Below are positions 1 through 64,000 of a DNA stretch of 64,000 nucleotides, in pieces. Positions within the stretch are counted from its first letter, which is position 1. Each line of letters opens with the position of its first letter. A model generated the notes under the pieces. That model had not been told where the DNA came from, did no database searches, and saw nothing but the letters and a program-made list of their open reading frames with translations. The translations under genes and the position numbers were made by a program. This DNA is from Amyelois transitella (Eukaryota; Arthropoda; Insecta; Lepidoptera; Pyralidae). The stretch covers positions 253,001 through 317,000 of the forward strand of contig NC_083533.1 in the NCBI RefSeq assembly GCF_032362555.1, in the 5' to 3' direction.

Positions 1-1054
1 GATTGAACCATAGACATTCTAGATCACACGAGAAAAGCTGCCTAGGTGACTACCTAGCGTCTGCACAGAAGAGTTCCAAAAAGAAGAAAGGGAAGAACAC
101 TTCAAATGAGGATGCGGATGTGAAAACTGAATTGGATCTGAGCAATTCTGAGATGTTTCCAGAAATCGGAGTCAGGAAGTCCAGTTCTTTGCGTTCCGAC
201 AGGCGGAGGATCAAACCGACTAATATTGACCGTAGTACGTCACAAAAAAGCTTTTCGCTAAATAGTTTCAACTCGGAATGCTTCCAGCAGCCGTCGCCGC
301 TAGCGTTAGAAGATAATATAGCATTTAAACCGCAGAATGTGCCGACAAAAGAAGTTTCGAGCAGTTTCGACGCTGAGCGAAGCATTTTGAAACAGGAGAG
401 GCACAAATTGATGGAGAAATTCAACATTTTGAACACATCTTCGACTCAGAAGAGCGTAAAAACACCACAGATTAATGTGATACAGAATAATTCTTTCGAC
501 AATATTAACTATATCAAATCAGACTCGAGCAAAGTTGTTTTAAAAGAGAAAATCGATATACTAATCGATATTTACGATGTTCTATTGAAGAATAATTTAA
601 TTCTTAGCGTGATAACGGAATTGTACTTTTTGATATCGATAATACTGTCCAAACAGAACGAAATCGATTACGAAGATGCTGAATTGAATTTGAGTAAAGA
701 TAATTTGGATTACTTATTGAAATCGATTCATAACAGCACTTATTTCGCTGTGAAGTCATTGTGGAATCAGCGGGTTATATTAGAGGTGATATTGGACAGG
801 AATTCTTTGAAAATACTCGGTGAGAACAAGAAGGTTAGGTCGTTCTATCCGGACTTAGCCAAGTTCTTACTTAATTCTTACGGACTGAAGTGTGAAGCGG
901 AGAAGGCACAAGGAAAGAAGTGTATTCTGGATATGAGGCCGTCCAACGGAGTGATATGTTTCAACTTTGAGACGGATAATATTGATAATTTCCCGACAGC
1001 GCTTAGCTTCCAAAGTTTTAAGAAGCAGAGAGACATGTTTTATGAATTGCTCAG
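1..1054 (+). CDS. Cdan1: Cdan1 exon 1 of window (5' incomplete)
   Basis: The frame is open from base 3 and runs off the left edge, so the true start is upstream; no ATG here can be chosen as the start. The exon encodes a Lys-rich low-complexity stretch, the ASF1-binding-like RRRIKPT motif, a Ser/Asn-rich linker and a hydrophobic helical segment around visible residues 180-215. It ends with FYELLR at a CAG|GTAAAA donor in phase 2. The codon after the donor would be a stop, which supports the splice. Confidence 0.88.
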
Positions 1055-4000
1055 GTAAAATTTACCAATTTTAATATTTATTTTTTTATTTAAACTTCAT
1101 TGCACAAAATACAAATGTATAGCACAATTTGCGGACTTAAGCATTATCTACCAGTCAACCATTGGGTCTGACAGAGCACTTTATACATACGTTTTTTTTT
1201 ATGAATTACTAAATACCGTGTGGATCCCAGCACCAATTTAAAAAAGAATACGACCACTCATCTCTTTCCCATGGATGTCGTAAAAGGCGACTAAGGGATA
1301 GGGTTATAAGGGCTAGCAACCTGTCACTATTTGAATATCAAATTAATCATGAAGCCTAACAACCGAACATGGCCTATCAGTCTTTCACGACTAGTTTACC
1401 CACCCCGCAAGGGATATAGACGTGACAATATGTACGTACGTAACAAATCAACAGATGGTACCAAGACTGTCAGTCCACCGGCTCGTTCCAAGCCGCTCTG
1501 TCCACCCCGCAAGGGATGTAGACGTGACTTTTATATGTATACGTACATATGGTCACGTCTATATCCCTTGCTGGATAGACAGAGCCAACAGCCTTGAAAA
1601 GACTGAAAGGCCACAGATTAAATATAACAGGTTAGTGACAGGTTGCTAGCCCATCGCCTTAAAAAAGAATCCCAAGTTTGTAAGCCTATCCCTTAGTCGC
1701 CTTTTACGACATCCACGGGAAACAGATGGAGTGGTCCTTTTCTTTTTTTGTATTAGTGCCGGTAACCACACGGCGCTTTTAGTTTGAACTTGATTTAATT
1801 GTGTAATCTATTTTTGGAAGCTTAATCATAATAAATACATACATACATACATAATATCACGCCTCTTTCCCGGAGGGGTAGGCAGAGACTACCTCTTTCC
1901 ACTTGCCACGATCTCTGCATACTTCCTTCGCTTCATCCACATTCATAACTCTCTTCATGATCAAAATAAATAGTATCATATAATATGTATGTATGTACGT
2001 AACAAATCAACAGATGGTACCAAGACTGTCAGTCCACCGGCTCCTCCCGCAACACGTTCCGCGCCCGTCTCAAGCCGCTCTGTCCACCCCGCAAGGGATG
2101 TAGACGTGACTATAATATGTATGTATGTAAAACTAAGTTTACTGCCGCTTCCAAGGCGTCAGTGCAGAAGAAGCGGTAACAAACTGCACTGCAGCATTTT
2201 CTTATATTATAATAATGTATGTCTTGGTAAAGGGTCAGGTCAAAAGTACCCGAACCGTCGAGATCGTGGCAAGTGGAAAGAGGTAGTCTCTGCTGAAGGA
2301 TTTAGGGCAAAATAAACCAGGATTGTAATAGTATAATAAGATTTTATTTATGAGACACAATAAACACGTATTCGACAAGTTACATATTCATAGAGAGAGA
2401 GTGCATAGACAGTAGCGCAGCAGGTGGCGACTTGTGGTACTAAGACACTTTTGTTTATACATTTGTTCTAACATCTGCCTACCCCTCCGGGAAAGAGGCG
2501 TGATTTTATGTATGTACTACTCTGTCAAGAAAGTAGCGGGAAAAGATCAATAATACACAAACTGTTTGTTATTCATCCAAATTTATTTTATCACCTTCAA
2601 AATATGCTCCTTTAGAAACGATACACTTACGCCAACGAATAATCCAATCATCAAAACATTTTTTAAACGCTGTTTCCGGAATTGAGGTCAGTTCTCGCCG
2701 CGAATTCTCTTTTATGTCTTCTACCGATTGAAAACGGGTGCCACGAAGTGGTAATTTGAGTTTAGGAAAAAGAAAAAAGTCGGCTGAAGCCATATCTGGT
2801 GAATATGGTGGTTGCTCGATGGTATTTGTTGAGTGTTTGGTTAAAAATTCGTTCACAAGGATGGCCTTGTGCGAAGGTGCATTATCATGGTGCAAAATCC
2901 AAGAATTTTCTTTCCACAAATCTGGCCTTTTTCGTCGGATTTGCTCTCTTAAACGCCGCATAACACTCAAATAATATTCCTTATTTACCGTTTGACCTTC
3001 CGGCAAGAATTCCGAGTGCACAACACCGCGATAGTCAAAGAAAACAGTCAACATGACTTTGACTTTTGAACGACTTTGGCGTGGTTTTTTCGGTTTCGGT
3101 TCAGTTGGAAGGCGCCACTCCGAAGCTTGTTGACTAGTTTGCATGTCAAACTCGTAAACCCACGTCTCGTCACCAGTAACAATGCGTTTCATGAATGTTG
3201 GGTCGGAATTGACTCGTTCTAGCATGTCCTCAGCGACTCTCATGCGATTGAGTTTTTGAAAAAAATTCAGGTCTTTTGGACTAGCCGAGCGGCAACATGT
3301 TTCATACCCAAATTATTAGTTAAAATGGTACGGATCGACTCGTGAGATACAGAAAGTTCGGTGGCTATCTCTCTCAAAGTTGAATGAGGATTTTCAGTCA
3401 CTATTTCCTTCACTTTTGCGATGTTAACTTCAGTTGCAGACGTTGATGGCCTACCAGAGCGAGGCAAATCTTCCATCACATCTCGACCGCTTTTGAACGC
3501 TTTGTACCACTCATAAGCACGAGTTTTTGATAAAGTCGATTCACCGTAAGCCTTCTGTAACATTTTCAGTGACTCCGAACACGATATTCCATTGGCAATG
3601 CAAAATTTAAGACAAACTCTTTGTTCGATGTTTTTATCCATTATGAAATTAGCAATACACACTAGATATGATATAACTAAAAATAGCACTGTATTTAATG
3701 TAAACAACAGATGCAACTCAAACTCCGCGCCAAAATGGAAAACAGTTGTGCCAATCTAACAACAACAAAAAAAACAAAAATTTGAATTTGGAACCATAAA
3801 TAAATAATCCATTCCCGATACTTTTCTGACTGAATGTATGTAACAAACCAACAGATGGTACCAAGACTGCCAGTCCACCGGCTCGTCCCGCAACACGTTC
3901 CGAGCTCGGCTCAAGCCGCTGATGGCGGCGAGTTGTCACGCGGCCAACCATCAGCATCTCGCCGCACTATTTGTGAAGCAAATGTTGGCGGGACTGCCGC

Positions 4001-7000
4001 ACAATACGCAGGTGATTAATTGTATATAGATACTAATATTGTAAAGCTGAAGAGTTTGTTTGTTTGTTTGTTTGAACGTGCTTATCTCAGTAACAGGACG
4101 TGCGGTTGTGGACCAATAAAAAAAAGAATAGACCACTCCATCTCGTTGCTATGGATGTTGTAAAAGGCGAGTAAGGGATAGGCTTATAGACTTGGGATTC
4201 TTCTTTTAGACGATGGGCTAGCAACCTGTTTAACTATTTGAATCTCAATTCCATCATTAAGCCAAACAAGTAAACGTGGCCTAACAGTCTTTTCAAGACT
4301 GTTGGTTCTGTCTACCCCGCAAGTGATATAGACGTGACCATATGTATGTATGTATTTATTATAAAGCTAAAGAGTTTGTTTGTTTGTTTGAACGCGCTAA
4401 TCTCAGGAACTAGTGTTTCGAATTGAAAAAATATTTTTGCGTTGAATAGACCTTTTATCGAGGAAGGCTTTAGGCTATACAACATCACGCTGCAACTATA
4501 AGGAGCAAAGAAATAATGTGAAAAAAAAAACGGGGAAAATCATTTATGCTTGAGGGCTTTAATGATGCCCAAGATAACTATTCCACGCGGACGTGCCGTG
4601 TGGTAATACCAATACAAAAAAAAAATTTGGCCACTCGCATCTCTTTCCCATGGATGTTGTGAAAGGCGACTAAGACATATGAGATGGAGTGTTCCTATTC
4701 TTTTTTGATTGGTGCTCGACAAGCACACGGCACAGACAGACAGACAGCCGCAGTAACGCGTCGGCGCCGAGGAGTTGTCGGCGCTCACGATCGCACGAGC
4801 GCCTTCAAAGTGCCATTTAACATGACAAATTCTCCTGCAACGGCTGTCTGTGGATGAACATGGAGTCTTCGTCGTCCCCGTGTTTTATTTTTTCAAAGCA
4901 GCAACAATTAATACACTCCGCATTTTGATCGTCGGCTGTACAGTAAGGCGGTCAGTATAATAGTAAAACGAGCCACGCTGAGCCTCAGCGCTGAGAAACT
5001 ACGCGCTGAGAAACTACGCGCTGAGCTATGAGCGCTGACGGTGAGCGTGAGACTAAAGTTTGTCAGCGCTGAGGCTCAGCGTGGCTCGTTTTAGTATCAT
5101 ACTGACCGCCTTACTGTACAGCCGACGACCAAAATGCGGAGTGTATTAAATTATTATACTCCGCTCCGCTCGACGCTAGAACGCTCACTGAAAGCGTAGG
5201 CGCTCGTGCGATCGTGAGCGCCGACGCGCGACGCGCACGGCCGCGTAGCTGTCAGCGCTCAAATTCAAATTCAAAATTTTTATTCATTACTAGCGGCTCG
5301 CCCCGGCTTCGCACGGGTGGACATATTTTTCTACCTGAAAACTAATTTATTTCAAAACAAATTTATGCCTATGTCACTTTTGAATGTCTATTCTATATCT
5401 GTGCCAAATTTTATCAAAATCGGACCAGTAGTTTTTGAGTTTATTCCACACAAACATACAAAAATACAAATCTTTCTCTTTATTATTAGTGTGGATTATA
5501 GGATACTATATATCGCTTAATAATTGTCGTATGGTTTAACAACATTGGTTGACGTCAAATAAATTACTTAAAAACTAAGTTTACTGCCGCTTCCAAGGCG
5601 TCAGTGCAGAAGAAGGGGTAACAAACAGCGCTGACCGCCGTGCGCGCTGATAGCTACGTGTCATTCAAAAACGCTTCCTAGTAGTTCATATATCTCGGCC
5701 AACAGCGCTGACGGTGCGCGTGCCGTCAGCGTAAGACTAAAAACAGCCTGAGCGCTCATAAGCGCTGACGGTGAGCGTGAGAGTAATCAGCGTAACGTGC
5801 GCCGCCCGCAGGAGAGCCGGCTGAGCAAGCTGCACGTGCGGCTGACGCGCGCCGACGCGCCCGCGCCGCGCCGCCCGCACTTCGCGCACGCGCACCACTT
5901 CTACAAGTACGTGCGTTTTGTTATGTACACGTATATATATATATATATTTATATATAATAATCCCTAATACTAATCCCTATGTTTTATTTTCTCGACCTC
6001 CGAGTCGGTTTCTTGTCGAATTCCAGTCCTGAAGCCTTCAGGAAGAGGGAGATTCGAAGTCCTTTTACGACACATACATATATAGTCCGACATAAAATTA
6101 GAATAACATATACAGGGTGACATTTAAAACAACTGCATTCTTTTAAACATAGACTATACCAATACTTCTGAGCTGTTTGAGCCTATTTTTATTTAAATTA
6201 AACGTCATCATTTTCACATTTAAAAAACACTCAAAAACTACGTCACACGCTTTATTAAAGACCAATACTACAAAAAGAAATTAAAATTAAACATGTAAAT
6301 AAATGTCTGAAAAATAAATTATTTTTCTAGTATCAAGATCAAGTAAAGTACAGAGTTGTCGGGATCCCTCAGCTGAATGAATTGTGTCGTTGACCTCTGA
6401 ATCTAACGCGTCGCTTTTCCGCCGGCCGGGGTGATATGACGTATTTAGGATCATGGATTTTGATACTTTTATTTTTTTTCGTACTTTCTAAAATATGAAC
6501 CGATATTTTTCTTATAACGTTTTTAAATATCCTTTAGATGAGTAAACTTAACAGTTAAATTTATGCAGTTAAATTAAAAGTCACCCTGTATATATATATA
6601 TTTTATTTACTGATAACATTATGATTTTACCGCTTCCAAAGCGCATAATTTAATTAGATTTTTGGCCGTGTGGTCCCCGGCACCAATAGAAAAAAAATAA
6701 TAGTTTTTACTCCGGCACTCCGTCTCTTACCCGTGGAAAAGTCGTAAAAGGCGAATAAAGAATAGACTTGTATCCTTGGGATTCCTCTTTTAGCTGATAG
6801 GCTAGTAACAAAGTCACTATTTGAATCTCAACTCTATCGTTAAGCCAAGCAGCTAGGCGTGGACTTTCAGTATTTTCAAGTTGAATGTTGGGTGTTGAAT
6901 GTTTATTTATATATAGGTAAGTATTTATCATAAAATATAGTATCGTTGAGTTAGCATCTCGTAACACAAGTCTCGAACTTACATCGTGGCTAACTCAATC

Positions 7001-10000
7001 TGAGTAATTTATCCCGTACATACATATAATTACCTACGTCTATATACCTTTCGGGGTAGACAGAGCCAACAGTCTTGTAAAGACTGATAGGCCACGTTCA
7101 GATTTTTGGCTTTAAGATAGAATTGAGATTCAAATAGTGACAGGTTGCTAGCATATCGCCTAAAAAAAAAGAATCCCAAGTTTGTAAGCCTATCCCTTAG
7201 TCGCCTTTTACGACATCCACGGGAAAGAGATGGAGTTTGTCCTATTCTTTTTTGTATTGGGTGCCGGGAACCACACCGCACACACGATAAATATATATGA
7301 AAATTTTTTCCTCAGAGAATTCATAATGAATACGGACAACGAATCGTTTCGAGTACACTTGAGGCACACCTTGGCATCCGAGATTGTCACTTTGGACTCT
7401 ACGCAGTTGGTGGAAGGTTGTAAGTATAAAATGTAAACATAAGTTTGTGTTTCTCATTGTTTGTTGGGACGGCAATGTTAATTTTGCGGTTGGTGTAAAA
7501 AAAAGTCTTTTAATGCATTGATTTGAAAATCTATACTAATATTATAAAGATGAAGGGTTTGTTTGTTTGAACGTGCTAATCTCAGGAACTACTGGTTCCA
7601 ATTGATTATTTTTGTGTTGAATAGACCATTTATCGAGGAAGGCTTTAGGCTATATAACATCACGCTGCAACTATTAGGAGCGAAGAAATAATGGAAAATG
7701 TGAAAAAAACGGGGAAAATTAATCATCCTTTAGGGCTTGAATGATGCCCAAAATAACAATTCCATGCGGATATTTATTTCTCCTCTCTTGCCGTGTGGTT
7801 CCCGGTACCAATAGAAAAAAGAATAGCACCACTCCATCTCTTACCCATGGATGTCGTAAAATGCGACTAAGGGGTAGGCTTATAAACTTGGGATTCATCT
7901 TTTACGCGATGGGCTAGCAACCTGTCACTATTTGAATCTCATTTCTATCTTAAAGCCAAACAGCTGAACGTGGCCTATCAGTCTTTACAAGACTGTTGGC
8001 TCTGTCTACCCCGCAAGGGATATAGACGTGATTATATGTATGTATGTTATTTCTCGAAACCGCCGACCTTGCATGAAGAGAGTTATGAATGTGGATGAAG
8101 CGAAGGAAATATGCAGAGATCATGGCAAGTGGAAAGAGGTAGTCACTGCCTACACCTCCGGGAAAGAGGCGTGATTTTATGTATGTATGTATGTATGTTA
8201 TTTCTCCTCTCAGCTAACACGGACATGTGCCGGGAGTACTTCCACCTGGTCAAGAAGCTGTCTCTGCTGGCCAAGTTTCTGGGCTACCTGACCTCGTTGC
8301 CGTACTCGCTCAATATTGACGCGAAAGTGGGACGTACCGTATTGACGGAACAGCCGTTCGACACGCCCAAAGAGAAGGTCCTGGAGAACGATTTAGCGCT
8401 GAGGAATTATGTGAGTGGGTTTTTTTTTTAAACATACATATGGTCACGTCTATATCCCTTGCGGGGAAGACAGAGCCAATAGTCTTGAAAAGACTGAATG
8501 GCCACGTTCAGCTATTTGGCTTAATGATAGAATTGAGATTCATATAGTGACAGGTTGCTAGCCCATCGCCTAAAAAAGGATCCCAAGTTTGTAAGCCTTT
8601 CCCTTAGTCGCCTTTTACGACATCCATGGGAAAGAGATGGAGTGGTCCTATGCTTTTTTGTATTGGTGCCGGGAACCACACGGACCTTTTTTATTTTTAA
8701 TTTTACCTTTAATGTCCGTTTTGAGACGTTAGTAAGTTAGATTTGAAACGATTCATAATGCATGATGAAATTATATATGTGTAATTATTTTGATAAAAAA
8801 ATATTTGTATTAAAAGTAGATTAATTATTCATATTCATTTCAGATTAATTATTTATATAATTATTCATTCATATACTTCAATGATGCCCAAAATAACTAT
8901 TCCACGCGGACGAAGTCGCGGGCACAGCTAGTAAAATATAAGTTAGCCTACAAGTGCTTTTATCGTTTATAACAAATTTTAAAAATACTTTTGTAACGAG
9001 CTTTGGAAGCGGTAGTAAGTAGATATAAGTGATGTGACGTCAATAAGTGATACCTTGTGTCCAATTTTGAAAATAAATCTATTCTATTCTATTTTTAATT
9101 ATTTGTTACAGAGCCAACCGTGCCTAGACCTCCAAGGTCTACTCAGAAACGCGCAAGAAAACTCCCGCCTTTGCATAACCTTACCTTGGCTTGTACACTA
9201 CCTGTCTATGCTAGATTACACGTCATTGAGAATCAAATACTACCAACAAATAATAAAAACAATATTCTCAATCTATTCAAATTTGAAATTCGAATCCAAA
9301 TACAAAAAGAACACGTTGATATTTTTGAAATCAATACTCGGCTGGTTGTTCGATTTGCCGCATTTTCCTGTCGAAATTTTCTATGAAAAGTTTGAATTTA
9401 GAACTGTTTATAGTAGTGATGTGAACGTGGATTCTTATGATATTATCGATGAGAGTGTTTTGTTCGAGCTGTGCCCGTACCTTAGGGATGTGAACGTGCT
9501 GTTATCGACATGTAAGGTGGGGCAGGAGCAAAAAGAGAGCTTTAGACACATAACGCCAGTTAGTTTGAGTTTTAATCCTGAAGATCGGATCAGGAATAAG
9601 GAGAAGGAATTGCAGGTGTGTATTTTTTTTTATAAAATTTCTGGTATTTTTTTTTTTATTTTGTATAACCGTTCACTTTTTCATACAGTTTTGGTTCTTG
9701 ATACTGAGACTTTATATGTGACTGTGACTAAGTATTACCTAACTTTTGTCCGCGACTTGTAATACTTGAATATTGAGAAATCTCTTAGGTATTAAGTCAC
9801 GTCTTTATCCCTTGCTGGTAGACGGAGCCAACAATTTTGAAAGGACTGATAGATCACGTTCAGCTGTTTGACTTAATGATGGAATTGAGATTCAAATAGT
9901 GACAGGTTGCTAGCCCGTCGCCTAAAAATAGAAAGCCAAGTTTATAAGCCTATCCCCTATTCGCCTTTTACGACATCCATGATAAAGATACGGAGTGGCC

Positions 10001-13000
10001 CTATTCTTTTATGTATTGGTGCCAGGAACCACACGGCACCAATTTTATAAATACACGTATCATTTTAGGTAATAATGAAATGGCCACGTTCAGCTATTTG
10101 GCTTAATGATAGAATTGAGAAATTATTAAATAAAATGTGCCATGTGGTTCCCGGCACCAGTACAAAAAAGAATAGGACCACTCCATCTCGTTCCCATGGA
10201 TGTCGTAAAAGGCGACTAAGGAATAGGTAAAAAAATTTGAGATTCTTTTTTTTGGCGATGGGCTAGCAACCTATCACTATTTGAATCTCAATTCTATCTT
10301 AAAGCCAACGTAGCTGAACGTAGCCTATCAGTCTTTTGGAGACTGTTGGCTCTGACTACCCCACAAGGGATATAGACGTGACCATATGTGTGTATGTGTG
10401 TAAAAAAAAAAATACCAACACGATTACAGAACCGTCTAGAAGAAGAGCTACTGAAAAGTCAACCGGCCTCGACTCGGCGCGTTCTGGAGTTGGTGTCCGA
10501 GCGAGTGACGTCGCTCTGCGTGCGGGAACTCTCCGCCAAGCTCTTGTGCGAAGCCCGAGACAAGGCAAGAGCGCACGCCGCCACTGTGGTCAGAACTCAT
10601 AACGGAGATACGGTGAGAAACCAAGTATTTTATACCTCTGGATGTAGGTTTCTCATGCATTGTAAGAGAGAATGTCACAAAATATGAGAAAACCAAGTAT
10701 TTTTATCTGACTGACTGATTTACTTGCATATCAAGTAAAATTTGACATGTAGGTTTCTCATGCGGTGTAAGAGAGAATGTCACAAAATATGAGAAAACCA
10801 AGTATTTTTATCTGACTGACTGATTTATTTGCATATCAAGTCCCTAAGGCTATACCGCTGGATCTAGACATGTAAAATTTGACATGTTTCTCATGCGTTG
10901 TAAGAGAGAATGTCACAAAATATGAGAAAACCAAGTATTTTTATCTGACTGACTGATTTACTTGCAAGCTAACCGCTGGGTCTGAACTGTGATATTTGAC
11001 ATGTATGTTTCTCATGCGATGTAAGAGAGAATGTCACAAAATATGAGAAAACCAAGTATTTTTATCTGACTGACTGATTTACTTGCAAGCTATACCGCTG
11101 GGTCTGAACTGTGATATTTGACATGTATGTTTCTCATGCGATGTAAGAGAGAATGTCACAAAATATGAGAAAACCAAGTATTTTTATCTGACTGACTGAT
11201 TTACTTGCAAGCTATACCGCTGGGTCTGAACTGTGATATTTGACATGTATGTTTCTCATGCGATGTAAGAGAGAATGTCACAAAATATGAGAAAACCAAG
11301 TATTTTTATCTGACTGACTGATTTACTTGCAAGCTATACCGCTGGGTCTGAACTGTGATATTTGACATGTATGTTTCTCATGCGATGTAAGAGAGAATGT
11401 CACAAAATATGAGAAAACCAAGTATTTTTATCTGACTGACTGATTTACTTGCAAGCTATACCGCTGGGTCTGAACTGTGATATTTGACATGTATGTTTCT
11501 CATGCGATGTAAGAGAGAATGTCACAAAATATGAGAAAACCAAGTATTTTTATCTGACTGACTGATTTACTTGCAAGCTATACCGCTGGGTCTGAACTGT
11601 GATATTTGACATGTATGTTTCTCATGCGATGTAAGAGAGAATGTCACAAAATATGAGAAAACCAAGTATTTTTATCTGACTGACTGATTTACTTGCAAGC
11701 TATACCGCTGGGTCTGAACTGTGATATTTGACATGTATGTTTCTCATGCGATGTAAGAGAGAATGTCACAAAATATGAGAAAACCAAGTATTTTTATCTG
11801 ACTGACTGATTTACTTGCAAGCTATACCGCTGGGTCTGAACTGTGATATTTGACATGTATGTTTCTCATGCGATGTAAGAGAGAATGTCACAAAATATGA
11901 GAAAACCAAGTATTTTTATCTGACTGACTGATTTACTTGCAAGCTATACCGCTGGGTCTGAACTGTGATATTTGACATGTATGTTTCTCATGCGTTGTAA
12001 GGGAGAATGTCACAAAATATGAGAAAACCAAGTATTTTTATCTGACTGACTGATTTACTTGCAGGCTATACCGCTGGGTCTGAACTGTAATATTTGACAT
12101 GTATGTTTCTCCGCGCATTACTGCCGCATTTCTATCTCTAATCAGCTATATAGCAACATTTCTATATTTAGAATCTAATATAATTATAAATCTTTAAAAT
12201 ATTCATAGAGCCTTTTAATTTATACAGCGCCCACTTGTAACGGCTGAATTAACTATGTAGCTAACTGACGGAATATTAACATTACAATATTTCAATCCTA
12301 ATATTGTATAGCGCCATCTATTGACAACTAATCGAACTATCTAGTCACACTACCCGCGTTTTGATAATCACTCTATACGATTAACCCTTACGGAAATCGA
12401 ATTCGCAATCATAACACGTTGAATCAAAACGCGTTATGATTGCGAATTCGAATTCGAAATCCAGTTCTCAATCGAAGCGCGTTTCTTTTATTTCAACACA
12501 GCGCCATCTAGTAACACCGCTATGAACTATTTACTACATCCCTTCCAGAACCTTCTGCAGACTTTGCAGTCGCTGTACTCCACTCACGTGGAGCAGCTCA
12601 GATCTCGCACACTACAATCGGCGGAGCAGTTAGTCCGCTGTCGCATTGCGACCGCGCTTTACTGCCGCATTTCTATCTCTCATAAGCTGACATTACTGTA
12701 TTTAGAATCGAATATAATTCTAATATTGTATAGCGCCATCTATTGAAAACTAATCGAACTATCTAGTCACACTACCCGCATTTTGATAATCAGTCTCCAT
12801 GACGCGTTCCAATTCAACACAGCGCCATCTAGTAACACCGCCATGAACTATTTACCAAAACCCCTTCCAGAACCTTCTGCAGACTTTGCAGTCGCTGTAC
12901 TCCAGTCACGTGGAGCAGCTCAGATCTCGCACACTACAATCGGCGGAGCAGCTGGTCCGCTCTCGCATTGCGACCGCGCTTTACTGCCGCATTTCTATCT

Positions 13001-16000
13001 CTCATAAGCTGACATTACTGTATTTAGAATCGAATATAATCCTAATATTGTAAAGCGCCATCTATTGACAACTAATCGAACTATCTAGTCACACTACCCG
13101 CATTTTGATAATCAGTCTCCATGACGCGTTCCAATTCAACACAGCGCCATCTAGTAACACCGCCATGAACTATTTACCAAAACCCCTTCCAGAACCTTCT
13201 GCAGACTTTGCAGTCGCTGTACTCCACTCACGTGGAGCAGCTCAGATCGCGCACACTACAATCGGCTGAGCAGTTAGTTCGCTGTCGCACGGCGGCCGCC
13301 CTGCGAGCCTTGTTGCCGCACGCGGCGCCGCCTATCCTCGCGCTGGCCGCCAGGGGCTGCCTCAGCCGGCTGCAGAAGTGGATCAATGACAATTGGAATA
13401 CAACTGGTGAGTGTTCTATGCAGGGTGACTTTTAATTCAACTGCATAAATTTAACTGTTAAGTGTACTCATCTAAAAGATATTTAAAAACGTTAAAAGAA
13501 AAATATCGGTTCATATTTCAGAAAGTACGAAAAAAAATAAAAGTATCATAATCCACGATCCTAAATACGTCACAATACCCCGGCCGGCGGAAAAGCGATG
13601 CGTAAGATTCAGAGGTCAACGATACAATTCATTCAGCTGAGCGATCTCGGCAACTCTGTACTTTACTTGATCTTGATACTAGAAAAATAATTTATTTTTC
13701 AGACATTTATTTACATGTTTAGTTTTAATTTCTTTTTGTAGTATTGGTCTTTAATAAAGCGTGTGACGCAGTTTTTGAGGGTTTTTTAAATGTGAAAATG
13801 ATGACGTTTAATTTATATAAAAATAGGCTCAAACGGCTCAGAAGCATGGGTATAGTCTATGTTTAAAAGGATGCAGTTGTTTTAAATGTCACCCTGTATG
13901 TACCATTTTGAAAATAAATTTATTCTATGTAATGTACCATTTTGAAAATAAATCTATTCTATTCTATCCTATCCGATTCCAGCTATTCTTTGCAAAGACG
14001 TAGAAGCTGAAATGAAAACGCTCCTAGTAATAGGCGAGCCGTCCCCCAGCGCCGCCCCGCGGAAGGCCGTGGAAGCTCTGCTCGCTCCCGCGGTCGTGTT
14101 CTACGCGGCCAACGTCAGCCCCGCCGCTTGCATCATCAACTTGAAGGTAAATCATCATCAACAAAATTTTTTGAAAATAAATCTATTCTATTCATAATAA
14201 TATGTAAATATTCGAATATGTTGAGCAAAGGCGTATTATCGCTAAGCAATCTCTTCCAGCCAAACTTTGGGTAGTGAAAGGTAAAAAACATGGTATCGGG
14301 TGAGCAGATTACTTAACAGAAGAAGAATTCAGGTTTTTCACAAATCCTACGGGAACTTTAGCTTTTACCGGGATGAAAAGTAAATTGTTCTTTCGATAGA
14401 TCTTCAATTATATATAAGAGATATTTCAAGAAGAATAATTGATAAGTATTCTTATATAGTAAGAATTTAGTAGATAACCCCTGACGAGGTAACATATGTA
14501 TAAATAATCTTACTATCGCATTAATACTTGTAGAATTATTGTGACTTATTAATAAAATAAAAGTATTTTTTCGGAGTGAAAAACGTTTTCTTTCTTTCTT
14601 TCATTTCTATATAATGGCTTTCACCGGACTTTGGTTGATTCTGCTAATGTCACGGTTTCAAGAGACACGAAGTTACGAAATTGGTCGATGGACGATATGC
14701 GATCTTAAAGGAGAAGGTTAACAAATGTACAAACAAAAAAGTAGACATTGTTAGTAAAAAAGAAATCAAGTTAATGATTACAATGTGTAGTGAATGTGTA
14801 CGGTATGAAGTGAAAAACGTACGTTGTATCAGTATTCAGTAAAAGCGCGGCACGGAGAGAGATCTGTCAAACTGACATATGTCAGTTTGACAGATGACAA
14901 TTATACAAAAAAAATTTGCGTTCACAAATGTATAATAATATTAGTTTAAGATACAAGTATTAAACGCGTATGTAATGTACAAATTCAAAAATTGAATTCA
15001 TAATTATTGGACGTTTCAACATCACTTAATAATTGTCATATCTTTTAGTTTCACAACATTGGTTGACGTCAAATAAATAACTTAAAACCGAGTTAAAGCG
15101 CCAGAATTAGCAGTCTTGAAAGACTGATAGGCCACGTTCAGCTGTTGGGCTCATTGATAGAATTGATATTCAAATAGTGGCAGGTTGCTAGCCCAATTTT
15201 ATAAGCCTATCTCTGAGTCGCGTTTTACGACATCCATGGGTATCCCGTATAAGACAGAAGTAACTTGTTCTCCAGGAACAAATCTGCCTTCTCCTGGACG
15301 ACGAGCCGGCCGGCGAGCTGCCCGCCATCTTGGCGTCGTGCGCGGCGGCCTGCGCGCGCCGCAACGTGTTCGCGCGCGACTCCTCGCGCCGCGCGCTGCT
15401 GCGGCTCAGCGTCGAGCTGGGGCTCGTCGTGGGTCAGTGGACACACAGTGTGACATACAGTACCTGGGTGACCGAGCGGTGCTCGCGCCGCGCGCTGCTG
15501 CGGCTCAGCGTCGAGCTGGGGCTCGTCGTGGGTCAGTGGACACACAGTGTGACATACAGTACCTGGGTGACCGAGCGGTGCTCGCGCCGCGCGCTGCTGC
15601 GGCTCAGCGTCGAGCTGGGGCTCGTCGTGGGTCAGTGGACACACAGTGTGACATACAGTACCTGGGTGACCGAGCGGTGCTCGCGCCGCGCGCTGCTGCG
15701 GCTCAGCGTCGAGCTGGGGCTCGTCGTGGGTCAGTGGACACACAGTGTGACATACAGTACCTGGGTGACCGAGCGGTGCTCGCGCCGCGCGCTGCTGCGG
15801 CTCAGCGTCGAGCTGGGGCTCGTCGTGGGTCAGTGGACACACAGTGTGACATACAGTACCTGGGTGACCGAGCGGTGCTCGCGCCGCGCGCTGCTGCGGC
15901 TCAGCGTCGAGCTGGGGCTCGTCGTGGGTCAGTGGACACACAGTGTGACATACAGTACCTGGGTGACCGAGCGGTGCTCGCGCCGCGCGCTGCTGCGGCT

Positions 16001-19000
16001 CAGCGTCGAGCTGGGGCTCGTCGTGGGTCAGTGGACACACAGTGTGACATACAGTACCTGGGTGACCGAGCGGTGCTCGCGCCGCGCGCTGCTGCGGCTC
16101 AGCGTCGAGCTGGGGCTCGTCGTGGGTCAGTGGACACACAGTGTGACATACAGTACCTGGGTGACCGAGCGGTGCTCGCGCCGCGCGCTGCTGCGGCTCA
16201 GCGTCGAGCTGGGGCTCGTCGTGGGTCAGTGGACACACAGTGTGACATACAGTACCTGGGTGACCGAGCGGTGCTCGCGCCGCGCGCTGCTGCGGCTCAG
16301 CGTCGAGCTGGGGCTCGTCGTGGGTCAGTGGACACACAGTGTGACATACAGTACCTGGGTGACCGAGCGGTGCTCGCGCCGCGCGCTGCTGCGGCTCAGC
16401 GTCGAGCTGGGGCTCGTCGTGGGTCAGTGGACACACAGTGTGACATACAGTACCTGGGTGACCGAGCGGTGCTCGCGCCGCGCGCTGCTGCGGCTCAGCG
16501 TCGAGCTGGGGCTCGTCGTGGGTCAGTGGACACACAGTGTGACATACAGTACCTGGGTGACCGAGCGGTGCTCGCGCCGCGCGCTGCTGCGGCTCAGCGT
16601 CGAGCTGGGGCTCGTCGTGGGTCAGTGGACACACAGTGTGACATACAGTACCTGGGTGACCGAGCGGTGCTCGCGCCGCGCGCTGCTGCGGCTCAGCGTC
16701 GAGCTGGGGCTCGTCGTGGGTCAGTGGACACACAGTGTGACATACAGTACCTGGGTGACCGAGCGGTGCTCGCGCCGCGCGCTGCTGCGGCTCAGCGTCG
16801 AGCTGGGGCTCGTCGTGGGTCAGTGGACACACAGTGTGACATACAGTACCTGGGTGACCGAGCGGTGCTCGCGCCGCGCGCTGCTGCGGCTCAGCGTCGA
16901 GCTGGGGCTCGTCGTGGGTCAGTGGACACACAGTGTGACATACAGTACCTGGGTGACCGAGCGGTGCTCGCGCCGCGCGCTGCTGCGGCTCAGCGTCGAG
17001 CTGGGGCTCGTCGTGGGTCAGTGGACACACAGTGTGACATACAGTACCTGGGTGACCGAGCGGTGCTCGCGCCGCGCGCTGCTGCGGCTCAGCGTCGAGC
17101 TGGGGCTCGTCGTGGGTCAGTGGACACACAGTGTGACATACAGTACCTGGGTGACCGAGCGGTGCTCGCGCCGCGCGCTGCTGCGGCTCAGCGTCGAGCT
17201 GGGGCTCGTCGTGGGTCAGTGGACACACAGTGTGACATACAGTACCTGGGTGACCGAGCGGTGCTCGCGCCGCGCGCTGCTGCGGCTCAGCGTCGAGCTG
17301 GGGCTCGTCGTGGGTCAGTGGACACACAGTGTGACATACAGTACCTGGGTGACCGAGCGGTGCTCGCGCCGCGCGCTGCTGCGGCTCAGCGTCGAGCTGG
17401 GGCTCGTCGTGGGTCAGTGGACACACAGTGTGACATACAGTACCTGGGTGACCGAGCGGTGCTCGCGCCGCGCGCTGCTGCGGCTCAGCGTCGAGCTGGG
17501 GCTCGTCGTGGGTCAGTGGACACACAGTGTGACATACAGTACCTGGGTGACCGAGCGGTGCTCGCGCCGCGCGCTGCTGCGGCTCAGCGTCGAGCTGGGG
17601 CTCGTCGTGGGTCAGTGGACACACAGTGTGACATACAGTACCTGGGTGACCGAGCGGTGCTCGCGCCGCGCGCTGCTGCGGCTCAGCGTCGAGCTGGGGC
17701 TCGTCGTGGGTCAGTGGACACACAGTGTGACATACAGTACCTGGGTGACCGAGCGGTGCTCGCGCCGCGCGCTGCTGCGGCTCAGCGTCGAGCTGGGGCT
17801 CGTCGTGGGTCAGTGGACACACAGTGTGACATACAGTACCTGGGTGACCGAGCGGTGCTCGCGCCGCGCGCTGCTGCGGCTCAGCGTCGAGCTGGGGCTC
17901 GTCGTGGGTCAGTGGACACACAGTGTGACATACAGTACCTGGGTGACCGAGCGGTGCTCGCGCCGCGCGCTGCTGCGGCTCAGCGTCGAGCTGGGGCTCG
18001 TCGTGGGTCAGTGGACACACAGTGTGACATACAGTACCTGGGTGACCGAGCGGTGCTCGCGCCGCGCGCTGCTGCGGCTCAGCGTCGAGCTGGGGCTCGT
18101 CGTGGGTCAGTGGACACACAGTGTGACATACAGTACCTGGGTGACCGAGCGGTGCTCGCGCCGCGCGCTGCTGCGGCTCAGCGTCGAGCTGGGGCTCGTC
18201 GTGGGTCAGTGGACACACAGTGTGACATACAGTACCTGGGTGACCGAGCGGTGCTCGCAATAAACAAAACAGCACAGCAGCTAATATAAATGGTCTTAGG
18301 AATATCTAGTCTACGCCATCTGCTCTACATAATACGTAGAAATCACCTTATGCTATTACAATTTTGCTTAACAAATGTTTCCTTCTATTTGCAGTGAGCA
18401 AGAAACCCTCAGAAATAACCGAGACGTTCCTCAACCAACTGCACAATATCTGGAACACGTGTTGCCCGGACCGCAAGCGGACCCAATCGCAAGATCTGTC
18501 CATCCCTGAGAGAAGGGAGGATATCTCGCCGGAATTCCGCAACTTCGAAGACGACGATCGAGTTCAAACTCCTGTATCTGACGAGGAGAACCAGAATAAT
18601 CCTGTCGAAGGCAAGATATTAGTACTAGAAGGCAATTTGGCACAGATTGAAGGCAAAACGTTACAAAATGAAGGCGGAACATTACAAAATGAAGGCAGAA
18701 CATTACAAAATGAAGGCGGAACAGTACAAAATGAAGGCAGAACATTACAAAATGAAGGCAAAACATTACAACATGAAGGCGGAACATTACAAAATGAAGG
18801 CAATTCAATGCAATTAGAAGCGAACAGTGTGAACGACAGCAAAAGTGTTGATAATATAGCGGAAGACAATAACAATGAAATGTTAGAGTACTTTGAGAGA
18901 ATTTTGTGTCCGAGGAACATAGCTTTGTTGAGTGCGTCCAAGTGTAAATCGAGTGATGTTTGGGAGTCATTGGCCACGGTGTTAGTGTTTCTGTTGAGGA

Positions 19001-20471
19001 ATGACTATCTGAGTGAAGACTCGCTGACAGAGCAGTGCTTAGCTGTTTACAGGCAGGACTGGCCGCAGGTGAGTCAATTTTTGATATTAACTTGAGTAGA
19101 GTAGAATAGATTTAGAATAGAATAGATTTATTTGGATACAAGGTATCACTTATTGACGTCACAGCACTTAAATCTTATTATAACTACTACCGCTTCCAAA
19201 GCGCATGAATAGAATGGAATAGATTTATTTTCAAAATTGGATACAAGGTATCACTTATTGACGTCACATAACTTAAATCTAATTATAACTACTACCGCTT
19301 CCAAAGGGCATGTGTAGAAGAAGCGGCAGAACAAACTACACTGCAGCATTTTCATCGGACGTCAATTTACAAATATAGATCTCTTAAATCTAAATCGTGG
19401 ACGAATGCGCATTGTCTACATTAAAAAACATGAATGAACTAATTATGTCAATGCGAATATTAACTTTCAATCAATTAATACAATATCTTATATATAAAAT
19501 TTACGTGTCACAATGTTCGTTCCCGTAATCCTCCGATACGCCTTGACCGATTCTCATGAAATTTTGTGAGCATATTGAGTAGGTCTGAGAATCGGCCGAC
19601 ATCTATTTTTCATACCCCTCAGTGATAAGGGTTGTCCAGGTTGCTAGCCAATCGCCCAATAAAAAGAATCCCAAGTTTGTAAGCCTATACAGGGTGACAT
19701 TTAAAACAACTGCATCCTTTTAAACATAGACTATACCCATGCTTCTGAGCTGTTTGAGCCTATTTTTATTTAAATTGAACGTCATCATTTTCACATTTAA
19801 AAAACCCCTCAAAAACTACGTCACACGCTTTATTTAAGACCAATACTACAAAAACAAATTAAAACTTAACATGTAAATAAATGTCTGAAAAATAAATTAT
19901 TTTTCTAGTATCAAGGTCAAGTAAAGTACAGAGTTTTCGAGATCGCTCAGCTGAATGAATTGTGTCGTTGACCTCTGAATCTTACGCGTCGCTTTTCCGC
20001 CGGCCGGGGTGATATGACGTATTTAGGATCGTGGATTTTGATACTTTTATTTTTTTTTCATACTTTCTGAAATATGAACCGATATTTGTCTTTTAACGTT
20101 TTTAAATATCCTTTAGATGAGTACACTTAACAGTTAAATTTATGCAGTTGAATTAAAAGTCACCCTGTATATAAAAGGCGACTAAGGGAGTCGCTTTTTA
20201 CGACATCCACGGGAAAGAGATGGAGTGGTCCTGTTTTCTTATTGTATCGGTGCCGGGGACCACATAAATATAAAAAATTACCTAAAATAAATAAATAAAT
20301 AAATAATTTCTCCGTCCGCAGAATATATTGGAAAGTCTATCGACATGCATGAGGTCGGTCTCCTCCCGTTGGTCTAGATGTTCCACCGGAAAGTTCACGC
20401 TGTTCCTGGACTTCTTGGCGGAGTACTGCGGCGATATGGACTACGAGCCTGCTATGGACGACGATGTGTAG
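1..20471 (+). CDS. Cdan1: codanin-1 gene (3' part, 12 exons)
   Basis: In vertebrates codanin-1 binds the histone chaperone ASF1 in the cytoplasm and pairs with the nuclease-like CDIN1; human mutations cause congenital dyserythropoietic anaemia I, and the fly homologue is discs lost. Twelve exons (3-1054, 3855-4011, 5812-5906, 7316-7419, 8214-8410, 9112-9615, 10430-10612, 13193-13406, 13983-14146, 15276-15432, 18395-19068, 20322-20471) join with every phase matching, giving 1216 codons plus stop, close to the human length of about 1227 aa. Recognisable family stretches are FYELLR in exon 1, AKFLGYLTSLPY in exon 5 and the LDLQGLLRNAQ/LPWLVHYLS block in exon 6. RRRIKPT at visible residues 67-73 resembles the ASF1-binding B-domain motif. 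The 5' end lies outside the window. Homology is from memory; splice sites are read directly. Confidence 0.9.
1215..1442 (+). repeat. repeat A, plus orientation
   Basis: Repeat A is a roughly 250-300 bp interspersed family that dominates the window. One end reads CCGTGTGGTTCCCGGCACCA. The interior holds CATGGATGTCGTAAAAGGCG and GGGCTAGCAACCTGTCACTA. The other end reads CCCCGCAAGGGATATAGACG and runs into a (TATG)n tail. A simple-repeat tail without poly-A suggests a non-autonomous element mobilised by an RTE-type LINE; that is inference. This copy's tail runs into the first exon-2 fragment. Confidence 0.75.
1442..1500 (+). pseudogene. Cdan1 exon 2 fragment copy a
   Basis: About 59 bp duplicate the exon 2 acceptor and first codons, with an internal deletion, and then jump into repeat A at a shared CTCTGTC-like sequence. 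No donor follows. Confidence 0.7.
1540..1776 (-). repeat. repeat A, minus orientation
   Basis: A near full-length inverse copy ending in CACACGGC, directly behind exon-2 fragment a. Confidence 0.7.
1835..1965 (-). repeat. RTE-like repeat B fragment
   Basis: Begins with (ACAT)n, then CACGCCTCTTTCCCGGAGG and CCACTTGCCACGATCTCTGC. Family B recurs near 2225-2300, 2475-2516, 8055-8200, 21270-21375, 22450-22590, 31632-31740, 43590-43635, 46640-46770 and 49018-49160. The (ATGT)n end fits the 3' end of an RTE-clade LINE. Confidence 0.65.
2000..2082 (+). pseudogene. Cdan1 exon 2 fragment copy b
   Basis: This copy has the acceptor-like AATCAACAG| and about 70 nt of exon 2. All five base differences visible against exon 2 are synonymous. 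It then fuses to repeat A at the CCGCTCTGTCCACCCC junction. Confidence 0.75.
2517..3836 (-). mobile_element. mariner transposon, inactivated
   Basis: A roughly 1.3-kb mariner-family element with imperfect terminal inverted repeats: CTGTCAAGAAAGTAGCGGGAA on the left matches the inverse of TTCCCGATACTTTTCTGAC on the right. Each end is next to TA in a (TATG)n tract, the expected mariner target. Exact ends are uncertain by a few bases. It lies in the codanin intron between exons 1 and 2, antisense to the gene, and its right end is about 18 bp from the exon 2 acceptor. Confidence 0.82.
2569..3641 (-). pseudogene. mariner transposase, one frameshift
   Basis: The N-terminal part (ATG at 3641) has paired helix-turn-helix DNA-binding regions, including the SHESIRTIL-type helix. 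The C-terminal part has the D,D34D catalytic triad: Asp in GDETW, Asp in HHDN and Asp in ASAD 35 residues later. The two parts lie in different frames. The break is near 3275-3285, after ARLV, and looks like loss of a single base. The rest is open to a TAA at 2569, so the copy is recent but cannot encode an intact enzyme. Confidence 0.88.
3855..4011 (+). CDS. Cdan1: Cdan1 exon 2
   Basis: The acceptor reads CCAACAG| and completes the Arg codon begun by exon 1. The product (WYQDCQSTG..., then RARLKPLM and LAALFVKQML) matches the codanin stretch that reads GRIRAMM and LFQKQLLQMC in human. The donor is CAG|GTGATT in phase 0. The acceptor lacks a normal polypyrimidine tract because a mariner ends only about 18 bp upstream. 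Two truncated copies of the 5' end of this exon lie upstream near 1442 and 2000. Confidence 0.82.
4100..4355 (+). repeat. repeat A, plus orientation
   Basis: A full-length copy with a GTATGTATG tail, 90 bp downstream of codanin exon 2. Confidence 0.7.
4356..4591 (+). mobile_element. Lep1-like Helitron fragment
   Basis: Contains the family landmarks TTATAAAGCTAAAGAGTTTG, CGCTAATCTCAGGAACTA, CATCACGCTGCAACTA and TATTCCACGCGGACG. It is truncated at the 3' end by a repeat-A start. Confidence 0.65.
4591..4735. repeat. repeat A fragments, head to head
   Basis: A short plus-orientation start (4591-4668) abuts a short inverse end (about 4677-4733); the interiors are missing. Confidence 0.6.
4745..5235. 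repeat. outer foldback element, GC-rich
   Basis: CGCTCACGATCGCACGAGCGCC near 4783 is the inverse of a stretch near 5198-5220. These form outer arms around the inner TTAA-flanked foldback. The region is rich in GCGCTGA/TCAGCGC words, which recur at 5620-5790. It looks like one hairpin element nested in another. Confidence 0.55.
4913..5144. mobile_element. foldback MITE with TTAA duplication
   Basis: Two arms of about 82 bp are near-perfect inverses around a 70-bp centre. The termini read TACACTCCGC and GCGGAGTGTA and are flanked by TTAA on both sides, the target preference of piggyBac-type transposases. No coding capacity. Confidence 0.75.
5283..5512 (+). mobile_element. non-autonomous repeat (GGCTCGCCCCGGCTTCGCAC)
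   Basis: A common arthropod repeat that starts ACTAGCGGCTCGCCCC, carries ATCAAAATCGGACCAGTAG and ends near TTATTATTAGTGTGGATTA. The CTAG-side start and lack of inverted repeats suggest a Helitron-derived fragment in reverse. Confidence 0.5.
5812..5906 (+). CDS. Cdan1: Cdan1 exon 3
   Basis: This GC-rich 95-nt exon follows a CCCGCAG| acceptor in phase 0 and ends at AA|GTACGT in phase 2. It encodes SRLSKLHVRLTRAD, an Ala/Pro/Arg-rich linker and HHFYK, which joins EFIMN of the next exon. The matching human segment reads GRLWRLQERLM, a Pro-rich linker and FFRDFI. It is too short and GC-rich to stand out as an open frame. Confidence 0.82.
6113..6588 (+). mobile_element. 477-bp TA-flanked MITE, copy 1
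   Basis: Ends are CAGGGTGACATTTAAAACAA and the inverse-type TTAAAAGTCACCCTG, with TA on each side as expected for Tc1/mariner-mobilised MITEs. No open frame. Five copies of almost equal length occur in the window. Confidence 0.82.
6664..6895 (+). repeat. repeat A, plus orientation
   Basis: The copy is truncated before its CCCCGC end and passes into a SINE tail. Confidence 0.65.
6920..7022 (+). mobile_element. SINE 3' fragment
   Basis: Carries the SINE body words AGTATCGTTGAGTTAG, CGTAACACAAGTCTCGAA and GGCTAACTCAATCTG, without the tRNA-like head. Confidence 0.65.
7027..7278 (-). repeat. repeat A, minus orientation
   Basis: A full inverse copy that ends 38 bp before codanin exon 4. Confidence 0.7.
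7316..7419 (+). CDS. Cdan1: Cdan1 exon 4
   Basis: The acceptor TTCCTCAG| completes the Lys codon from exon 3. The exon encodes EFIMNTDNESFRVHLRHTL and continues to DSTQLVEG, then ends at GGTT|GTAAGT in phase 1. The human counterpart is the DFILSASSFQFNQHLMDSL region. A minus-strand repeat-A copy ends about 40 bp upstream. Confidence 0.85.
7532..7772 (+). mobile_element. Lep1-like Helitron fragment
   Basis: Starts at CTATACTAATATTATAAAGA, keeps the CATCACGCTGCAACTATTAG interior and loses the final GCTAGT end. Confidence 0.68.
7788..8050 (+). repeat. repeat A, plus orientation
   Basis: A full-length copy with a TATGTATG tail. Confidence 0.7.
8214..8410 (+). CDS. Cdan1: Cdan1 exon 5
   Basis: The exon follows a CTCTCAG| acceptor and completes a Ser codon. 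It encodes CREYFHLVKKLSLLAKFLGY and LTSLPYSLNID, matching the strongly conserved human RLLAKFLGFVAFLPY block. It ends at TAT|GTGAGT in phase 0. RTE-like debris lies just upstream. Confidence 0.9.
8432..8682 (-). repeat. repeat A, minus orientation
   Basis: A full inverse copy starting 22 bp after codanin exon 5. Confidence 0.7.
8880..8934 (+). mobile_element. Lep1-like Helitron 3' end
   Basis: Only the terminal CCACGCGGACGAAGTCGCGG and GCACAGCTAGT remain; the CTAGT terminus is typical of the family. Confidence 0.6.
8990..9095 (+). repeat. repeat D with (ATTCT)n tail
   Basis: Contains GCTTTGGAAGCGGTAGTA, GACGTCAATAAGTGATACC and AATAAATCTATTCTATTCT. Related copies lie near 13905-13965, 19095-19370, 31850-31998, 52563-52625 and 63000-63160. 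A variant with ACTGCCGCTTCCAAGGCGTC is near 2130, 5580, 24920 and 59345. The pentamer tail suggests a LINE or SINE 3' end. Confidence 0.55.
9112..9615 (+). CDS. Cdan1: Cdan1 exon 6 (core domain)
   Basis: This is the longest internal core exon (504 nt, phase 0 at both ends). It encodes LDLQGLLRNAQ, then ITLPWLVHYLSMLDY and KYYQQIIKTIFSIY, which align with human [28 protein letters not shown] and the following YYRDIF helix. The acceptor is TTGTTACAG| and the donor CAG|GTGTGT. Confidence 0.9.
9794..10037 (-). repeat. repeat A, minus orientation
   Basis: A full inverse copy in the intron after codanin exon 6. Confidence 0.7.
10136..10400 (+). repeat. repeat A, plus orientation
   Basis: Ends in a TGTGTATGTGTG tail about 30 bp before codanin exon 7. 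Confidence 0.7.
10430..10612 (+). CDS. Cdan1: Cdan1 exon 7
   Basis: A phase-0 exon after GATTACAG|, ending ACG|GTGAGA. It encodes an EEELLKS helix followed by RRVLELVSERVTSLCVREL and an Ala/Arg-rich helix, as in the codanin C-terminal half. A 122-bp tandem array starts at its donor. Confidence 0.85.
10614..12111 (+). repeat. 122-bp tandem array at the exon 7 donor
   Basis: The word GAGAAAACCAAGTATTTTT recurs at 10685, 10790, 10924, 11045 and then every 122 bp to 12021; a related GAGAAACCAAGTATTTT sits at the exon 7 donor (10614). The first spacings are irregular (71, 105, 134, 121); later units are almost identical. In the units the donor GTGAGA is replaced by ATGAGA, so the array grew from donor-flanking DNA but lost the splice site. 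Confidence 0.85.
12398..12450. repeat. 23-bp inverted repeat hairpin
   Basis: The arms 12398-12420 and 12428-12450 (CGAATTCGCAATCATAAC...) pair with one mismatch around a 7-base loop. It lies just upstream of the exon 8 triplication. Confidence 0.7.
12549..12662 (+). pseudogene. truncated Cdan1 exon 8, copy 1
   Basis: Reads NLLQTLQSLYSTHVEQL and SAEQLVRCRIATAL like exon 8, then leaves homology and meets a stop at 12744-12746. No convincing donor follows, so it cannot replace exon 8. Confidence 0.75.
12871..12984 (+). pseudogene. truncated Cdan1 exon 8, copy 2
   Basis: The same truncation as copy 1, with small substitutions (for example Ser-Ser for Ser-Thr). The acceptor is intact and there is no donor. 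Confidence 0.75.
13193..13406 (+). CDS. Cdan1: Cdan1 exon 8 (third, intact copy)
   Basis: The acceptor CTTCCAG| lies in the third copy of a 322-bp tandem unit, and only this copy carries the whole exon and a donor. It encodes NLLQTLQSLYSTHVEQL, then SAEQLVRC and a Leu/Ala-rich helix ending LQKWINDNWNTT. It ends at ACTG|GTGAGT in phase 1. A 476-bp MITE is inserted 14 bp beyond the exon end. Confidence 0.85.
13421..13896 (-). mobile_element. 477-bp MITE, copy 2
   Basis: An inverse copy with CAGGGTGACTTTTAATTCAA on the left and GTCACCCTG on the right. It begins only 14 bp after the end of exon 8, leaving the GTGAGT donor intact. Confidence 0.82.
13983..14146 (+). CDS. Cdan1: Cdan1 exon 9
   Basis: After GATTCCAG| the exon completes an Ala codon and reads ILCKDVEAEMKTLL, then VEALLAPAVVFYAANVSPAA and INLK. 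It ends at AAG|GTAAAT in phase 0. It is GC-rich relative to its flanks, as are exons 3 and 10. Confidence 0.85.
14862..14895. repeat. 34-bp perfect palindrome
   Basis: ATCTGTCAAACTGACAT is followed directly by its exact inverse, centred on CATATG. It has no spacer, could extrude as a hairpin and is not linked to a recognised element. Confidence 0.8.
15108..15240 (-). repeat. repeat A fragment, minus
   Basis: A partial inverse copy ending at CATCCATGGG, 36 bp before codanin exon 10. Confidence 0.6.
15276..15432 (+). CDS. Cdan1: Cdan1 exon 10 (seed of 99-bp array)
   Basis: The acceptor is TTCTCCAG|. The exon encodes EQICLLLDDEPAGELPAIL, an Ala/Cys-rich helix, then RRALLRLSVELGLVV, and ends at GTGG|GTCAGT in phase 1. 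Its last 50 nt plus the donor and 49 intron nt form the first unit of a 29-copy array, so the 3' boundary is ambiguous by multiples of 99 nt. The first donor is chosen because it gives the simplest protein. Confidence 0.78.
15383..18258 (+). repeat. 99-bp x 29 array spanning a 5' splice site
   Basis: Twenty-nine complete 99-bp units (15383-18253) plus CTCGC follow one another without visible variation. Each holds the last 50 nt of codanin exon 10, the GTCAGT donor and 49 nt of intron. In the codanin frame every unit is open and encodes RRALLRLSVELGLVV, GQWTHSVTYSTWVTERC and one Ser. The first stop is TAA at 18261-18263, after the array. Long open frames in other phases and on the other strand are by-products of the repetition. 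Confidence 0.95.
18395..19068 (+). CDS. Cdan1: Cdan1 exon 11 with heptad repeats
   Basis: After ATTTGCAG| the exon completes a Val codon and reads SKKPSEITETFLNQLHNIWN. An acidic linker follows, then about ten 7-residue repeats (18607-18816) of the pattern EGxTLQN. After these come ERILCPRNIALLSASK and WESLATVLVFLLRNDYL, which look like the conserved C-terminal helices. It ends CAG|GTGAGT in phase 0. The repeats appear to be a lineage insertion in a disordered linker. Confidence 0.85.
18607..18816 (+). repeat. 21-bp coding minisatellite in exon 11
   Basis: About ten 21-bp units encode heptads EGKILVL, EGNLAQI, then EGxTLQN variants. Third positions and one or two residues vary, so it is older than the 99-bp array and stays in frame. 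Confidence 0.85.
19632..20265 (-). repeat. repeat A split by a MITE
   Basis: Repeat A runs to AGCCTATA, is interrupted by MITE copy 3 and resumes with AAAGGCGACTAAGG and GTCGCTTTTTACGACATCC. This shows that MITE family moved after this repeat-A copy was inserted. Confidence 0.7.
19690..20167 (+). mobile_element. 477-bp MITE, copy 3
   Basis: CAGGGTGACATTTAAAACAA to GTCACCCTG with TA on both sides, in the last codanin intron and nested in a repeat-A copy. Confidence 0.82.
20322..20471 (+). CDS. Cdan1: Cdan1 exon 12 (terminal)
   Basis: The last exon follows CCGTCCGCAG|. It encodes NILESLSTCMRSVSSRW, then GKFTLFLDFLAEYCGD and an acidic tail, with a TAG stop at 20469-20471. A possible AATAAA lies at 20903-20908 beyond a repeat-A copy; closer signals are not obvious. 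Confidence 0.85.
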   Translation, partial: NILESLSTCMRSVSSRWSRCSTGKFTLFLDFLAEYCGDMDYEPAMDDDV

Positions 20472-20643
20472 GCTCTGTCTACCCCGTAGGTTTTATGTGA
20501 ACAACGTGATGTATGATGAAGATTGGAGATTTTTATGTTCTGACTAAATGTATGTATTGTATATGTTATGAAATTAATGTGCGGGATTGTTGGCTCTGTC
20601 TATCCCTGTACACGTGATATTTGAAGATTGAATTGTTATAAAG

Positions 20644-20892
20644 TACCGTGTGGTTACAGGCACCGAAAGAAAAAAATAAGAGCACTCCATCTCTTTCTCA
20701 TGGATGTCGTAAAAGGTGACTAAGGGATAGGCTTACAAACTTGGGATTCTTTTTTAGGCGATGGGCTGGCAACCTGTTATTATTTGAATCTCAATTCTAT
20801 CATTAAGCCAAACAGCTGAACGTGCCTTTTAGTCTTTTCAAGACTGTTTGCTCTGTCTACCCCGCAAGGGATATAGACGTGATTATATGTAT
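20644..20892 (+). repeat. repeat A, plus orientation
   Basis: A full-length copy about 170 bp after the codanin stop; it may be within the 3' UTR. Confidence 0.7.
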
Positions 20893-20929
20893 GACTGTAA
20901 GAAATAAAATAAATGAATATTTATTACAT

Positions 20930-21165
20930 CTATACTAATATTATAAAGCTGAAGAATTTGTTTGTTTGAACGCGCTAATCTCAGGAACTACTGGTTTGAA
21001 TTGAAAAATTATTTTTGTGTTGTATTGACTATTTATCGAGGAAGGCTTTAAGCTATATAACATCACGCTGCAACTATAAGGAGCGAAGAAATAATGGAAA
21101 ATGTAATGCTTCAATGATGCCCAAAATAACTATTCCACGCGGACGAAGTCGCGGGCACAGCTATT
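20930..21165 (+). mobile_element. Lep1-like Helitron, near complete
   Basis: Runs from TCTATACTAATATTATAAAG to GCGGGCACAGCTA, with an internal deletion after ATGGAAAATG. Confidence 0.7.
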
Positions 21166-21589
21166 ATATTATATTAGTATAGATTATGAATTACCGGAGC
21201 GAGTATCTTATTTATAAATTTAAGAATAATCAAGGAGGGATATAAAATTTGTGACTTTTTAAACTGTATCGGGAGTTATGAATGTGGATGAAGCGAAGGA
21301 AGTATGCAGAGATCGTGGCGAGTGTATGTACGTAGTCTCTGCCTACCCCGTTCGGGAAAGAGGCTTAATTTTATGTAGGAATAATAATAATATGTTAGAA
21401 TAAATATGTTCGAAAATTAACTAAATATTCAAACATACATACCTTATTATTATACTTATAATTATCCAAATATAACTATTTATTTTGTAAAAATATATCG
21501 TTAATATAATACAAAAGAATGTGCAGAAGAAAAATAAAGAAAATATCAACTGATGCGATGTTGTATACAATATCAACATACATACGTGT

Positions 21590-21775
21590 CATCACGTCTA
21601 TATCCCTTACGAGGTAGACAAAGCCAGCGGTATCGAAAATACTGAAAGGCCCACTGCCTAAAAGGTGAATCCCAAGTTTACAAGCCTATCCCTTAGTCAC
21701 CTTTTACGACATCCATAGGAACGAGATGGGAGTGGTCCTATTCTTTTTTTTATTGGTGTCGGGAACCACACGGCA
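21590..21775 (-). repeat. repeat A, minus orientation
   Basis: A shortened inverse copy missing part of the interior. Confidence 0.65.
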
Positions 21776-22963
21776 CGATTGACTTAAAGTATTAACGGTA
21801 TTAACTTTTAACACTACTGTTTAAAAAGTCACTATTTTTATGAGACGAAATGTATTTTAGGCGAATTATGACAAATAAATTGAAATGTAAACACCAGAAT
21901 GATGTCTTATTGTAATTGTATTTAGTCTGGACGTTAGATGTACATATATACAGGGTGTTAAGATTTTTTTTGCAAAAATGTAGGATACCAGGATTTATAC
22001 GCGGCTTTGTTCGCGTTTAGTGGTAATTTCACGAAATTCCCAAGGGAAAAGGAGTTTACATCGCCAATAATTTATGATTAAATGTAACGAATATTTAATA
22101 AAAAGTTAAATAGCACCACTGCCAAGAACAATTATTGTCCATTTTTAAACCGACTTCAAAAAAAGAGGTTTTCAGATTGTATTCAAAGTGATTTTTTTAC
22201 AGTTGAATCCAAGGAGCACAATAAGTAAACTTAACTACAAAAAAGTCAAGAAATGACAACATCATGTGACGTTTAGGTAAAACGTCGCAGGTAATGATGA
22301 TTTAAAAATTTATAAAATAACGACAATCTTTATTAGGACTAGTTGTACAATTTTTAAGAGTCCGTGGGTTTAGCTAAAGACAAAAGATCCAGCAAGAAGC
22401 CGTCAGAGGATAGCGAGCTTACTTGGTGACGCCGCCAACAAATATTATTATACATACATACATAAAATCACGCCTCTTTCCCGGAGGGGCAGGCAGAGAC
22501 TACCTCTTTCCACTTGCCACGATCTCTGCACACTTCCTTCGCTTCATCCACATTCATAAATCTCTTCATGCAAGCTCGGCGGTTTCGGGTACTTTTATTA
22601 TTATACCAACCCATGATTAGATTGTAATATCACGATAATAACTTGAAAATAAATTATAAGCTTAACATTGTAAAACAGTCTTCTAAGTTAAATTTTTATG
22701 ACAAATGCCTTGGTATATATTAGTATACACCCTGTATATTTGACTGCCAAATGACAATGTATTTAATATTATACAAATAATAATTAATTTAAATAAAATT
22801 TTAATATAAAGAAAATGTTCGGGAGTTCGAAAAATATTTTTTTTTCCCCCCCTCTCTTTCCCCCTCTTGGGGATTTTCAAGGCAAAGGCCGCCTTAGGCC
22901 CCATAAGGTCTCATCTCAATTACCACCAGGCAGATTGAGGCACTATAATATTCAAAACACATA

Positions 22964-23440
22964 CAGGGTGACATTTAAAACAACTGCATCCTTCTAAATA
23001 TAGACTTTGCCCATGCTTCTGAGCTGTTTGAGCCTATTTTTATTTAAATTAAACGTCATCATTTTCACATTTAAAAAAACCCTCAAAAAATACGTCACAC
23101 GCTTTATTAAAGACCAATACTACAAAAAGAAATTAAAACTAAACATGTAAATAAATGTCTGAAAAATTAATTATTTTTCTGGTATCAAGATCAAGTAAAG
23201 TACAGAATTGTCGAGATCGCTGCGCTGAAAGAATTGTGTCGTTGACCTCTGAATCTTACGCATCGCTTTTCCGCCGGCCGGGTAGATATGACGTATTTAG
23301 GATCGTGGATTTTGATACTTTTATTTTTTTTATTACTTTCTGAAATATGAACCGATATTTTTCTTTTAACGTTTTTAAATATCCTTTAGATCAGTACACT
23401 TAACAGTTAAATTTATGCAGTTGAATTAAATGTCATCCTG
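22964..23440 (+). mobile_element. 477-bp MITE, copy 4
   Basis: CAGGGTGACATTTAAAACAA to a mutated GTCATCCTG end, TA on both sides. Confidence 0.8.
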
Positions 23441-23624
23441 TATATCCTACAACTGTGCCAAACAGGCCGTCATAATATAAACGAATGTTAAGACAAAAAT
23501 ATATTTTGTAATTTTTACTACATATTTAAATATATGTTAAAAAAATAATGGAAATTGTGGAAAAAAGTTACAAGTTTATTACAATTTATAGTCTATACTA
23601 TAATATTACTTATATAATAACTTA

Positions 23625-23715
23625 ATAAATAATAAATATATACGGGACAAATTACACAGAGTTAGTCTCGAAGTAAGTTCGAGACTTGTGTTACGAGATA
23701 CTAACTCAAACTGGA
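23625..23715 (-). mobile_element. SINE 3' fragment, minus
   Basis: Inverse of the SINE tail (GAAGTAAGTTCGAGACTTGT, GTTACGAGATACTAACTCAA). Confidence 0.6.
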
Positions 23716-24129
23716 CGATTATTGTAAATATAAAGTTCCTTATAATAATTTGATTAAACATATATTATTGTTACAATCTGTAAATTTGTGTTCTATACTT
23801 ACTTACTTGTGTATAGCAGTATGCTTATGACAAAAGTCCAATCCGTCAAAATATGTATGTAAAAGTGTAATATAATTAGTGTTTTTTGTTTTAATGTTGT
23901 TTTATTTACCAATTTTAAAAGTTACACCGAATATGTGCCTGCGCAGAAGTATCTAACATTTTTGTATGGCGCGAAAATATTTGAGCGCTCGAGTCTATCA
24001 GAGCGCATTATTTAAACCCGCGAACTGAATTGTCAGCCATTATGAGCGAGATGGCTGGAGAAATTTTGTTTTTTAATTTATGTTTTATGAACTTGTAATA
24101 AAGTCGTTTTTTTAATGAGTTTTCATTTG

Positions 24130-24355
24130 GTTTGATTATTTGAATCTCAACTCCATCATTAAGCCATACAGCCGAACGTGGCCGCTCAGTCTTTTCCAGG
24201 CTCTGCCTACCCCGCAAGTTCAGCTGTTTGGCTTAATGATAGAATTGAGATTTAAATAGTGATAGGTTGCTAGCCCATCGCCTAAAAAAAGAATCGCAGG
24301 TGTATAATCCTATCCCTTAGTAGCCTTTTACGAAATCCATGGGAAAAAGATGGAC
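24130..24355. repeat. repeat A fragments, tail to tail
   Basis: A plus-orientation end (about 24130-24215) abuts an inverse partial copy ending near CCATGGGAAAAAGATGG. Confidence 0.55.
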
Positions 24356-24425
24356 GTTTTTGTCGCCGGTGCCGATCACTATAAGCATATTTTTATAAAT
24401 CACTTATGTATTATTCTAATATATT

Positions 24426-24434
24426 CTTATTTAT
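24426..24434 (-). terminator. poly(A) signal of unrecognised gene
   Basis: On the minus strand this reads TTAATAAATAA, about 55 bp after the TGA. Confidence 0.5.
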
Positions 24435-27400
24435 TAATATGTATTATAAAAAAGCATTTTTCACACGCTTCGAGATTTCACACGATATCAATCCCATATT
24501 TGTGTGCTATCGTTTACTTTGTTATCCAATAGTTTCTTTGCTTTAATTATGTTCGCTTTGATAAACGAGGGTTCATGGAAGCTACCGTCGCAATGACTGA
24601 AGTGTGTGGGGAACCAGCTTGGGTCTGAAACGATAAAAATATATACATATGATAGACTAGAGGCCGCCCGCGACTTCGTCTGCATGGAAACTATCAATCC
24701 TGCGGTAAGTCCGGGATAAAAAGTAGCCTATATGTTATTCTGGATCTTCAGCTACCTACGAATTCTGGCCGGAATTCGAACCCAGGACCTCCGGTGTCAT
24801 AAGGCCCGTCAATTAATTTAAGTTCAAAATTGTTATTCATTATTATAGGATATTTCATATCGCTTAATAATTGTCAATACTTTTAGTTTCACAACATTGG
24901 TTGACGTCAAATAAATTACTTGAAACTAAGTTTACTGCCGCTTCCAAGGCGTCAATGCAGAAGAAGCGGTAACAAATTGCTCTGCAGCATTTTCTTCAAC
25001 AACGTCAACTTCACAAATATCCAAACTTAGAATAGAATGTGGACGAGAGAATACATTGTTCAGATTAATATAGGTATTTATATGAGATTTTAACAATATA
25101 TATATATATATAGTGCCGTGTGGTTCCCGGCAACAACACAAAAAGAACAGGACCACTCCATCTCTTCCCATGGGTGTCGTAAAAGGCGATTAAGCAATAG
25201 GCTTACAAACTTGGTATTCTTTTTTAGCGATGGACTAGCAACCTGTCACTATGAATCTCAATTCTATCGTTAAGCCAAATAGCTGAACGTGGCCATTCAT
25301 TCTTTTCCAGACTGTTGGCTCTGTCTACCCCGCAAGGGATATAGACGTGACCATATGTATGTATATATATTTATGGACTAACTGTAAAGTCACTTCGTCA
25401 TATAGATACTCACTGTGCGTAGAATTCCTACAGTTCTCATATTCCATGTCGCAAATATTATTGAACTGGCGGAATTCCAGGATGTCCTGCCTATCGCGGT
25501 TGTTAAACCACCACCCCACGAGCCAGTCGAAGGTCAGCCACGACACGCCGAAGAGGTCAAAGGTCACAGTCTCCTTGCGTTTTTCCACCCATCTTTGAGC
25601 GCATACTAGGCCTATTCTGAAAGGTAAATCTGTTATGTATACTGCCGAGTAGTGCATACTAGGCCTATTCTGAAATGTACTTACGAGTTAATCTGTTATT
25701 TATTGCTTACTGCTGGGTGGTATTCGGCAGTGCCGTGTGGTTCCCGGCACTAATGAACAAAAAAAAAGAATAGGACCGCTCCATCTCGTTCCCATGGATG
25801 TCGTAAAAGACGTCGTAATAAACGTGGCCAATCAGTCTTTTAAGACTGTTGGCTCTGTCTACCCCGCATGGGATATTGACGTGAATATATGTATGTATAA
25901 ACTTGAGATTCTTGTAAGCGACGGACTAGCAACCTGTCACTATTTGAATGTCAATTCACATCTTTAAGCCATACAGCTGAATGTGGCCTAACTGTCTTTG
26001 AGATGTGAGAAGAATAATTTTACAGAGCAGATCTCTTACCTGGTGTAAAATTTGGAGCAATGCTGATTACAATCGGGACTCCAAGTTGTGGGAACTGGAA
26101 TGGTACATCATTTTTTTGTATGACAAACAGATATACATGTATACTAATATTATAAAGCTGAAGAGTTTGTTTGTTTGAACGCGCTAATCTCATGAACTAC
26201 TGGTTTGAATTGAAAAATTCTTTTTGCGTTGAACAGACCATTTATCGAGGAAGCCTTTAGGATATATAACATCACGCAGCAACTATAAGTAGCGAAGAAA
26301 TAATGCAAAATGTGAAAATAACGGGGAAAATTAACAACCTTGATCTTCAATGATCCGGATCAGGGCTTCAATGATGCCCAAAATAACTATTCCACGCGGA
26401 CGGAGTCGCGGGCACAGCTAGTTACAAATATTTTCTCTAAATACATACTATTAAATTACTCATACAGAATATTTTTGGACCGCCTTCAAAAAAGAGGATT
26501 CTCAGCTTGACCTGTAAGTTTCTATATCTATCCTCGATTATCGCCGAACCGATTTTGATGCGGTTTTCAGAAACTGTTTGTTTCACTTAGGAGAAGGTAT
26601 TAGAAATTTAACCGACTCCAAAAAAGGTGTAGATCGATTGGAGACGGTCCGCTTTTTTTCCAGTCATTTTAATTCAGTCGTTACAAACTAATATAAAAAT
26701 ATTTTATCTTTTAATATGGAACAATGGATTTAAAATAAAATTTTTGAGTTAGGCATGATCTCTACATTGCTCATTGAAAATTAAATTAAGAAGAGGTTTG
26801 TCAATCTTATTAGTTTGTACATACACACATACATATAATCACGTCTATATCTCTTGCTAGGACAGAGCCAACAGTCTTGAAAGACTGATAAGCCACGTTC
26901 AGCTGTTTGGCTAGATCTTAGAATTGAGATTCAAATAGTGACAGGTTGCTAGCCCATCGCCAAAAAGAAAAATCCCAAGTTAATAAGCATATCCCTTAGT
27001 AACCTTTTACGACATCGATGGGAACGAGATGGAGTGGTCCTATACTTTTAACCATTAGTGCCGGGAACCACACGGCACCACCACACGCCACATTAGTTTA
27101 AAGTCTAAATAAATCAACGTACGATGCCCTTCCTACAAAATTAACCCACTTACTAAAAGAATAGGTTTGTGTTGCGACGTCTGTGCCACGTGCGAGAGTC
27201 GTGTTTATTTCTCTGTGCTGGACAGTCCTGTAAAAAAAAAAAAACATATAATCACGTCTATAACCCCTGCGGGGTAGACAGAGCAGACAGTCAGCCAATA
27301 GGTTTATTGGCTGCTCTGTCTACCCCGTGGGAACGAGATGGAGTGATCCTAATCTTTTTTTTTATTGGATCCGGGAACCACACGGCAATCTCTTATGCAC

Positions 27401-30400
27401 GTTGGATGAATATGAATAGAATACATTTATTTTCAAAATACAAAAGTACAATAAAAGTTTGAATTTGAATTTGAACAAATAATAAATATATACGGAACTA
27501 ATTACACAGATTGAGTTAGCCTCGAAGTAAGCTCGAGACTTGTGTTACTAACTATACTAACTTAACGATACTATATACATACATACATACATATAATCAC
27601 GTCTATATCCCTTGCGGGGTAGACGATACTATATATTATAATAAATACTTATTATATATAGATAAACATCCAACACCCAGGCCAATCAAAAAAGTTCTTT
27701 TCTCATCACGCCCTGGCCGGGATTCGAACCCGGGACCTCCGGTGTCACAGACAAGCGCACTACCGCTGCGCCACAGAGGCCGTCAATAATCAATATTATG
27801 GATGGATACCTGTTAAACAATTGGTCTCCTCCCACCCAATATGGTTTCCGCGCGTGATCGGCGAAGCTCTCCTTCAGCTTCTGCTTCTTCTTCATCATGG
27901 CCATTAACTCCTGCTGTGAATACTCCCCCGGGTTGAACCGCCTCAGCCTGGAAAAACATATTCATCATACAGTTTTATTATTATTATTCGTATTGAAATC
28001 ATTAGTGTGGTGTGTGTGTGCCGTGTGGTTCCCGGCACCAATACAAAAAAAAATAGGACCACTACATCTCTTTCCCATGGATGTCGTAAAAGGCGACTAA
28101 GGGTTAAGCTTACAAACTTGGGATTCTATTTTAGGCGATGGGCTAGCAACCTACTGTCACTATTTGAATCTCAATTCTAGCATTAAGCCAAATAGCTGAG
28201 CGTGGCCTATCAGTTTTTTTAAGACTGTGGGCTCTGTCTACCCCACAAGGGATATAAACGTGACCATATGTATGTATGTCGGCAACAATGAAAAAAAGAG
28301 GAGGACCACTCCATCTCGTGCCTATGGATATAGTAAAAGGCGGCTAAAGGAAAAACAGTTGGGATTCTTCTATTAAGCGATAGACTAGCAACCTGTCACT
28401 ACTCAATTCTATAATTAAGTCATGCAGCTTCTTTTCTGCATGCAGTCTTTTCAAGGCTCTGTCTAACCAGCAAGGGATATAGACGTGATTATATGTATGT
28501 ATGTATCATAAGTACTTACCTTATATTGATCCCAACCATACCAACCTTAACTAATACGAGTATTATAAAAGTAAAAAACACTTTTTAGGCGATGGGCTAG
28601 CAACCTTTCTCTATTTGAATCTTAATTCTATCATAAAGCCAAATAGCTGAACGTGGCCCTTCGCCATTTAAGATCTACAGATTTCGCCACAAGTCTTTTC
28701 AAGACTGTTGGCTCTGTCTACGCCGCAAGGAATAAAGACGTGACCATTTGTATGTATGTAAAAGTAAATTTGTTTATATGTTTTTTGCCCATCTTCTCGT
28801 GTGATCTACTGAAACAATCTTGAAATTTCGCTTTATGTATAATACCTTTCGTCGACTTTTTCTAGTGTGGTTTCACTATTTTCTCTCTCCGCGTCCGAGG
28901 CATCTTCCAGGAGTTTCATCATTTTCGATTCAGCGTCGGAATATTTTGACGGACGTATTTCTAAACTTTTTTCCGCTCTGAAATAGTTTGGATAAATTTA
29001 TACGTATATGTAATTTTATACTTAGTTAATGTTATCTATTTAAAAAAATACAGAAATAAATTTAAAAAAACGGGCATTCTTTACTTCTACGTGAGACATC
29101 TTGCTTGTGTCATACAAACTTTTAGGTATAGCGAATTAACCTAGTTAAATTTGAAAAACAATATACAGCATTGTGGTATTTCAAAGTAGATCCGCTAGAT
29201 GGCGTTGTTTAAAAATGAAACGCGCTATGGTTTCTGTTTTTAATTCGATTATATTTTACTGTCGCTTTTTATAAAACAGGTGGCGCTTTAAAAATGTGAA
29301 AAACCTGTAGATGTCTTTAGACATCAACTTTTTGTTTCAGGGACGCCTATTTGACTAGTGCATCCCTATATCTATACTCATAACATAAAGCTGAAGAGTT
29401 TGTTTGTTTGAACGCGCTAAACTCAGGATCTACAGGTAGTAGATTTGAATTCGAAGGCTTTAGGCTATATAACATCACGCTGCAACTATTAGGAGCGAAG
29501 AAATAATGGAAAATGTGAAAAAAAAACGGGGAAAATTATTCATCCTTGAGGGCTTCAATGATGCCTAAAATTATTCCATGCGGACGAAATCGCGGGCACA
29601 GCTAGTAAATAATAAAAATTTTAACAGTATATGACTTAAAAACACAAAAAAAAATTAATAATTCGTGATTCGATCCCTAATCGAATTCTGTGTTGGAACC
29701 TAACCTATCTACATCATTTTTCATCTCGACGAAAATTAGGTAGGTATATTGTGTACAATATTTCAGTAATTGATACATAAATTTTGTAAGGTATATTGTC
29801 TCGGTGTTACTAATTTGTATTTAAGAGAGCACAAACTTCAAAAATTTATGTAAGTAGGCAGGTAAGATACTTATCGCCTAGGTACGACGAACTGTTAATT
29901 TAATTCTTACATTTTATTGTTTATTGAAGTCGGTTTTCAATTTTTTTTATTTTTTTGAATGACAATGAGAGCAAGTGTTAAGCACTAATTACGCAAATGT
30001 ACTTACACAAACAATAATTAATAAAATATATGTACTATAACTAAAAAGTGGCCTTTCAGTTTTTCAAGACTTGGCTCTGTCTACCCCGCAAAGGATATAG
30101 ACGTGACTAGTAAGTATGTAAAAATATGTATACAACCGACTTCAAAAACACTAAAAAGCTAAAAATAAATGAAAATTAAATTAACCAAGGCGATAAGTGG
30201 GTTGATATCTAACCAATAAAGGTTCAAAAGACTAATAAACATTTTTTAGGCGATGAGCTAGCAAGCAGTCAACTATTTAAATCACAATTCCCTCATTAAG
30301 CCAAACAGTTAAAGGTAGCCTTTTCCAGCCTATTAAGGAATGTTGGCTCTGTCTACCCCGTAAACTATACTAAACTCGCGCGAACGTACGCATGTTTAAA

Positions 30401-33400
30401 AATATGTATTACGAAGGTATTAATTACGTTTGATCATAAATTCTACGGTCAGGTCTATATCCCTTGCGGGGTAGACAGAGCCAACAGTCTTGAAAAGACT
30501 GAATGGCCACGTTCAGCTATTTGGCTTAATGATAGAACTGAGATTCAAATAGTGACAGGTTGCTAGCCCATCGCTTAAGTTTATAAGCCTATCCCTTAGT
30601 CGCCTTTTACGACATCCATGGGAAAGAGATGGAGTAGTCCTATTCTATTTTGTAATTGTGCCGGGAACCACACGGCACACGGTTATTATATTTACGATTG
30701 ATAATATTTATATTATATCATTATATAGGGGATGCACTACGCGAATAGGCGTCCCCATTTCAAAAAGTACGATGTCGTTAGACATCGTCAGGTTTTTACA
30801 CATTTGAAGCGACTCTGACCTGATTCGGAGGAACTAACATTGAACTATAACCAAATTCCAAACGCAAACCATAGCGCGTTTCATTTTCATACACCGCCAT
30901 CTAGCGGATCTATTTTGAAACGGGGCGTTTCACGTTACAATTTTTTTTTGTTTGTGTTGTAGGTAGTTTGAGCGCGTGGTCACTTTTTTTTTATTTGAAC
31001 CTTTTTATTAATAAACTGTTTATAAACATTTGAATGTTGTTCTCTTGGGGATGTAGATAAAAAATTCACGACTTTCCTTTTAAATAACTTATGTAATAAA
31101 TTTTATTTCTTTCTTTTCGATTGGCTTTAAAAAAGGACATTATAAAATTAACTATAACTTTTTAATTATAACTCTTAATTTTTTAATTTATTTGTATGTT
31201 AGTTAAACAATAACTCACTAACTTTATTTACATTTAATTAGCATACGTAGCTTTCACTTCAGCCGCAGCTTCGCCCGCGCGAATTTAGCGCCATCTACAA
31301 ATCTATAAATTTTACCGTGCCGTACCGTAATTGTACCGTGTAAATTTTGCCGTGTGGTTCCCGGCACCAATAAAAAAAGAATAGGACCGCTCCGTCTTGT
31401 TCCCATGGATGTCGTAAAAGGCGACTAAGGGATAGGCTTAAAAACTTAGGATTCTTCTTTTAGGCGACGGGCTAGCAACCTGTCACTATTTGAACCTCAA
31501 TTCTATCACTAAGCCAAATAGCTGAACCATTCAGTCTTTTCAAGACTGTTGGCTTTGTCTACCCCGCAAGGGATATAGAAGTGATTATATGTATGTATGT
31601 ATAAATTTAACCGGGTTGATAAGTAATAGACATACATACATACATAAAATCACGCGTCTTTCCCTGTGGGGTAGGCAGAGACTACGTCTTTCCACTTACC
31701 ACGACCCTTGCATACTTCTTTCGCTTTTGCACTCTTAACTTAACCTTTTGTAAATGTCCCTGATTTGATCAAGATACGTTCGTCTAGGCCTTCCACTCCA
31801 GTCCCGTTCACACTTCCCTTGTAATTTTGCTTAGTCAACCTGCTTTCATAATGCTGCAGTGTAGTTTGTTCCGCCGCTTCTTCTACACATGCGCTTTGGA
31901 AGCGGTAGTAGTTATAATTAGATTTAAGTTATGTGACGTCAATAAGTGATACCTTGTATCCAATTTTGAAAATAAATCTATTCTATTCTATTCTATTCAT
32001 CCCCTCTACATGACCAAACCGTCTAAGTATTCCCTTTAGATTTAGTTGTACTACTTACACTACTACTTACATATAAAAGTGCTAATTTCATGCAAATCTG
32101 CTCAGTGGTCTGAGTGTGAAGAGAATCAAACTTAGTTTAACATTTATAATGCCGTGTGAATCCCGGCAACAATAGAAAAGAATAGGATCGCTCCATCTCT
32201 TCCCAATGAATGCCGTAAAAGGCGACTAAGGGATATGCAATTCCTGTTGTAGGCGGCTAGCAATTTATCACTATTTGAATCTAAATTCTATCATAAATAA
32301 ATCCATACAGCTGAATGTGGCCTTTCAGTCTTTTCGAGACTGTTGGCTCTGTCTAACGTGACTACCTACATATACATATGTACGTAAGTATGTCTGTTTA
32401 TCTGCAGAGAACTTACATTACTCCCTGGTTTTTCTCCGTAGTGGGTCTTACGAGAAATCTTAATATTTTGTAATAATATGGCCTCAAAGTTTCAACGACA
32501 TCGTTGGGGAACCCCAATTTCGTGGGAAACAAATGGACTGAAACAAAACAACAAACAAAATTGCGGGCACATAATATATACCTACATATAATCACGTCTT
32601 TATCCCTTACGGGGTAGACAGAGCCAACGGTCTCGCAAAGACTGGAAGACCACATGAAGTAAACTGTATGGCACAATGATAGAATTGAGAATGCAGTGTG
32701 GTTCCCGGCACCAATAAAAAATAATAGGACCACTCCATCTCGACATTAGACACTTAATCTTAAACCCCACACAAGATTCAGAAAGATTCATTGATTGATT
32801 GATTCATTTGTCGGAGATACGTTTCAGAATAAGGTGTTTTAATTAGTTATTGTAAAATTATAATTTAATTTAAAAATAATACAAAAAAACCTTACCAAGA
32901 AATAACATGTCTAAAAGCATAAAACATATGACCTTCATTATAACTTTTATTTATTTTACATTTTTTTAAATTCAAAGTCAATGGAAGATTTCAAGCGATA
33001 GGATGTACAGTAGAATAATTACTTTTCGGTTTATGACCAATAAAAATATAAAATTAATTAGGAAATGTAATTGATTTCTCTGTTGTTTATTTGGAAATGT
33101 TAAGAATTTAGGTGAAAATCATAAGTTGGTAAATTACATTTATTATAGTGTCGTACGTTCATTCATAAATTAATATTTTTAATGTGGGTGACTTATTTAC
33201 GGTAAAAATTATAAGTTTGGGTCCAAAAGCCTACCAAATATTTTACTTAGAGATTTGAATAAAATGAAAAAAAAAATAGAACCCATATAACTAGGTCAAA
33301 AATATATGACCACCATTTTTTTAAGTCGGTGTGTCATATTAGTGTCAATGTCATTGTCAAGAGAGATAGACCAACAGTTTGTAACGGCCATACAAGACAA

Positions 33401-33906
33401 TAAATCAGTTGGGCATTGCGTCATCATGCAAGCGAAGCTCGAATGTGTTTATTAATTTACTCTTTGGTGTTTTATTTATAAATATCCTAAACAATCATAA
33501 ATTCCTATATGAAACAGTCGGTAGGTGTCTTTTTTACAACACTCTAACATAGTGGGGTAGGTATACCATTTCTCACTTTTTTTCAACATTATTCTGTTTT
33601 TATCAAAATTACAATAATTGTTTTTTTTTTTTCATTATAACGACAATATTAACTCAAAAAGTTTTTCTGTTTGGTCAGCTGGTTGACTGATAGAGAATGC
33701 CAAACGGCATTAAGTCCGCCCTTCGAACATTTTTTTGTGCAATAGTTTTAAATAAATTAATATTTTAAAATTTTTACAGTCAGAATGAATACGAACTGAA
33801 ACTACATAATAAAAAAATGTTTACTTACCAAAATTAAATTGACAAATTGTGCAGTCCTTGGATAACATCGACCAGCCGCAGTGTGCCCAGAAGGCTGGCA
33901 GCATTT
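24427..33906 (-). CDS. unrecognised gene, eight spliced exons
   Basis: Eight minus-strand exons (33829-33906, 32417-32537, 28846-28977, 27810-27947, 27154-27227, 26040-26094, 25414-25616, 24488-24624) join with all phases matching and encode 311 residues from the first visible ATG at 33904. I do not recognise the family. Visible: a Cys/Trp-rich start; a KLGFPNDVVETLRPYYYKIL segment; a charged, probably coiled-coil region with EYSQQELMAMMKKKQKLKES; a CNQHCSKFYTRIGLVCAQRW segment; an aromatic patch WLTFDWLVGWWFNNR; and a tail with WFPTHFSHCDGSF. The patch is too short and charged to call a membrane segment. The first visible exon may be preceded by others. Confidence 0.65.
24488..24624 (-). CDS. 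unrecognised gene, terminal exon
   Basis: After GTTTCAG| it encodes PSWFPTHFSHCDGSFHEPSF, then IKANIIKAKKLLDNK, and ends ...IWD with TGA at 24490-24488. An AATAAAT follows about 55 bp downstream, supporting this as the last exon. Confidence 0.65.
25112..25362 (+). repeat. repeat A, plus orientation
   Basis: A full copy ending in TATGTATGTATATA, between exons 7 and 8 of the unrecognised gene. Confidence 0.7.
25414..25616 (-). CDS. unrecognised gene, exon 7
   Basis: After CCTTTCAG| it encodes IGLVCAQRWVEKRKETVTFD, then LFGVSWLTFDWLVGWWFNNR, then DILEFRQFNNICDMEYENC, ending CACA|GTGAGT in phase 1. Confidence 0.7.
25730..25895 (+). repeat. repeat A, rearranged
   Basis: The start joins directly to the CGTGGCC...CCCCGC end; the displaced middle (GGACTAGCAACCTGTCAC) follows after the tail at about 25910. 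Confidence 0.6.
26040..26094 (-). CDS. unrecognised gene, exon 6
   Basis: A 55-nt exon after CATTCCAG|, encoding PTTWSPDCNQHCSKFYT and ending ACCAG|GTAAGA in phase 2. Two of the other frames stop or lose continuity with exon 7. Confidence 0.62.
26138..26422 (+). mobile_element. Lep1-like Helitron, full length
   Basis: Begins near TACTAATATTATAAAGCTGA and ends GCGGGCACAGCTAGT, with a small hairpin-like GATCCGGATC before the 3' segment. It is the most complete copy here. Confidence 0.72.
26832..27077 (-). repeat. repeat A, minus orientation
   Basis: A full inverse copy, 77 bp from exon 5 of the unrecognised gene. Confidence 0.7.
27154..27227 (-). CDS. unrecognised gene, exon 5
   Basis: A 74-nt exon with a very strong acceptor (poly-T then TTTACAG|) and an A|GTAAGT donor. 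It encodes TVQHREINTTLARGTDVATQ and TYSF. Its length is exactly what is needed to bridge phase 2 of exon 4 and phase 1 of exon 6. Confidence 0.66.
27243..27386 (-). repeat. repeat A, internally deleted
   Basis: Both ends are present; the middle is lost and replaced by a short inverted GCCAATAGGTTTATTGGC. Confidence 0.6.
27476..27786 (-). mobile_element. tRNA-derived SINE, minus
   Basis: The tRNA-like head (27700-27785, inverse) has A box TGGCGCAGCGGTAGTGCG and B box GGGTTCGAATCCCGG. The body carries GGATGTTTATCTATATA and the GAGTTAGC...ACACAAGTCTCGAGC tail. A repeat-A tail fragment (about 27573-27625) is inserted in it. Confidence 0.75.
27810..27947 (-). CDS. unrecognised gene, exon 4
   Basis: After TTTTTCCAG| it encodes LRRFNPGEYSQQELMAMM, a Lys-rich helix, ESFADHARKPYWVGG and DQLFN, ending AACAG|GTATCC in phase 2. 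A minus-strand SINE begins 24 bp downstream of the exon, in the intron. Confidence 0.7.
28018..28285 (+). repeat. repeat A, plus orientation
   Basis: The first of three successive same-strand copies (next at 28286-28507 and 28580-28760). Confidence 0.7.
28286..28507 (+). repeat. repeat A, plus orientation
   Basis: Starts CGGCAACAATG directly after the previous tail, consistent with insertion into a (TATG)n tail. Confidence 0.65.
28580..28760 (+). repeat. repeat A, 5'-truncated
   Basis: Lacks the CCGTGTGG end and begins at TTTTTAGGCGATGGGCTAGC. Confidence 0.62.
28846..28977 (-). CDS. unrecognised gene, exon 3
   Basis: After CTATTTCAG| it encodes AEKSLEIRPSKYSDAES, then MMKLLEDASDAERENSE and LEKVDE, an acidic helical stretch, ending GAAAG|GTATTA in phase 2. 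Confidence 0.68.
29183..29372 (-). mobile_element. MITE-like element, left arm copy
   Basis: Has AGATCCGCTAGATGGCG at one end and GTGCATCCCTATA at the other, with an internal GATGTCTTTAGACATC hairpin. Its inverse occurs at 30725-30923. Confidence 0.6.
29371..29606 (+). mobile_element. Lep1-like Helitron
   Basis: Starts TCTATACTCATAACATAAAG, has a short deletion before GAAGGCTTTAGGC and ends GCGGGCACAGCTAGT. Confidence 0.7.
30448..30680 (-). repeat. repeat A, minus orientation
   Basis: A full inverse copy between exons 2 and 3 of the unrecognised gene. Confidence 0.7.
30725..30923 (+). mobile_element. MITE-like element, right arm copy
   Basis: Starts TATAGGGGATGCACTA and ends CGCCATCTAGCGGATCTATT, with GATGTCGTTAGACATC inside. 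The ends match 29183-29372 in inverse. Confidence 0.6.
31347..31603 (+). repeat. repeat A, plus orientation
   Basis: A full copy; RTE-like and repeat-D debris follow to about 31998. Confidence 0.7.
32150..32400 (+). repeat. repeat A, plus orientation
   Basis: A full but diverged copy, ending 17 bp before exon 2 of the unrecognised gene. Confidence 0.62.
32417..32537 (-). CDS. unrecognised gene, exon 2
   Basis: After TGTTTCAG| it encodes HLFPTKLGFPNDVVETLRPY and ILRFLVRPTTEKNQGV, ending GTAAT|GTAAGT in phase 2. Confidence 0.68.
32585..32745 (-). repeat. repeat A, internally deleted
   Basis: An inverse end segment joins a GTGTGGTTCCCGGCACCA start in the opposite sense. Confidence 0.55.
32760..33828. 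other. AT-rich intron, no feature seen
   Basis: First intron of the unrecognised gene as visible here. AT-rich, without recognised repeats or exons. Confidence 0.5.
33829..33906 (-). CDS. unrecognised gene, first visible exon
   Basis: Follows TTCACAATAG| and has ATG at 33904-33902, encoding MLPAFWAHCGWSMLSKDCTI and CQFNF, then TTTTG|GTAAGT in phase 1. Whether the ATG is the real start is unknown; an intact LINE begins about 120 bp upstream of it. Confidence 0.6.
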
Positions 33907-34282
33907 CTATTGTGAAATAAAACAAACTTGACAATGATGTAGGTACTACTTTATTTCGAAAAACAAAGAGACACGTACTTACAGAGCTTATTATATATAA
34001 ATAAATTCAGTCTATCTTTAAAATTGGGGGGTTAGGGGAGAACGGAACTAACATCTTATCCGGCCCAACTGTCAACCTCACCTGCACGCACCGGATGGTG
34101 GCGGCGACCAACTGGCTGCCGTGGTGCCCCCTGCTAGATAACAGACGAGGCAATGGCGACCGAGTCAGTGGCGGTATAACCATTCACCTAGGTAATTTTA
34201 CTTAGAAGAGGCTCATCACCAGCCTTGAGACTTAAATCCCCTCTAAAAATGTGACCATGTCGTTATCGATTGGGTAAGCGTC

Positions 34283-35827
34283 ATGTGTAACCCACCCATT
34301 CAAATTAATGCAATGAAAGCGAGATCTAAAACAGAACCCCAGGAGGGTACCGGCGGTGCCGGAGAATCCCTCACCGGGCATGTCCCGGTCAGCCCCACCG
34401 TATCTGGGGGGGGCAAAATTTCGCTGCGCATGCAAGAAGATCCATTTGCAAGGAGAAGCTCAATAAATAGAACACCACCGAGAAAAGATGAGCAGAATAC
34501 AGAGTCAGGAATAAATGCAACTCATTCCAATAACTGCACAGGGGCGGGTGACCAGGCCTCTGTGTCAGTGAATACTACTGGCAACAAAGTATTGGTACAA
34601 CAAGCCTTCCATCCTAGCCTGTTTATCTCCAGACCAAGATCTAACTCTTTAGGCAGCAACCCCAAAGGAGTTAATACAAAAAGCATTGAAGGAGTGACTG
34701 CATCTCAGTCAGTAAACCCACCTTGCCCACCAATATGGCAGAGAGTACCTTCTCACAGGAACAAAAAGAGGAAGCTTTCAACGAGTCCACCTAATGAAAA
34801 TATTGCCTCTTATAATCGGTTTACTGGACTTCCGATTGACTTAACAGATGACGATCCACTACCCAAAATTATAAAGCCACCACCAATTATCCTCTATGGA
34901 ATTGAAGACGTTAATAAACTCACTGAGCTTCTAGAAACAGTAGCTGAAAAAAAAAGTTTCTCATATAAAATTATTAACAAAAACCAATTAAGAATAAGTA
35001 CCATAGATACAGACACACATAAAAAACTCATTACCTTAGTTAGAAAAAATGGCCTTATCGGACACACCTTCAACCCAAAAGACAATAGATCATTTAGAAT
35101 TGTTATCAAGAACCTCCATCCAACCACGCCTATAAGTATAATAAAAGAGGAACTGGAAGCAACGGGTAACCAAGTAGCAGGAGAGATTATAAATGCTAGG
35201 TATGGTCCCGAAAGGAGACCTACCTCAACATTCTTTGCTAACCTTACTGCTGGACCAAACAACAAGGCTGTGAAGGACCTCAAATATATCTACCACCAAT
35301 CTATCACTATAGAAGAACCGAAAAAAAGGAAAACAATTGTACAGTGTCAGAGGTGTCAGCAGTATGGGCATACCAAAAATTACTGTATGCGCCCTTTTCG
35401 TTGCGTGAAATGTGGACAGTCCCACAGAACATCAGATTGCCAGAAAAGAGACCGCAATACGCCAGCAATGTGTGCTTTGTGTGATGGACCACATCCAGCC
35501 AACTATAAGGGGTGTGAAGTTTATAAAGAAATATTGGCAAGAAAATTAAATTCTATACCAAGTTCCAGAAAAATGCAAACGAAATCAATTAAGGAAAAGG
35601 GGGTAGAAACAAATTATGTGATAACAAATACCATTGAAAAAAATAACACCAACGAAACATATGCGGAAAAATTAAAACGACCACCCAAAAATACAGAGAT
35701 ACCTGATACTAACCTGAAATTAGAGCAACTATTAATAGCACAGTCTGAAAAATTTGATTTAATCCTCCAACAGATGAGTTCCCTCATGGTTCTCATAGTT
35801 AAACTAGTTGAGAAACTGACAAAATGA
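34283..35827 (+). CDS. LINE ORF1, gag-like nucleic-acid-binding protein
   Basis: 514 codons from ATG at 34283. A polar N-terminal half is followed by an RNA-binding-like region and three zinc knuckles: CQRCQQYGHTKNYC, CVKCGQSHRTSDC and CALCDGPHPANYKGC. A C-terminal predicted coiled coil follows. The triple knuckle is typical of Jockey and I-type ORF1 proteins, which bind LINE RNA in ribonucleoprotein particles. No stop or frameshift. Confidence 0.85.
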   Translation: MCNPPIQINAMKARSKTEPQEGTGGAGESLTGHVPVSPTVSGGGKISLRMQEDPFARRSSINRTPPRKDEQNTESGINATHSNNCTGAGDQASVSVNTTGNKVLVQQAFHPSLFISRPRSNSLGSNPKGVNTKSIEGVTASQSVNPPCPPIWQRVPSHRNKKRKLSTSPPNENIASYNRFTGLPIDLTDDDPLPKIIKPPPIILYGIEDVNKLTELLETVAEKKSFSYKIINKNQLRISTIDTDTHKKLITLVRKNGLIGHTFNPKDNRSFRIVIKNLHPTTPISIIKEELEATGNQVAGEIINARYGPERRPTSTFFANLTAGPNNKAVKDLKYIYHQSITIEEPKKRKTIVQCQRCQQYGHTKNYCMRPFRCVKCGQSHRTSDCQKRDRNTPAMCALCDGPHPANYKGCEVYKEILARKLNSIPSSRKMQTKSIKEKGVETNYVITNTIEKNNTNETYAEKLKRPPKNTEIPDTNLKLEQLLIAQSEKFDLILQQMSSLMVLIVKLVEKLTK

Positions 35828-38484
35828 CCTCATTAAGGTTAGCAACGTGGAACATCAATGGACTTGCTCCTAATGTCCAGGAAGTAGAGTTACTGCTGAC
35901 TCAACACAAACTAGATATATTGCTTGTCTCAGAATCGCACTGCACTGCCAGAACATCTATGAAATTCCCAAACTATAAATGCTACACAACTAACCATCCC
36001 GACGGCACAGCACATGGTGGTACTGCAGTGATTGTTAAGAACAGCCTAAAACATCACCAAATGCCACCTTATAGAACTGATCACATCCAAGCTTCCTCCA
36101 TAGCTATTGAAGACAAAACTGGTAAAATTATTGTTTCAGCAGTGTATTGCCCGCCGAAACACAAAATCAGCGAAACAAACTTTACTCATTTCTTAAACAC
36201 TTTAGGTAGCCGTTTCATTGCTGGAGGGGATTGGAACGCAAAGAATACATACTGGGGATCAAGATTAACCAGTACCAGAGGCAGACAACTAAAACTGAGT
36301 GTAGACAAAAATAAGCTCAGTGCGATATCCTCTTTGGAACCTACATACTGGCCCAGTGATGAGAACAAATTGCCAGACCTAGTTGATTTCTTCATCACAA
36401 AGGGACTATCAAAACATTATTTTAAATCTGAGCCTTGCTACGATGGCTCATCAGACCATACACCAGTGTTACTCACTTTGAGCGCAAATATCATAGAGTT
36501 GAAAAAACCCGAAACATTGTGTAATAAATATACAGATTGGGACGCATGCAGACTACACATAGAAGAAAACATAAAACTGAAAATAGCTCTCAAAACGCCT
36601 GATGATATTGAAAACGCGACCAAATATATTACTACACTCATACAGGAGGCATGCTGGTTGAGTACTCCGGAGGTAGTAAATAAAAACAAAGACGCCAACT
36701 ATCCCTTAGAGATAAAGTCGGCGGTGCTAGAAAAGAGGCGAATGCGGCGAATATGGCATCAAAGCAGACTAAAAGAGGACAAAACACGATTTAATAAATC
36801 TGGCACAGTACTCAAGCATTTGATCCAAAAATGGCATGACGATACATTCCAAGCAAAACTTGAGGCTCTTACGGCCACGGAAGCTACGGACTACTCACTG
36901 TGGAAGATCACTAAGGATTACGAAAGACCACCTATTGCAAAACCTCCGATACGAAGTGGCAATGGCTGGGCAAGGACATCACAGGAAAAAGCAGACACAT
37001 TTGCTAAGCACCTAGCAGGGGTGTTTACACCTAATCACACGGAGGATACAGAGTTTGAGTCAGGACACATTGACACGGTCCTTAACCAAGACCTGCAGAT
37101 GGATAAACCACCGAAACCAGTTACTGCTCGCGAAGTATGGAGCGTTGTGTCGGAGCTGAAAGACCGAAAAGCTCCTGGTTTTGACTTAATTACCAAACAT
37201 GTCCTAAAACAACTGCCAAAAAAGGCTATAATCTTTTTAACCTCCGTTTACAATGGTATGCTCAGAGTCCAGTACTTCCCCAGATTGTGGAAAGTGTCAC
37301 AGATAATCCTTGTTCATAAAGATGGCAAACCTCCCGACAAAGTTACTTCATATAGACCAATAAGCTTGCTTCCTATACTTTCAAAAGTTTTCGAGAAACT
37401 TCTGCTCAGGAGAATTCTACCTCTACTTGAAAGTAGCAACACAATTCCAAGTCATCAATTTGGCTTCAGACAACAACACTCAACAATTGAGCAGGTCCAT
37501 AGAGTCTGCGATAAAATCAGAAAAAGCCTGGAAGAAAAAGAGTACTGCTCTGCAGCATTTTTAGATATACAGCAAGCTTTCGACAAAGTGTGGCACAAGG
37601 GCTTGCTGTACAAAATAAAAAGTAATCTTCCACACAGCTACTACCTTATATTAAGATCTTATCTTACAGAGCGCATCTTTCAAGTTAAGGAACAAGAAGC
37701 AACCTCTGGTTTTTATGAGATACAGGCCGGTGTTCCACAGGGCTCGGTCCTGGGACCAGCACTATATACAATCTTCACTAGTGATTTACCTGAGACAAAG
37801 GACACCACAATAGCTACTTTTGCTGACGACACCGCTATTTTAGCAAGTAACAAAGATCCGTCCATGGCGACACAAGTACTTCAAAAAGGCTTAGATGAGA
37901 CAACAACTTGGTTGCAAAGGTGGCGCATTAAAGCTAGTGCTTCGAAGTCTTCCCATGTCACCTTCACACTACGAAAAGGCAACTGTCCTCAGGTGAAACT
38001 GGAAAATATTGTACTCCCACAACACAACAGTGTACGGTATCTGGGACTGCACCTAGACAGACGACTGACATGGAAAGATCATATAAAAAAAAAGAGGGAT
38101 GCAGTAAACATTCGCTATGGAAGTTTCCACTGGCTGTTGGGGCGAAATAGCAAGCTATCAGTAGACAACAAACTCCTAGTGTATAAAACAATTCTCAAAC
38201 CAATCTGGACTTATGGACTACAACTTTGGGGTAGTGCTTCTGACTCCAATATCTCATGCCTGCAAAGAGTGCAAAATAAAATACTCAGAAACATCAGTGG
38301 CGTGCCCTGGTATGTTACGAACGCAGAAATCCATGAACACCTGGAAATTACTACAATAAAGGAAGAACTCCTAAATGTCGGCCTGAGGTACCGGGAGAGG
38401 CTCGTAAAGCACCCAAACATACTTGCACAGCAACTCACAGACCGCAGCTATACAAAGCGATTAAAGAGGAAAGACATCCTATAA
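35824..38484 (+). CDS. LINE ORF2, endonuclease-reverse transcriptase
   Basis: 886 codons; the ATG overlaps the ORF1 stop as ATGA, suggesting coupled re-initiation. An APE-type endonuclease occupies about residues 1-220, with WNIN near 9-12, SESH near 36-39, GGDWNAK near 134-140 and SSDHTP near 209-214. The reverse transcriptase has SYRPISLLP, then FLDIQQAFDKVWH (Asp 581), GVPQGSVLGP and FADD (666-669). The tail has WTYGLQLWG and IHEHLEI, as in Jockey elements. All catalytic residues I looked for are present. Confidence 0.9.
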   Translation: MTSLRLATWNINGLAPNVQEVELLLTQHKLDILLVSESHCTARTSMKFPNYKCYTTNHPDGTAHGGTAVIVKNSLKHHQMPPYRTDHIQASSIAIEDKTGKIIVSAVYCPPKHKISETNFTHFLNTLGSRFIAGGDWNAKNTYWGSRLTSTRGRQLKLSVDKNKLSAISSLEPTYWPSDENKLPDLVDFFITKGLSKHYFKSEPCYDGSSDHTPVLLTLSANIIELKKPETLCNKYTDWDACRLHIEENIKLKIALKTPDDIENATKYITTLIQEACWLSTPEVVNKNKDANYPLEIKSAVLEKRRMRRIWHQSRLKEDKTRFNKSGTVLKHLIQKWHDDTFQAKLEALTATEATDYSLWKITKDYERPPIAKPPIRSGNGWARTSQEKADTFAKHLAGVFTPNHTEDTEFESGHIDTVLNQDLQMDKPPKPVTAREVWSVVSELKDRKAPGFDLITKHVLKQLPKKAIIFLTSVYNGMLRVQYFPRLWKVSQIILVHKDGKPPDKVTSYRPISLLPILSKVFEKLLLRRILPLLESSNTIPSHQFGFRQQHSTIEQVHRVCDKIRKSLEEKEYCSAAFLDIQQAFDKVWHKGLLYKIKSNLPHSYYLILRSYLTERIFQVKEQEATSGFYEIQAGVPQGSVLGPALYTIFTSDLPETKDTTIATFADDTAILASNKDPSMATQVLQKGLDETTTWLQRWRIKASASKSSHVTFTLRKGNCPQVKLENIVLPQHNSVRYLGLHLDRRLTWKDHIKKKRDAVNIRYGSFHWLLGRNSKLSVDNKLLVYKTILKPIWTYGLQLWGSASDSNISCLQRVQNKILRNISGVPWYVTNAEIHEHLEITTIKEELLNVGLRYRERLVKHPNILAQQLTDRSYTKRLKRKDIL

Positions 38485-38612
38485 ATCGGAATGAGTAGAT
38501 ATCCTCACTGGGGGATACACTCTAATGTCAAGAGCCTAAAACACATTTGCTAAAAGTGGATGCACTGATCGCAAATATATACATATATAAAAAAAAAAAA
38601 AAAAAAAAAAAT

Positions 38613-39670
38613 CTTTACAATTTATGTACAATTAGCTATATATCCTGCGATTTCACTTACCAGGAGAGAAACCTGAGGGGAAAACTATAGCTTTATTTAT
38701 ACCTCTACACATTTTCTTAACAATTATTCTCCTGGATTTAGTCCCGGTCGCATCCTCACAACTCTGGAGAGGAGCCCGGGGTATGCCTTTGACCATGGAC
38801 CCTGGATTGGGTGAGTCAGGTGTTTACACGAAGCGACTCCCGTCTGACCTCCGCAACCTTTGCAGGGGAGCCTAACCCGTATTGGATCGATCATGGTCAC
38901 ACATCTAGTTGCAGTAAGAGTACCGGTTAGTGATCAAACTAATATGCGTAACTCCCGAAAAGTTATTGAATCACACACACCAGATATATTTTACGCTTTA
39001 CGTGATTATATTAAATACACCTTATCACAAATCTTATCTAATATTGCATTTTAACTTACAGGAACATTAAAAAAAATCTTTAAATATTTACTTAACAGTG
39101 TCTATACTTACACAGATATAATAAATCTATGACTTATAAAATCTGACATCTCACTAATATAAAAAAAAAAGTTGTGATATATTTTCTTTTTATTTATGAA
39201 CTTAGAACATAAACTATATTTTTTTTCTAGACCATTGTTTTTGCTAAATGTGAGAAAATCTTGTCTAGAATCCATATCCATTGAAACTGAGCGATGTGTG
39301 TGTATATATGAAAGATATTGGAAAAAAATAGCGTTCAGCTATTTGGCTTAATGATAGAATTGAGATTCAAATGGTGACAGGTTGCTAGCCCATCGCCTAA
39401 AAGAAGAGTCCCAAGTTTATAAGCTTATCTCTTAGCAGCCTTTTACGACATCCATGATGGAATGGATGTAAACGCGATGGAGTGATCCTGTCCTTTTTTT
39501 TTATTGCTGCCTTGAACCTCACGGCACTATATACTTCATATGTATATATTATGTAAGTAATTACTAGTGACTGAAATCACCATAACGTTTTAATATAAAG
39601 TATAACAAAAAAAAAGGAAAGTTTTGATCTGTAACAACTGCCTATCCCAACGTATAAATATTTAAATGCA
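38613..39670. other. repeat debris beyond the LINE
   Basis: 38640-38930 is a GC-richer block with CCCGTCTGACCTCCGCAACC and CTAACCCGTATTGGATC. These words are known to me from lepidopteran repeats, but I cannot name the family. A minus-strand repeat A lies at 39333-39526. No exon seen. Confidence 0.5.
39333..39526 (-). repeat. repeat A, minus orientation
   Basis: An inverse copy missing its (TATG)n side; it ends about 145 bp past the zinc-finger stop. Confidence 0.65.
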
Positions 39671-40788
39671 CTAATACAAATCATCGATTACTTCCTGCTT
39701 AACAACCACATCTATCTCCGTTTTCGGTTCAGTTTTTATTAAAATCTCATTCTCCATTCCCTTCTCACTCTTCTGTCCAACGACTCCTCTCTCACTCTCC
39801 TCTTTAATCATAATATCATTCTTGCCGACCAACTCATTCTTCCTCAACACTTCCTGCCAAATTTTCAAAGCGACCCCAGCGTCCGTCAACTTCTCATTAT
39901 AACTATGCTCCGGATGCTTCTTGCTGTAATGCCTCACAATGTTCTGTTTGTGAGAGAACTTCTTCGGGCAAAACTGACAGACAAACTGTAACTTTTCATC
40001 GCTGTGCACTCTCATGTGATATTTCAAACGGCTCTCTTTGGGGAACTTCTTATTGCAGATATTACACGTTGTATGTTTAACCTTCTCGTGTCTAACCGAA
40101 TGTCTCTGCATGTTATGTTTATGTGAGAACTTCTTTTTGCACACTGGACACTCGTACGGCTTTTCACCAGTATGGATCCTCATGTGGGGTTTGATCAGGC
40201 CGGGGTGTGTGAAAGGTTTATCGCAAACGTCGCAAGTGAATGGCTTGTCCTCTTTATGTATTTGCACGTGGCGAATTAATGTACTCTTATATTTGAAATT
40301 CATTTTGCATTCGTCACAAGAGTACGGTTTCTCGCTAGTGTGCCTTCTTAGATGACTTTTTAGTAGGAACTCCTTTTGGAATATCTTGTGGCAGACGTGG
40401 CATTGTATCGGCTCGTCTATTGGCCTCTTGCAGCGGCTCTTCCCCTGGTGTTTGGTCAGGTTGGCCTTGATGGCGAAGTATCTGTGACACTTGTCGCAGA
40501 AGTACGGTTTGTCTTTCAAGTGGCTCTTCTTGTGTTGTTGGAGGTTTGAAGACGTTCGGAATACTTTGGGGCATTCATCGCAAGGGTATGTCCTCTCGTG
40601 CTGGGTCGCTACGTGTTTCTGTAGTAACTCCTCGCGAGTGAAAGTTTTCCCGCACGAATGGCACGGGTGACTCCTCCTGGAGTGCAGCGCTATGTGTCTT
40701 TGGGCATGACCTTTGGTGGTAAACATCTTTTTACATATTGGACACACGTATTCTCCGTTCAGCAAACGCGTCGGCTGGATTTCGTCCT
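39671..40788 (-). CDS. zinc-finger gene exon 4 (ten fingers)
   Basis: After TATCACAG| it reads DEIQPTRLLNGEY, then fingers starting YVCPIC, HPCHSC, YPCDEC, YFCDKC, IQCHVC, YSCDEC, FTCDVC, YECPVC, TTCNIC and FVCQFC. Finger 4 ends in H-x-C rather than H-x-H and may be degenerate or C2HC. The stop is TAG at 39673-39671. Confidence 0.9.
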
Positions 40789-43388
40789 CTGTGATAGAAA
40801 GTCAAATTGTTAATACTTTGATTTTAAATTTATCTTTGATTAATCAGTGTGAAATCTTATTTATTTCAAAACAAATATATAACACTTTCGGATTTAAACT
40901 TAAAATTTTTCGCGACGCCATTTTTACCACGCGTAAAACTAATAGCTTTAGAAACAGTTTTTCACGCAATAAAATGGGGGTTGAATTAATCCTACTAATA
41001 TTATAAACGCGAAAGTTTGTATGTCAGGATGTCAGTATGTATATTTGTTATTCTTTCACGCAAAAACTACTGAACCGATTACGACGAAATTTGGTATGTA
41101 GGTAGCTGAAGACCCAGAATAACATATAGGCTACGTTTTATCCCGGAGTTCCCGCGGGATTGACAGGGTTTCCACGCGGAAGAAGTCGCGGGCGGCCTCT
41201 AATAAAATATAAACTCACCATGCTGTGACTCGGATGTGTTTGGTTCGTATATAATGGGCGCGACAATCAGCTGCACCGGCCTTGCGACGCAGTCTGGCAG
41301 TAGCTGTAACACATATATATTTAATTACATACATACATATACTCACTGTTCAGGATTGAACACACAAATAAAAGATTGACTTGCTTAATAACGATTATAT
41401 TGAATCGACTAAAATTACAAGACAGATTTGGGAAATAAATACATATGTATATGCGGGTGTTCGCGAATGCGTCTGTCTGGCAAATGTCCTGTAAGGTGGG
41501 GCGGCGGCGGTGGCCCGACCAGCTGACTGCCCCTCCCCTTCGTCTCTCCTTCACCCGGCGGTTAAAGCGCTATAATGCGCGCACAGTCACGTCTATATCC
41601 CTTGCGTGGTTATCCCATGAATGCCGTAAAAGGCGACCAAGGGATAGGCTTATAAACTTGAGATACATTTTTTAGTCGACGGGCAAGCAACCTGTCACTA
41701 TTAGAATTGGAATTCTATCATTAAGATTAACAGCTGAATGTGGCCTTTCAGTATTTTCAGACTGCTAGCTATGTCTACCCCGCAAGGGACATAGACGTGA
41801 TTATATGTATGTGTGTATGTATAAATAAATTAGAATGTTCAAAGGCGCGCCCTGGTCTCCTTTTCAGATGGTGAGTAAACCACTTACTGGTCTGTTGATG
41901 GTGTAGTCCAGTGGCTCCGTCTTCACCGAGACCGGAGCAGGTGGAACATGCCACAGGTTTTGCTGAATATCTTCCTCGTTGTCTGATGTGGGCTCGGTTT
42001 TTATACTGAAATTTATATGTATATATAGATAAATGTATAAGCTATCACGAAATTACAGTCTTGAAAATTCTTAAATTAATTCATATAATCATGTCTATAT
42101 CCCTTGCGGGGTAGACAGAGTCGACAGTCGTGAAAAGACTGATAGGCCACGTTCAGCTGTCAGGCGTAATGATTTAGCTTTTATTATTGAAACTTAATGG
42201 TAGAATTGTCTTAAATAAATGGCATATATTTAAGGCAGTTGATGTGTTTAATTTATATTTTATCACTACATACATATAAACACGTCTATATTCCTTGCGG
42301 GGTGGACAGAGCCAACAATCTGTGAAGCCACATTTAGCTGTATGGTTAAATTAATTTAGTCTTTTTAAAATAGGACATGTATTTTAACATGGATGTAGTA
42401 AGAGGTGAGTAAAGAATGAGAGCGCTTACACTAACTACACTAACTAGAAAGGCTTTAACAAAAAAAAAATAGTTCTAAAAATTCATGTTATCAATTGTTT
42501 TTAAATGTAAAACTGAATTCGAGCAAATCTGTTACAATTTATTGAATAATACAATGGGCCAAATTTGATGAGAATTATTGCAGTTATAAAAATAGAATCA
42601 GACTAAACATATGTATGTGTTATGTTTTATGGTTGTGGAACATATAAAAAAAATCATATTTCATTTTACATACACACATATAATGCATTCAACTGTTTGG
42701 CTTAATGATGGAATTGAGATTCAAATAGTCACAGGTTGCTAGCCCATCGCCTGCAAGAGGAATCTCAAGTTTTAAAGCATATCCCTTAATCGCTTTTTAC
42801 AACATCCATGGGAAAGATATTGAGTGGTGCTATTCTAAAGTGCTGGGAACAACACATGCACATAGGGCACAAATTTAATTTTTCTAACATTTAATGAAAA
42901 TCTGTGGAGCATCATTTCATTATTTATTTGTGAAGAAGTGCCAAACAAAAAAATATTTTACTTATAACAAATTATTATTATATACTCCAATGGCATTTTC
43001 TATAAAATATCTAGCACACGATGAATTACAGCGTTTATGAACACCAATAATAATACAAACAAGAATGCTGTAAGTCATCGTAGAAAGTGAAGTAATTATT
43101 CATATTAATTTATTTGGCAAATAAGTGAAGGTACATAGATTTCAAAATAAGGACTGTAGTCTTACAATTACAATTAAATTATGACTATTTCAGGCGAAAC
43201 GACTTATCAGACTTATAATTAATGTTATATTGAATTGTTAAATACCTAATTTCGGGATGATGAGGTTCAATTTCGATCTTAATGTTGACAAATTCTGGTT
43301 GGGACATATCACCGTTATGACCCACATTTTGCTGCACTGCCGGCTCGATGTCGGGCTCTTTCTTGATTGTGACGGACTCGGAGGACAT
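39671..43388 (-). CDS. C2H2 zinc-finger protein gene, four exons
   Basis: Exons 43246-43388, 41888-42005, 41219-41303 and 39671-40788 join in phase to 487 codons plus stop. The N-terminal third is acidic and carries psi-K-x-E sites (IKKEPD, IKTEP, VKTEP) typical of SUMO attachment. Ten C2H2 fingers follow, then a tail with IKEE, IKTEP and VKQE. Some linkers match the TGEKPY consensus (HTGEKPYEC), so DNA binding as a nuclear transcription regulator is likely. No ZAD or BTB domain is visible. I cannot assign an orthologue. Confidence 0.85.
40985..41205 (+). mobile_element. Helitron-like element, second family
   Basis: Starts CCTACTAATATTATAAACGC, contains CAAAAACTACTGAACCGATT and GGTAGCTGAAGACCCAGAAT, and ends GTCGCGGGCGGCCTCTAATA. 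A sister copy is at 60323-60522 and an inverse fragment at 24655-24745. Confidence 0.6.
41219..41303 (-). CDS. zinc-finger gene exon 3
   Basis: After TGTTACAG| it encodes LLPDCVARPVQLIVAPIIYE, ending CATG|GTGAGT in phase 1. A Helitron-like insertion abuts its donor at about 41205. Confidence 0.8.
41605..41825 (+). repeat. repeat A, plus orientation
   Basis: A 5'-truncated copy in zinc-finger intron 2 with a TATGTGTGTATG tail. Confidence 0.62.
41888..42005 (-). CDS. zinc-finger gene exon 2
   Basis: After AATTTCAG| it encodes IKTEPTSDNEEDIQQNLW and VKTEPLDYTINRP, ending CCA|GTAAGT in phase 0. Confidence 0.82.
42085..42172 (-). repeat. repeat A fragment, minus
   Basis: Only the CCCTTGCGGGGTAGACAGAG side and GGCCACGTTCAGCTGTC remain. 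Confidence 0.55.
42685..42855 (-). repeat. repeat A fragment, minus
   Basis: The middle and GGGAACAACAC side of an inverse copy in zinc-finger intron 1. Confidence 0.55.
43246..43388 (-). CDS. zinc-finger gene exon 1
   Basis: ATG at 43388; encodes MSSESVTIKKEPDIEP and VNIKIEIEPHHPEI, ending ATTAG|GTATTT in phase 2. Confidence 0.82.
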
Positions 43389-43639
43389 TTTGCTGATTTA
43401 GTTAATTAATTAACAACATATTTTTTGGATATCTTACGAAGAAATCGAAATCTTTCGTAAAAATAACAAGTACCGCTACTTAGTCTCTTCTGCTGCTGAT
43501 ATGGATTTTTTTGACAAAATTTGACAGGTGACACTTGACAACGATACTTGACAGTTTTAGTAAGTGTTGCCATTGCTATGATTAAAAAACATACATACAT
43601 ACATAAAATCACGCCTCTTTCCCGGAGGGGTAGGCTTAC

Positions 43640-46222
43640 AATTACAATTTTTTAATACTTGTTCAGAATCAAATCTTCTTAAATCCTCTTTCTCATTATT
43701 GCGTATTCCCAGTTCCACCAGTGCTTCTGGGTCGGAGTCCGCAGCTTTTGAAATACCCTATTTACACTTTTATTTTTAAGTGACTGTTTGCCTAATAGCT
43801 AAAGAGACTACACACAACCCAAACTGAGTCTAGAAACTTTAAATTGGACATATAGGTCAAGGGTGAAAGAGTATTTCCGGATATTCCCATTGGAACTCAA
43901 GTTGAAACAGATTTTTCTAAAGCTCAATTTCTTTAAAAGGTTTGCTACGAGCGATTGAAATAAAATAAACTAATAAAATGACACATTTATTTCCATATAA
44001 AATACCTACAAGGCATTAAGTACTACCTTAAGCGTCCTTACACACAAAATATCAAATTACCTTAAAGTTTTTGATTTAAACGTATACATATAGAAATACA
44101 CATTTGATAAGTAAGTGATTGGTTTTATAAATAACAATACATAATCTTGAAAACGTCAGTACAAAGTTACATAGTCAAAATTTGAATATAGAGTGTGGTT
44201 TTGTTTCTGCTAAATACATGCAGCAATTAAAAAAATTACAAAGTCATAAAGTCAATAAACCAAATATTGAGATGGAAAATTATTAAAAGTCGAAATACAG
44301 ACGTAGAAGATAATAAATGCTCCAAATATGCGGATTAATTTAATAGTGAGGAATTTTATGTAAGAAAAAAATAATTTATCTTATTTTCAACGATTAAATC
44401 AAAAACTAGCAGCCAGCTCACGCAATATGTAAATATCTAAATACTCATTTCAGCTAATTATTTTGTATAACATTAAAATTAAATAAATAGTTAAGAATGT
44501 GCGCTATTCAAAAGCACCATAATGTAAAGATCAGTTTTTACATAAAATCATTAAAACTATAAATGTATCAAAAGCGAGCGATATCATACAAATACTTCGA
44601 CATGTCTGTCAGTTTTTGGGAGTATATTAAGACTTTCTTTTGTTATTTAATCAAAAAGATAAAAACAATATTTTGTAAAATGGAAACTATTTTTTATATC
44701 GTTGTTATCCCGTACATTTATTTTAAAGGCTATTGATATAATTTGATTTTTAGTAATATTTAAAAATCGCTATTAAAAAAAGCGACATTTGTACATTGCT
44801 CACATATTCTTAATACTATTTTACAATTAAATTTAGCCACTTAATATTATATTGAAAAACAATTAAATAATAAAATCTAAACTTATTGGACGGAACTTAA
44901 AAAAATATACAAAATAAAAAAATATGTAATACGTATTTTGTACCTTAAAAAATATGAGAATAAGATATTCAGTTACAAATATAAATGTATAAATAAACAA
45001 GCTTTTAAACTTTATTTATAGATATATATAAAAATTAAAGAGCTTTTTTACATTTATGTATATTAAAGAGCTTGTTTTTTCGAGTCCAAAAAAGTTCTTT
45101 AATATATTTTACAATTTAAATGCAAAGAGGTTATTAAACTGTGTATCCATATAGAATTGTAAATATATTAGGACATAATAATATAAGACATACCTCTCTA
45201 TAAGAAACAGATTAAAATAAAGACTTCATTTGCAAAACTATGAAAGACAGTTACTTATTGTATGATTTAATAATTAATAAATAACATTTAAAGCCTCCAA
45301 TGGTACCCTGATTAAAATGATAAATAATAAAATATCATTGAAAGCACGCAAATATTAAAATTATCTACTTATAAAATGAGATTACGGATTACAATATGAT
45401 TTGGTAAATCATTACTGTATTTTTTTAAAAAGTATTTAATTTCATAAAAACGGCTAATTTAAGTTCAAATATCTTACCGTGTAACAAAATCTTTTGAATC
45501 TAATTTGAGGATTTTGATTTTTTATTCTTATAAATATATAAAACACATCTAAGCACTACAACATCAAATTCGACTTATAATTAATACATTTAATATGTTT
45601 GTAGAAATAATTTAACTCGTTCGGTGGATAAAGTCAAATTTGTGATGAAATTCATTAAGTTAAACATATATAAATAATGGTAGAAATTTCAGTTCCATGG
45701 TAGAAATATATGTAACACCTTAAAATTTTATGAAACCACGAAATGTAAATATGGTAGTAATGGCTTTAATTAAAATAAGTGAGAAGTGTATTTTACCAAG
45801 TAGTGAATTGTATAAAATACACATTCAATTTATTAACTTTGATTGTCTTTGAACAAGTAAAACGCTGCTAATATATTTATTATAAAAATTGATATTTTAC
45901 TTTTAAACGTGTCTTTTATTTATTTCAATATAAAAAATAAATGTTATTTTAAACCTGTAAAAGGCAGCAATAGCTATATTTATACTAGAAATAAAAAAAT
46001 GTATATAAGGACAAAATATCAAAGAATTCCAATCCAATATCATAATTCAATATCTGCATTAATTTAATATTTATAATATTTTTCCTGTATTCCTTCCAAC
46101 GTCCATAGTAAATAAAATAAAAGTAAATCGTTTCTTTCAACGATACAAGATGTTATATGGTAACTGCCCTTTAAAATGGCAACCCAGTCGACAAGGAATA
46201 TTAAAAAGTAAAAAAGAATAGT
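43640..46222 (-). other. AT-rich repeat-poor tract, possible Fas3 3' UTR
   Basis: Very AT-rich and almost free of the repeats that fill the rest of the window. It lies directly downstream (minus strand) of the Fas3 terminal exon B stop. A minus-strand AATAAATG near 43985-43992 could end a transcript. A long 3' UTR is inference. Confidence 0.4.
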
Positions 46223-46360
46223 CTATTCTTTAACCTCCTTTTGATCCTTGTACACAATTTCCGCGTATTCAGTTGAAGGTGGTGGGGGCTTCTCGGAGGG
46301 GGGCTGGTCTGCCAGAGCCAATTCCGCGTAAACTACGCTTTTCTTCTCTTCCGATAGTGG
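46223..46360 (-). CDS. Fas3: Fas3 alternative terminal exon B (YAEL/YAEI)
   Basis: After TCATTCCAG| it encodes PLSEEKKSVVYAELALADQ, a Pro-rich linker, TEYAEIVYKDQKEVKE and TAG. VVYAEL fits the ITIM pattern [IVL]-x-Y-x-x-L, and EYAEI is a second Tyr site, suggesting phosphotyrosine signalling. Confidence 0.8.
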   Translation of the reverse strand, partial: PLSEEKKSVVYAELALADQPPSEKPPPPSTEYAEIVYKDQKEVKE

Positions 46361-49300
46361 CTGGAATGAGAGATAATAATATTTAATAAATAATAAACTC
46401 TTAAGGCAAGCCCCTTCCTAGCGAAGGAACAAACTCAAAGTGAATGACAAAGAGGATATAATGAGTACGTTTATGAATTTTAATATATTTATGTAATAAT
46501 GTATATTTTTATACATCCACATCTTAATTGTTTTAAACTTGTGGTCCATCTTCGGGATATAATTCCTTTCAACTTTACTCTTTCAAATTTAACAAAAGGA
46601 ATATTTAATTCCTTCTTTTTACATTCGTCCAGGTCAACTTTATACATACATAAAATCACGAGTTTTTCCCGGAGGAGTACACGAAGGCTACACCCTTTCA
46701 TTTATCACAATCTCTGCATAATTCGCGTCATCCACATTCATAACTCTCTTCATGCAAGCTCGGCGGTTTCAGGTACTCTTGACCTGACATTTTGCCAGGA
46801 CGTCCCTAATTTGTTCATAAACGATACTCATGCCTATGCAAGAGGTATTTAGAGGGTAGATATTTTAATTTTGAAAACCACTGGATATACAGATTTGGTG
46901 TATAGGTTTATTACGTGGATCTGGGACGCACAAAGAGAAATTTTCTCGAATTTCCATAAGGGAAATTAACGGCATTTTTCAATTTAAGCCGGTGACATCT
47001 TTAAAAATGATAAAATATATAAAGACGAAAATTACTTTTATTTTTCAACAAAAGAAATAAGACTTTATCTTTCGAAGAAGTGAGTCCAACTCGAACTAAC
47101 GCCAGGAGGTTAATCTAATATATAATATGATGGATGATGATGGATGTTGTAAAAGGCGACTAAAGGATAGGCTTAAAAACTTGGGTTTCTTCTTTTAGAC
47201 GATGGGCTAGCAACGTGTCACTATTCGAATCTCAATTCTATCATTAAGCCAAACAGCTGAAAGTTGCCACTCAATCTTTTCAAGACCGTTGCCTCTGTCT
47301 ACCCCGCAAGGGACATCCTCCTCAGTCGTTCACTCTTGACAGAGTGGTCGTGGTTTTATGACGATGCGTATTTTTTGGATAATGCAGCCCCAGCGATGCG
47401 CCTCCATTTGTTGCGGTCTTCAGCGTTACGGGAATGCAAGGGACATAGACGTGACCATCGCACCTTTAGAATTATAGAGACCTAATCCAAAATTTTGTGA
47501 TTTTGACTTTCAGTCATAGAATGAATGACTTAAAACGACCATACCCACCAACTTTTATTAAAACAAAGGCCTATTTTCGCGTGAGAGGAGCTACGCGTAT
47601 ATTTCGGTCTCTTTCATGCCCATCACCCAATGTGCGTTCGGTTTGAGATCGGTTTCGGTTTTCGCTGTTTACCTAAAACTACTTTTTTTTTGGATAAGGT
47701 CTCTATAATTCTAAAGGTGTGATATGTATGTATGTACGAACCTTGTCGTCGGTGTCGGCGGTGGCCCCCGCGGCCTGTACCTTGTCTCGGGCGCGCGGCA
47801 GCACTGCTCGCACGCGCGCGCCCAGCCCCGCCAGCCGCGAGCGCTCGCGACCGCCCACCGCGCTCTCCGTGTCGCTACTGACGCAGTGTTCGTTGTTTTA
47901 TTTAAAATCAACGACAATTTATTTTAAGCAAAAAAAAAAAAAAATGTACAAGCGCAAATAATTAAAAATATTTTATATTTGGAATGAAATCAATAAATAT
48001 AAAGAAGGTATCCCTTTCATTATGTTGCATTTATAGTGGCCAAAAAAAAAAATATACAAGCGCAAATAATTAAAAATATTTTATATTTGGAATAAAATCA
48101 ATAAATATAAAGGAGGTATCCCTTTGATTCTGTCGCATATATAGTGAAAATATTTACAAAGAAACAAAAATATATACAAGAATACGTGTTAGAAAAAAAA
48201 TTTGTTAAATAATGGTAAGTGTATGTCTATATTTTTAAGAATGTGTAAAATAAATGCAATGAATTTAACATTTTAGTAAGAAGCATTGGTTAGTATCTTA
48301 AAATGTAACCATTCTCAATTACTCGTATAAAAATGAGATAATTTGAGGGAACTTATCACAATGCGATGATTCGCTTATAAATTCATTTTATAATAAAATT
48401 CAAAGCAAATGTCATTAATTGAAATGATATCGAGTAAATAATTTCATTGAATATAAAAAAAAAATGTCGAAAGATTATTGAGAATTATCCAATCTCCCGA
48501 CGATGACGGATATGGCACGATTGTAGGTACATAAAATAACATACAACAGTTTCGCGTCAGCCAATTTTCACGCACAAATTAAAAAAATAAAATTAAAAAA
48601 AAATGTATTCCCACATTTTTTTTTATATCAATCAACCAACATCATCGTTCGAGAACTGTCAGCGAACAAGCACAAAGCAATAAGATAAACTACGAAAGCA
48701 AAGATATAGATTAACATACGTTACGGGAAGCGCCACGCCCGTCAAAAGCACATCCCCAGCGGGCGTCCTTGAAAAATAGCAGTTATTTACAGAGCCGTTC
48801 GTGTTATCCGATAAGTTAGGGCCTAAACACATAACCGCGAATCAACAGTAGCAGCACCGCCGCAGCGTGGCGCTAGTTCCAGCGATATGACGTTTTAATA
48901 ATTAATAGATTGTATAATCAAACTTAATATATATGTTATATTCAAATATATTATTAATAATATAATTGTAATAAATAATCCACACTAAAAAATCTTTAAT
49001 AATTATTAATTATTAAAGTACCCGAAACCGCCGAGCTTGCATGAAAAGAGTTATGAATGTGGATGAAGCAAAGGCACTATGCAGGGATCGTGGCAAGTGG
49101 AAAGAGGTAGTCTCTGCCTACCCCTCCGGGAAAGAGGCGTGATTTTATGTATGTATGTATAAAAAAATCACGAGGAACTGGTTATCCTACCGTACGACAA
49201 TAAAATGCTCTTTTTCGCGACGCCGCAACACCACAACGCAAACCGCCGATTTTAGCGGCGCGGCGCATCGCGGTTATGTGTTTTTGCCCTTAGGCCGTGT

Positions 49301-52300
49301 TGACGCGTCACAAGTGTGCGGGGAAGAACTATAGCTATTTCGCTTTTCATTATGCCGTGAAAAGGGAAGGCTATAGTCAGTGGCGTAACTACAGAGTGGC
49401 AAGTCGGCAAAATGCCACGGGCCCCCGGTCAGAGGAGAATCCCAACTCCCAACATTTCTTATTTATCATACATGTTTAGTAAAAAAAAGTTTTAGTCTTT
49501 GATTTATTTTTGTTACCTACTCAGTTTCCTACACAAGTAAAAAAAATATTAAAAATTCAAAGCTTTTGTAAAAAAAAAGGGTTGTAACCCAGTTTTAGAA
49601 CGTACCTATCCGATGAATTTGCCACGGGCCACGAATGGTATAGTTACGCCACTGGCTATAGTTTATCGCGCGATAAAAACGGCGTCGCGCGTGTCGCCTA
49701 CAGCTACGGAAAGTGACTTCCTCAACCACGGTAACGCATCAAGTCACCGCCTATCAGATTTGTCAATCCTAAAATAACTTCAAATTATGTTGACGTTTTG
49801 ACAGTTTTTTTTTTAAATAGTTTAAACAATGCATATTATTTACAAATATCAAAATTGTTATCAGACAGTTTGAAAGGCCGGCGGGATTATTAATTATATT
49901 CAATTTGCAAATTATAAACTATTAAATTAAAATATACATGTATAAGTAATTTAATGTAAGTCATATTAATTATTGTAATCACAAAAAAATAAAATAATAT
50001 ACATACGATTCTCCCGAACTTTTGGTGTTGTCTCTGCCTCTGCTTCCTGTAAAATATGTATAACATGACGAGCGACAAGAAATAATGAAAACCATAACTA
50101 TATTATATTACAACATTAATTTTTGTACCGTGTGGTTTCCGGCACTAATAAAAAAGAGAATAGGACCACTCTGTGTGATTCCCATGGATGTCGTAAAAGG
50201 CGATTAAGTGATAGGCTTATAAACTTGGGATTCTTCTTTTAGGCGATGGCCAAGCAACCTGTCACCATTTGAATCTCAATTCTTATCTAACAGCTGAACG
50301 TGGCCTATCAGTCTTTCAAAACTGCTGGCTCTGTCTACCCCGCATGGGATATAGACGTGATTATGTGAAGTATGTGTGTATGTAACATTATTTTTTTATT
50401 CCCTCAGGTTTGTATGTCTCTCATATCATTGCGCGGTCTCAATTGCATCCTCCGCCACAATTCTCTAGGACGAGAGGGGTGAGTGCAAGTTTTCCTCGAT
50501 CAAACGCGTCGATAAAGTAAACGCGAATTTTTATGTTAATCAGCGCCATCTAGTGGTAACGCGATGGCACTAATGCAACTCCATACAAACCCGCGTTTAC
50601 TTTATCGACGCGTTGAGTAAAACTCGCGCTAACATCTCAGCCCCTGTCGCATTGCACGCGCGACGTAGATTTAATCGCGCAATAAACTATCGCTGTTTCA
50701 CTTTTTATTATCACGTGAAAAGGGACAGGGATAGATTTTGGCGCGATAAAAATGGGGTAGAATTTTACTGATTATTTGTATAATATTTTTTTTTCACACA
50801 CAGCGAAGCCTTATAACTGTCTGCATTTTCAAGTTAAAATATAGGTATTTTTTTGATATGGATTAGGACATATCAGACTAGGCCCAACATTTTCGTCATG
50901 AAAGCTTTAAAAAAAATTGTATAAGTATCAACAGGATTTAAATTATTGATACTTTATTCATTTATTATTACTGTTCTTAATTTTCTATTAGTATAAATAT
51001 ATAATAGTCTATTAGTATATATATATATATATAATATTTTGTATGTCTTTGTGAAATGAAACAAACTAATCTTATTTAATAAATACTTTATATTCATATC
51101 GTATCAACATAGCTTAAACGACGCAGTTATAGATATCGATCGATATAAAAAACGTTTCAAATTGAAGAATGAATCGTACAAAACTTGTCAGAACTAACAT
51201 TTTTATTATAATCACTACGCATGCGTATTTTTATCAAGTTAGAGTTTGAATAATTCAATTAGTTTTTTTTTAAGAATGTATAATAGTCTCATTGTCACAC
51301 ACATCAATTTATCATGTTTTATAGATTTTGTTTTTTTTTAAACACTTTTCTTTTAAACTTGGTGAATGTATAAAAGTATGATAATAATAAAAAAAAATTA
51401 AAATATAAGTGAAAAACGTTTTTGTTCCGACAAATTTTATAGTGTCAATAAAAACTGTAACATTGAGCTAATTTTAGAAGCATTGTTTTGGCGTGCTTAT
51501 GGCAGTGTTTCTCAAGTCATTTTTATCATTAATTGACTGTTCAGTGTTGCTAAACGTACAAAAATAGAACTAAATTGGTACAAAAATAATTACTAAAAAT
51601 GTACCTAAAATACTAAAAAAATCACAATGGTGACTTAAACAACTAAAATTACGACTATTTTTGTTTTTTACAAAAATAAAAGTTTTCAAAAAGCCATTTT
51701 TCTATTTCATCTTTATAGTTTTAAATACAAAAAAATCTTAAGTATTTAAAAGAGTTTTGAATCTTAGTATTACTATATAAAAACTTAATTCGAAGCATTG
51801 TATATACAAAAATATAGTAAACGTACAAAATGGTGGTTCGAACACAATAATTACTAAAATAACTAAAATACATGTGAGATTTAAAAAGGATTAAGCGGTT
51901 ATCAAAATGTATAAACATAATTATAGTATTGTGACAACAGTTAATATCAAAATACAATTAAAAGGTAAATATTTCAAGGTATATTGAAAAAAAAAATATG
52001 ACATCGATTTTCTTAATAATCTCAAAGTGTATATAATTAAACATTATATAAAATGCAAGTTGTAGATAAATGCACAGCGAAATGAGGAAATAGTTATACC
52101 TTAAAATAATATAATAGACTATATTATATAGTATAATAAGAAATGTTTCAACGTTTATTCAAAAGGAATAATTAAGTGAAATTAATCAAATTTGATCAAA
52201 AAATTTAAATTGTCTCGTCTCCTAGAATTTCTACGATTTGCAAAATATCCCTTTTTTAACGATATATACCTAATATTGAGTGTAGTATGCTATCTAAGTA

Positions 52301-55300
52301 AGAATACGTACTTATTACGATTATTGTAGAATTTTCAATATTATTATTGGAAATCTGTCATTAAAACTATCAAGAAAGTTATTTATATATGGTGATTTTT
52401 TTATCGAACGGAATCAAAGACGTCAATGTAAGGGAGTTCCTTTGGATTTTTTACTAACTCATCACTGGACGTTAGTGAGGGCAAGACTGCGCATCAAAAT
52501 CCGAATTGTGGACGTAGTAACTGAATTGCCAGAATAAAGTTGTATATACCAGATGGATTGTTAGAATAGAATAGATTTATTTTCAAAATTGGATACAAGA
52601 TATCACTTATTGACGTCACTTGTTCCGACTGGCAATTGAATGTGATGTACTTATTATTAACATTAGACAACTCATTATCGAATTCATCATTCATCTATAC
52701 TTCTTGATATTTAGAATTTTATCAAACAAGTATAAACCACAACATTTGCCATTGTCAAGTATTTTCGATGTTATATTCATTCCTTCATTAAACATTATAT
52801 TAATCCATGTTGATTGATGTTCATTAGTTATTCGTAAATATTTGCATGTCAGTCGTGGCGTAATACTTGAATGATAATATTTAAATATAAGGTATTTATT
52901 ACAAATTCGATTTAATATTAATATTACACGTTGGGAATTCGTTGTTTTAAACTTAATGAGATTCTTATACAAATATTTCCACTTGTTTTTATACTGCAGA
53001 TTATTTACATGAGTTGTTAAAATGAAATGTTGGTGACATTAGCAGTAGAAAACGAGTTAAAATTTTATTTTAAATAACGATTAATGTTTATTTTTAATAA
53101 GTAATATGTAGGTAATACATTCATGAAATTGATTTTAAGTAGTTACAAATATTTTATAAAATTAATAATACAACTTAAATTAATAAGATATACAGTCACA
53201 ATAACCAAGCTGTTGAAATGGTATTCTTAATATAATTCTAAAATTCTAAATATCTGGACAACATTATTAAGGAAACTCGTCAAAAATTTCAATTTATCTA
53301 AATCCGATGTGCTTATATAATTTCGATAAATCTATTTTAAAAAAAGAACTTATCAATAGACATTTAAATATCGCCTTCAATAAATCTGGCACAGAAAATA
53401 TAAGCAAAATTAAGAAAAAAATACGTCAATGTTCCATTCTCTCTATCCCTATCTACTGCTCCCCATCTTTATTCCATTTCAAAGTTGTGAACAAATTTAA
53501 GTTACAAAATGTTTAAAATTAAAACTGTCACTCTTTTTAAATGTTCATAAGTTCATACCTAAAATGTACAAATCATCTAGCTTCAAATAAATGTCTAAGA
53601 AAACACACAAATGTGTATGAGTCAATTAATAAAATTCTATGTTAATATACTTATAGTTTTATACATACATATAGTCACGTCTTTATCCCTCGCGGGGTCG
53701 ACAAAGCCAACAATCTTGAAAAGACAGATGGGCCACGTTCGGCTGTTAGGCTTAATGATAAAATTGAGATTCAAATAGTGACAGGTTGCTAGCTCATCGA
53801 CTAAGAAGAATCCCAAGTTTAAAGCATGTCCCTTAGAAGCCTTTTACGACATACATGGAAAAGAGAAGGAGTGGTCCTTGTCTATTTTTCTATTTGTGCC
53901 GGGAACCACACGGCTTAGTTCCATTCACATTTATTTTAAACTAGACCAACATAGAAATGTATTAAGTAGCTCTTTTCATTTGACTCATTTATTTCAACAG
54001 TCGCGTTGTTGATTTTTTTAAGTTATTCTTTAAATACCAAGATATTGAAACTAAAATTTCAACATTACAATAAGTGCTTAATAACAAAAAAGTATTAAGA
54101 GTGACAGTAAATTCAAAAACTCTTTAACTTCAACAAGATATAAAACTACCGAGTAAACGTTTTTACAAAAGTCGATTAATTGATTTGAAGCCGCTAATGA
54201 ATTATGTATAGCGCTTTGTAATTACTCCACAAAATTCAAAGTTACCGAAAATTTTATAAGTTGTGACGCAGTTCGAATTCACTACTTAAATAAGAAATCG
54301 GTCATTTTCAAAGTAATTTTTGCAAATTCACGTTTCTGTAGATGTAATTTTACATTTTACAAAAAGGACAATGCAAACAAAATAAAAAAGATGCAAAAGT
54401 TCAATTTGTTTCGTTCAAAAATTTTCACTTTCGAAATTAACCAATTTCATCGATGATTTTGTTTTTAAAGACAATATCCCGGTGGATAATGTCATTGAAA
54501 AAAAATTCATCGCAAGTCGGTACTTGCGCCACGATCTTACCCGAGTCTTATATCAAATCAGAGGAGAGGTCCGGAGTCGACTTACAAATTTACACGGCCG
54601 TGTCCGGCTTTTTCTCCGGGTGCTTCGTGTCGCCATTGCTGATGTACTCCCCGTGGTCATGGGAGGGGTTCTCGGAGCCCTTGATGTCGTCGTGGGAGGG
54701 GAGGGGAGCCTCCGAGTCCGCCCCGTCCGGGATATCCGTGTGATGCGAACGCCCTGCATAACGATATTAAGCGATCAAGTTTATGTCAACCCGTTATTTG
54801 TTACGTTGCTGTCTGTGCGTTATTTTCTGGTGCGTTTGTAAGCGCGTTAGTTAGTTTCGTTGGTGCGTTAATGTGTGTTAATTTTATTTTGTGTTTTTCT
54901 ACAAATTTTTTTTTTAAGTAAGTAAGTAGCCAGTTTAAGATTTTGAACTCAATACGAAGCCGTGCAGATGTTCCATTTTTTGCATTTCAATGAGTTTATA
55001 CAATTTTATGAATTTATAAAATTATGTTCGAAATGTTTTAAATTTTAGATATTGTAAGTGCACATGTGAGAAATCAAATTTTATATTTTAGAAAACTTTA
55101 AAAAAACATTAGTACAGTGGTTAGGAAATTTTATCATATTTATTTTTATCTCGAAAAGTTACAATTAATAAATTGATTTTTAATAAAAAATTAAATCGTT
55201 TGCAATGCAAATATATGTTTATCATTTAAAATTATATTCTTTTGAGATTAACATAAATTTTATGTTGAAGTTCATATGATAAGTATAAACGACTACAATA

Positions 55301-58300
55301 TTTATTTATTATAAGTATTTATTATTAGTTAACCATCACCAAAACATAAAAAGAGATAAAATAAAAAACACTTATAGCCTGAGTAATGTTCACTCAAAAG
55401 GCATAAGAATTACCTAATTAATTGATAAATAATTTTATAAACCTATTTTTTTATTTTATATATATTTCCCGAATTAATTAGAAGAGAAAATGTTAAAAAT
55501 CTTTTTGGAATTGATTTTTCAATTAAAAAAAGAATATATATGAACGCTAAAAAGAAAAAAAAACAATGTTAATTCCACCACCAAAATACTAATTTTATCC
55601 AGAATTCTAGGAAAAATATTATTAGTTATAAAATGGTAAAAATATAAATTGTTATATTTATATTTAAAAAACAAATCTGTTTTAATCATGCACAATGAAT
55701 GAAAGGTGATGCACCATGCTATTTTTAGAATAAAATATGAAAAAAGATTTTTAGAGGATAGGAAGAAAATATCGACATGCGATGATAAAAGTTAATAAAT
55801 TCATGCAATTTTTTTTTTAATTTTGTCATTTTAATTCTTCTTGATCGCTTAATAAAATGTTATGCGGGAAAATCACAAAAAAACAGTACAAATATAAATA
55901 ACAATTTTAAAAACTACACATACACAAGCAAAGACAATTTAAAAAAAAAACACTGCCATATTTTATCTATAACTACGCCAGCCAAACATGAATACGATAT
56001 TTTATTTAAAGGCTTTTAAAAAAAAATGTGTAAGCCTCACTGTGGTGTTCTATTTTTTTATTATTTTGAAATGTTACCTATCGACCCACAGCCCGTGAGC
56101 CTGTCAGAAAAATACAGTTAATAAAAACATATATGTTTTATAAATTCAATAGGATGGGAGTAGGCATGCCTAAAAGGGAAATAAAGCATGTTGATAAAGC
56201 ATGATCGTAAAATGCAATAAGTATAAAAAAAACATTTTTGTGAAATTTTTTGTAAGTTTACAAAATTTCTGATAGGTATAATAATAATCATTAATGTGGC
56301 CAAAAGGTTTTGAATATACACGCCAATATTTGGATATTTTTTTTATAATCAATTAATAATTAATAAAACTTACCGGCAAAGCACCATCTATCGGTGGCTT
56401 TAGCGAAAACGATGAGGGTTATAGCGATGAGCAGGAGAAGCACAGCGATCACGATGCCCACTATCGCACCAGCTTCCAGCTCCACTCCTGGGGGATAGAT
56501 AAAGGGTTCATTTCATATTTGTTTTTTTTTCAAAGTGAAAGTTTTTAGAAAAAAAAAAGAAAAATAGGATTTAAGGTATCGCTTTTTGACGTCAACATTT
56601 TGAACAACTTGAATGATTTAATCATCAATTTAGTGAATGAAAAATTTAAAAAAATACCGGATCTAACCGATTTTTTATCCATAATTTTTTATTTTAATTC
56701 TGAAATTACAATTTTTTTTGTCTCTAAAAAGTACATTTTAAAAATCCTATAAAAACTATACCTACTGTTGAATTATATCTGATAAAGTAATAACCTACTC
56801 ATTGACATAGCTAACATGCACTTTAAAGTCTAGAACCTTGGTCCATATCATTTTATTAAAACTCGATTTTGACGATTTGAATAAAAAGGACAAGAAAAAT
56901 ATTAAATAAAAAATCTCTTTTTATATAAAACATGCCTTAACAATTTAAAAATCATGCTTCGAAAATGCTTCAATTTACAACAAAAACTAAACGTCTTTTA
57001 ATTTCTAATTTTATAACTCATAATAATGACAAAAATGCATGTAAAATAGTTTATAAATAAATGTAGAATATCCTGAAAAATTACAATTAAAACTACAGCT
57101 TTTAATGTCAGGGCCAAAAGGCGCAAACATAAACAAATGAGAATGACCGATCACAACTATGTAATTGGCGGAAAATGATACGAAATACAATTTCATTCAT
57201 TACAATAAATATTAATATAACATAAATTTAAAAAAAATCTAAATAATAATTATTACAAAACTAAAATCCATTTACGCGATAAACATTTTTTAATACACAT
57301 GCCGAATAATTAAATTTTCATGCCAAAAATATTTAATTATTACTGCAAAATCTTTATGCGCATACAAAAAAACTCCTAAATTTAATTCTTACCATAAATA
57401 TCGATAACCAAGAATGAAGTGAATGCTTTGCGCGCTGTCAAAACATTAATTATAAGTAAGTGAATTTAACAAAATGTGAAAGTAAATTGTAAGCAAAAAA
57501 GTTCGAAACATACTTCCAAAAAAAAAACTGGTAAGTAGATTTTTAGAATATTTTTTTTTACAATTAATAGAAATACTTATTTGTATAAGTATAATTAATT
57601 TTTTTGTTAATTAAGATGAAACTATCTCATGTTGAATTTATTTTTAACAGAAAGTGATTTTTTTAATCAAATAATTCTTCTTTTTAATAAATGTTTCGGA
57701 TAAGCATAGTTAGGATGACAAATAATATTTTTTATCTTTCTTCACCTTTTCTTTTTTTAAAATTATAATTTTTTTTTAATATACTTATGATTTTTTCTAA
57801 GGTTTAATAGATTTTAGAACTGAACGTTTTGCCGTTGCCCGCCCCGCTAGACCACTTTGAACCACATGGCAAATTTAAAACCTCAAAACCCAGCGGTTTG
57901 TGCTATGCGTTGATTGGCAGTCGGTCAGTGAACATACAAACAATCACGTCTATATCCCTTGCGGGGTAGACCGAGCCGACCAAATCCATGGGAAAGAGAT
58001 GGAGTGGTCCTATTTTTTTAAATATTGTGGCGCCGGGAACCACAAGGCCTAGCACAGCTGAACGTGGCCATTCAGTCTTTTCAAGACTGTTGGCTCTGTC
58101 TACCCCGCAAGGGATATAGACCTGACCTGATGACCTGACCCGATATGAATGCTATCTAAATCATAAATCAATACAAATATCCAAGTGATTACTTATTGGA
58201 TGAAGACGTAATATGTATAAGTCATCATCAGTCCTCACCAGTGGGCTCGTCAAGGGTGCTGATGAGCACCGTGAACTCCTCGTATCCGAGCTCGTTGGAC

Positions 58301-61300
58301 ACCCGCAGGTAGTACTTGCGGTCCACGTCCTCTTTTTCGATGTGGGATAACAGGAGAGTGACGTTGTAGTAGCCGCCGCCCTGTTGGGAATTATAGTTTG
58401 TCAAATAAATTGACGGCCTCTGTGGCGCAGCGGTAGTACGCTTGTCTGTGACACCGGAGGTCCCGGGTTCGAATCCCGGCCAGGCATGATGAGAAAAGAA
58501 CTTTCTCTGATTGTCCCGGGTCTTGGATGTTTATCTATATAAGTATTTATTATAAAAATATAGTATCGTTGAGTTAGTATCTCGTAACACAAGTCTCGAA
58601 CTTACTTCGAGGCTAACTCAATCTGTGTAATTTGTCCCGTATATATATATAAATATAAACACAGGCTGCATAGCCGTAACAGCGCCGGCCGAGCTCTCGG
58701 CGGGCGAGATAGTCTGGGAGCCCACGTTCCACAATCCATAAAAAGCCACTACATTGCTTTGATTTTCCATGGTTTTACAATACTCTCTTCGGAAAAAAGA
58801 TGGAAAATTGTCGAACTCACCAAATGCACCGGCTGTATAGCCGTGACGGCGCCGGCCGAGCTCTCGGCGGGCGAGATAGTCTGGGAGCCCACGTTCCACT
58901 CGGCGCGCGGCGGCGGGTTGGCGCGCACGGTCACGTTGAGGCGGCCCTCGGCGCCCAACTTCAGTCCGAATATCGTGATCGTGTTGGATTCGAGACGTTT
59001 TGGCGCGTCTGGGAACAATAGTCGAGTATGATCAAAATTAAAATATATTTATTTCTTTAACTAAATGGTACATAATTTCACTGTGGTTGTGGCCTCCTAT
59101 TAAGTGAAATACACCTGATATTGGTGTATTTTGGCATTAATAAGATCGAAGTTCTTTTCAAATCAATTTCAAAGAAAAGTTACAAATTAATATGGATTTA
59201 TCTCTACTTGTAGGTTTTAATCACGTTCATTCTATTTTAAAACATTCAAAATTTTTATTCGTAATTATGGGCAGTTCAAATATCACTTAATAAATTGTCA
59301 TATCTTTTGGTTTCACAACATTGGTTGACGTCAAAGAAATTACTTAAAACTAAGTTTACTGCCGCTTCCAAAGCGCCAGTGCAGAAGAAGCGGTAACAAA
59401 CTTCACTGCAGCATTTTCTTTAATAACTTTTTCAAAGCTTTATACATACATATTGTCACCTCTTATGCGCTAGTATAACCTGATCGTCAGCATAGAAAGA
59501 AGAAAGAAGTTTTAACGAGTAACTCAATCTAATCCACCTTCAGACTCTACTCAATCTAATCCACCTTCAGACTCTAAAATCTGTCACAAAACGGTTGAAC
59601 AGCCAAGATGACGCAATACGCTCTGGTCACTGATGAAATTAAGAAGCAACATGATATCTTAACATTTTTTTAAATAATATGTCTACCTACATTTTGTTTT
59701 CAATTCTTGCCTATTACTCACAAAGTTACACACGTATTGTACGCTTTGAAAATTCTTATCAAATTCAATTTTTCTCTTTTGTTACAGTTTTTATTCAAAT
59801 TCCAACATGTCCTCTTCAAGACACGCTCTATACAGGGTGACTTTTAATTCAACTGCATAAATTTAACTGTTAAGTGTACTCATCTAAAGGATATTTAAAA
59901 GCGTTAAAAGAAAAATATCGGTTCGTATTTCAGAAAGTACGAAAAAAAATAAAAGTATTAAAATCCACGATTCTAAATACGTAATATCACCCCGGCCGGT
60001 GGAGAAAAGCGACGCGTAAGATTCAGAGGTCAACGACACAATTATAGCAGCTGAGCGATCTCGACAACTCTGTACTTTACTTGGATACTAGAAAAATAAT
60101 TAATTTTTCAGACATTTATTTACATGTTTAGTTTTAATTTCTTTTTGTAGTATTGCTCTTCAATAAAGCTTGTGACGTAATTTTTGAGGGTTTTTGAAAT
60201 GTGAAAATGATGACGTTTAATTTAAATAAAACTAGGCTCAAACGGCTCAGAAGCATGGGTATAGTCTACGTTTAAAGGATGCAGTTGTTTTAATTGTCAC
60301 CCTGTATAAGAGAAAAGATATCCTACTACTATTATAAAGGCGAAAGTTTGTATGGATGTTTGTTACTCTTTCACGCAAAAACTACTGAACCGATTACCAT
60401 GAAATTTGGTATGTAGGTAGCTGAAGACCCAGAATAACACATAGGCTACTTTTTATCCCAGAGTTCTCGCGGGATTGATAGGGTTTCCATGCGGACAAAG
60501 TCGCGAGCGGCCTCTAGTAGTAATATACATACAGTGTACAATAATCTGCCTCTTCGCCTCTCTGACTTGCTGTAACGCCTCGTGCTCCGCCCGGCAGGTC
60601 AGGACCACGTTGTTGTCGTCCGCCGTGACCACCCTGCTGATGTTCTGTGAGACGGTCTGCAAGTCGCTCCCTGGGGAACTCGTGACTTCAGGTTTGTATA
60701 GACCTTCTTGCAGTTCTTTGTCGTCTGGGAAGAAAATGAGGATCACATTAAATTATTTAGATATATCTACTTATTTGCAATAGCTTTTGGCAAATCTTGA
60801 ACATATATTTATTATTTACATACATACATACATACATATTGTCACGTCTATATCCCTTGCGGGGTAGACAGAGTCAACAGTCCTGAGCGGACTGATAGGC
60901 CACGTTCAGCTATTTGGCTTTAAGATAGACTTGAGATTCGAATAGTGACAAGTTGCTAGCCTATCGCCTAAAAAAAAGAATCTCAAGTTTGTAAGCCTAT
61001 CCTTTAGTCGCCTTTTACGACATCCATGGGAAAGAGATGGAGTGGTCCTATTCTTTTTTATATTGGTGCCGGGAACCACACGGCATTTAGATATACTTAT
61101 TTGAAATAGATTTTGGCAAATCTTGAACATATATTTATTATTTACATCATTAAGCCAAATAGCTGAACGTGGCCATTCAGTCTTTTCAAGACTGTTGGCT
61201 CTGTCTACCCCGCTAGGGATGTAGACGTGACCGTATGTATGTGTATATTTATCAAATACTCGTGCGTGACAAATTATTAATTAATTCATTTAATTGCATC

Positions 61301-63375
61301 TTTAGCCCTTGCGGAGTAGACAGAGCCAGCAGTCTTGAATAGTTTAAATGAAATTATGACATTCGTACATACATATGGTCACGTCTATATCCCTTGCGGG
61401 GTAGATAGAGCCAACAGCCTTGGAAAGATTGATAGGCCAAGCTCAGCTGTTTGGCTTAGTGATAGAATTGAGAATCAAATAGTGACAGGTTGCTAGCCCA
61501 TCGCCTAAAAGAGGAATATGTAACATACATACATAGGAACAGACAACGTAAAGCTTCTTTGTTTATACAATTCCAGTGATAGTTTTAACGTGATACTTAC
61601 CCAGGTACCAGGCGATCTTGTTTCATACAATTCCAGTGATAGTTTTAACGTGATACTTACCCAGGTACCAGGCGATCTTGTTTCATACAATTCCAGTGAT
61701 AGTTTTAACGTGATACTTACCCAGGTACCAGGCGATCTTGTTTCATACAATTCCAGTGATAGTTTTAACGTGATACTTACCCAGGTACCAGGCGATCTTG
61801 TTTCATACAATTCCAGTGATAGTTTTAACGTGATACTTACCCAGGTACCAGGCGATCTTGTTTCATACAATTCCAGTGATAGTTTTAACGTGATACTTAC
61901 CCAGGTACCAGGCGATCTTGTTTCATACAATTCCAGTGATAGTTTTAACGTGATACTTACCCAGGTACCAGGCGATCTTGTTTCATACAATTCCAGTGAT
62001 AGTTTTAACGTGATACTTACCCAGGTACCAGGCGATCTTGTTTCATACAATTCCAGTGATAGTTTTAACGTGATACTTACCCAGGTACCAGGCGATCTTG
62101 TTTCATACAATTCCAGTGATAGTTTTAACGTGATACTTACCCAGGTACCAGGCGATCTTGTTTCATACAATTCCAGTGATAGTTTTAACGTGATACTTAC
62201 CCAGGTACCAGGCGATCTTGTTTCATACAATTCCAGTGATAGTTTTAACGTGATACTTACCCAGGTACCAGGCGACCTTGTTTCATACAATTCCAGTGAT
62301 AGTTTTAACGTGATACTTACCCAGGTACCAGGTGACCTTGTTTCATACAATTCCAGTGATAGTTTTAACGTGATACTTACCCAGGTACCAGGCGATCTTG
62401 TTTCATACAATTCCAGTGATAGTTTTAACGTGATACTTACCCAGGTACCAGGTGACCTTGTTTCATACAATTCCAGTGATAGTTTTAACGTGATACTCAC
62501 CCAGGTACCAGGTGATCTTGGCAGCTGGTCTGCCGTCTGGGACCACGCACTGCGCCAGGAACCTGTCGCCCTCCTTGAACGACGGGGCTGGCGGGGAGAC
62601 CAGGCGGGGGTCGCCGGGGGGTCCTGTAATTTGTAATACGTTTGAAGACTAGAATATAATAGATTTATTTTCAAAATTGTGACAGGTTGCTAGCGAATCC
62701 CAAGTTTGTAAGCCTATCCCTTAGTCGCCTTTTACGACATCAATGGGAAAGAGATGGATTGGTCCTATTCTTTTTTTTATTGGGGCCGGGAACCACACGG
62801 CACTAATGTTTTGATATTATAAGACGAAGTAAATAGATACTATTAAAGTATGTGTTGATGTTCCACTAACGTGGACCCCTCATTTTCATTTCATGGACCC
62901 CCAGATTTTTTTTCGCACGTTCAGTTCTACATTCATTCATGTTTTTTAATGTAGACAATGTGCATTCGTCCACGATTTAGATTTAAGATTTATATATTTG
63001 CAAATTGACGTCCGATGAAAATGTTGCAGTGTAGTTTGTTTCGCCGCTTCTTCTACACATGCGCTTTGGAAGCGGTAGTAGTTATAAGATTTAAGTTATG
63101 TGACATCAATAAGTGATACCTTGTATCCAATTTTGAAAATAAATCTATTCTATTCTAATCAATTCTGTTGTCATAGACCCCTAGGGGTCGATATGAGACC
63201 ACTTTGAGAATCACTGGTCTAGGCCTTCCCACTCCAACGTTTGGTACTTACTGGCTACAATAAGCCTCATGGCAGCCGTGATCTCCACAGACCCTCGTTC
63301 AGGAGGCAGGGTGCAGGATATGTTCCCGTTCAGGGCTTCTGACACAAGACGGATGTGAGCACCGCATTCGCCGGA
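46223..63375 (-). CDS. Fas3: Fasciclin 3 gene (3' part, alternative C-termini)
   Basis: Fas3 is a homophilic Ig-superfamily adhesion protein at septate junctions and on growth cones. Visible exons: 63252-63375 (end of Ig1), 62501-62623 and 60533-60724 (Ig2), 58821-59008 and 58239-58380 (Ig3), optional 57393-57434, 56374-56487 (transmembrane), then either 54590-54753 or 50007-50046, 48720-48767, 47742-47877 and 46223-46360. All phases match. Family landmarks are CGAHIRL, CVVPDGRPAAKITWYL, the AIVGIVIAVLLLLIAITLIV membrane segment followed by ATDRWCF, and SDTESA. The 5' exons lie beyond the right edge. Homology is from memory of the fly protein. Confidence 0.87.
47138..47335 (+). repeat. repeat A, plus orientation
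   Basis: A copy whose end is interrupted after CCCCGCAAGGGACAT by about 120 bp of other sequence before ATAGACGTGACC resumes near 47447. Confidence 0.6.
47461..47719. mobile_element. 259-bp element with perfect 23-bp TIRs
   Basis: CACCTTTAGAATTATAGAGA... at 47461-47483 is the exact inverse of 47697-47719. No open frame. I could not settle a target-site duplication. Confidence 0.75.
47742..47877 (-). CDS. Fas3: Fas3 cytoplasmic exon with SDTESA motif
   Basis: After GCGTCAG| it encodes SDTESAVGGRERSRLAGLGA, an Arg/Ala-rich stretch and ATADTDDK, ending AAG|GTTCGT in phase 0. SDTESA is shared with the fly cytoplasmic tail. A TIR element ends 22 bp from its donor. Confidence 0.75.
48720..48767 (-). 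CDS. Fas3: Fas3 48-nt possible cassette exon
   Basis: TTTTCAAG| to GTAAC|GTATGT; 48 nt, phase 2 on both sides, encoding TPAGDVLLTGVALPV. Its symmetry means it can be skipped without frame change. Confidence 0.55.
48810..49290. repeat. inverted-end repeat split by RTE fragment
   Basis: GGGCCTAAACACATAACCGC near 48819 is the inverse of GCGGTTATGTGTTTTTGCCC near 49268, GC-rich inside both ends. A family-B fragment (49018-49160) is inserted in it. Confidence 0.5.
49378..49654. mobile_element. hAT-type MITE with 8-bp duplication
   Basis: Ends CAGTGGCGTAACT and AGTTACGCCACTG are inverse. GCTATAGT at 49370-49377 and 49655-49662 is an exact 8-bp target duplication, diagnostic of hAT transposition. 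Confidence 0.85.
50007..50046 (-). CDS. Fas3: Fas3 40-nt exon of isoform B
   Basis: TTTTACAG| to GAATC|GTATGT; encodes GSRGRDNTKSSGE in the frame set by the transmembrane exon and ends in phase 2. Confidence 0.65.
50127..50385 (+). repeat. repeat A, plus orientation
   Basis: A full copy 81 bp above the Fas3 40-nt exon. Confidence 0.68.
50503..50614. repeat. 23-bp inverted repeat element
   Basis: AACGCGTCGATAAAGTAAAC... at 50503-50525 is the exact inverse of 50592-50614, around a 66-bp centre holding CAGCGCCATCTAGTGG. Confidence 0.7.
53662..53915 (-). repeat. repeat A, minus orientation
   Basis: An inverse copy, isolated in an otherwise repeat-poor tract. Confidence 0.66.
54590..54753 (-). 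CDS. Fas3: Fas3 alternative terminal exon A (PDZ ligand)
   Basis: After TTATGCAG| it encodes GRSHHTDIPDGADSEAPLP, then SHDDIKGSENPSHDHGEYIS and a KKPDTAV end with TAA. The last residues T-A-V fit a class I PDZ-binding ligand, suggesting a scaffold partner for this isoform. Confidence 0.75.
56374..56487 (-). CDS. Fas3: Fas3 transmembrane exon
   Basis: After ATCCCCCAG| it encodes GVELEAG, a membrane span AIVGIVIAVLLLLIAITLIV, and FAKATDRWCFA, ending GCCG|GTAAGT in phase 1. This is the best-conserved match to fly Fas3. Confidence 0.92.
57393..57434 (-). CDS. Fas3: possible Fas3 42-nt cassette exon
   Basis: TTTTGACAG| and ATG|GTAAGA bound 42 nt that fit phase 1 on both sides and encode about ARKAFTSFLVIDIY. 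It would insert 14 residues between Ig3 and the membrane segment. It is predicted from splice signals and phase only. Confidence 0.5.
57938..58130. repeat. repeat A fragments
   Basis: A short inverse copy with a large deletion (57938-58050) is followed by a plus-strand end (58055-58125). Confidence 0.58.
58239..58380 (-). CDS. Fas3: Fas3 exon, second half of Ig3
   Basis: After TTCCCAACAG| it encodes GGGYYNVTLLLSHIEKEDVD, then RKYYLRVSNELGYEEFTVLI and STLDEPT, ending ACTG|GTGAGG in phase 1. A SINE begins 33 bp upstream of the acceptor. Confidence 0.85.
58414..58655 (+). mobile_element. tRNA-derived SINE, plus
   Basis: GGCCTCTGTGGCGCAGCGGT carries the A box and GGTTCGAATCCCGG the B box, so a pol III promoter is intact. 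The body ends GGCTAACTCAATCTG, TGTCCCGTATATA. The 3' side of the head does not pair with its 5' side, so it is not a working tRNA gene. Confidence 0.8.
58664..58732 (-). pseudogene. duplicated fragment of Fas3 Ig3 exon
   Basis: 69 bp are nearly the same as 58831-58899 inside the Ig3 exon (a few substitutions, one changing Ile to Met). No splice sites flank it, and it lies between a SINE and the real exon. Confidence 0.75.
58821..59008 (-). CDS. Fas3: Fas3 exon, first half of Ig3
   Basis: After TTGTTCCCAG| it encodes APKRLESNTITIFGLKLGAE, then GRLNVTVRANPPPRAEWNVG and AVTAIQPVHL, ending TTG|GTGAGT in phase 0. Part of it is duplicated at 58664-58732. Confidence 0.85.
59260..59432 (+). repeat. 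repeat D variant
   Basis: Contains TTTCACAACATTGGTTGACG and ACTGCCGCTTCCAAAGCG; same arrangement as 24830-25000 and 5520-5640. Confidence 0.5.
59522..59575 (+). repeat. 27-bp direct duplication
   Basis: ACTCAATCTAATCCACCTTC plus 7 bases occurs twice in tandem without change. Confidence 0.8.
59833..60304 (-). mobile_element. 477-bp MITE, copy 5
   Basis: An inverse copy, CAGGGTGACTTTTAATTCAA to TTGTCACCCTG, TA on both sides, in the Fas3 intron within Ig2/Ig3. Confidence 0.82.
60323..60522 (+). mobile_element. Helitron-like element, second family
   Basis: Sister of 40985-41205. It ends CGGCCTCTAGTAGTA, about 10 bp from the Fas3 Ig2 exon donor. Confidence 0.6.
60533..60724 (-). CDS. Fas3: Fas3 exon, second half of Ig2
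   Basis: After TCTTCCCAG| it encodes DDKELQEGLYKPEVTSSPGS, then NISRVVTADDNNVVLTCRAE and VREAKRQIIVH, ending CACT|GTATGT in phase 1, which forms Tyr with the next exon. Confidence 0.85.
60830..61085 (-). repeat. repeat A, minus orientation
   Basis: A full inverse copy headed by (CATA)n. A short plus copy (61146-61245) and an inverse fragment (61375-61512) follow. Confidence 0.7.
61561..62520 (-). repeat. 60-bp x 16 array spanning a 5' splice site
   Basis: Sixteen 60-bp units in perfect register (one at the exon, fifteen downstream). On the minus strand each has 20 nt of exon end, a donor and 40 nt of intron. Only the exon-proximal unit has GTGAGT; the others have GTAAGT. A few units near the exon carry C/T changes in the GGCGATCTTG word. 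In the Fas3 frame each unit meets a TGA after about 12 codons beyond the donor, so only the first donor keeps an open protein. Confidence 0.93.
62501..62623 (-). CDS. Fas3: Fas3 exon, first half of Ig2
   Basis: After AATTACAG| it encodes PPGDPRLVSPPAPSFKEGDR, then FLAQCVVPDGRPAAKITWYL, ending CTGG|GTGAGT in phase 1. The last 20 nt plus the donor seed a 60-bp array, in which all other copies have GTAAGT. Confidence 0.88.
62678..62803 (-). repeat. repeat A fragment, minus
   Basis: Has GTGACAGGTTGCTAGC and the CACACGGCAC end, 55 bp upstream of the Fas3 first Ig2 exon. Confidence 0.62.
63252..63375 (-). CDS. Fas3: Fas3 exon, end of Ig1
   Basis: After TTTTCATTCAG| it encodes SGECGAHIRLVSEALNGNIS, then CTLPPERGSVEITAAMRLIV and A, ending GCCA|GTAAGT in phase 1. 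The Cys pair of Ig1 closes here, as in the fly protein. Confidence 0.85.
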
Positions 63376-63495
63376 CTGAATGAAAAGAACGAATGAATGA
63401 ACAACTCTTTATAACGTCAGGTAAAATTTTGAATTTGAACCGATATGGTTTCTTAGATAAAGATTTAAATTTTCCAATTGAATTCTCAATCGAAC

Positions 63496-63722
63496 GGCCT
63501 CTGTGGCGCAGCGGTAGTACGCTTGTCTGTGACATAGGAGGTCCCGGGTTCGAATCCAGGCCAGGGCATGATGACAAAAGAACTTTTTCTGATTGGCCTG
63601 GGTCTTGGATGTTTATCTATATAAGTATTTAATATAAAATATAGTATCGTTGAGTAAGTATCTCGTAACACAAGTCTCGAACTTACTTCGAGGCTAACTC
63701 AATCTGTGCAATTTGTCCCAAA
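63496..63722 (+). mobile_element. tRNA-derived SINE, plus
   Basis: Second complete copy with A and B boxes (GGCGCAGCGG, GGTTCGAATCC); ends GCAATTTGTCCCA. A further SINE tail lies at 63842-63958. Confidence 0.78.
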
Positions 63723-63841
63723 AAAAAATCACTTTTCGCATACAAAATTGAGGCAAGGGTGTACAACAGTTCATTAACGAGGTATGATGCTTAAGACCTA
63801 AACAATTAAACACGTACATACATATATAAATAAAGGAAAAT

Positions 63842-63958
63842 ATAGAAACATGTATTTATTACAAAATACATAAAGTATCGTTGCATTAGTATCTCGTAAC
63901 ACAAGTCTCGAACTCACTTCGAGGCTAACTCAATCTGTGTAATTTGACCCGTATATAT
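63842..63958 (+). mobile_element. SINE 3' fragment
   Basis: Tail only, with AGTATCGTTGCATTAG and GTCTCGAACTCACTTCGAGG. Confidence 0.62.
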
Positions 63959-64000
63959 TTATTTATATTTATGTATGTATACTTAAATTAATAACCAATT

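Follow-up and report, generated by a model that had tools for sequence, protein, structure and literature searches.

Within a codanin gene of Amyelois transitella, one and the same 5' splice site occurs 29 times in tandem at a single exon-intron boundary, and the copies share a reading frame. This arrangement raises the question of whether the array encodes a codanin whose length follows the choice of donor or the number of units, or is a largely silent expansion that the gene tolerates. The locus was analysed within a stretch of 64,000 nucleotides (contig NC_083533.1, positions 253,001 to 317,000), referred to here as the window, and all coordinates are those of this stretch.

The repeated donor and its host gene

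The features of the codanin array and its surroundings are as follows.

15276..15432, plus strand: codanin exon of 157 nt up to donor 1; its last 50 nt (15383–15432) are the exonic part of repeat unit 1
15383..18258, plus strand: tandem array of 29 identical 99-bp units and a 5-bp CTCGC (TRF, script)
15433..15438, plus strand: donor 1, GTCAGT, predicted as the one used (U1 pairing, in-silico splicing)
18205..18210, plus strand: donor 29, GTCAGT, 190 nt ahead of the next exon (in-silico splicing)
18259..18394, plus strand: unique rest of the intron, ending TTTGCAG; reading through a retained array meets a stop at 18261
18395..19068, plus strand: following codanin exon, with phase 1 entry and a 21-bp coding repeat

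TRF resolved the interval 15383–18258 into a period of 99 bp with 29.1 copies, 100% matches and 0% indels, and a script that cut the array into 99-mers returned 29 identical units out of 29, followed by the 5-bp partial unit CTCGC; not one difference was found across the 2876 bp. One unit consists of the last 50 nt of the codanin exon and 49 nt of the intron, with the donor GTGG/GTCAGT inside it, and the extended donor GTCGTGG/GTCAGT recurred every 99 bp (n = 29), its first intron bases lying at 15433, 15532 and so on up to 18205. Both elements of the original prediction concerning the array, namely 29 in-frame and invariant copies of a codanin 5' splice site and a unit made of 50 nt of exon, a GTCAGT donor and 49 nt of intron, were thereby recovered as claimed. 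With 29 units of 99 bp at 100% identity, the array falls within the usual description of a minisatellite (tandem units of about 10–100 bp with high identity), and it is more than chance sequence. The exon that follows the array contains a further in-frame coding repeat, of 21 bp (7.4 copies, 89% matches), at positions 18648–18802.

The identification of the host gene as codanin, also predicted originally, was borne out by the exons upstream of the array, the joined translations of which matched the human codanin-1 structures PDB 9imz and 9cvc (E about 4e-31) as well as the Pfam family PF15296 (Codanin-1_C; E 1.2e-22). The array-bearing exon gave no Pfam match, and a search of PDB with a 274-residue piece around this exon returned no codanin even at E 10. 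The place of the array exon in codanin is thus suggested by exon order, phase and splice signals; an exon ahead of it lies at 13983–14146.

Donor choice and reading frame

As judged by the pairing score, each unit carries a donor able to pair with U1, present as 29 copies of TGG/GTCAGTGG. This donor scored 18, a value reached by 5.1% of the plus-strand GT sites in the window, and four other codanin donors scored 16, 22, 16 and 21 by the same U1 pairing count; from its sequence, the array donor is predicted to be of moderate strength. The predicted accessibility was similar at the first, middle and last donors (0.32, 0.24 and 0.24, respectively), and donor 1 is therefore not set apart by any feature of the local sequence.

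The remaining sites of the unit were also surveyed. The idea that the 49 intronic nt are true exon served by another donor was rejected, given that GTCAGT tops the 10 GT sites of the unit (score 18; next best, 14). When the codons were read by eye, the only phase 1 GT sites in the unit were GTCAGT and two weak sites with scores of 9 and 10. Six AG sites are present per unit, their pyrimidine tracts appearing poor by eye, and the best of them, GCTGCTGCGGCTCAG, would leave an intron of 75 nt. A 33-mer taken from the intronic portion of the unit had no match in viral contigs.

In-silico splicing of donors 1, 2, 3 and 29 to position 18395 yielded an open, in-frame, phase 1 product in every case, with intron lengths of 2962, 2863, 2764 and 190 nt, respectively, and from the identity of the units it follows that the remaining 25 donors splice open and in frame as well. 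Unspliced read-through of the whole array encountered the stop at 18261. These results agreed with the original expectation that the frame is open in every unit and that 18395 is entered in phase 1 from any donor, and they confirmed the common phase and open frame by which 0 to 28 extra blocks of 33 residues are possible on paper; donor 29, if used, would add 924 residues.

The phase 1 and open frame common to all donors would accord with a codanin of tunable length, in which several donors are used, or in which array length differs between individuals and the last donor is used, such that the number of 33-residue blocks varies. We regard this explanation as unlikely. A unit that is both in frame and open is expected by chance with a probability of about 0.17, or roughly 1 in 6 (length divisible by three, 1/3; stop-free shuffled 49-nt intron parts, 0.50), so that the open frame by itself is no argument for selection and was rejected as proof of function; in addition, the blocks would break into codanin at the point where SVELGLVV is followed by SKKPSEIT. 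The AlphaFold model computed from a single sequence for the exon with four and a half units (mean pLDDT 70.9) showed repeated beta strands at about 75–86, not the re-encoded helix that had been predicted, and provided weak evidence that the blocks could fold. Perfect repeats can yield overconfident structure models, however, and this model, built from one sequence, was likewise rejected as proof of function.

Other arrays at splice junctions in the window

The window also contains arrays with which the codanin donor array can be compared.

12492..13289, plus strand: 2.5 units of 322 bp across a codanin acceptor, with exon starts at 12549, 12871 and 13193 (TRF, in-silico splicing)
10642..12111, plus strand: array of 105/122-bp units, starting 29 bp past the codanin donor 10613 (TRF, alignment)
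61559..62520, minus strand: 16 units of 60 bp across a donor of an Ig-domain gene (TRF, in-silico splicing)

The 60-bp array lies in a minus-strand gene whose joined exons matched Ig domains (PF08205, E 2.2e-14, obtained with a query join that carried one wrong residue), and which presumably resembles Fasciclin-3. Its repeated donor reads TACCTGG/GT(G/A)AGT, 15 of the 16 copies being GTAAGTAT. Only donor 1 (62500) opened the frame into the exon starting at 60724, with the Ig domain reading across the junction. Donors 2, 3 and 16, spliced in silico, each gave a stop in the first unit, ahead of donor 2, a position that makes the stop unavoidable for every one of the 15 later donors. These later donors were similar in strength to the first (pairing 23 versus 22; duplex energy −12.2 versus −12.3). 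As a separate observation, the 12-mer GTACCTGGGTGA (15460, 62508) is found in every one of the 29 codanin units, and its only other occurrence in the window is at the first Ig-array donor.

In the 322-bp array, it is an acceptor that has been multiplied. The frames from acceptors 1 and 2 stopped after 65 and 60 codons, the best donors before these stops having pairing scores of 12 and 14, respectively, and acceptor 3 alone was open to a good donor (13407, score 22). Acceptors 1 and 2 are thus likely unproductive, with the qualification that an in-frame cassette exon could in principle arise through the weak donor at 12955 (score 14, phase 0).

Taken together, the window holds three boundary-spanning arrays in two genes, and in two of the three the repeated sites are without coding value. 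Since neither of the two neighbouring arrays is coding-compatible, such arrays arise without coding value, and the original step from an open frame to a length-tunable protein, already weakened by the frequency with which such a frame occurs by chance, loses further ground. In both the Ig array and the 322-bp acceptor array, the working site is the one adjoining the intact part of the exon, which points to tolerated expansion with the outermost site used, on the assumption that both comparison genes are functional.

The 105/122-bp array, which begins beyond a donor, showed a trace of the adjoining junction: its unit and the flank of donor 10613 matched in 18 of 19 columns with one gap, the donor GT not being included. 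The score of this match was 31, compared with maxima of 27 in 1000 window pieces and 26 in 500 shuffles. Just upstream of the 322-bp array, the stretch 12112–12491 by eye resembles a more diverged copy, and together with the two arrays that flank it this stretch fills nearly the whole codanin intron.

The comparison arrays also bear on whether the codanin array could be an assembly or polishing artefact, that is, whether the assembler created the array, or whether its copy number or perfect identity is in error. The codanin array is without any differences, and both the 60-bp Ig array and the 122-bp array show differences in their edge units and none among the inner ones, a pattern that polishing could produce. 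On the other hand, a perfect 99-bp repeat would normally be collapsed by short-read assembly, so that a long-read assembly is likely, and the three further arrays of the window are each distinct in unit, boundaries and internal variants. An artefact therefore appears improbable.

With respect to the long arrays as a group, seven TRF rows had a period of at least 50, and merging the two 105 rows with the 122 row left five arrays. Three of the five span a splice junction, and the fourth begins 29 bp past a donor. The chance of at least three junction-spanning arrays was estimated at 0.0003 to 0.005, assuming 16 to 40 junctions. A preference of long arrays for splice junctions is only suggestive, the comparison being post hoc, drawn from one flagged window, and dependent on junction numbers that were assumed, not annotated.

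Elsewhere in the window, open frames in two frames with, by eye, the look of a mariner-type transposase were noted at 2569–3755 (minus strand), and an open frame of 376 residues, which matched C2H2 zinc fingers ten times, at 39674–40801 (minus strand). Matches to tRNA families of Rfam were found at 27709–27780, 58416–58486 and 63497–63568; we would guess that these are tRNA-derived SINEs.

Origin and significance of the codanin array

From these observations, we infer that the codanin array is probably a recently expanded minisatellite that straddles an exon-intron boundary and is largely silent, donor 1 being the one mainly used. The sequence CTCGC is found at both ends of the array, within CTCGCGCC in the exon and GTGCTCGCAATA in the intron, an indication that these short repeats were joined in the initial duplication; the first repeat would accordingly have arisen by tandem duplication between the two CTCGC copies, taking in both exon and intron. 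Such short end repeats are no shared signature of the boundary arrays, because the ends of the Ig array share only CAA. Unequal exchange or replication slippage may then have grown the array to 29 identical units. The outermost donor keeps the whole exon ahead of it, and normal codanin would thus be made from donor 1, the other 28 donors leaving with the intron. Some leakage to later donors, adding 33-residue blocks, may occur, the unit happening to be in frame.

A mutation rate of 2.9e-9 per base and generation, the value for butterflies, was assumed. At this rate, zero differences in 2876 bp gave an upper 95% age of about 360,000 generations for the array, a bound that assumes no homogenisation and would be weakened by it. 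The chief doubt about donor 1 as the main donor comes from the behaviour of identical competing donors, which in splicing studies often favours the donor nearest the acceptor, here donor 29.

A single intron with 29 copies of its donor, the full retention of which ends in the stop at 18261, could also be envisaged as a regulatory device under selection, serving either as a set of many U1 binding sites or as a control of codanin level by productive and unproductive splicing. The perfect identity of the units is fitted as well by recent expansion, however, and an unrelated gene carries a similar array, and we consider such a device very improbable.

Several known systems invite comparison with the array read as a recent and largely silent minisatellite. 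The closest precedent may be the minisatellite of human IFI6 (6-16), which reportedly, in work of Turri and colleagues dating from 1995, supplies multiple splice donors in about 26 units of 12 bp. In both genes, the tandem repeat begins near the end of an exon and each unit carries a donor-like sequence; IFI6 reportedly shows alternative use of its repeat-borne donors, and this use of more than one donor speaks for a codanin of variable length. The codanin array differs in having 29 identical 99-bp units that include 50 nt of coding exon, and in having donors that are predicted from sequence alone. Its head-to-tail units, the short direct repeat at its ends and its high identity are those of an ordinary minisatellite or VNTR, from which it differs in that the unit lies across a splice junction in a conserved gene and preserves the reading frame.

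Introns can be gained when a segment containing AGGT is duplicated in tandem, a process that resembles the present case in that splice-site sequence is copied in tandem. Unlike in such a gain, the codanin unit appears by eye to have donors only and no clear acceptor, and no new intron is proposed here. Donor competition has also been studied with reporter minigenes carrying duplicated 5' splice sites. There, as in the codanin transcript, identical donors compete for one acceptor; the codanin array, in contrast to the minigenes, is natural and has 29 sites at a spacing of 99 nt.

If real in the animal, the array would constitute a natural experiment, in which 29 identical and equally spaced donors face one acceptor in a conserved gene, and cDNA could show directly how position affects donor choice, free of differences in site strength. 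With regard to the lineage, a broader view would be that tandem amplification repeatedly hits exon-intron boundaries, leaving arrays of near-identical splice sites, and that in cases such as codanin, whose unit happens to preserve the frame, splicing draws on several donors and the protein varies in length with the array; we hold this to be unlikely. A duplication across a splice junction can be silent, since the exon stays intact in the outer copy, and the parallel arrays of this window suggest that tandem duplications of this kind may be unusually well tolerated.
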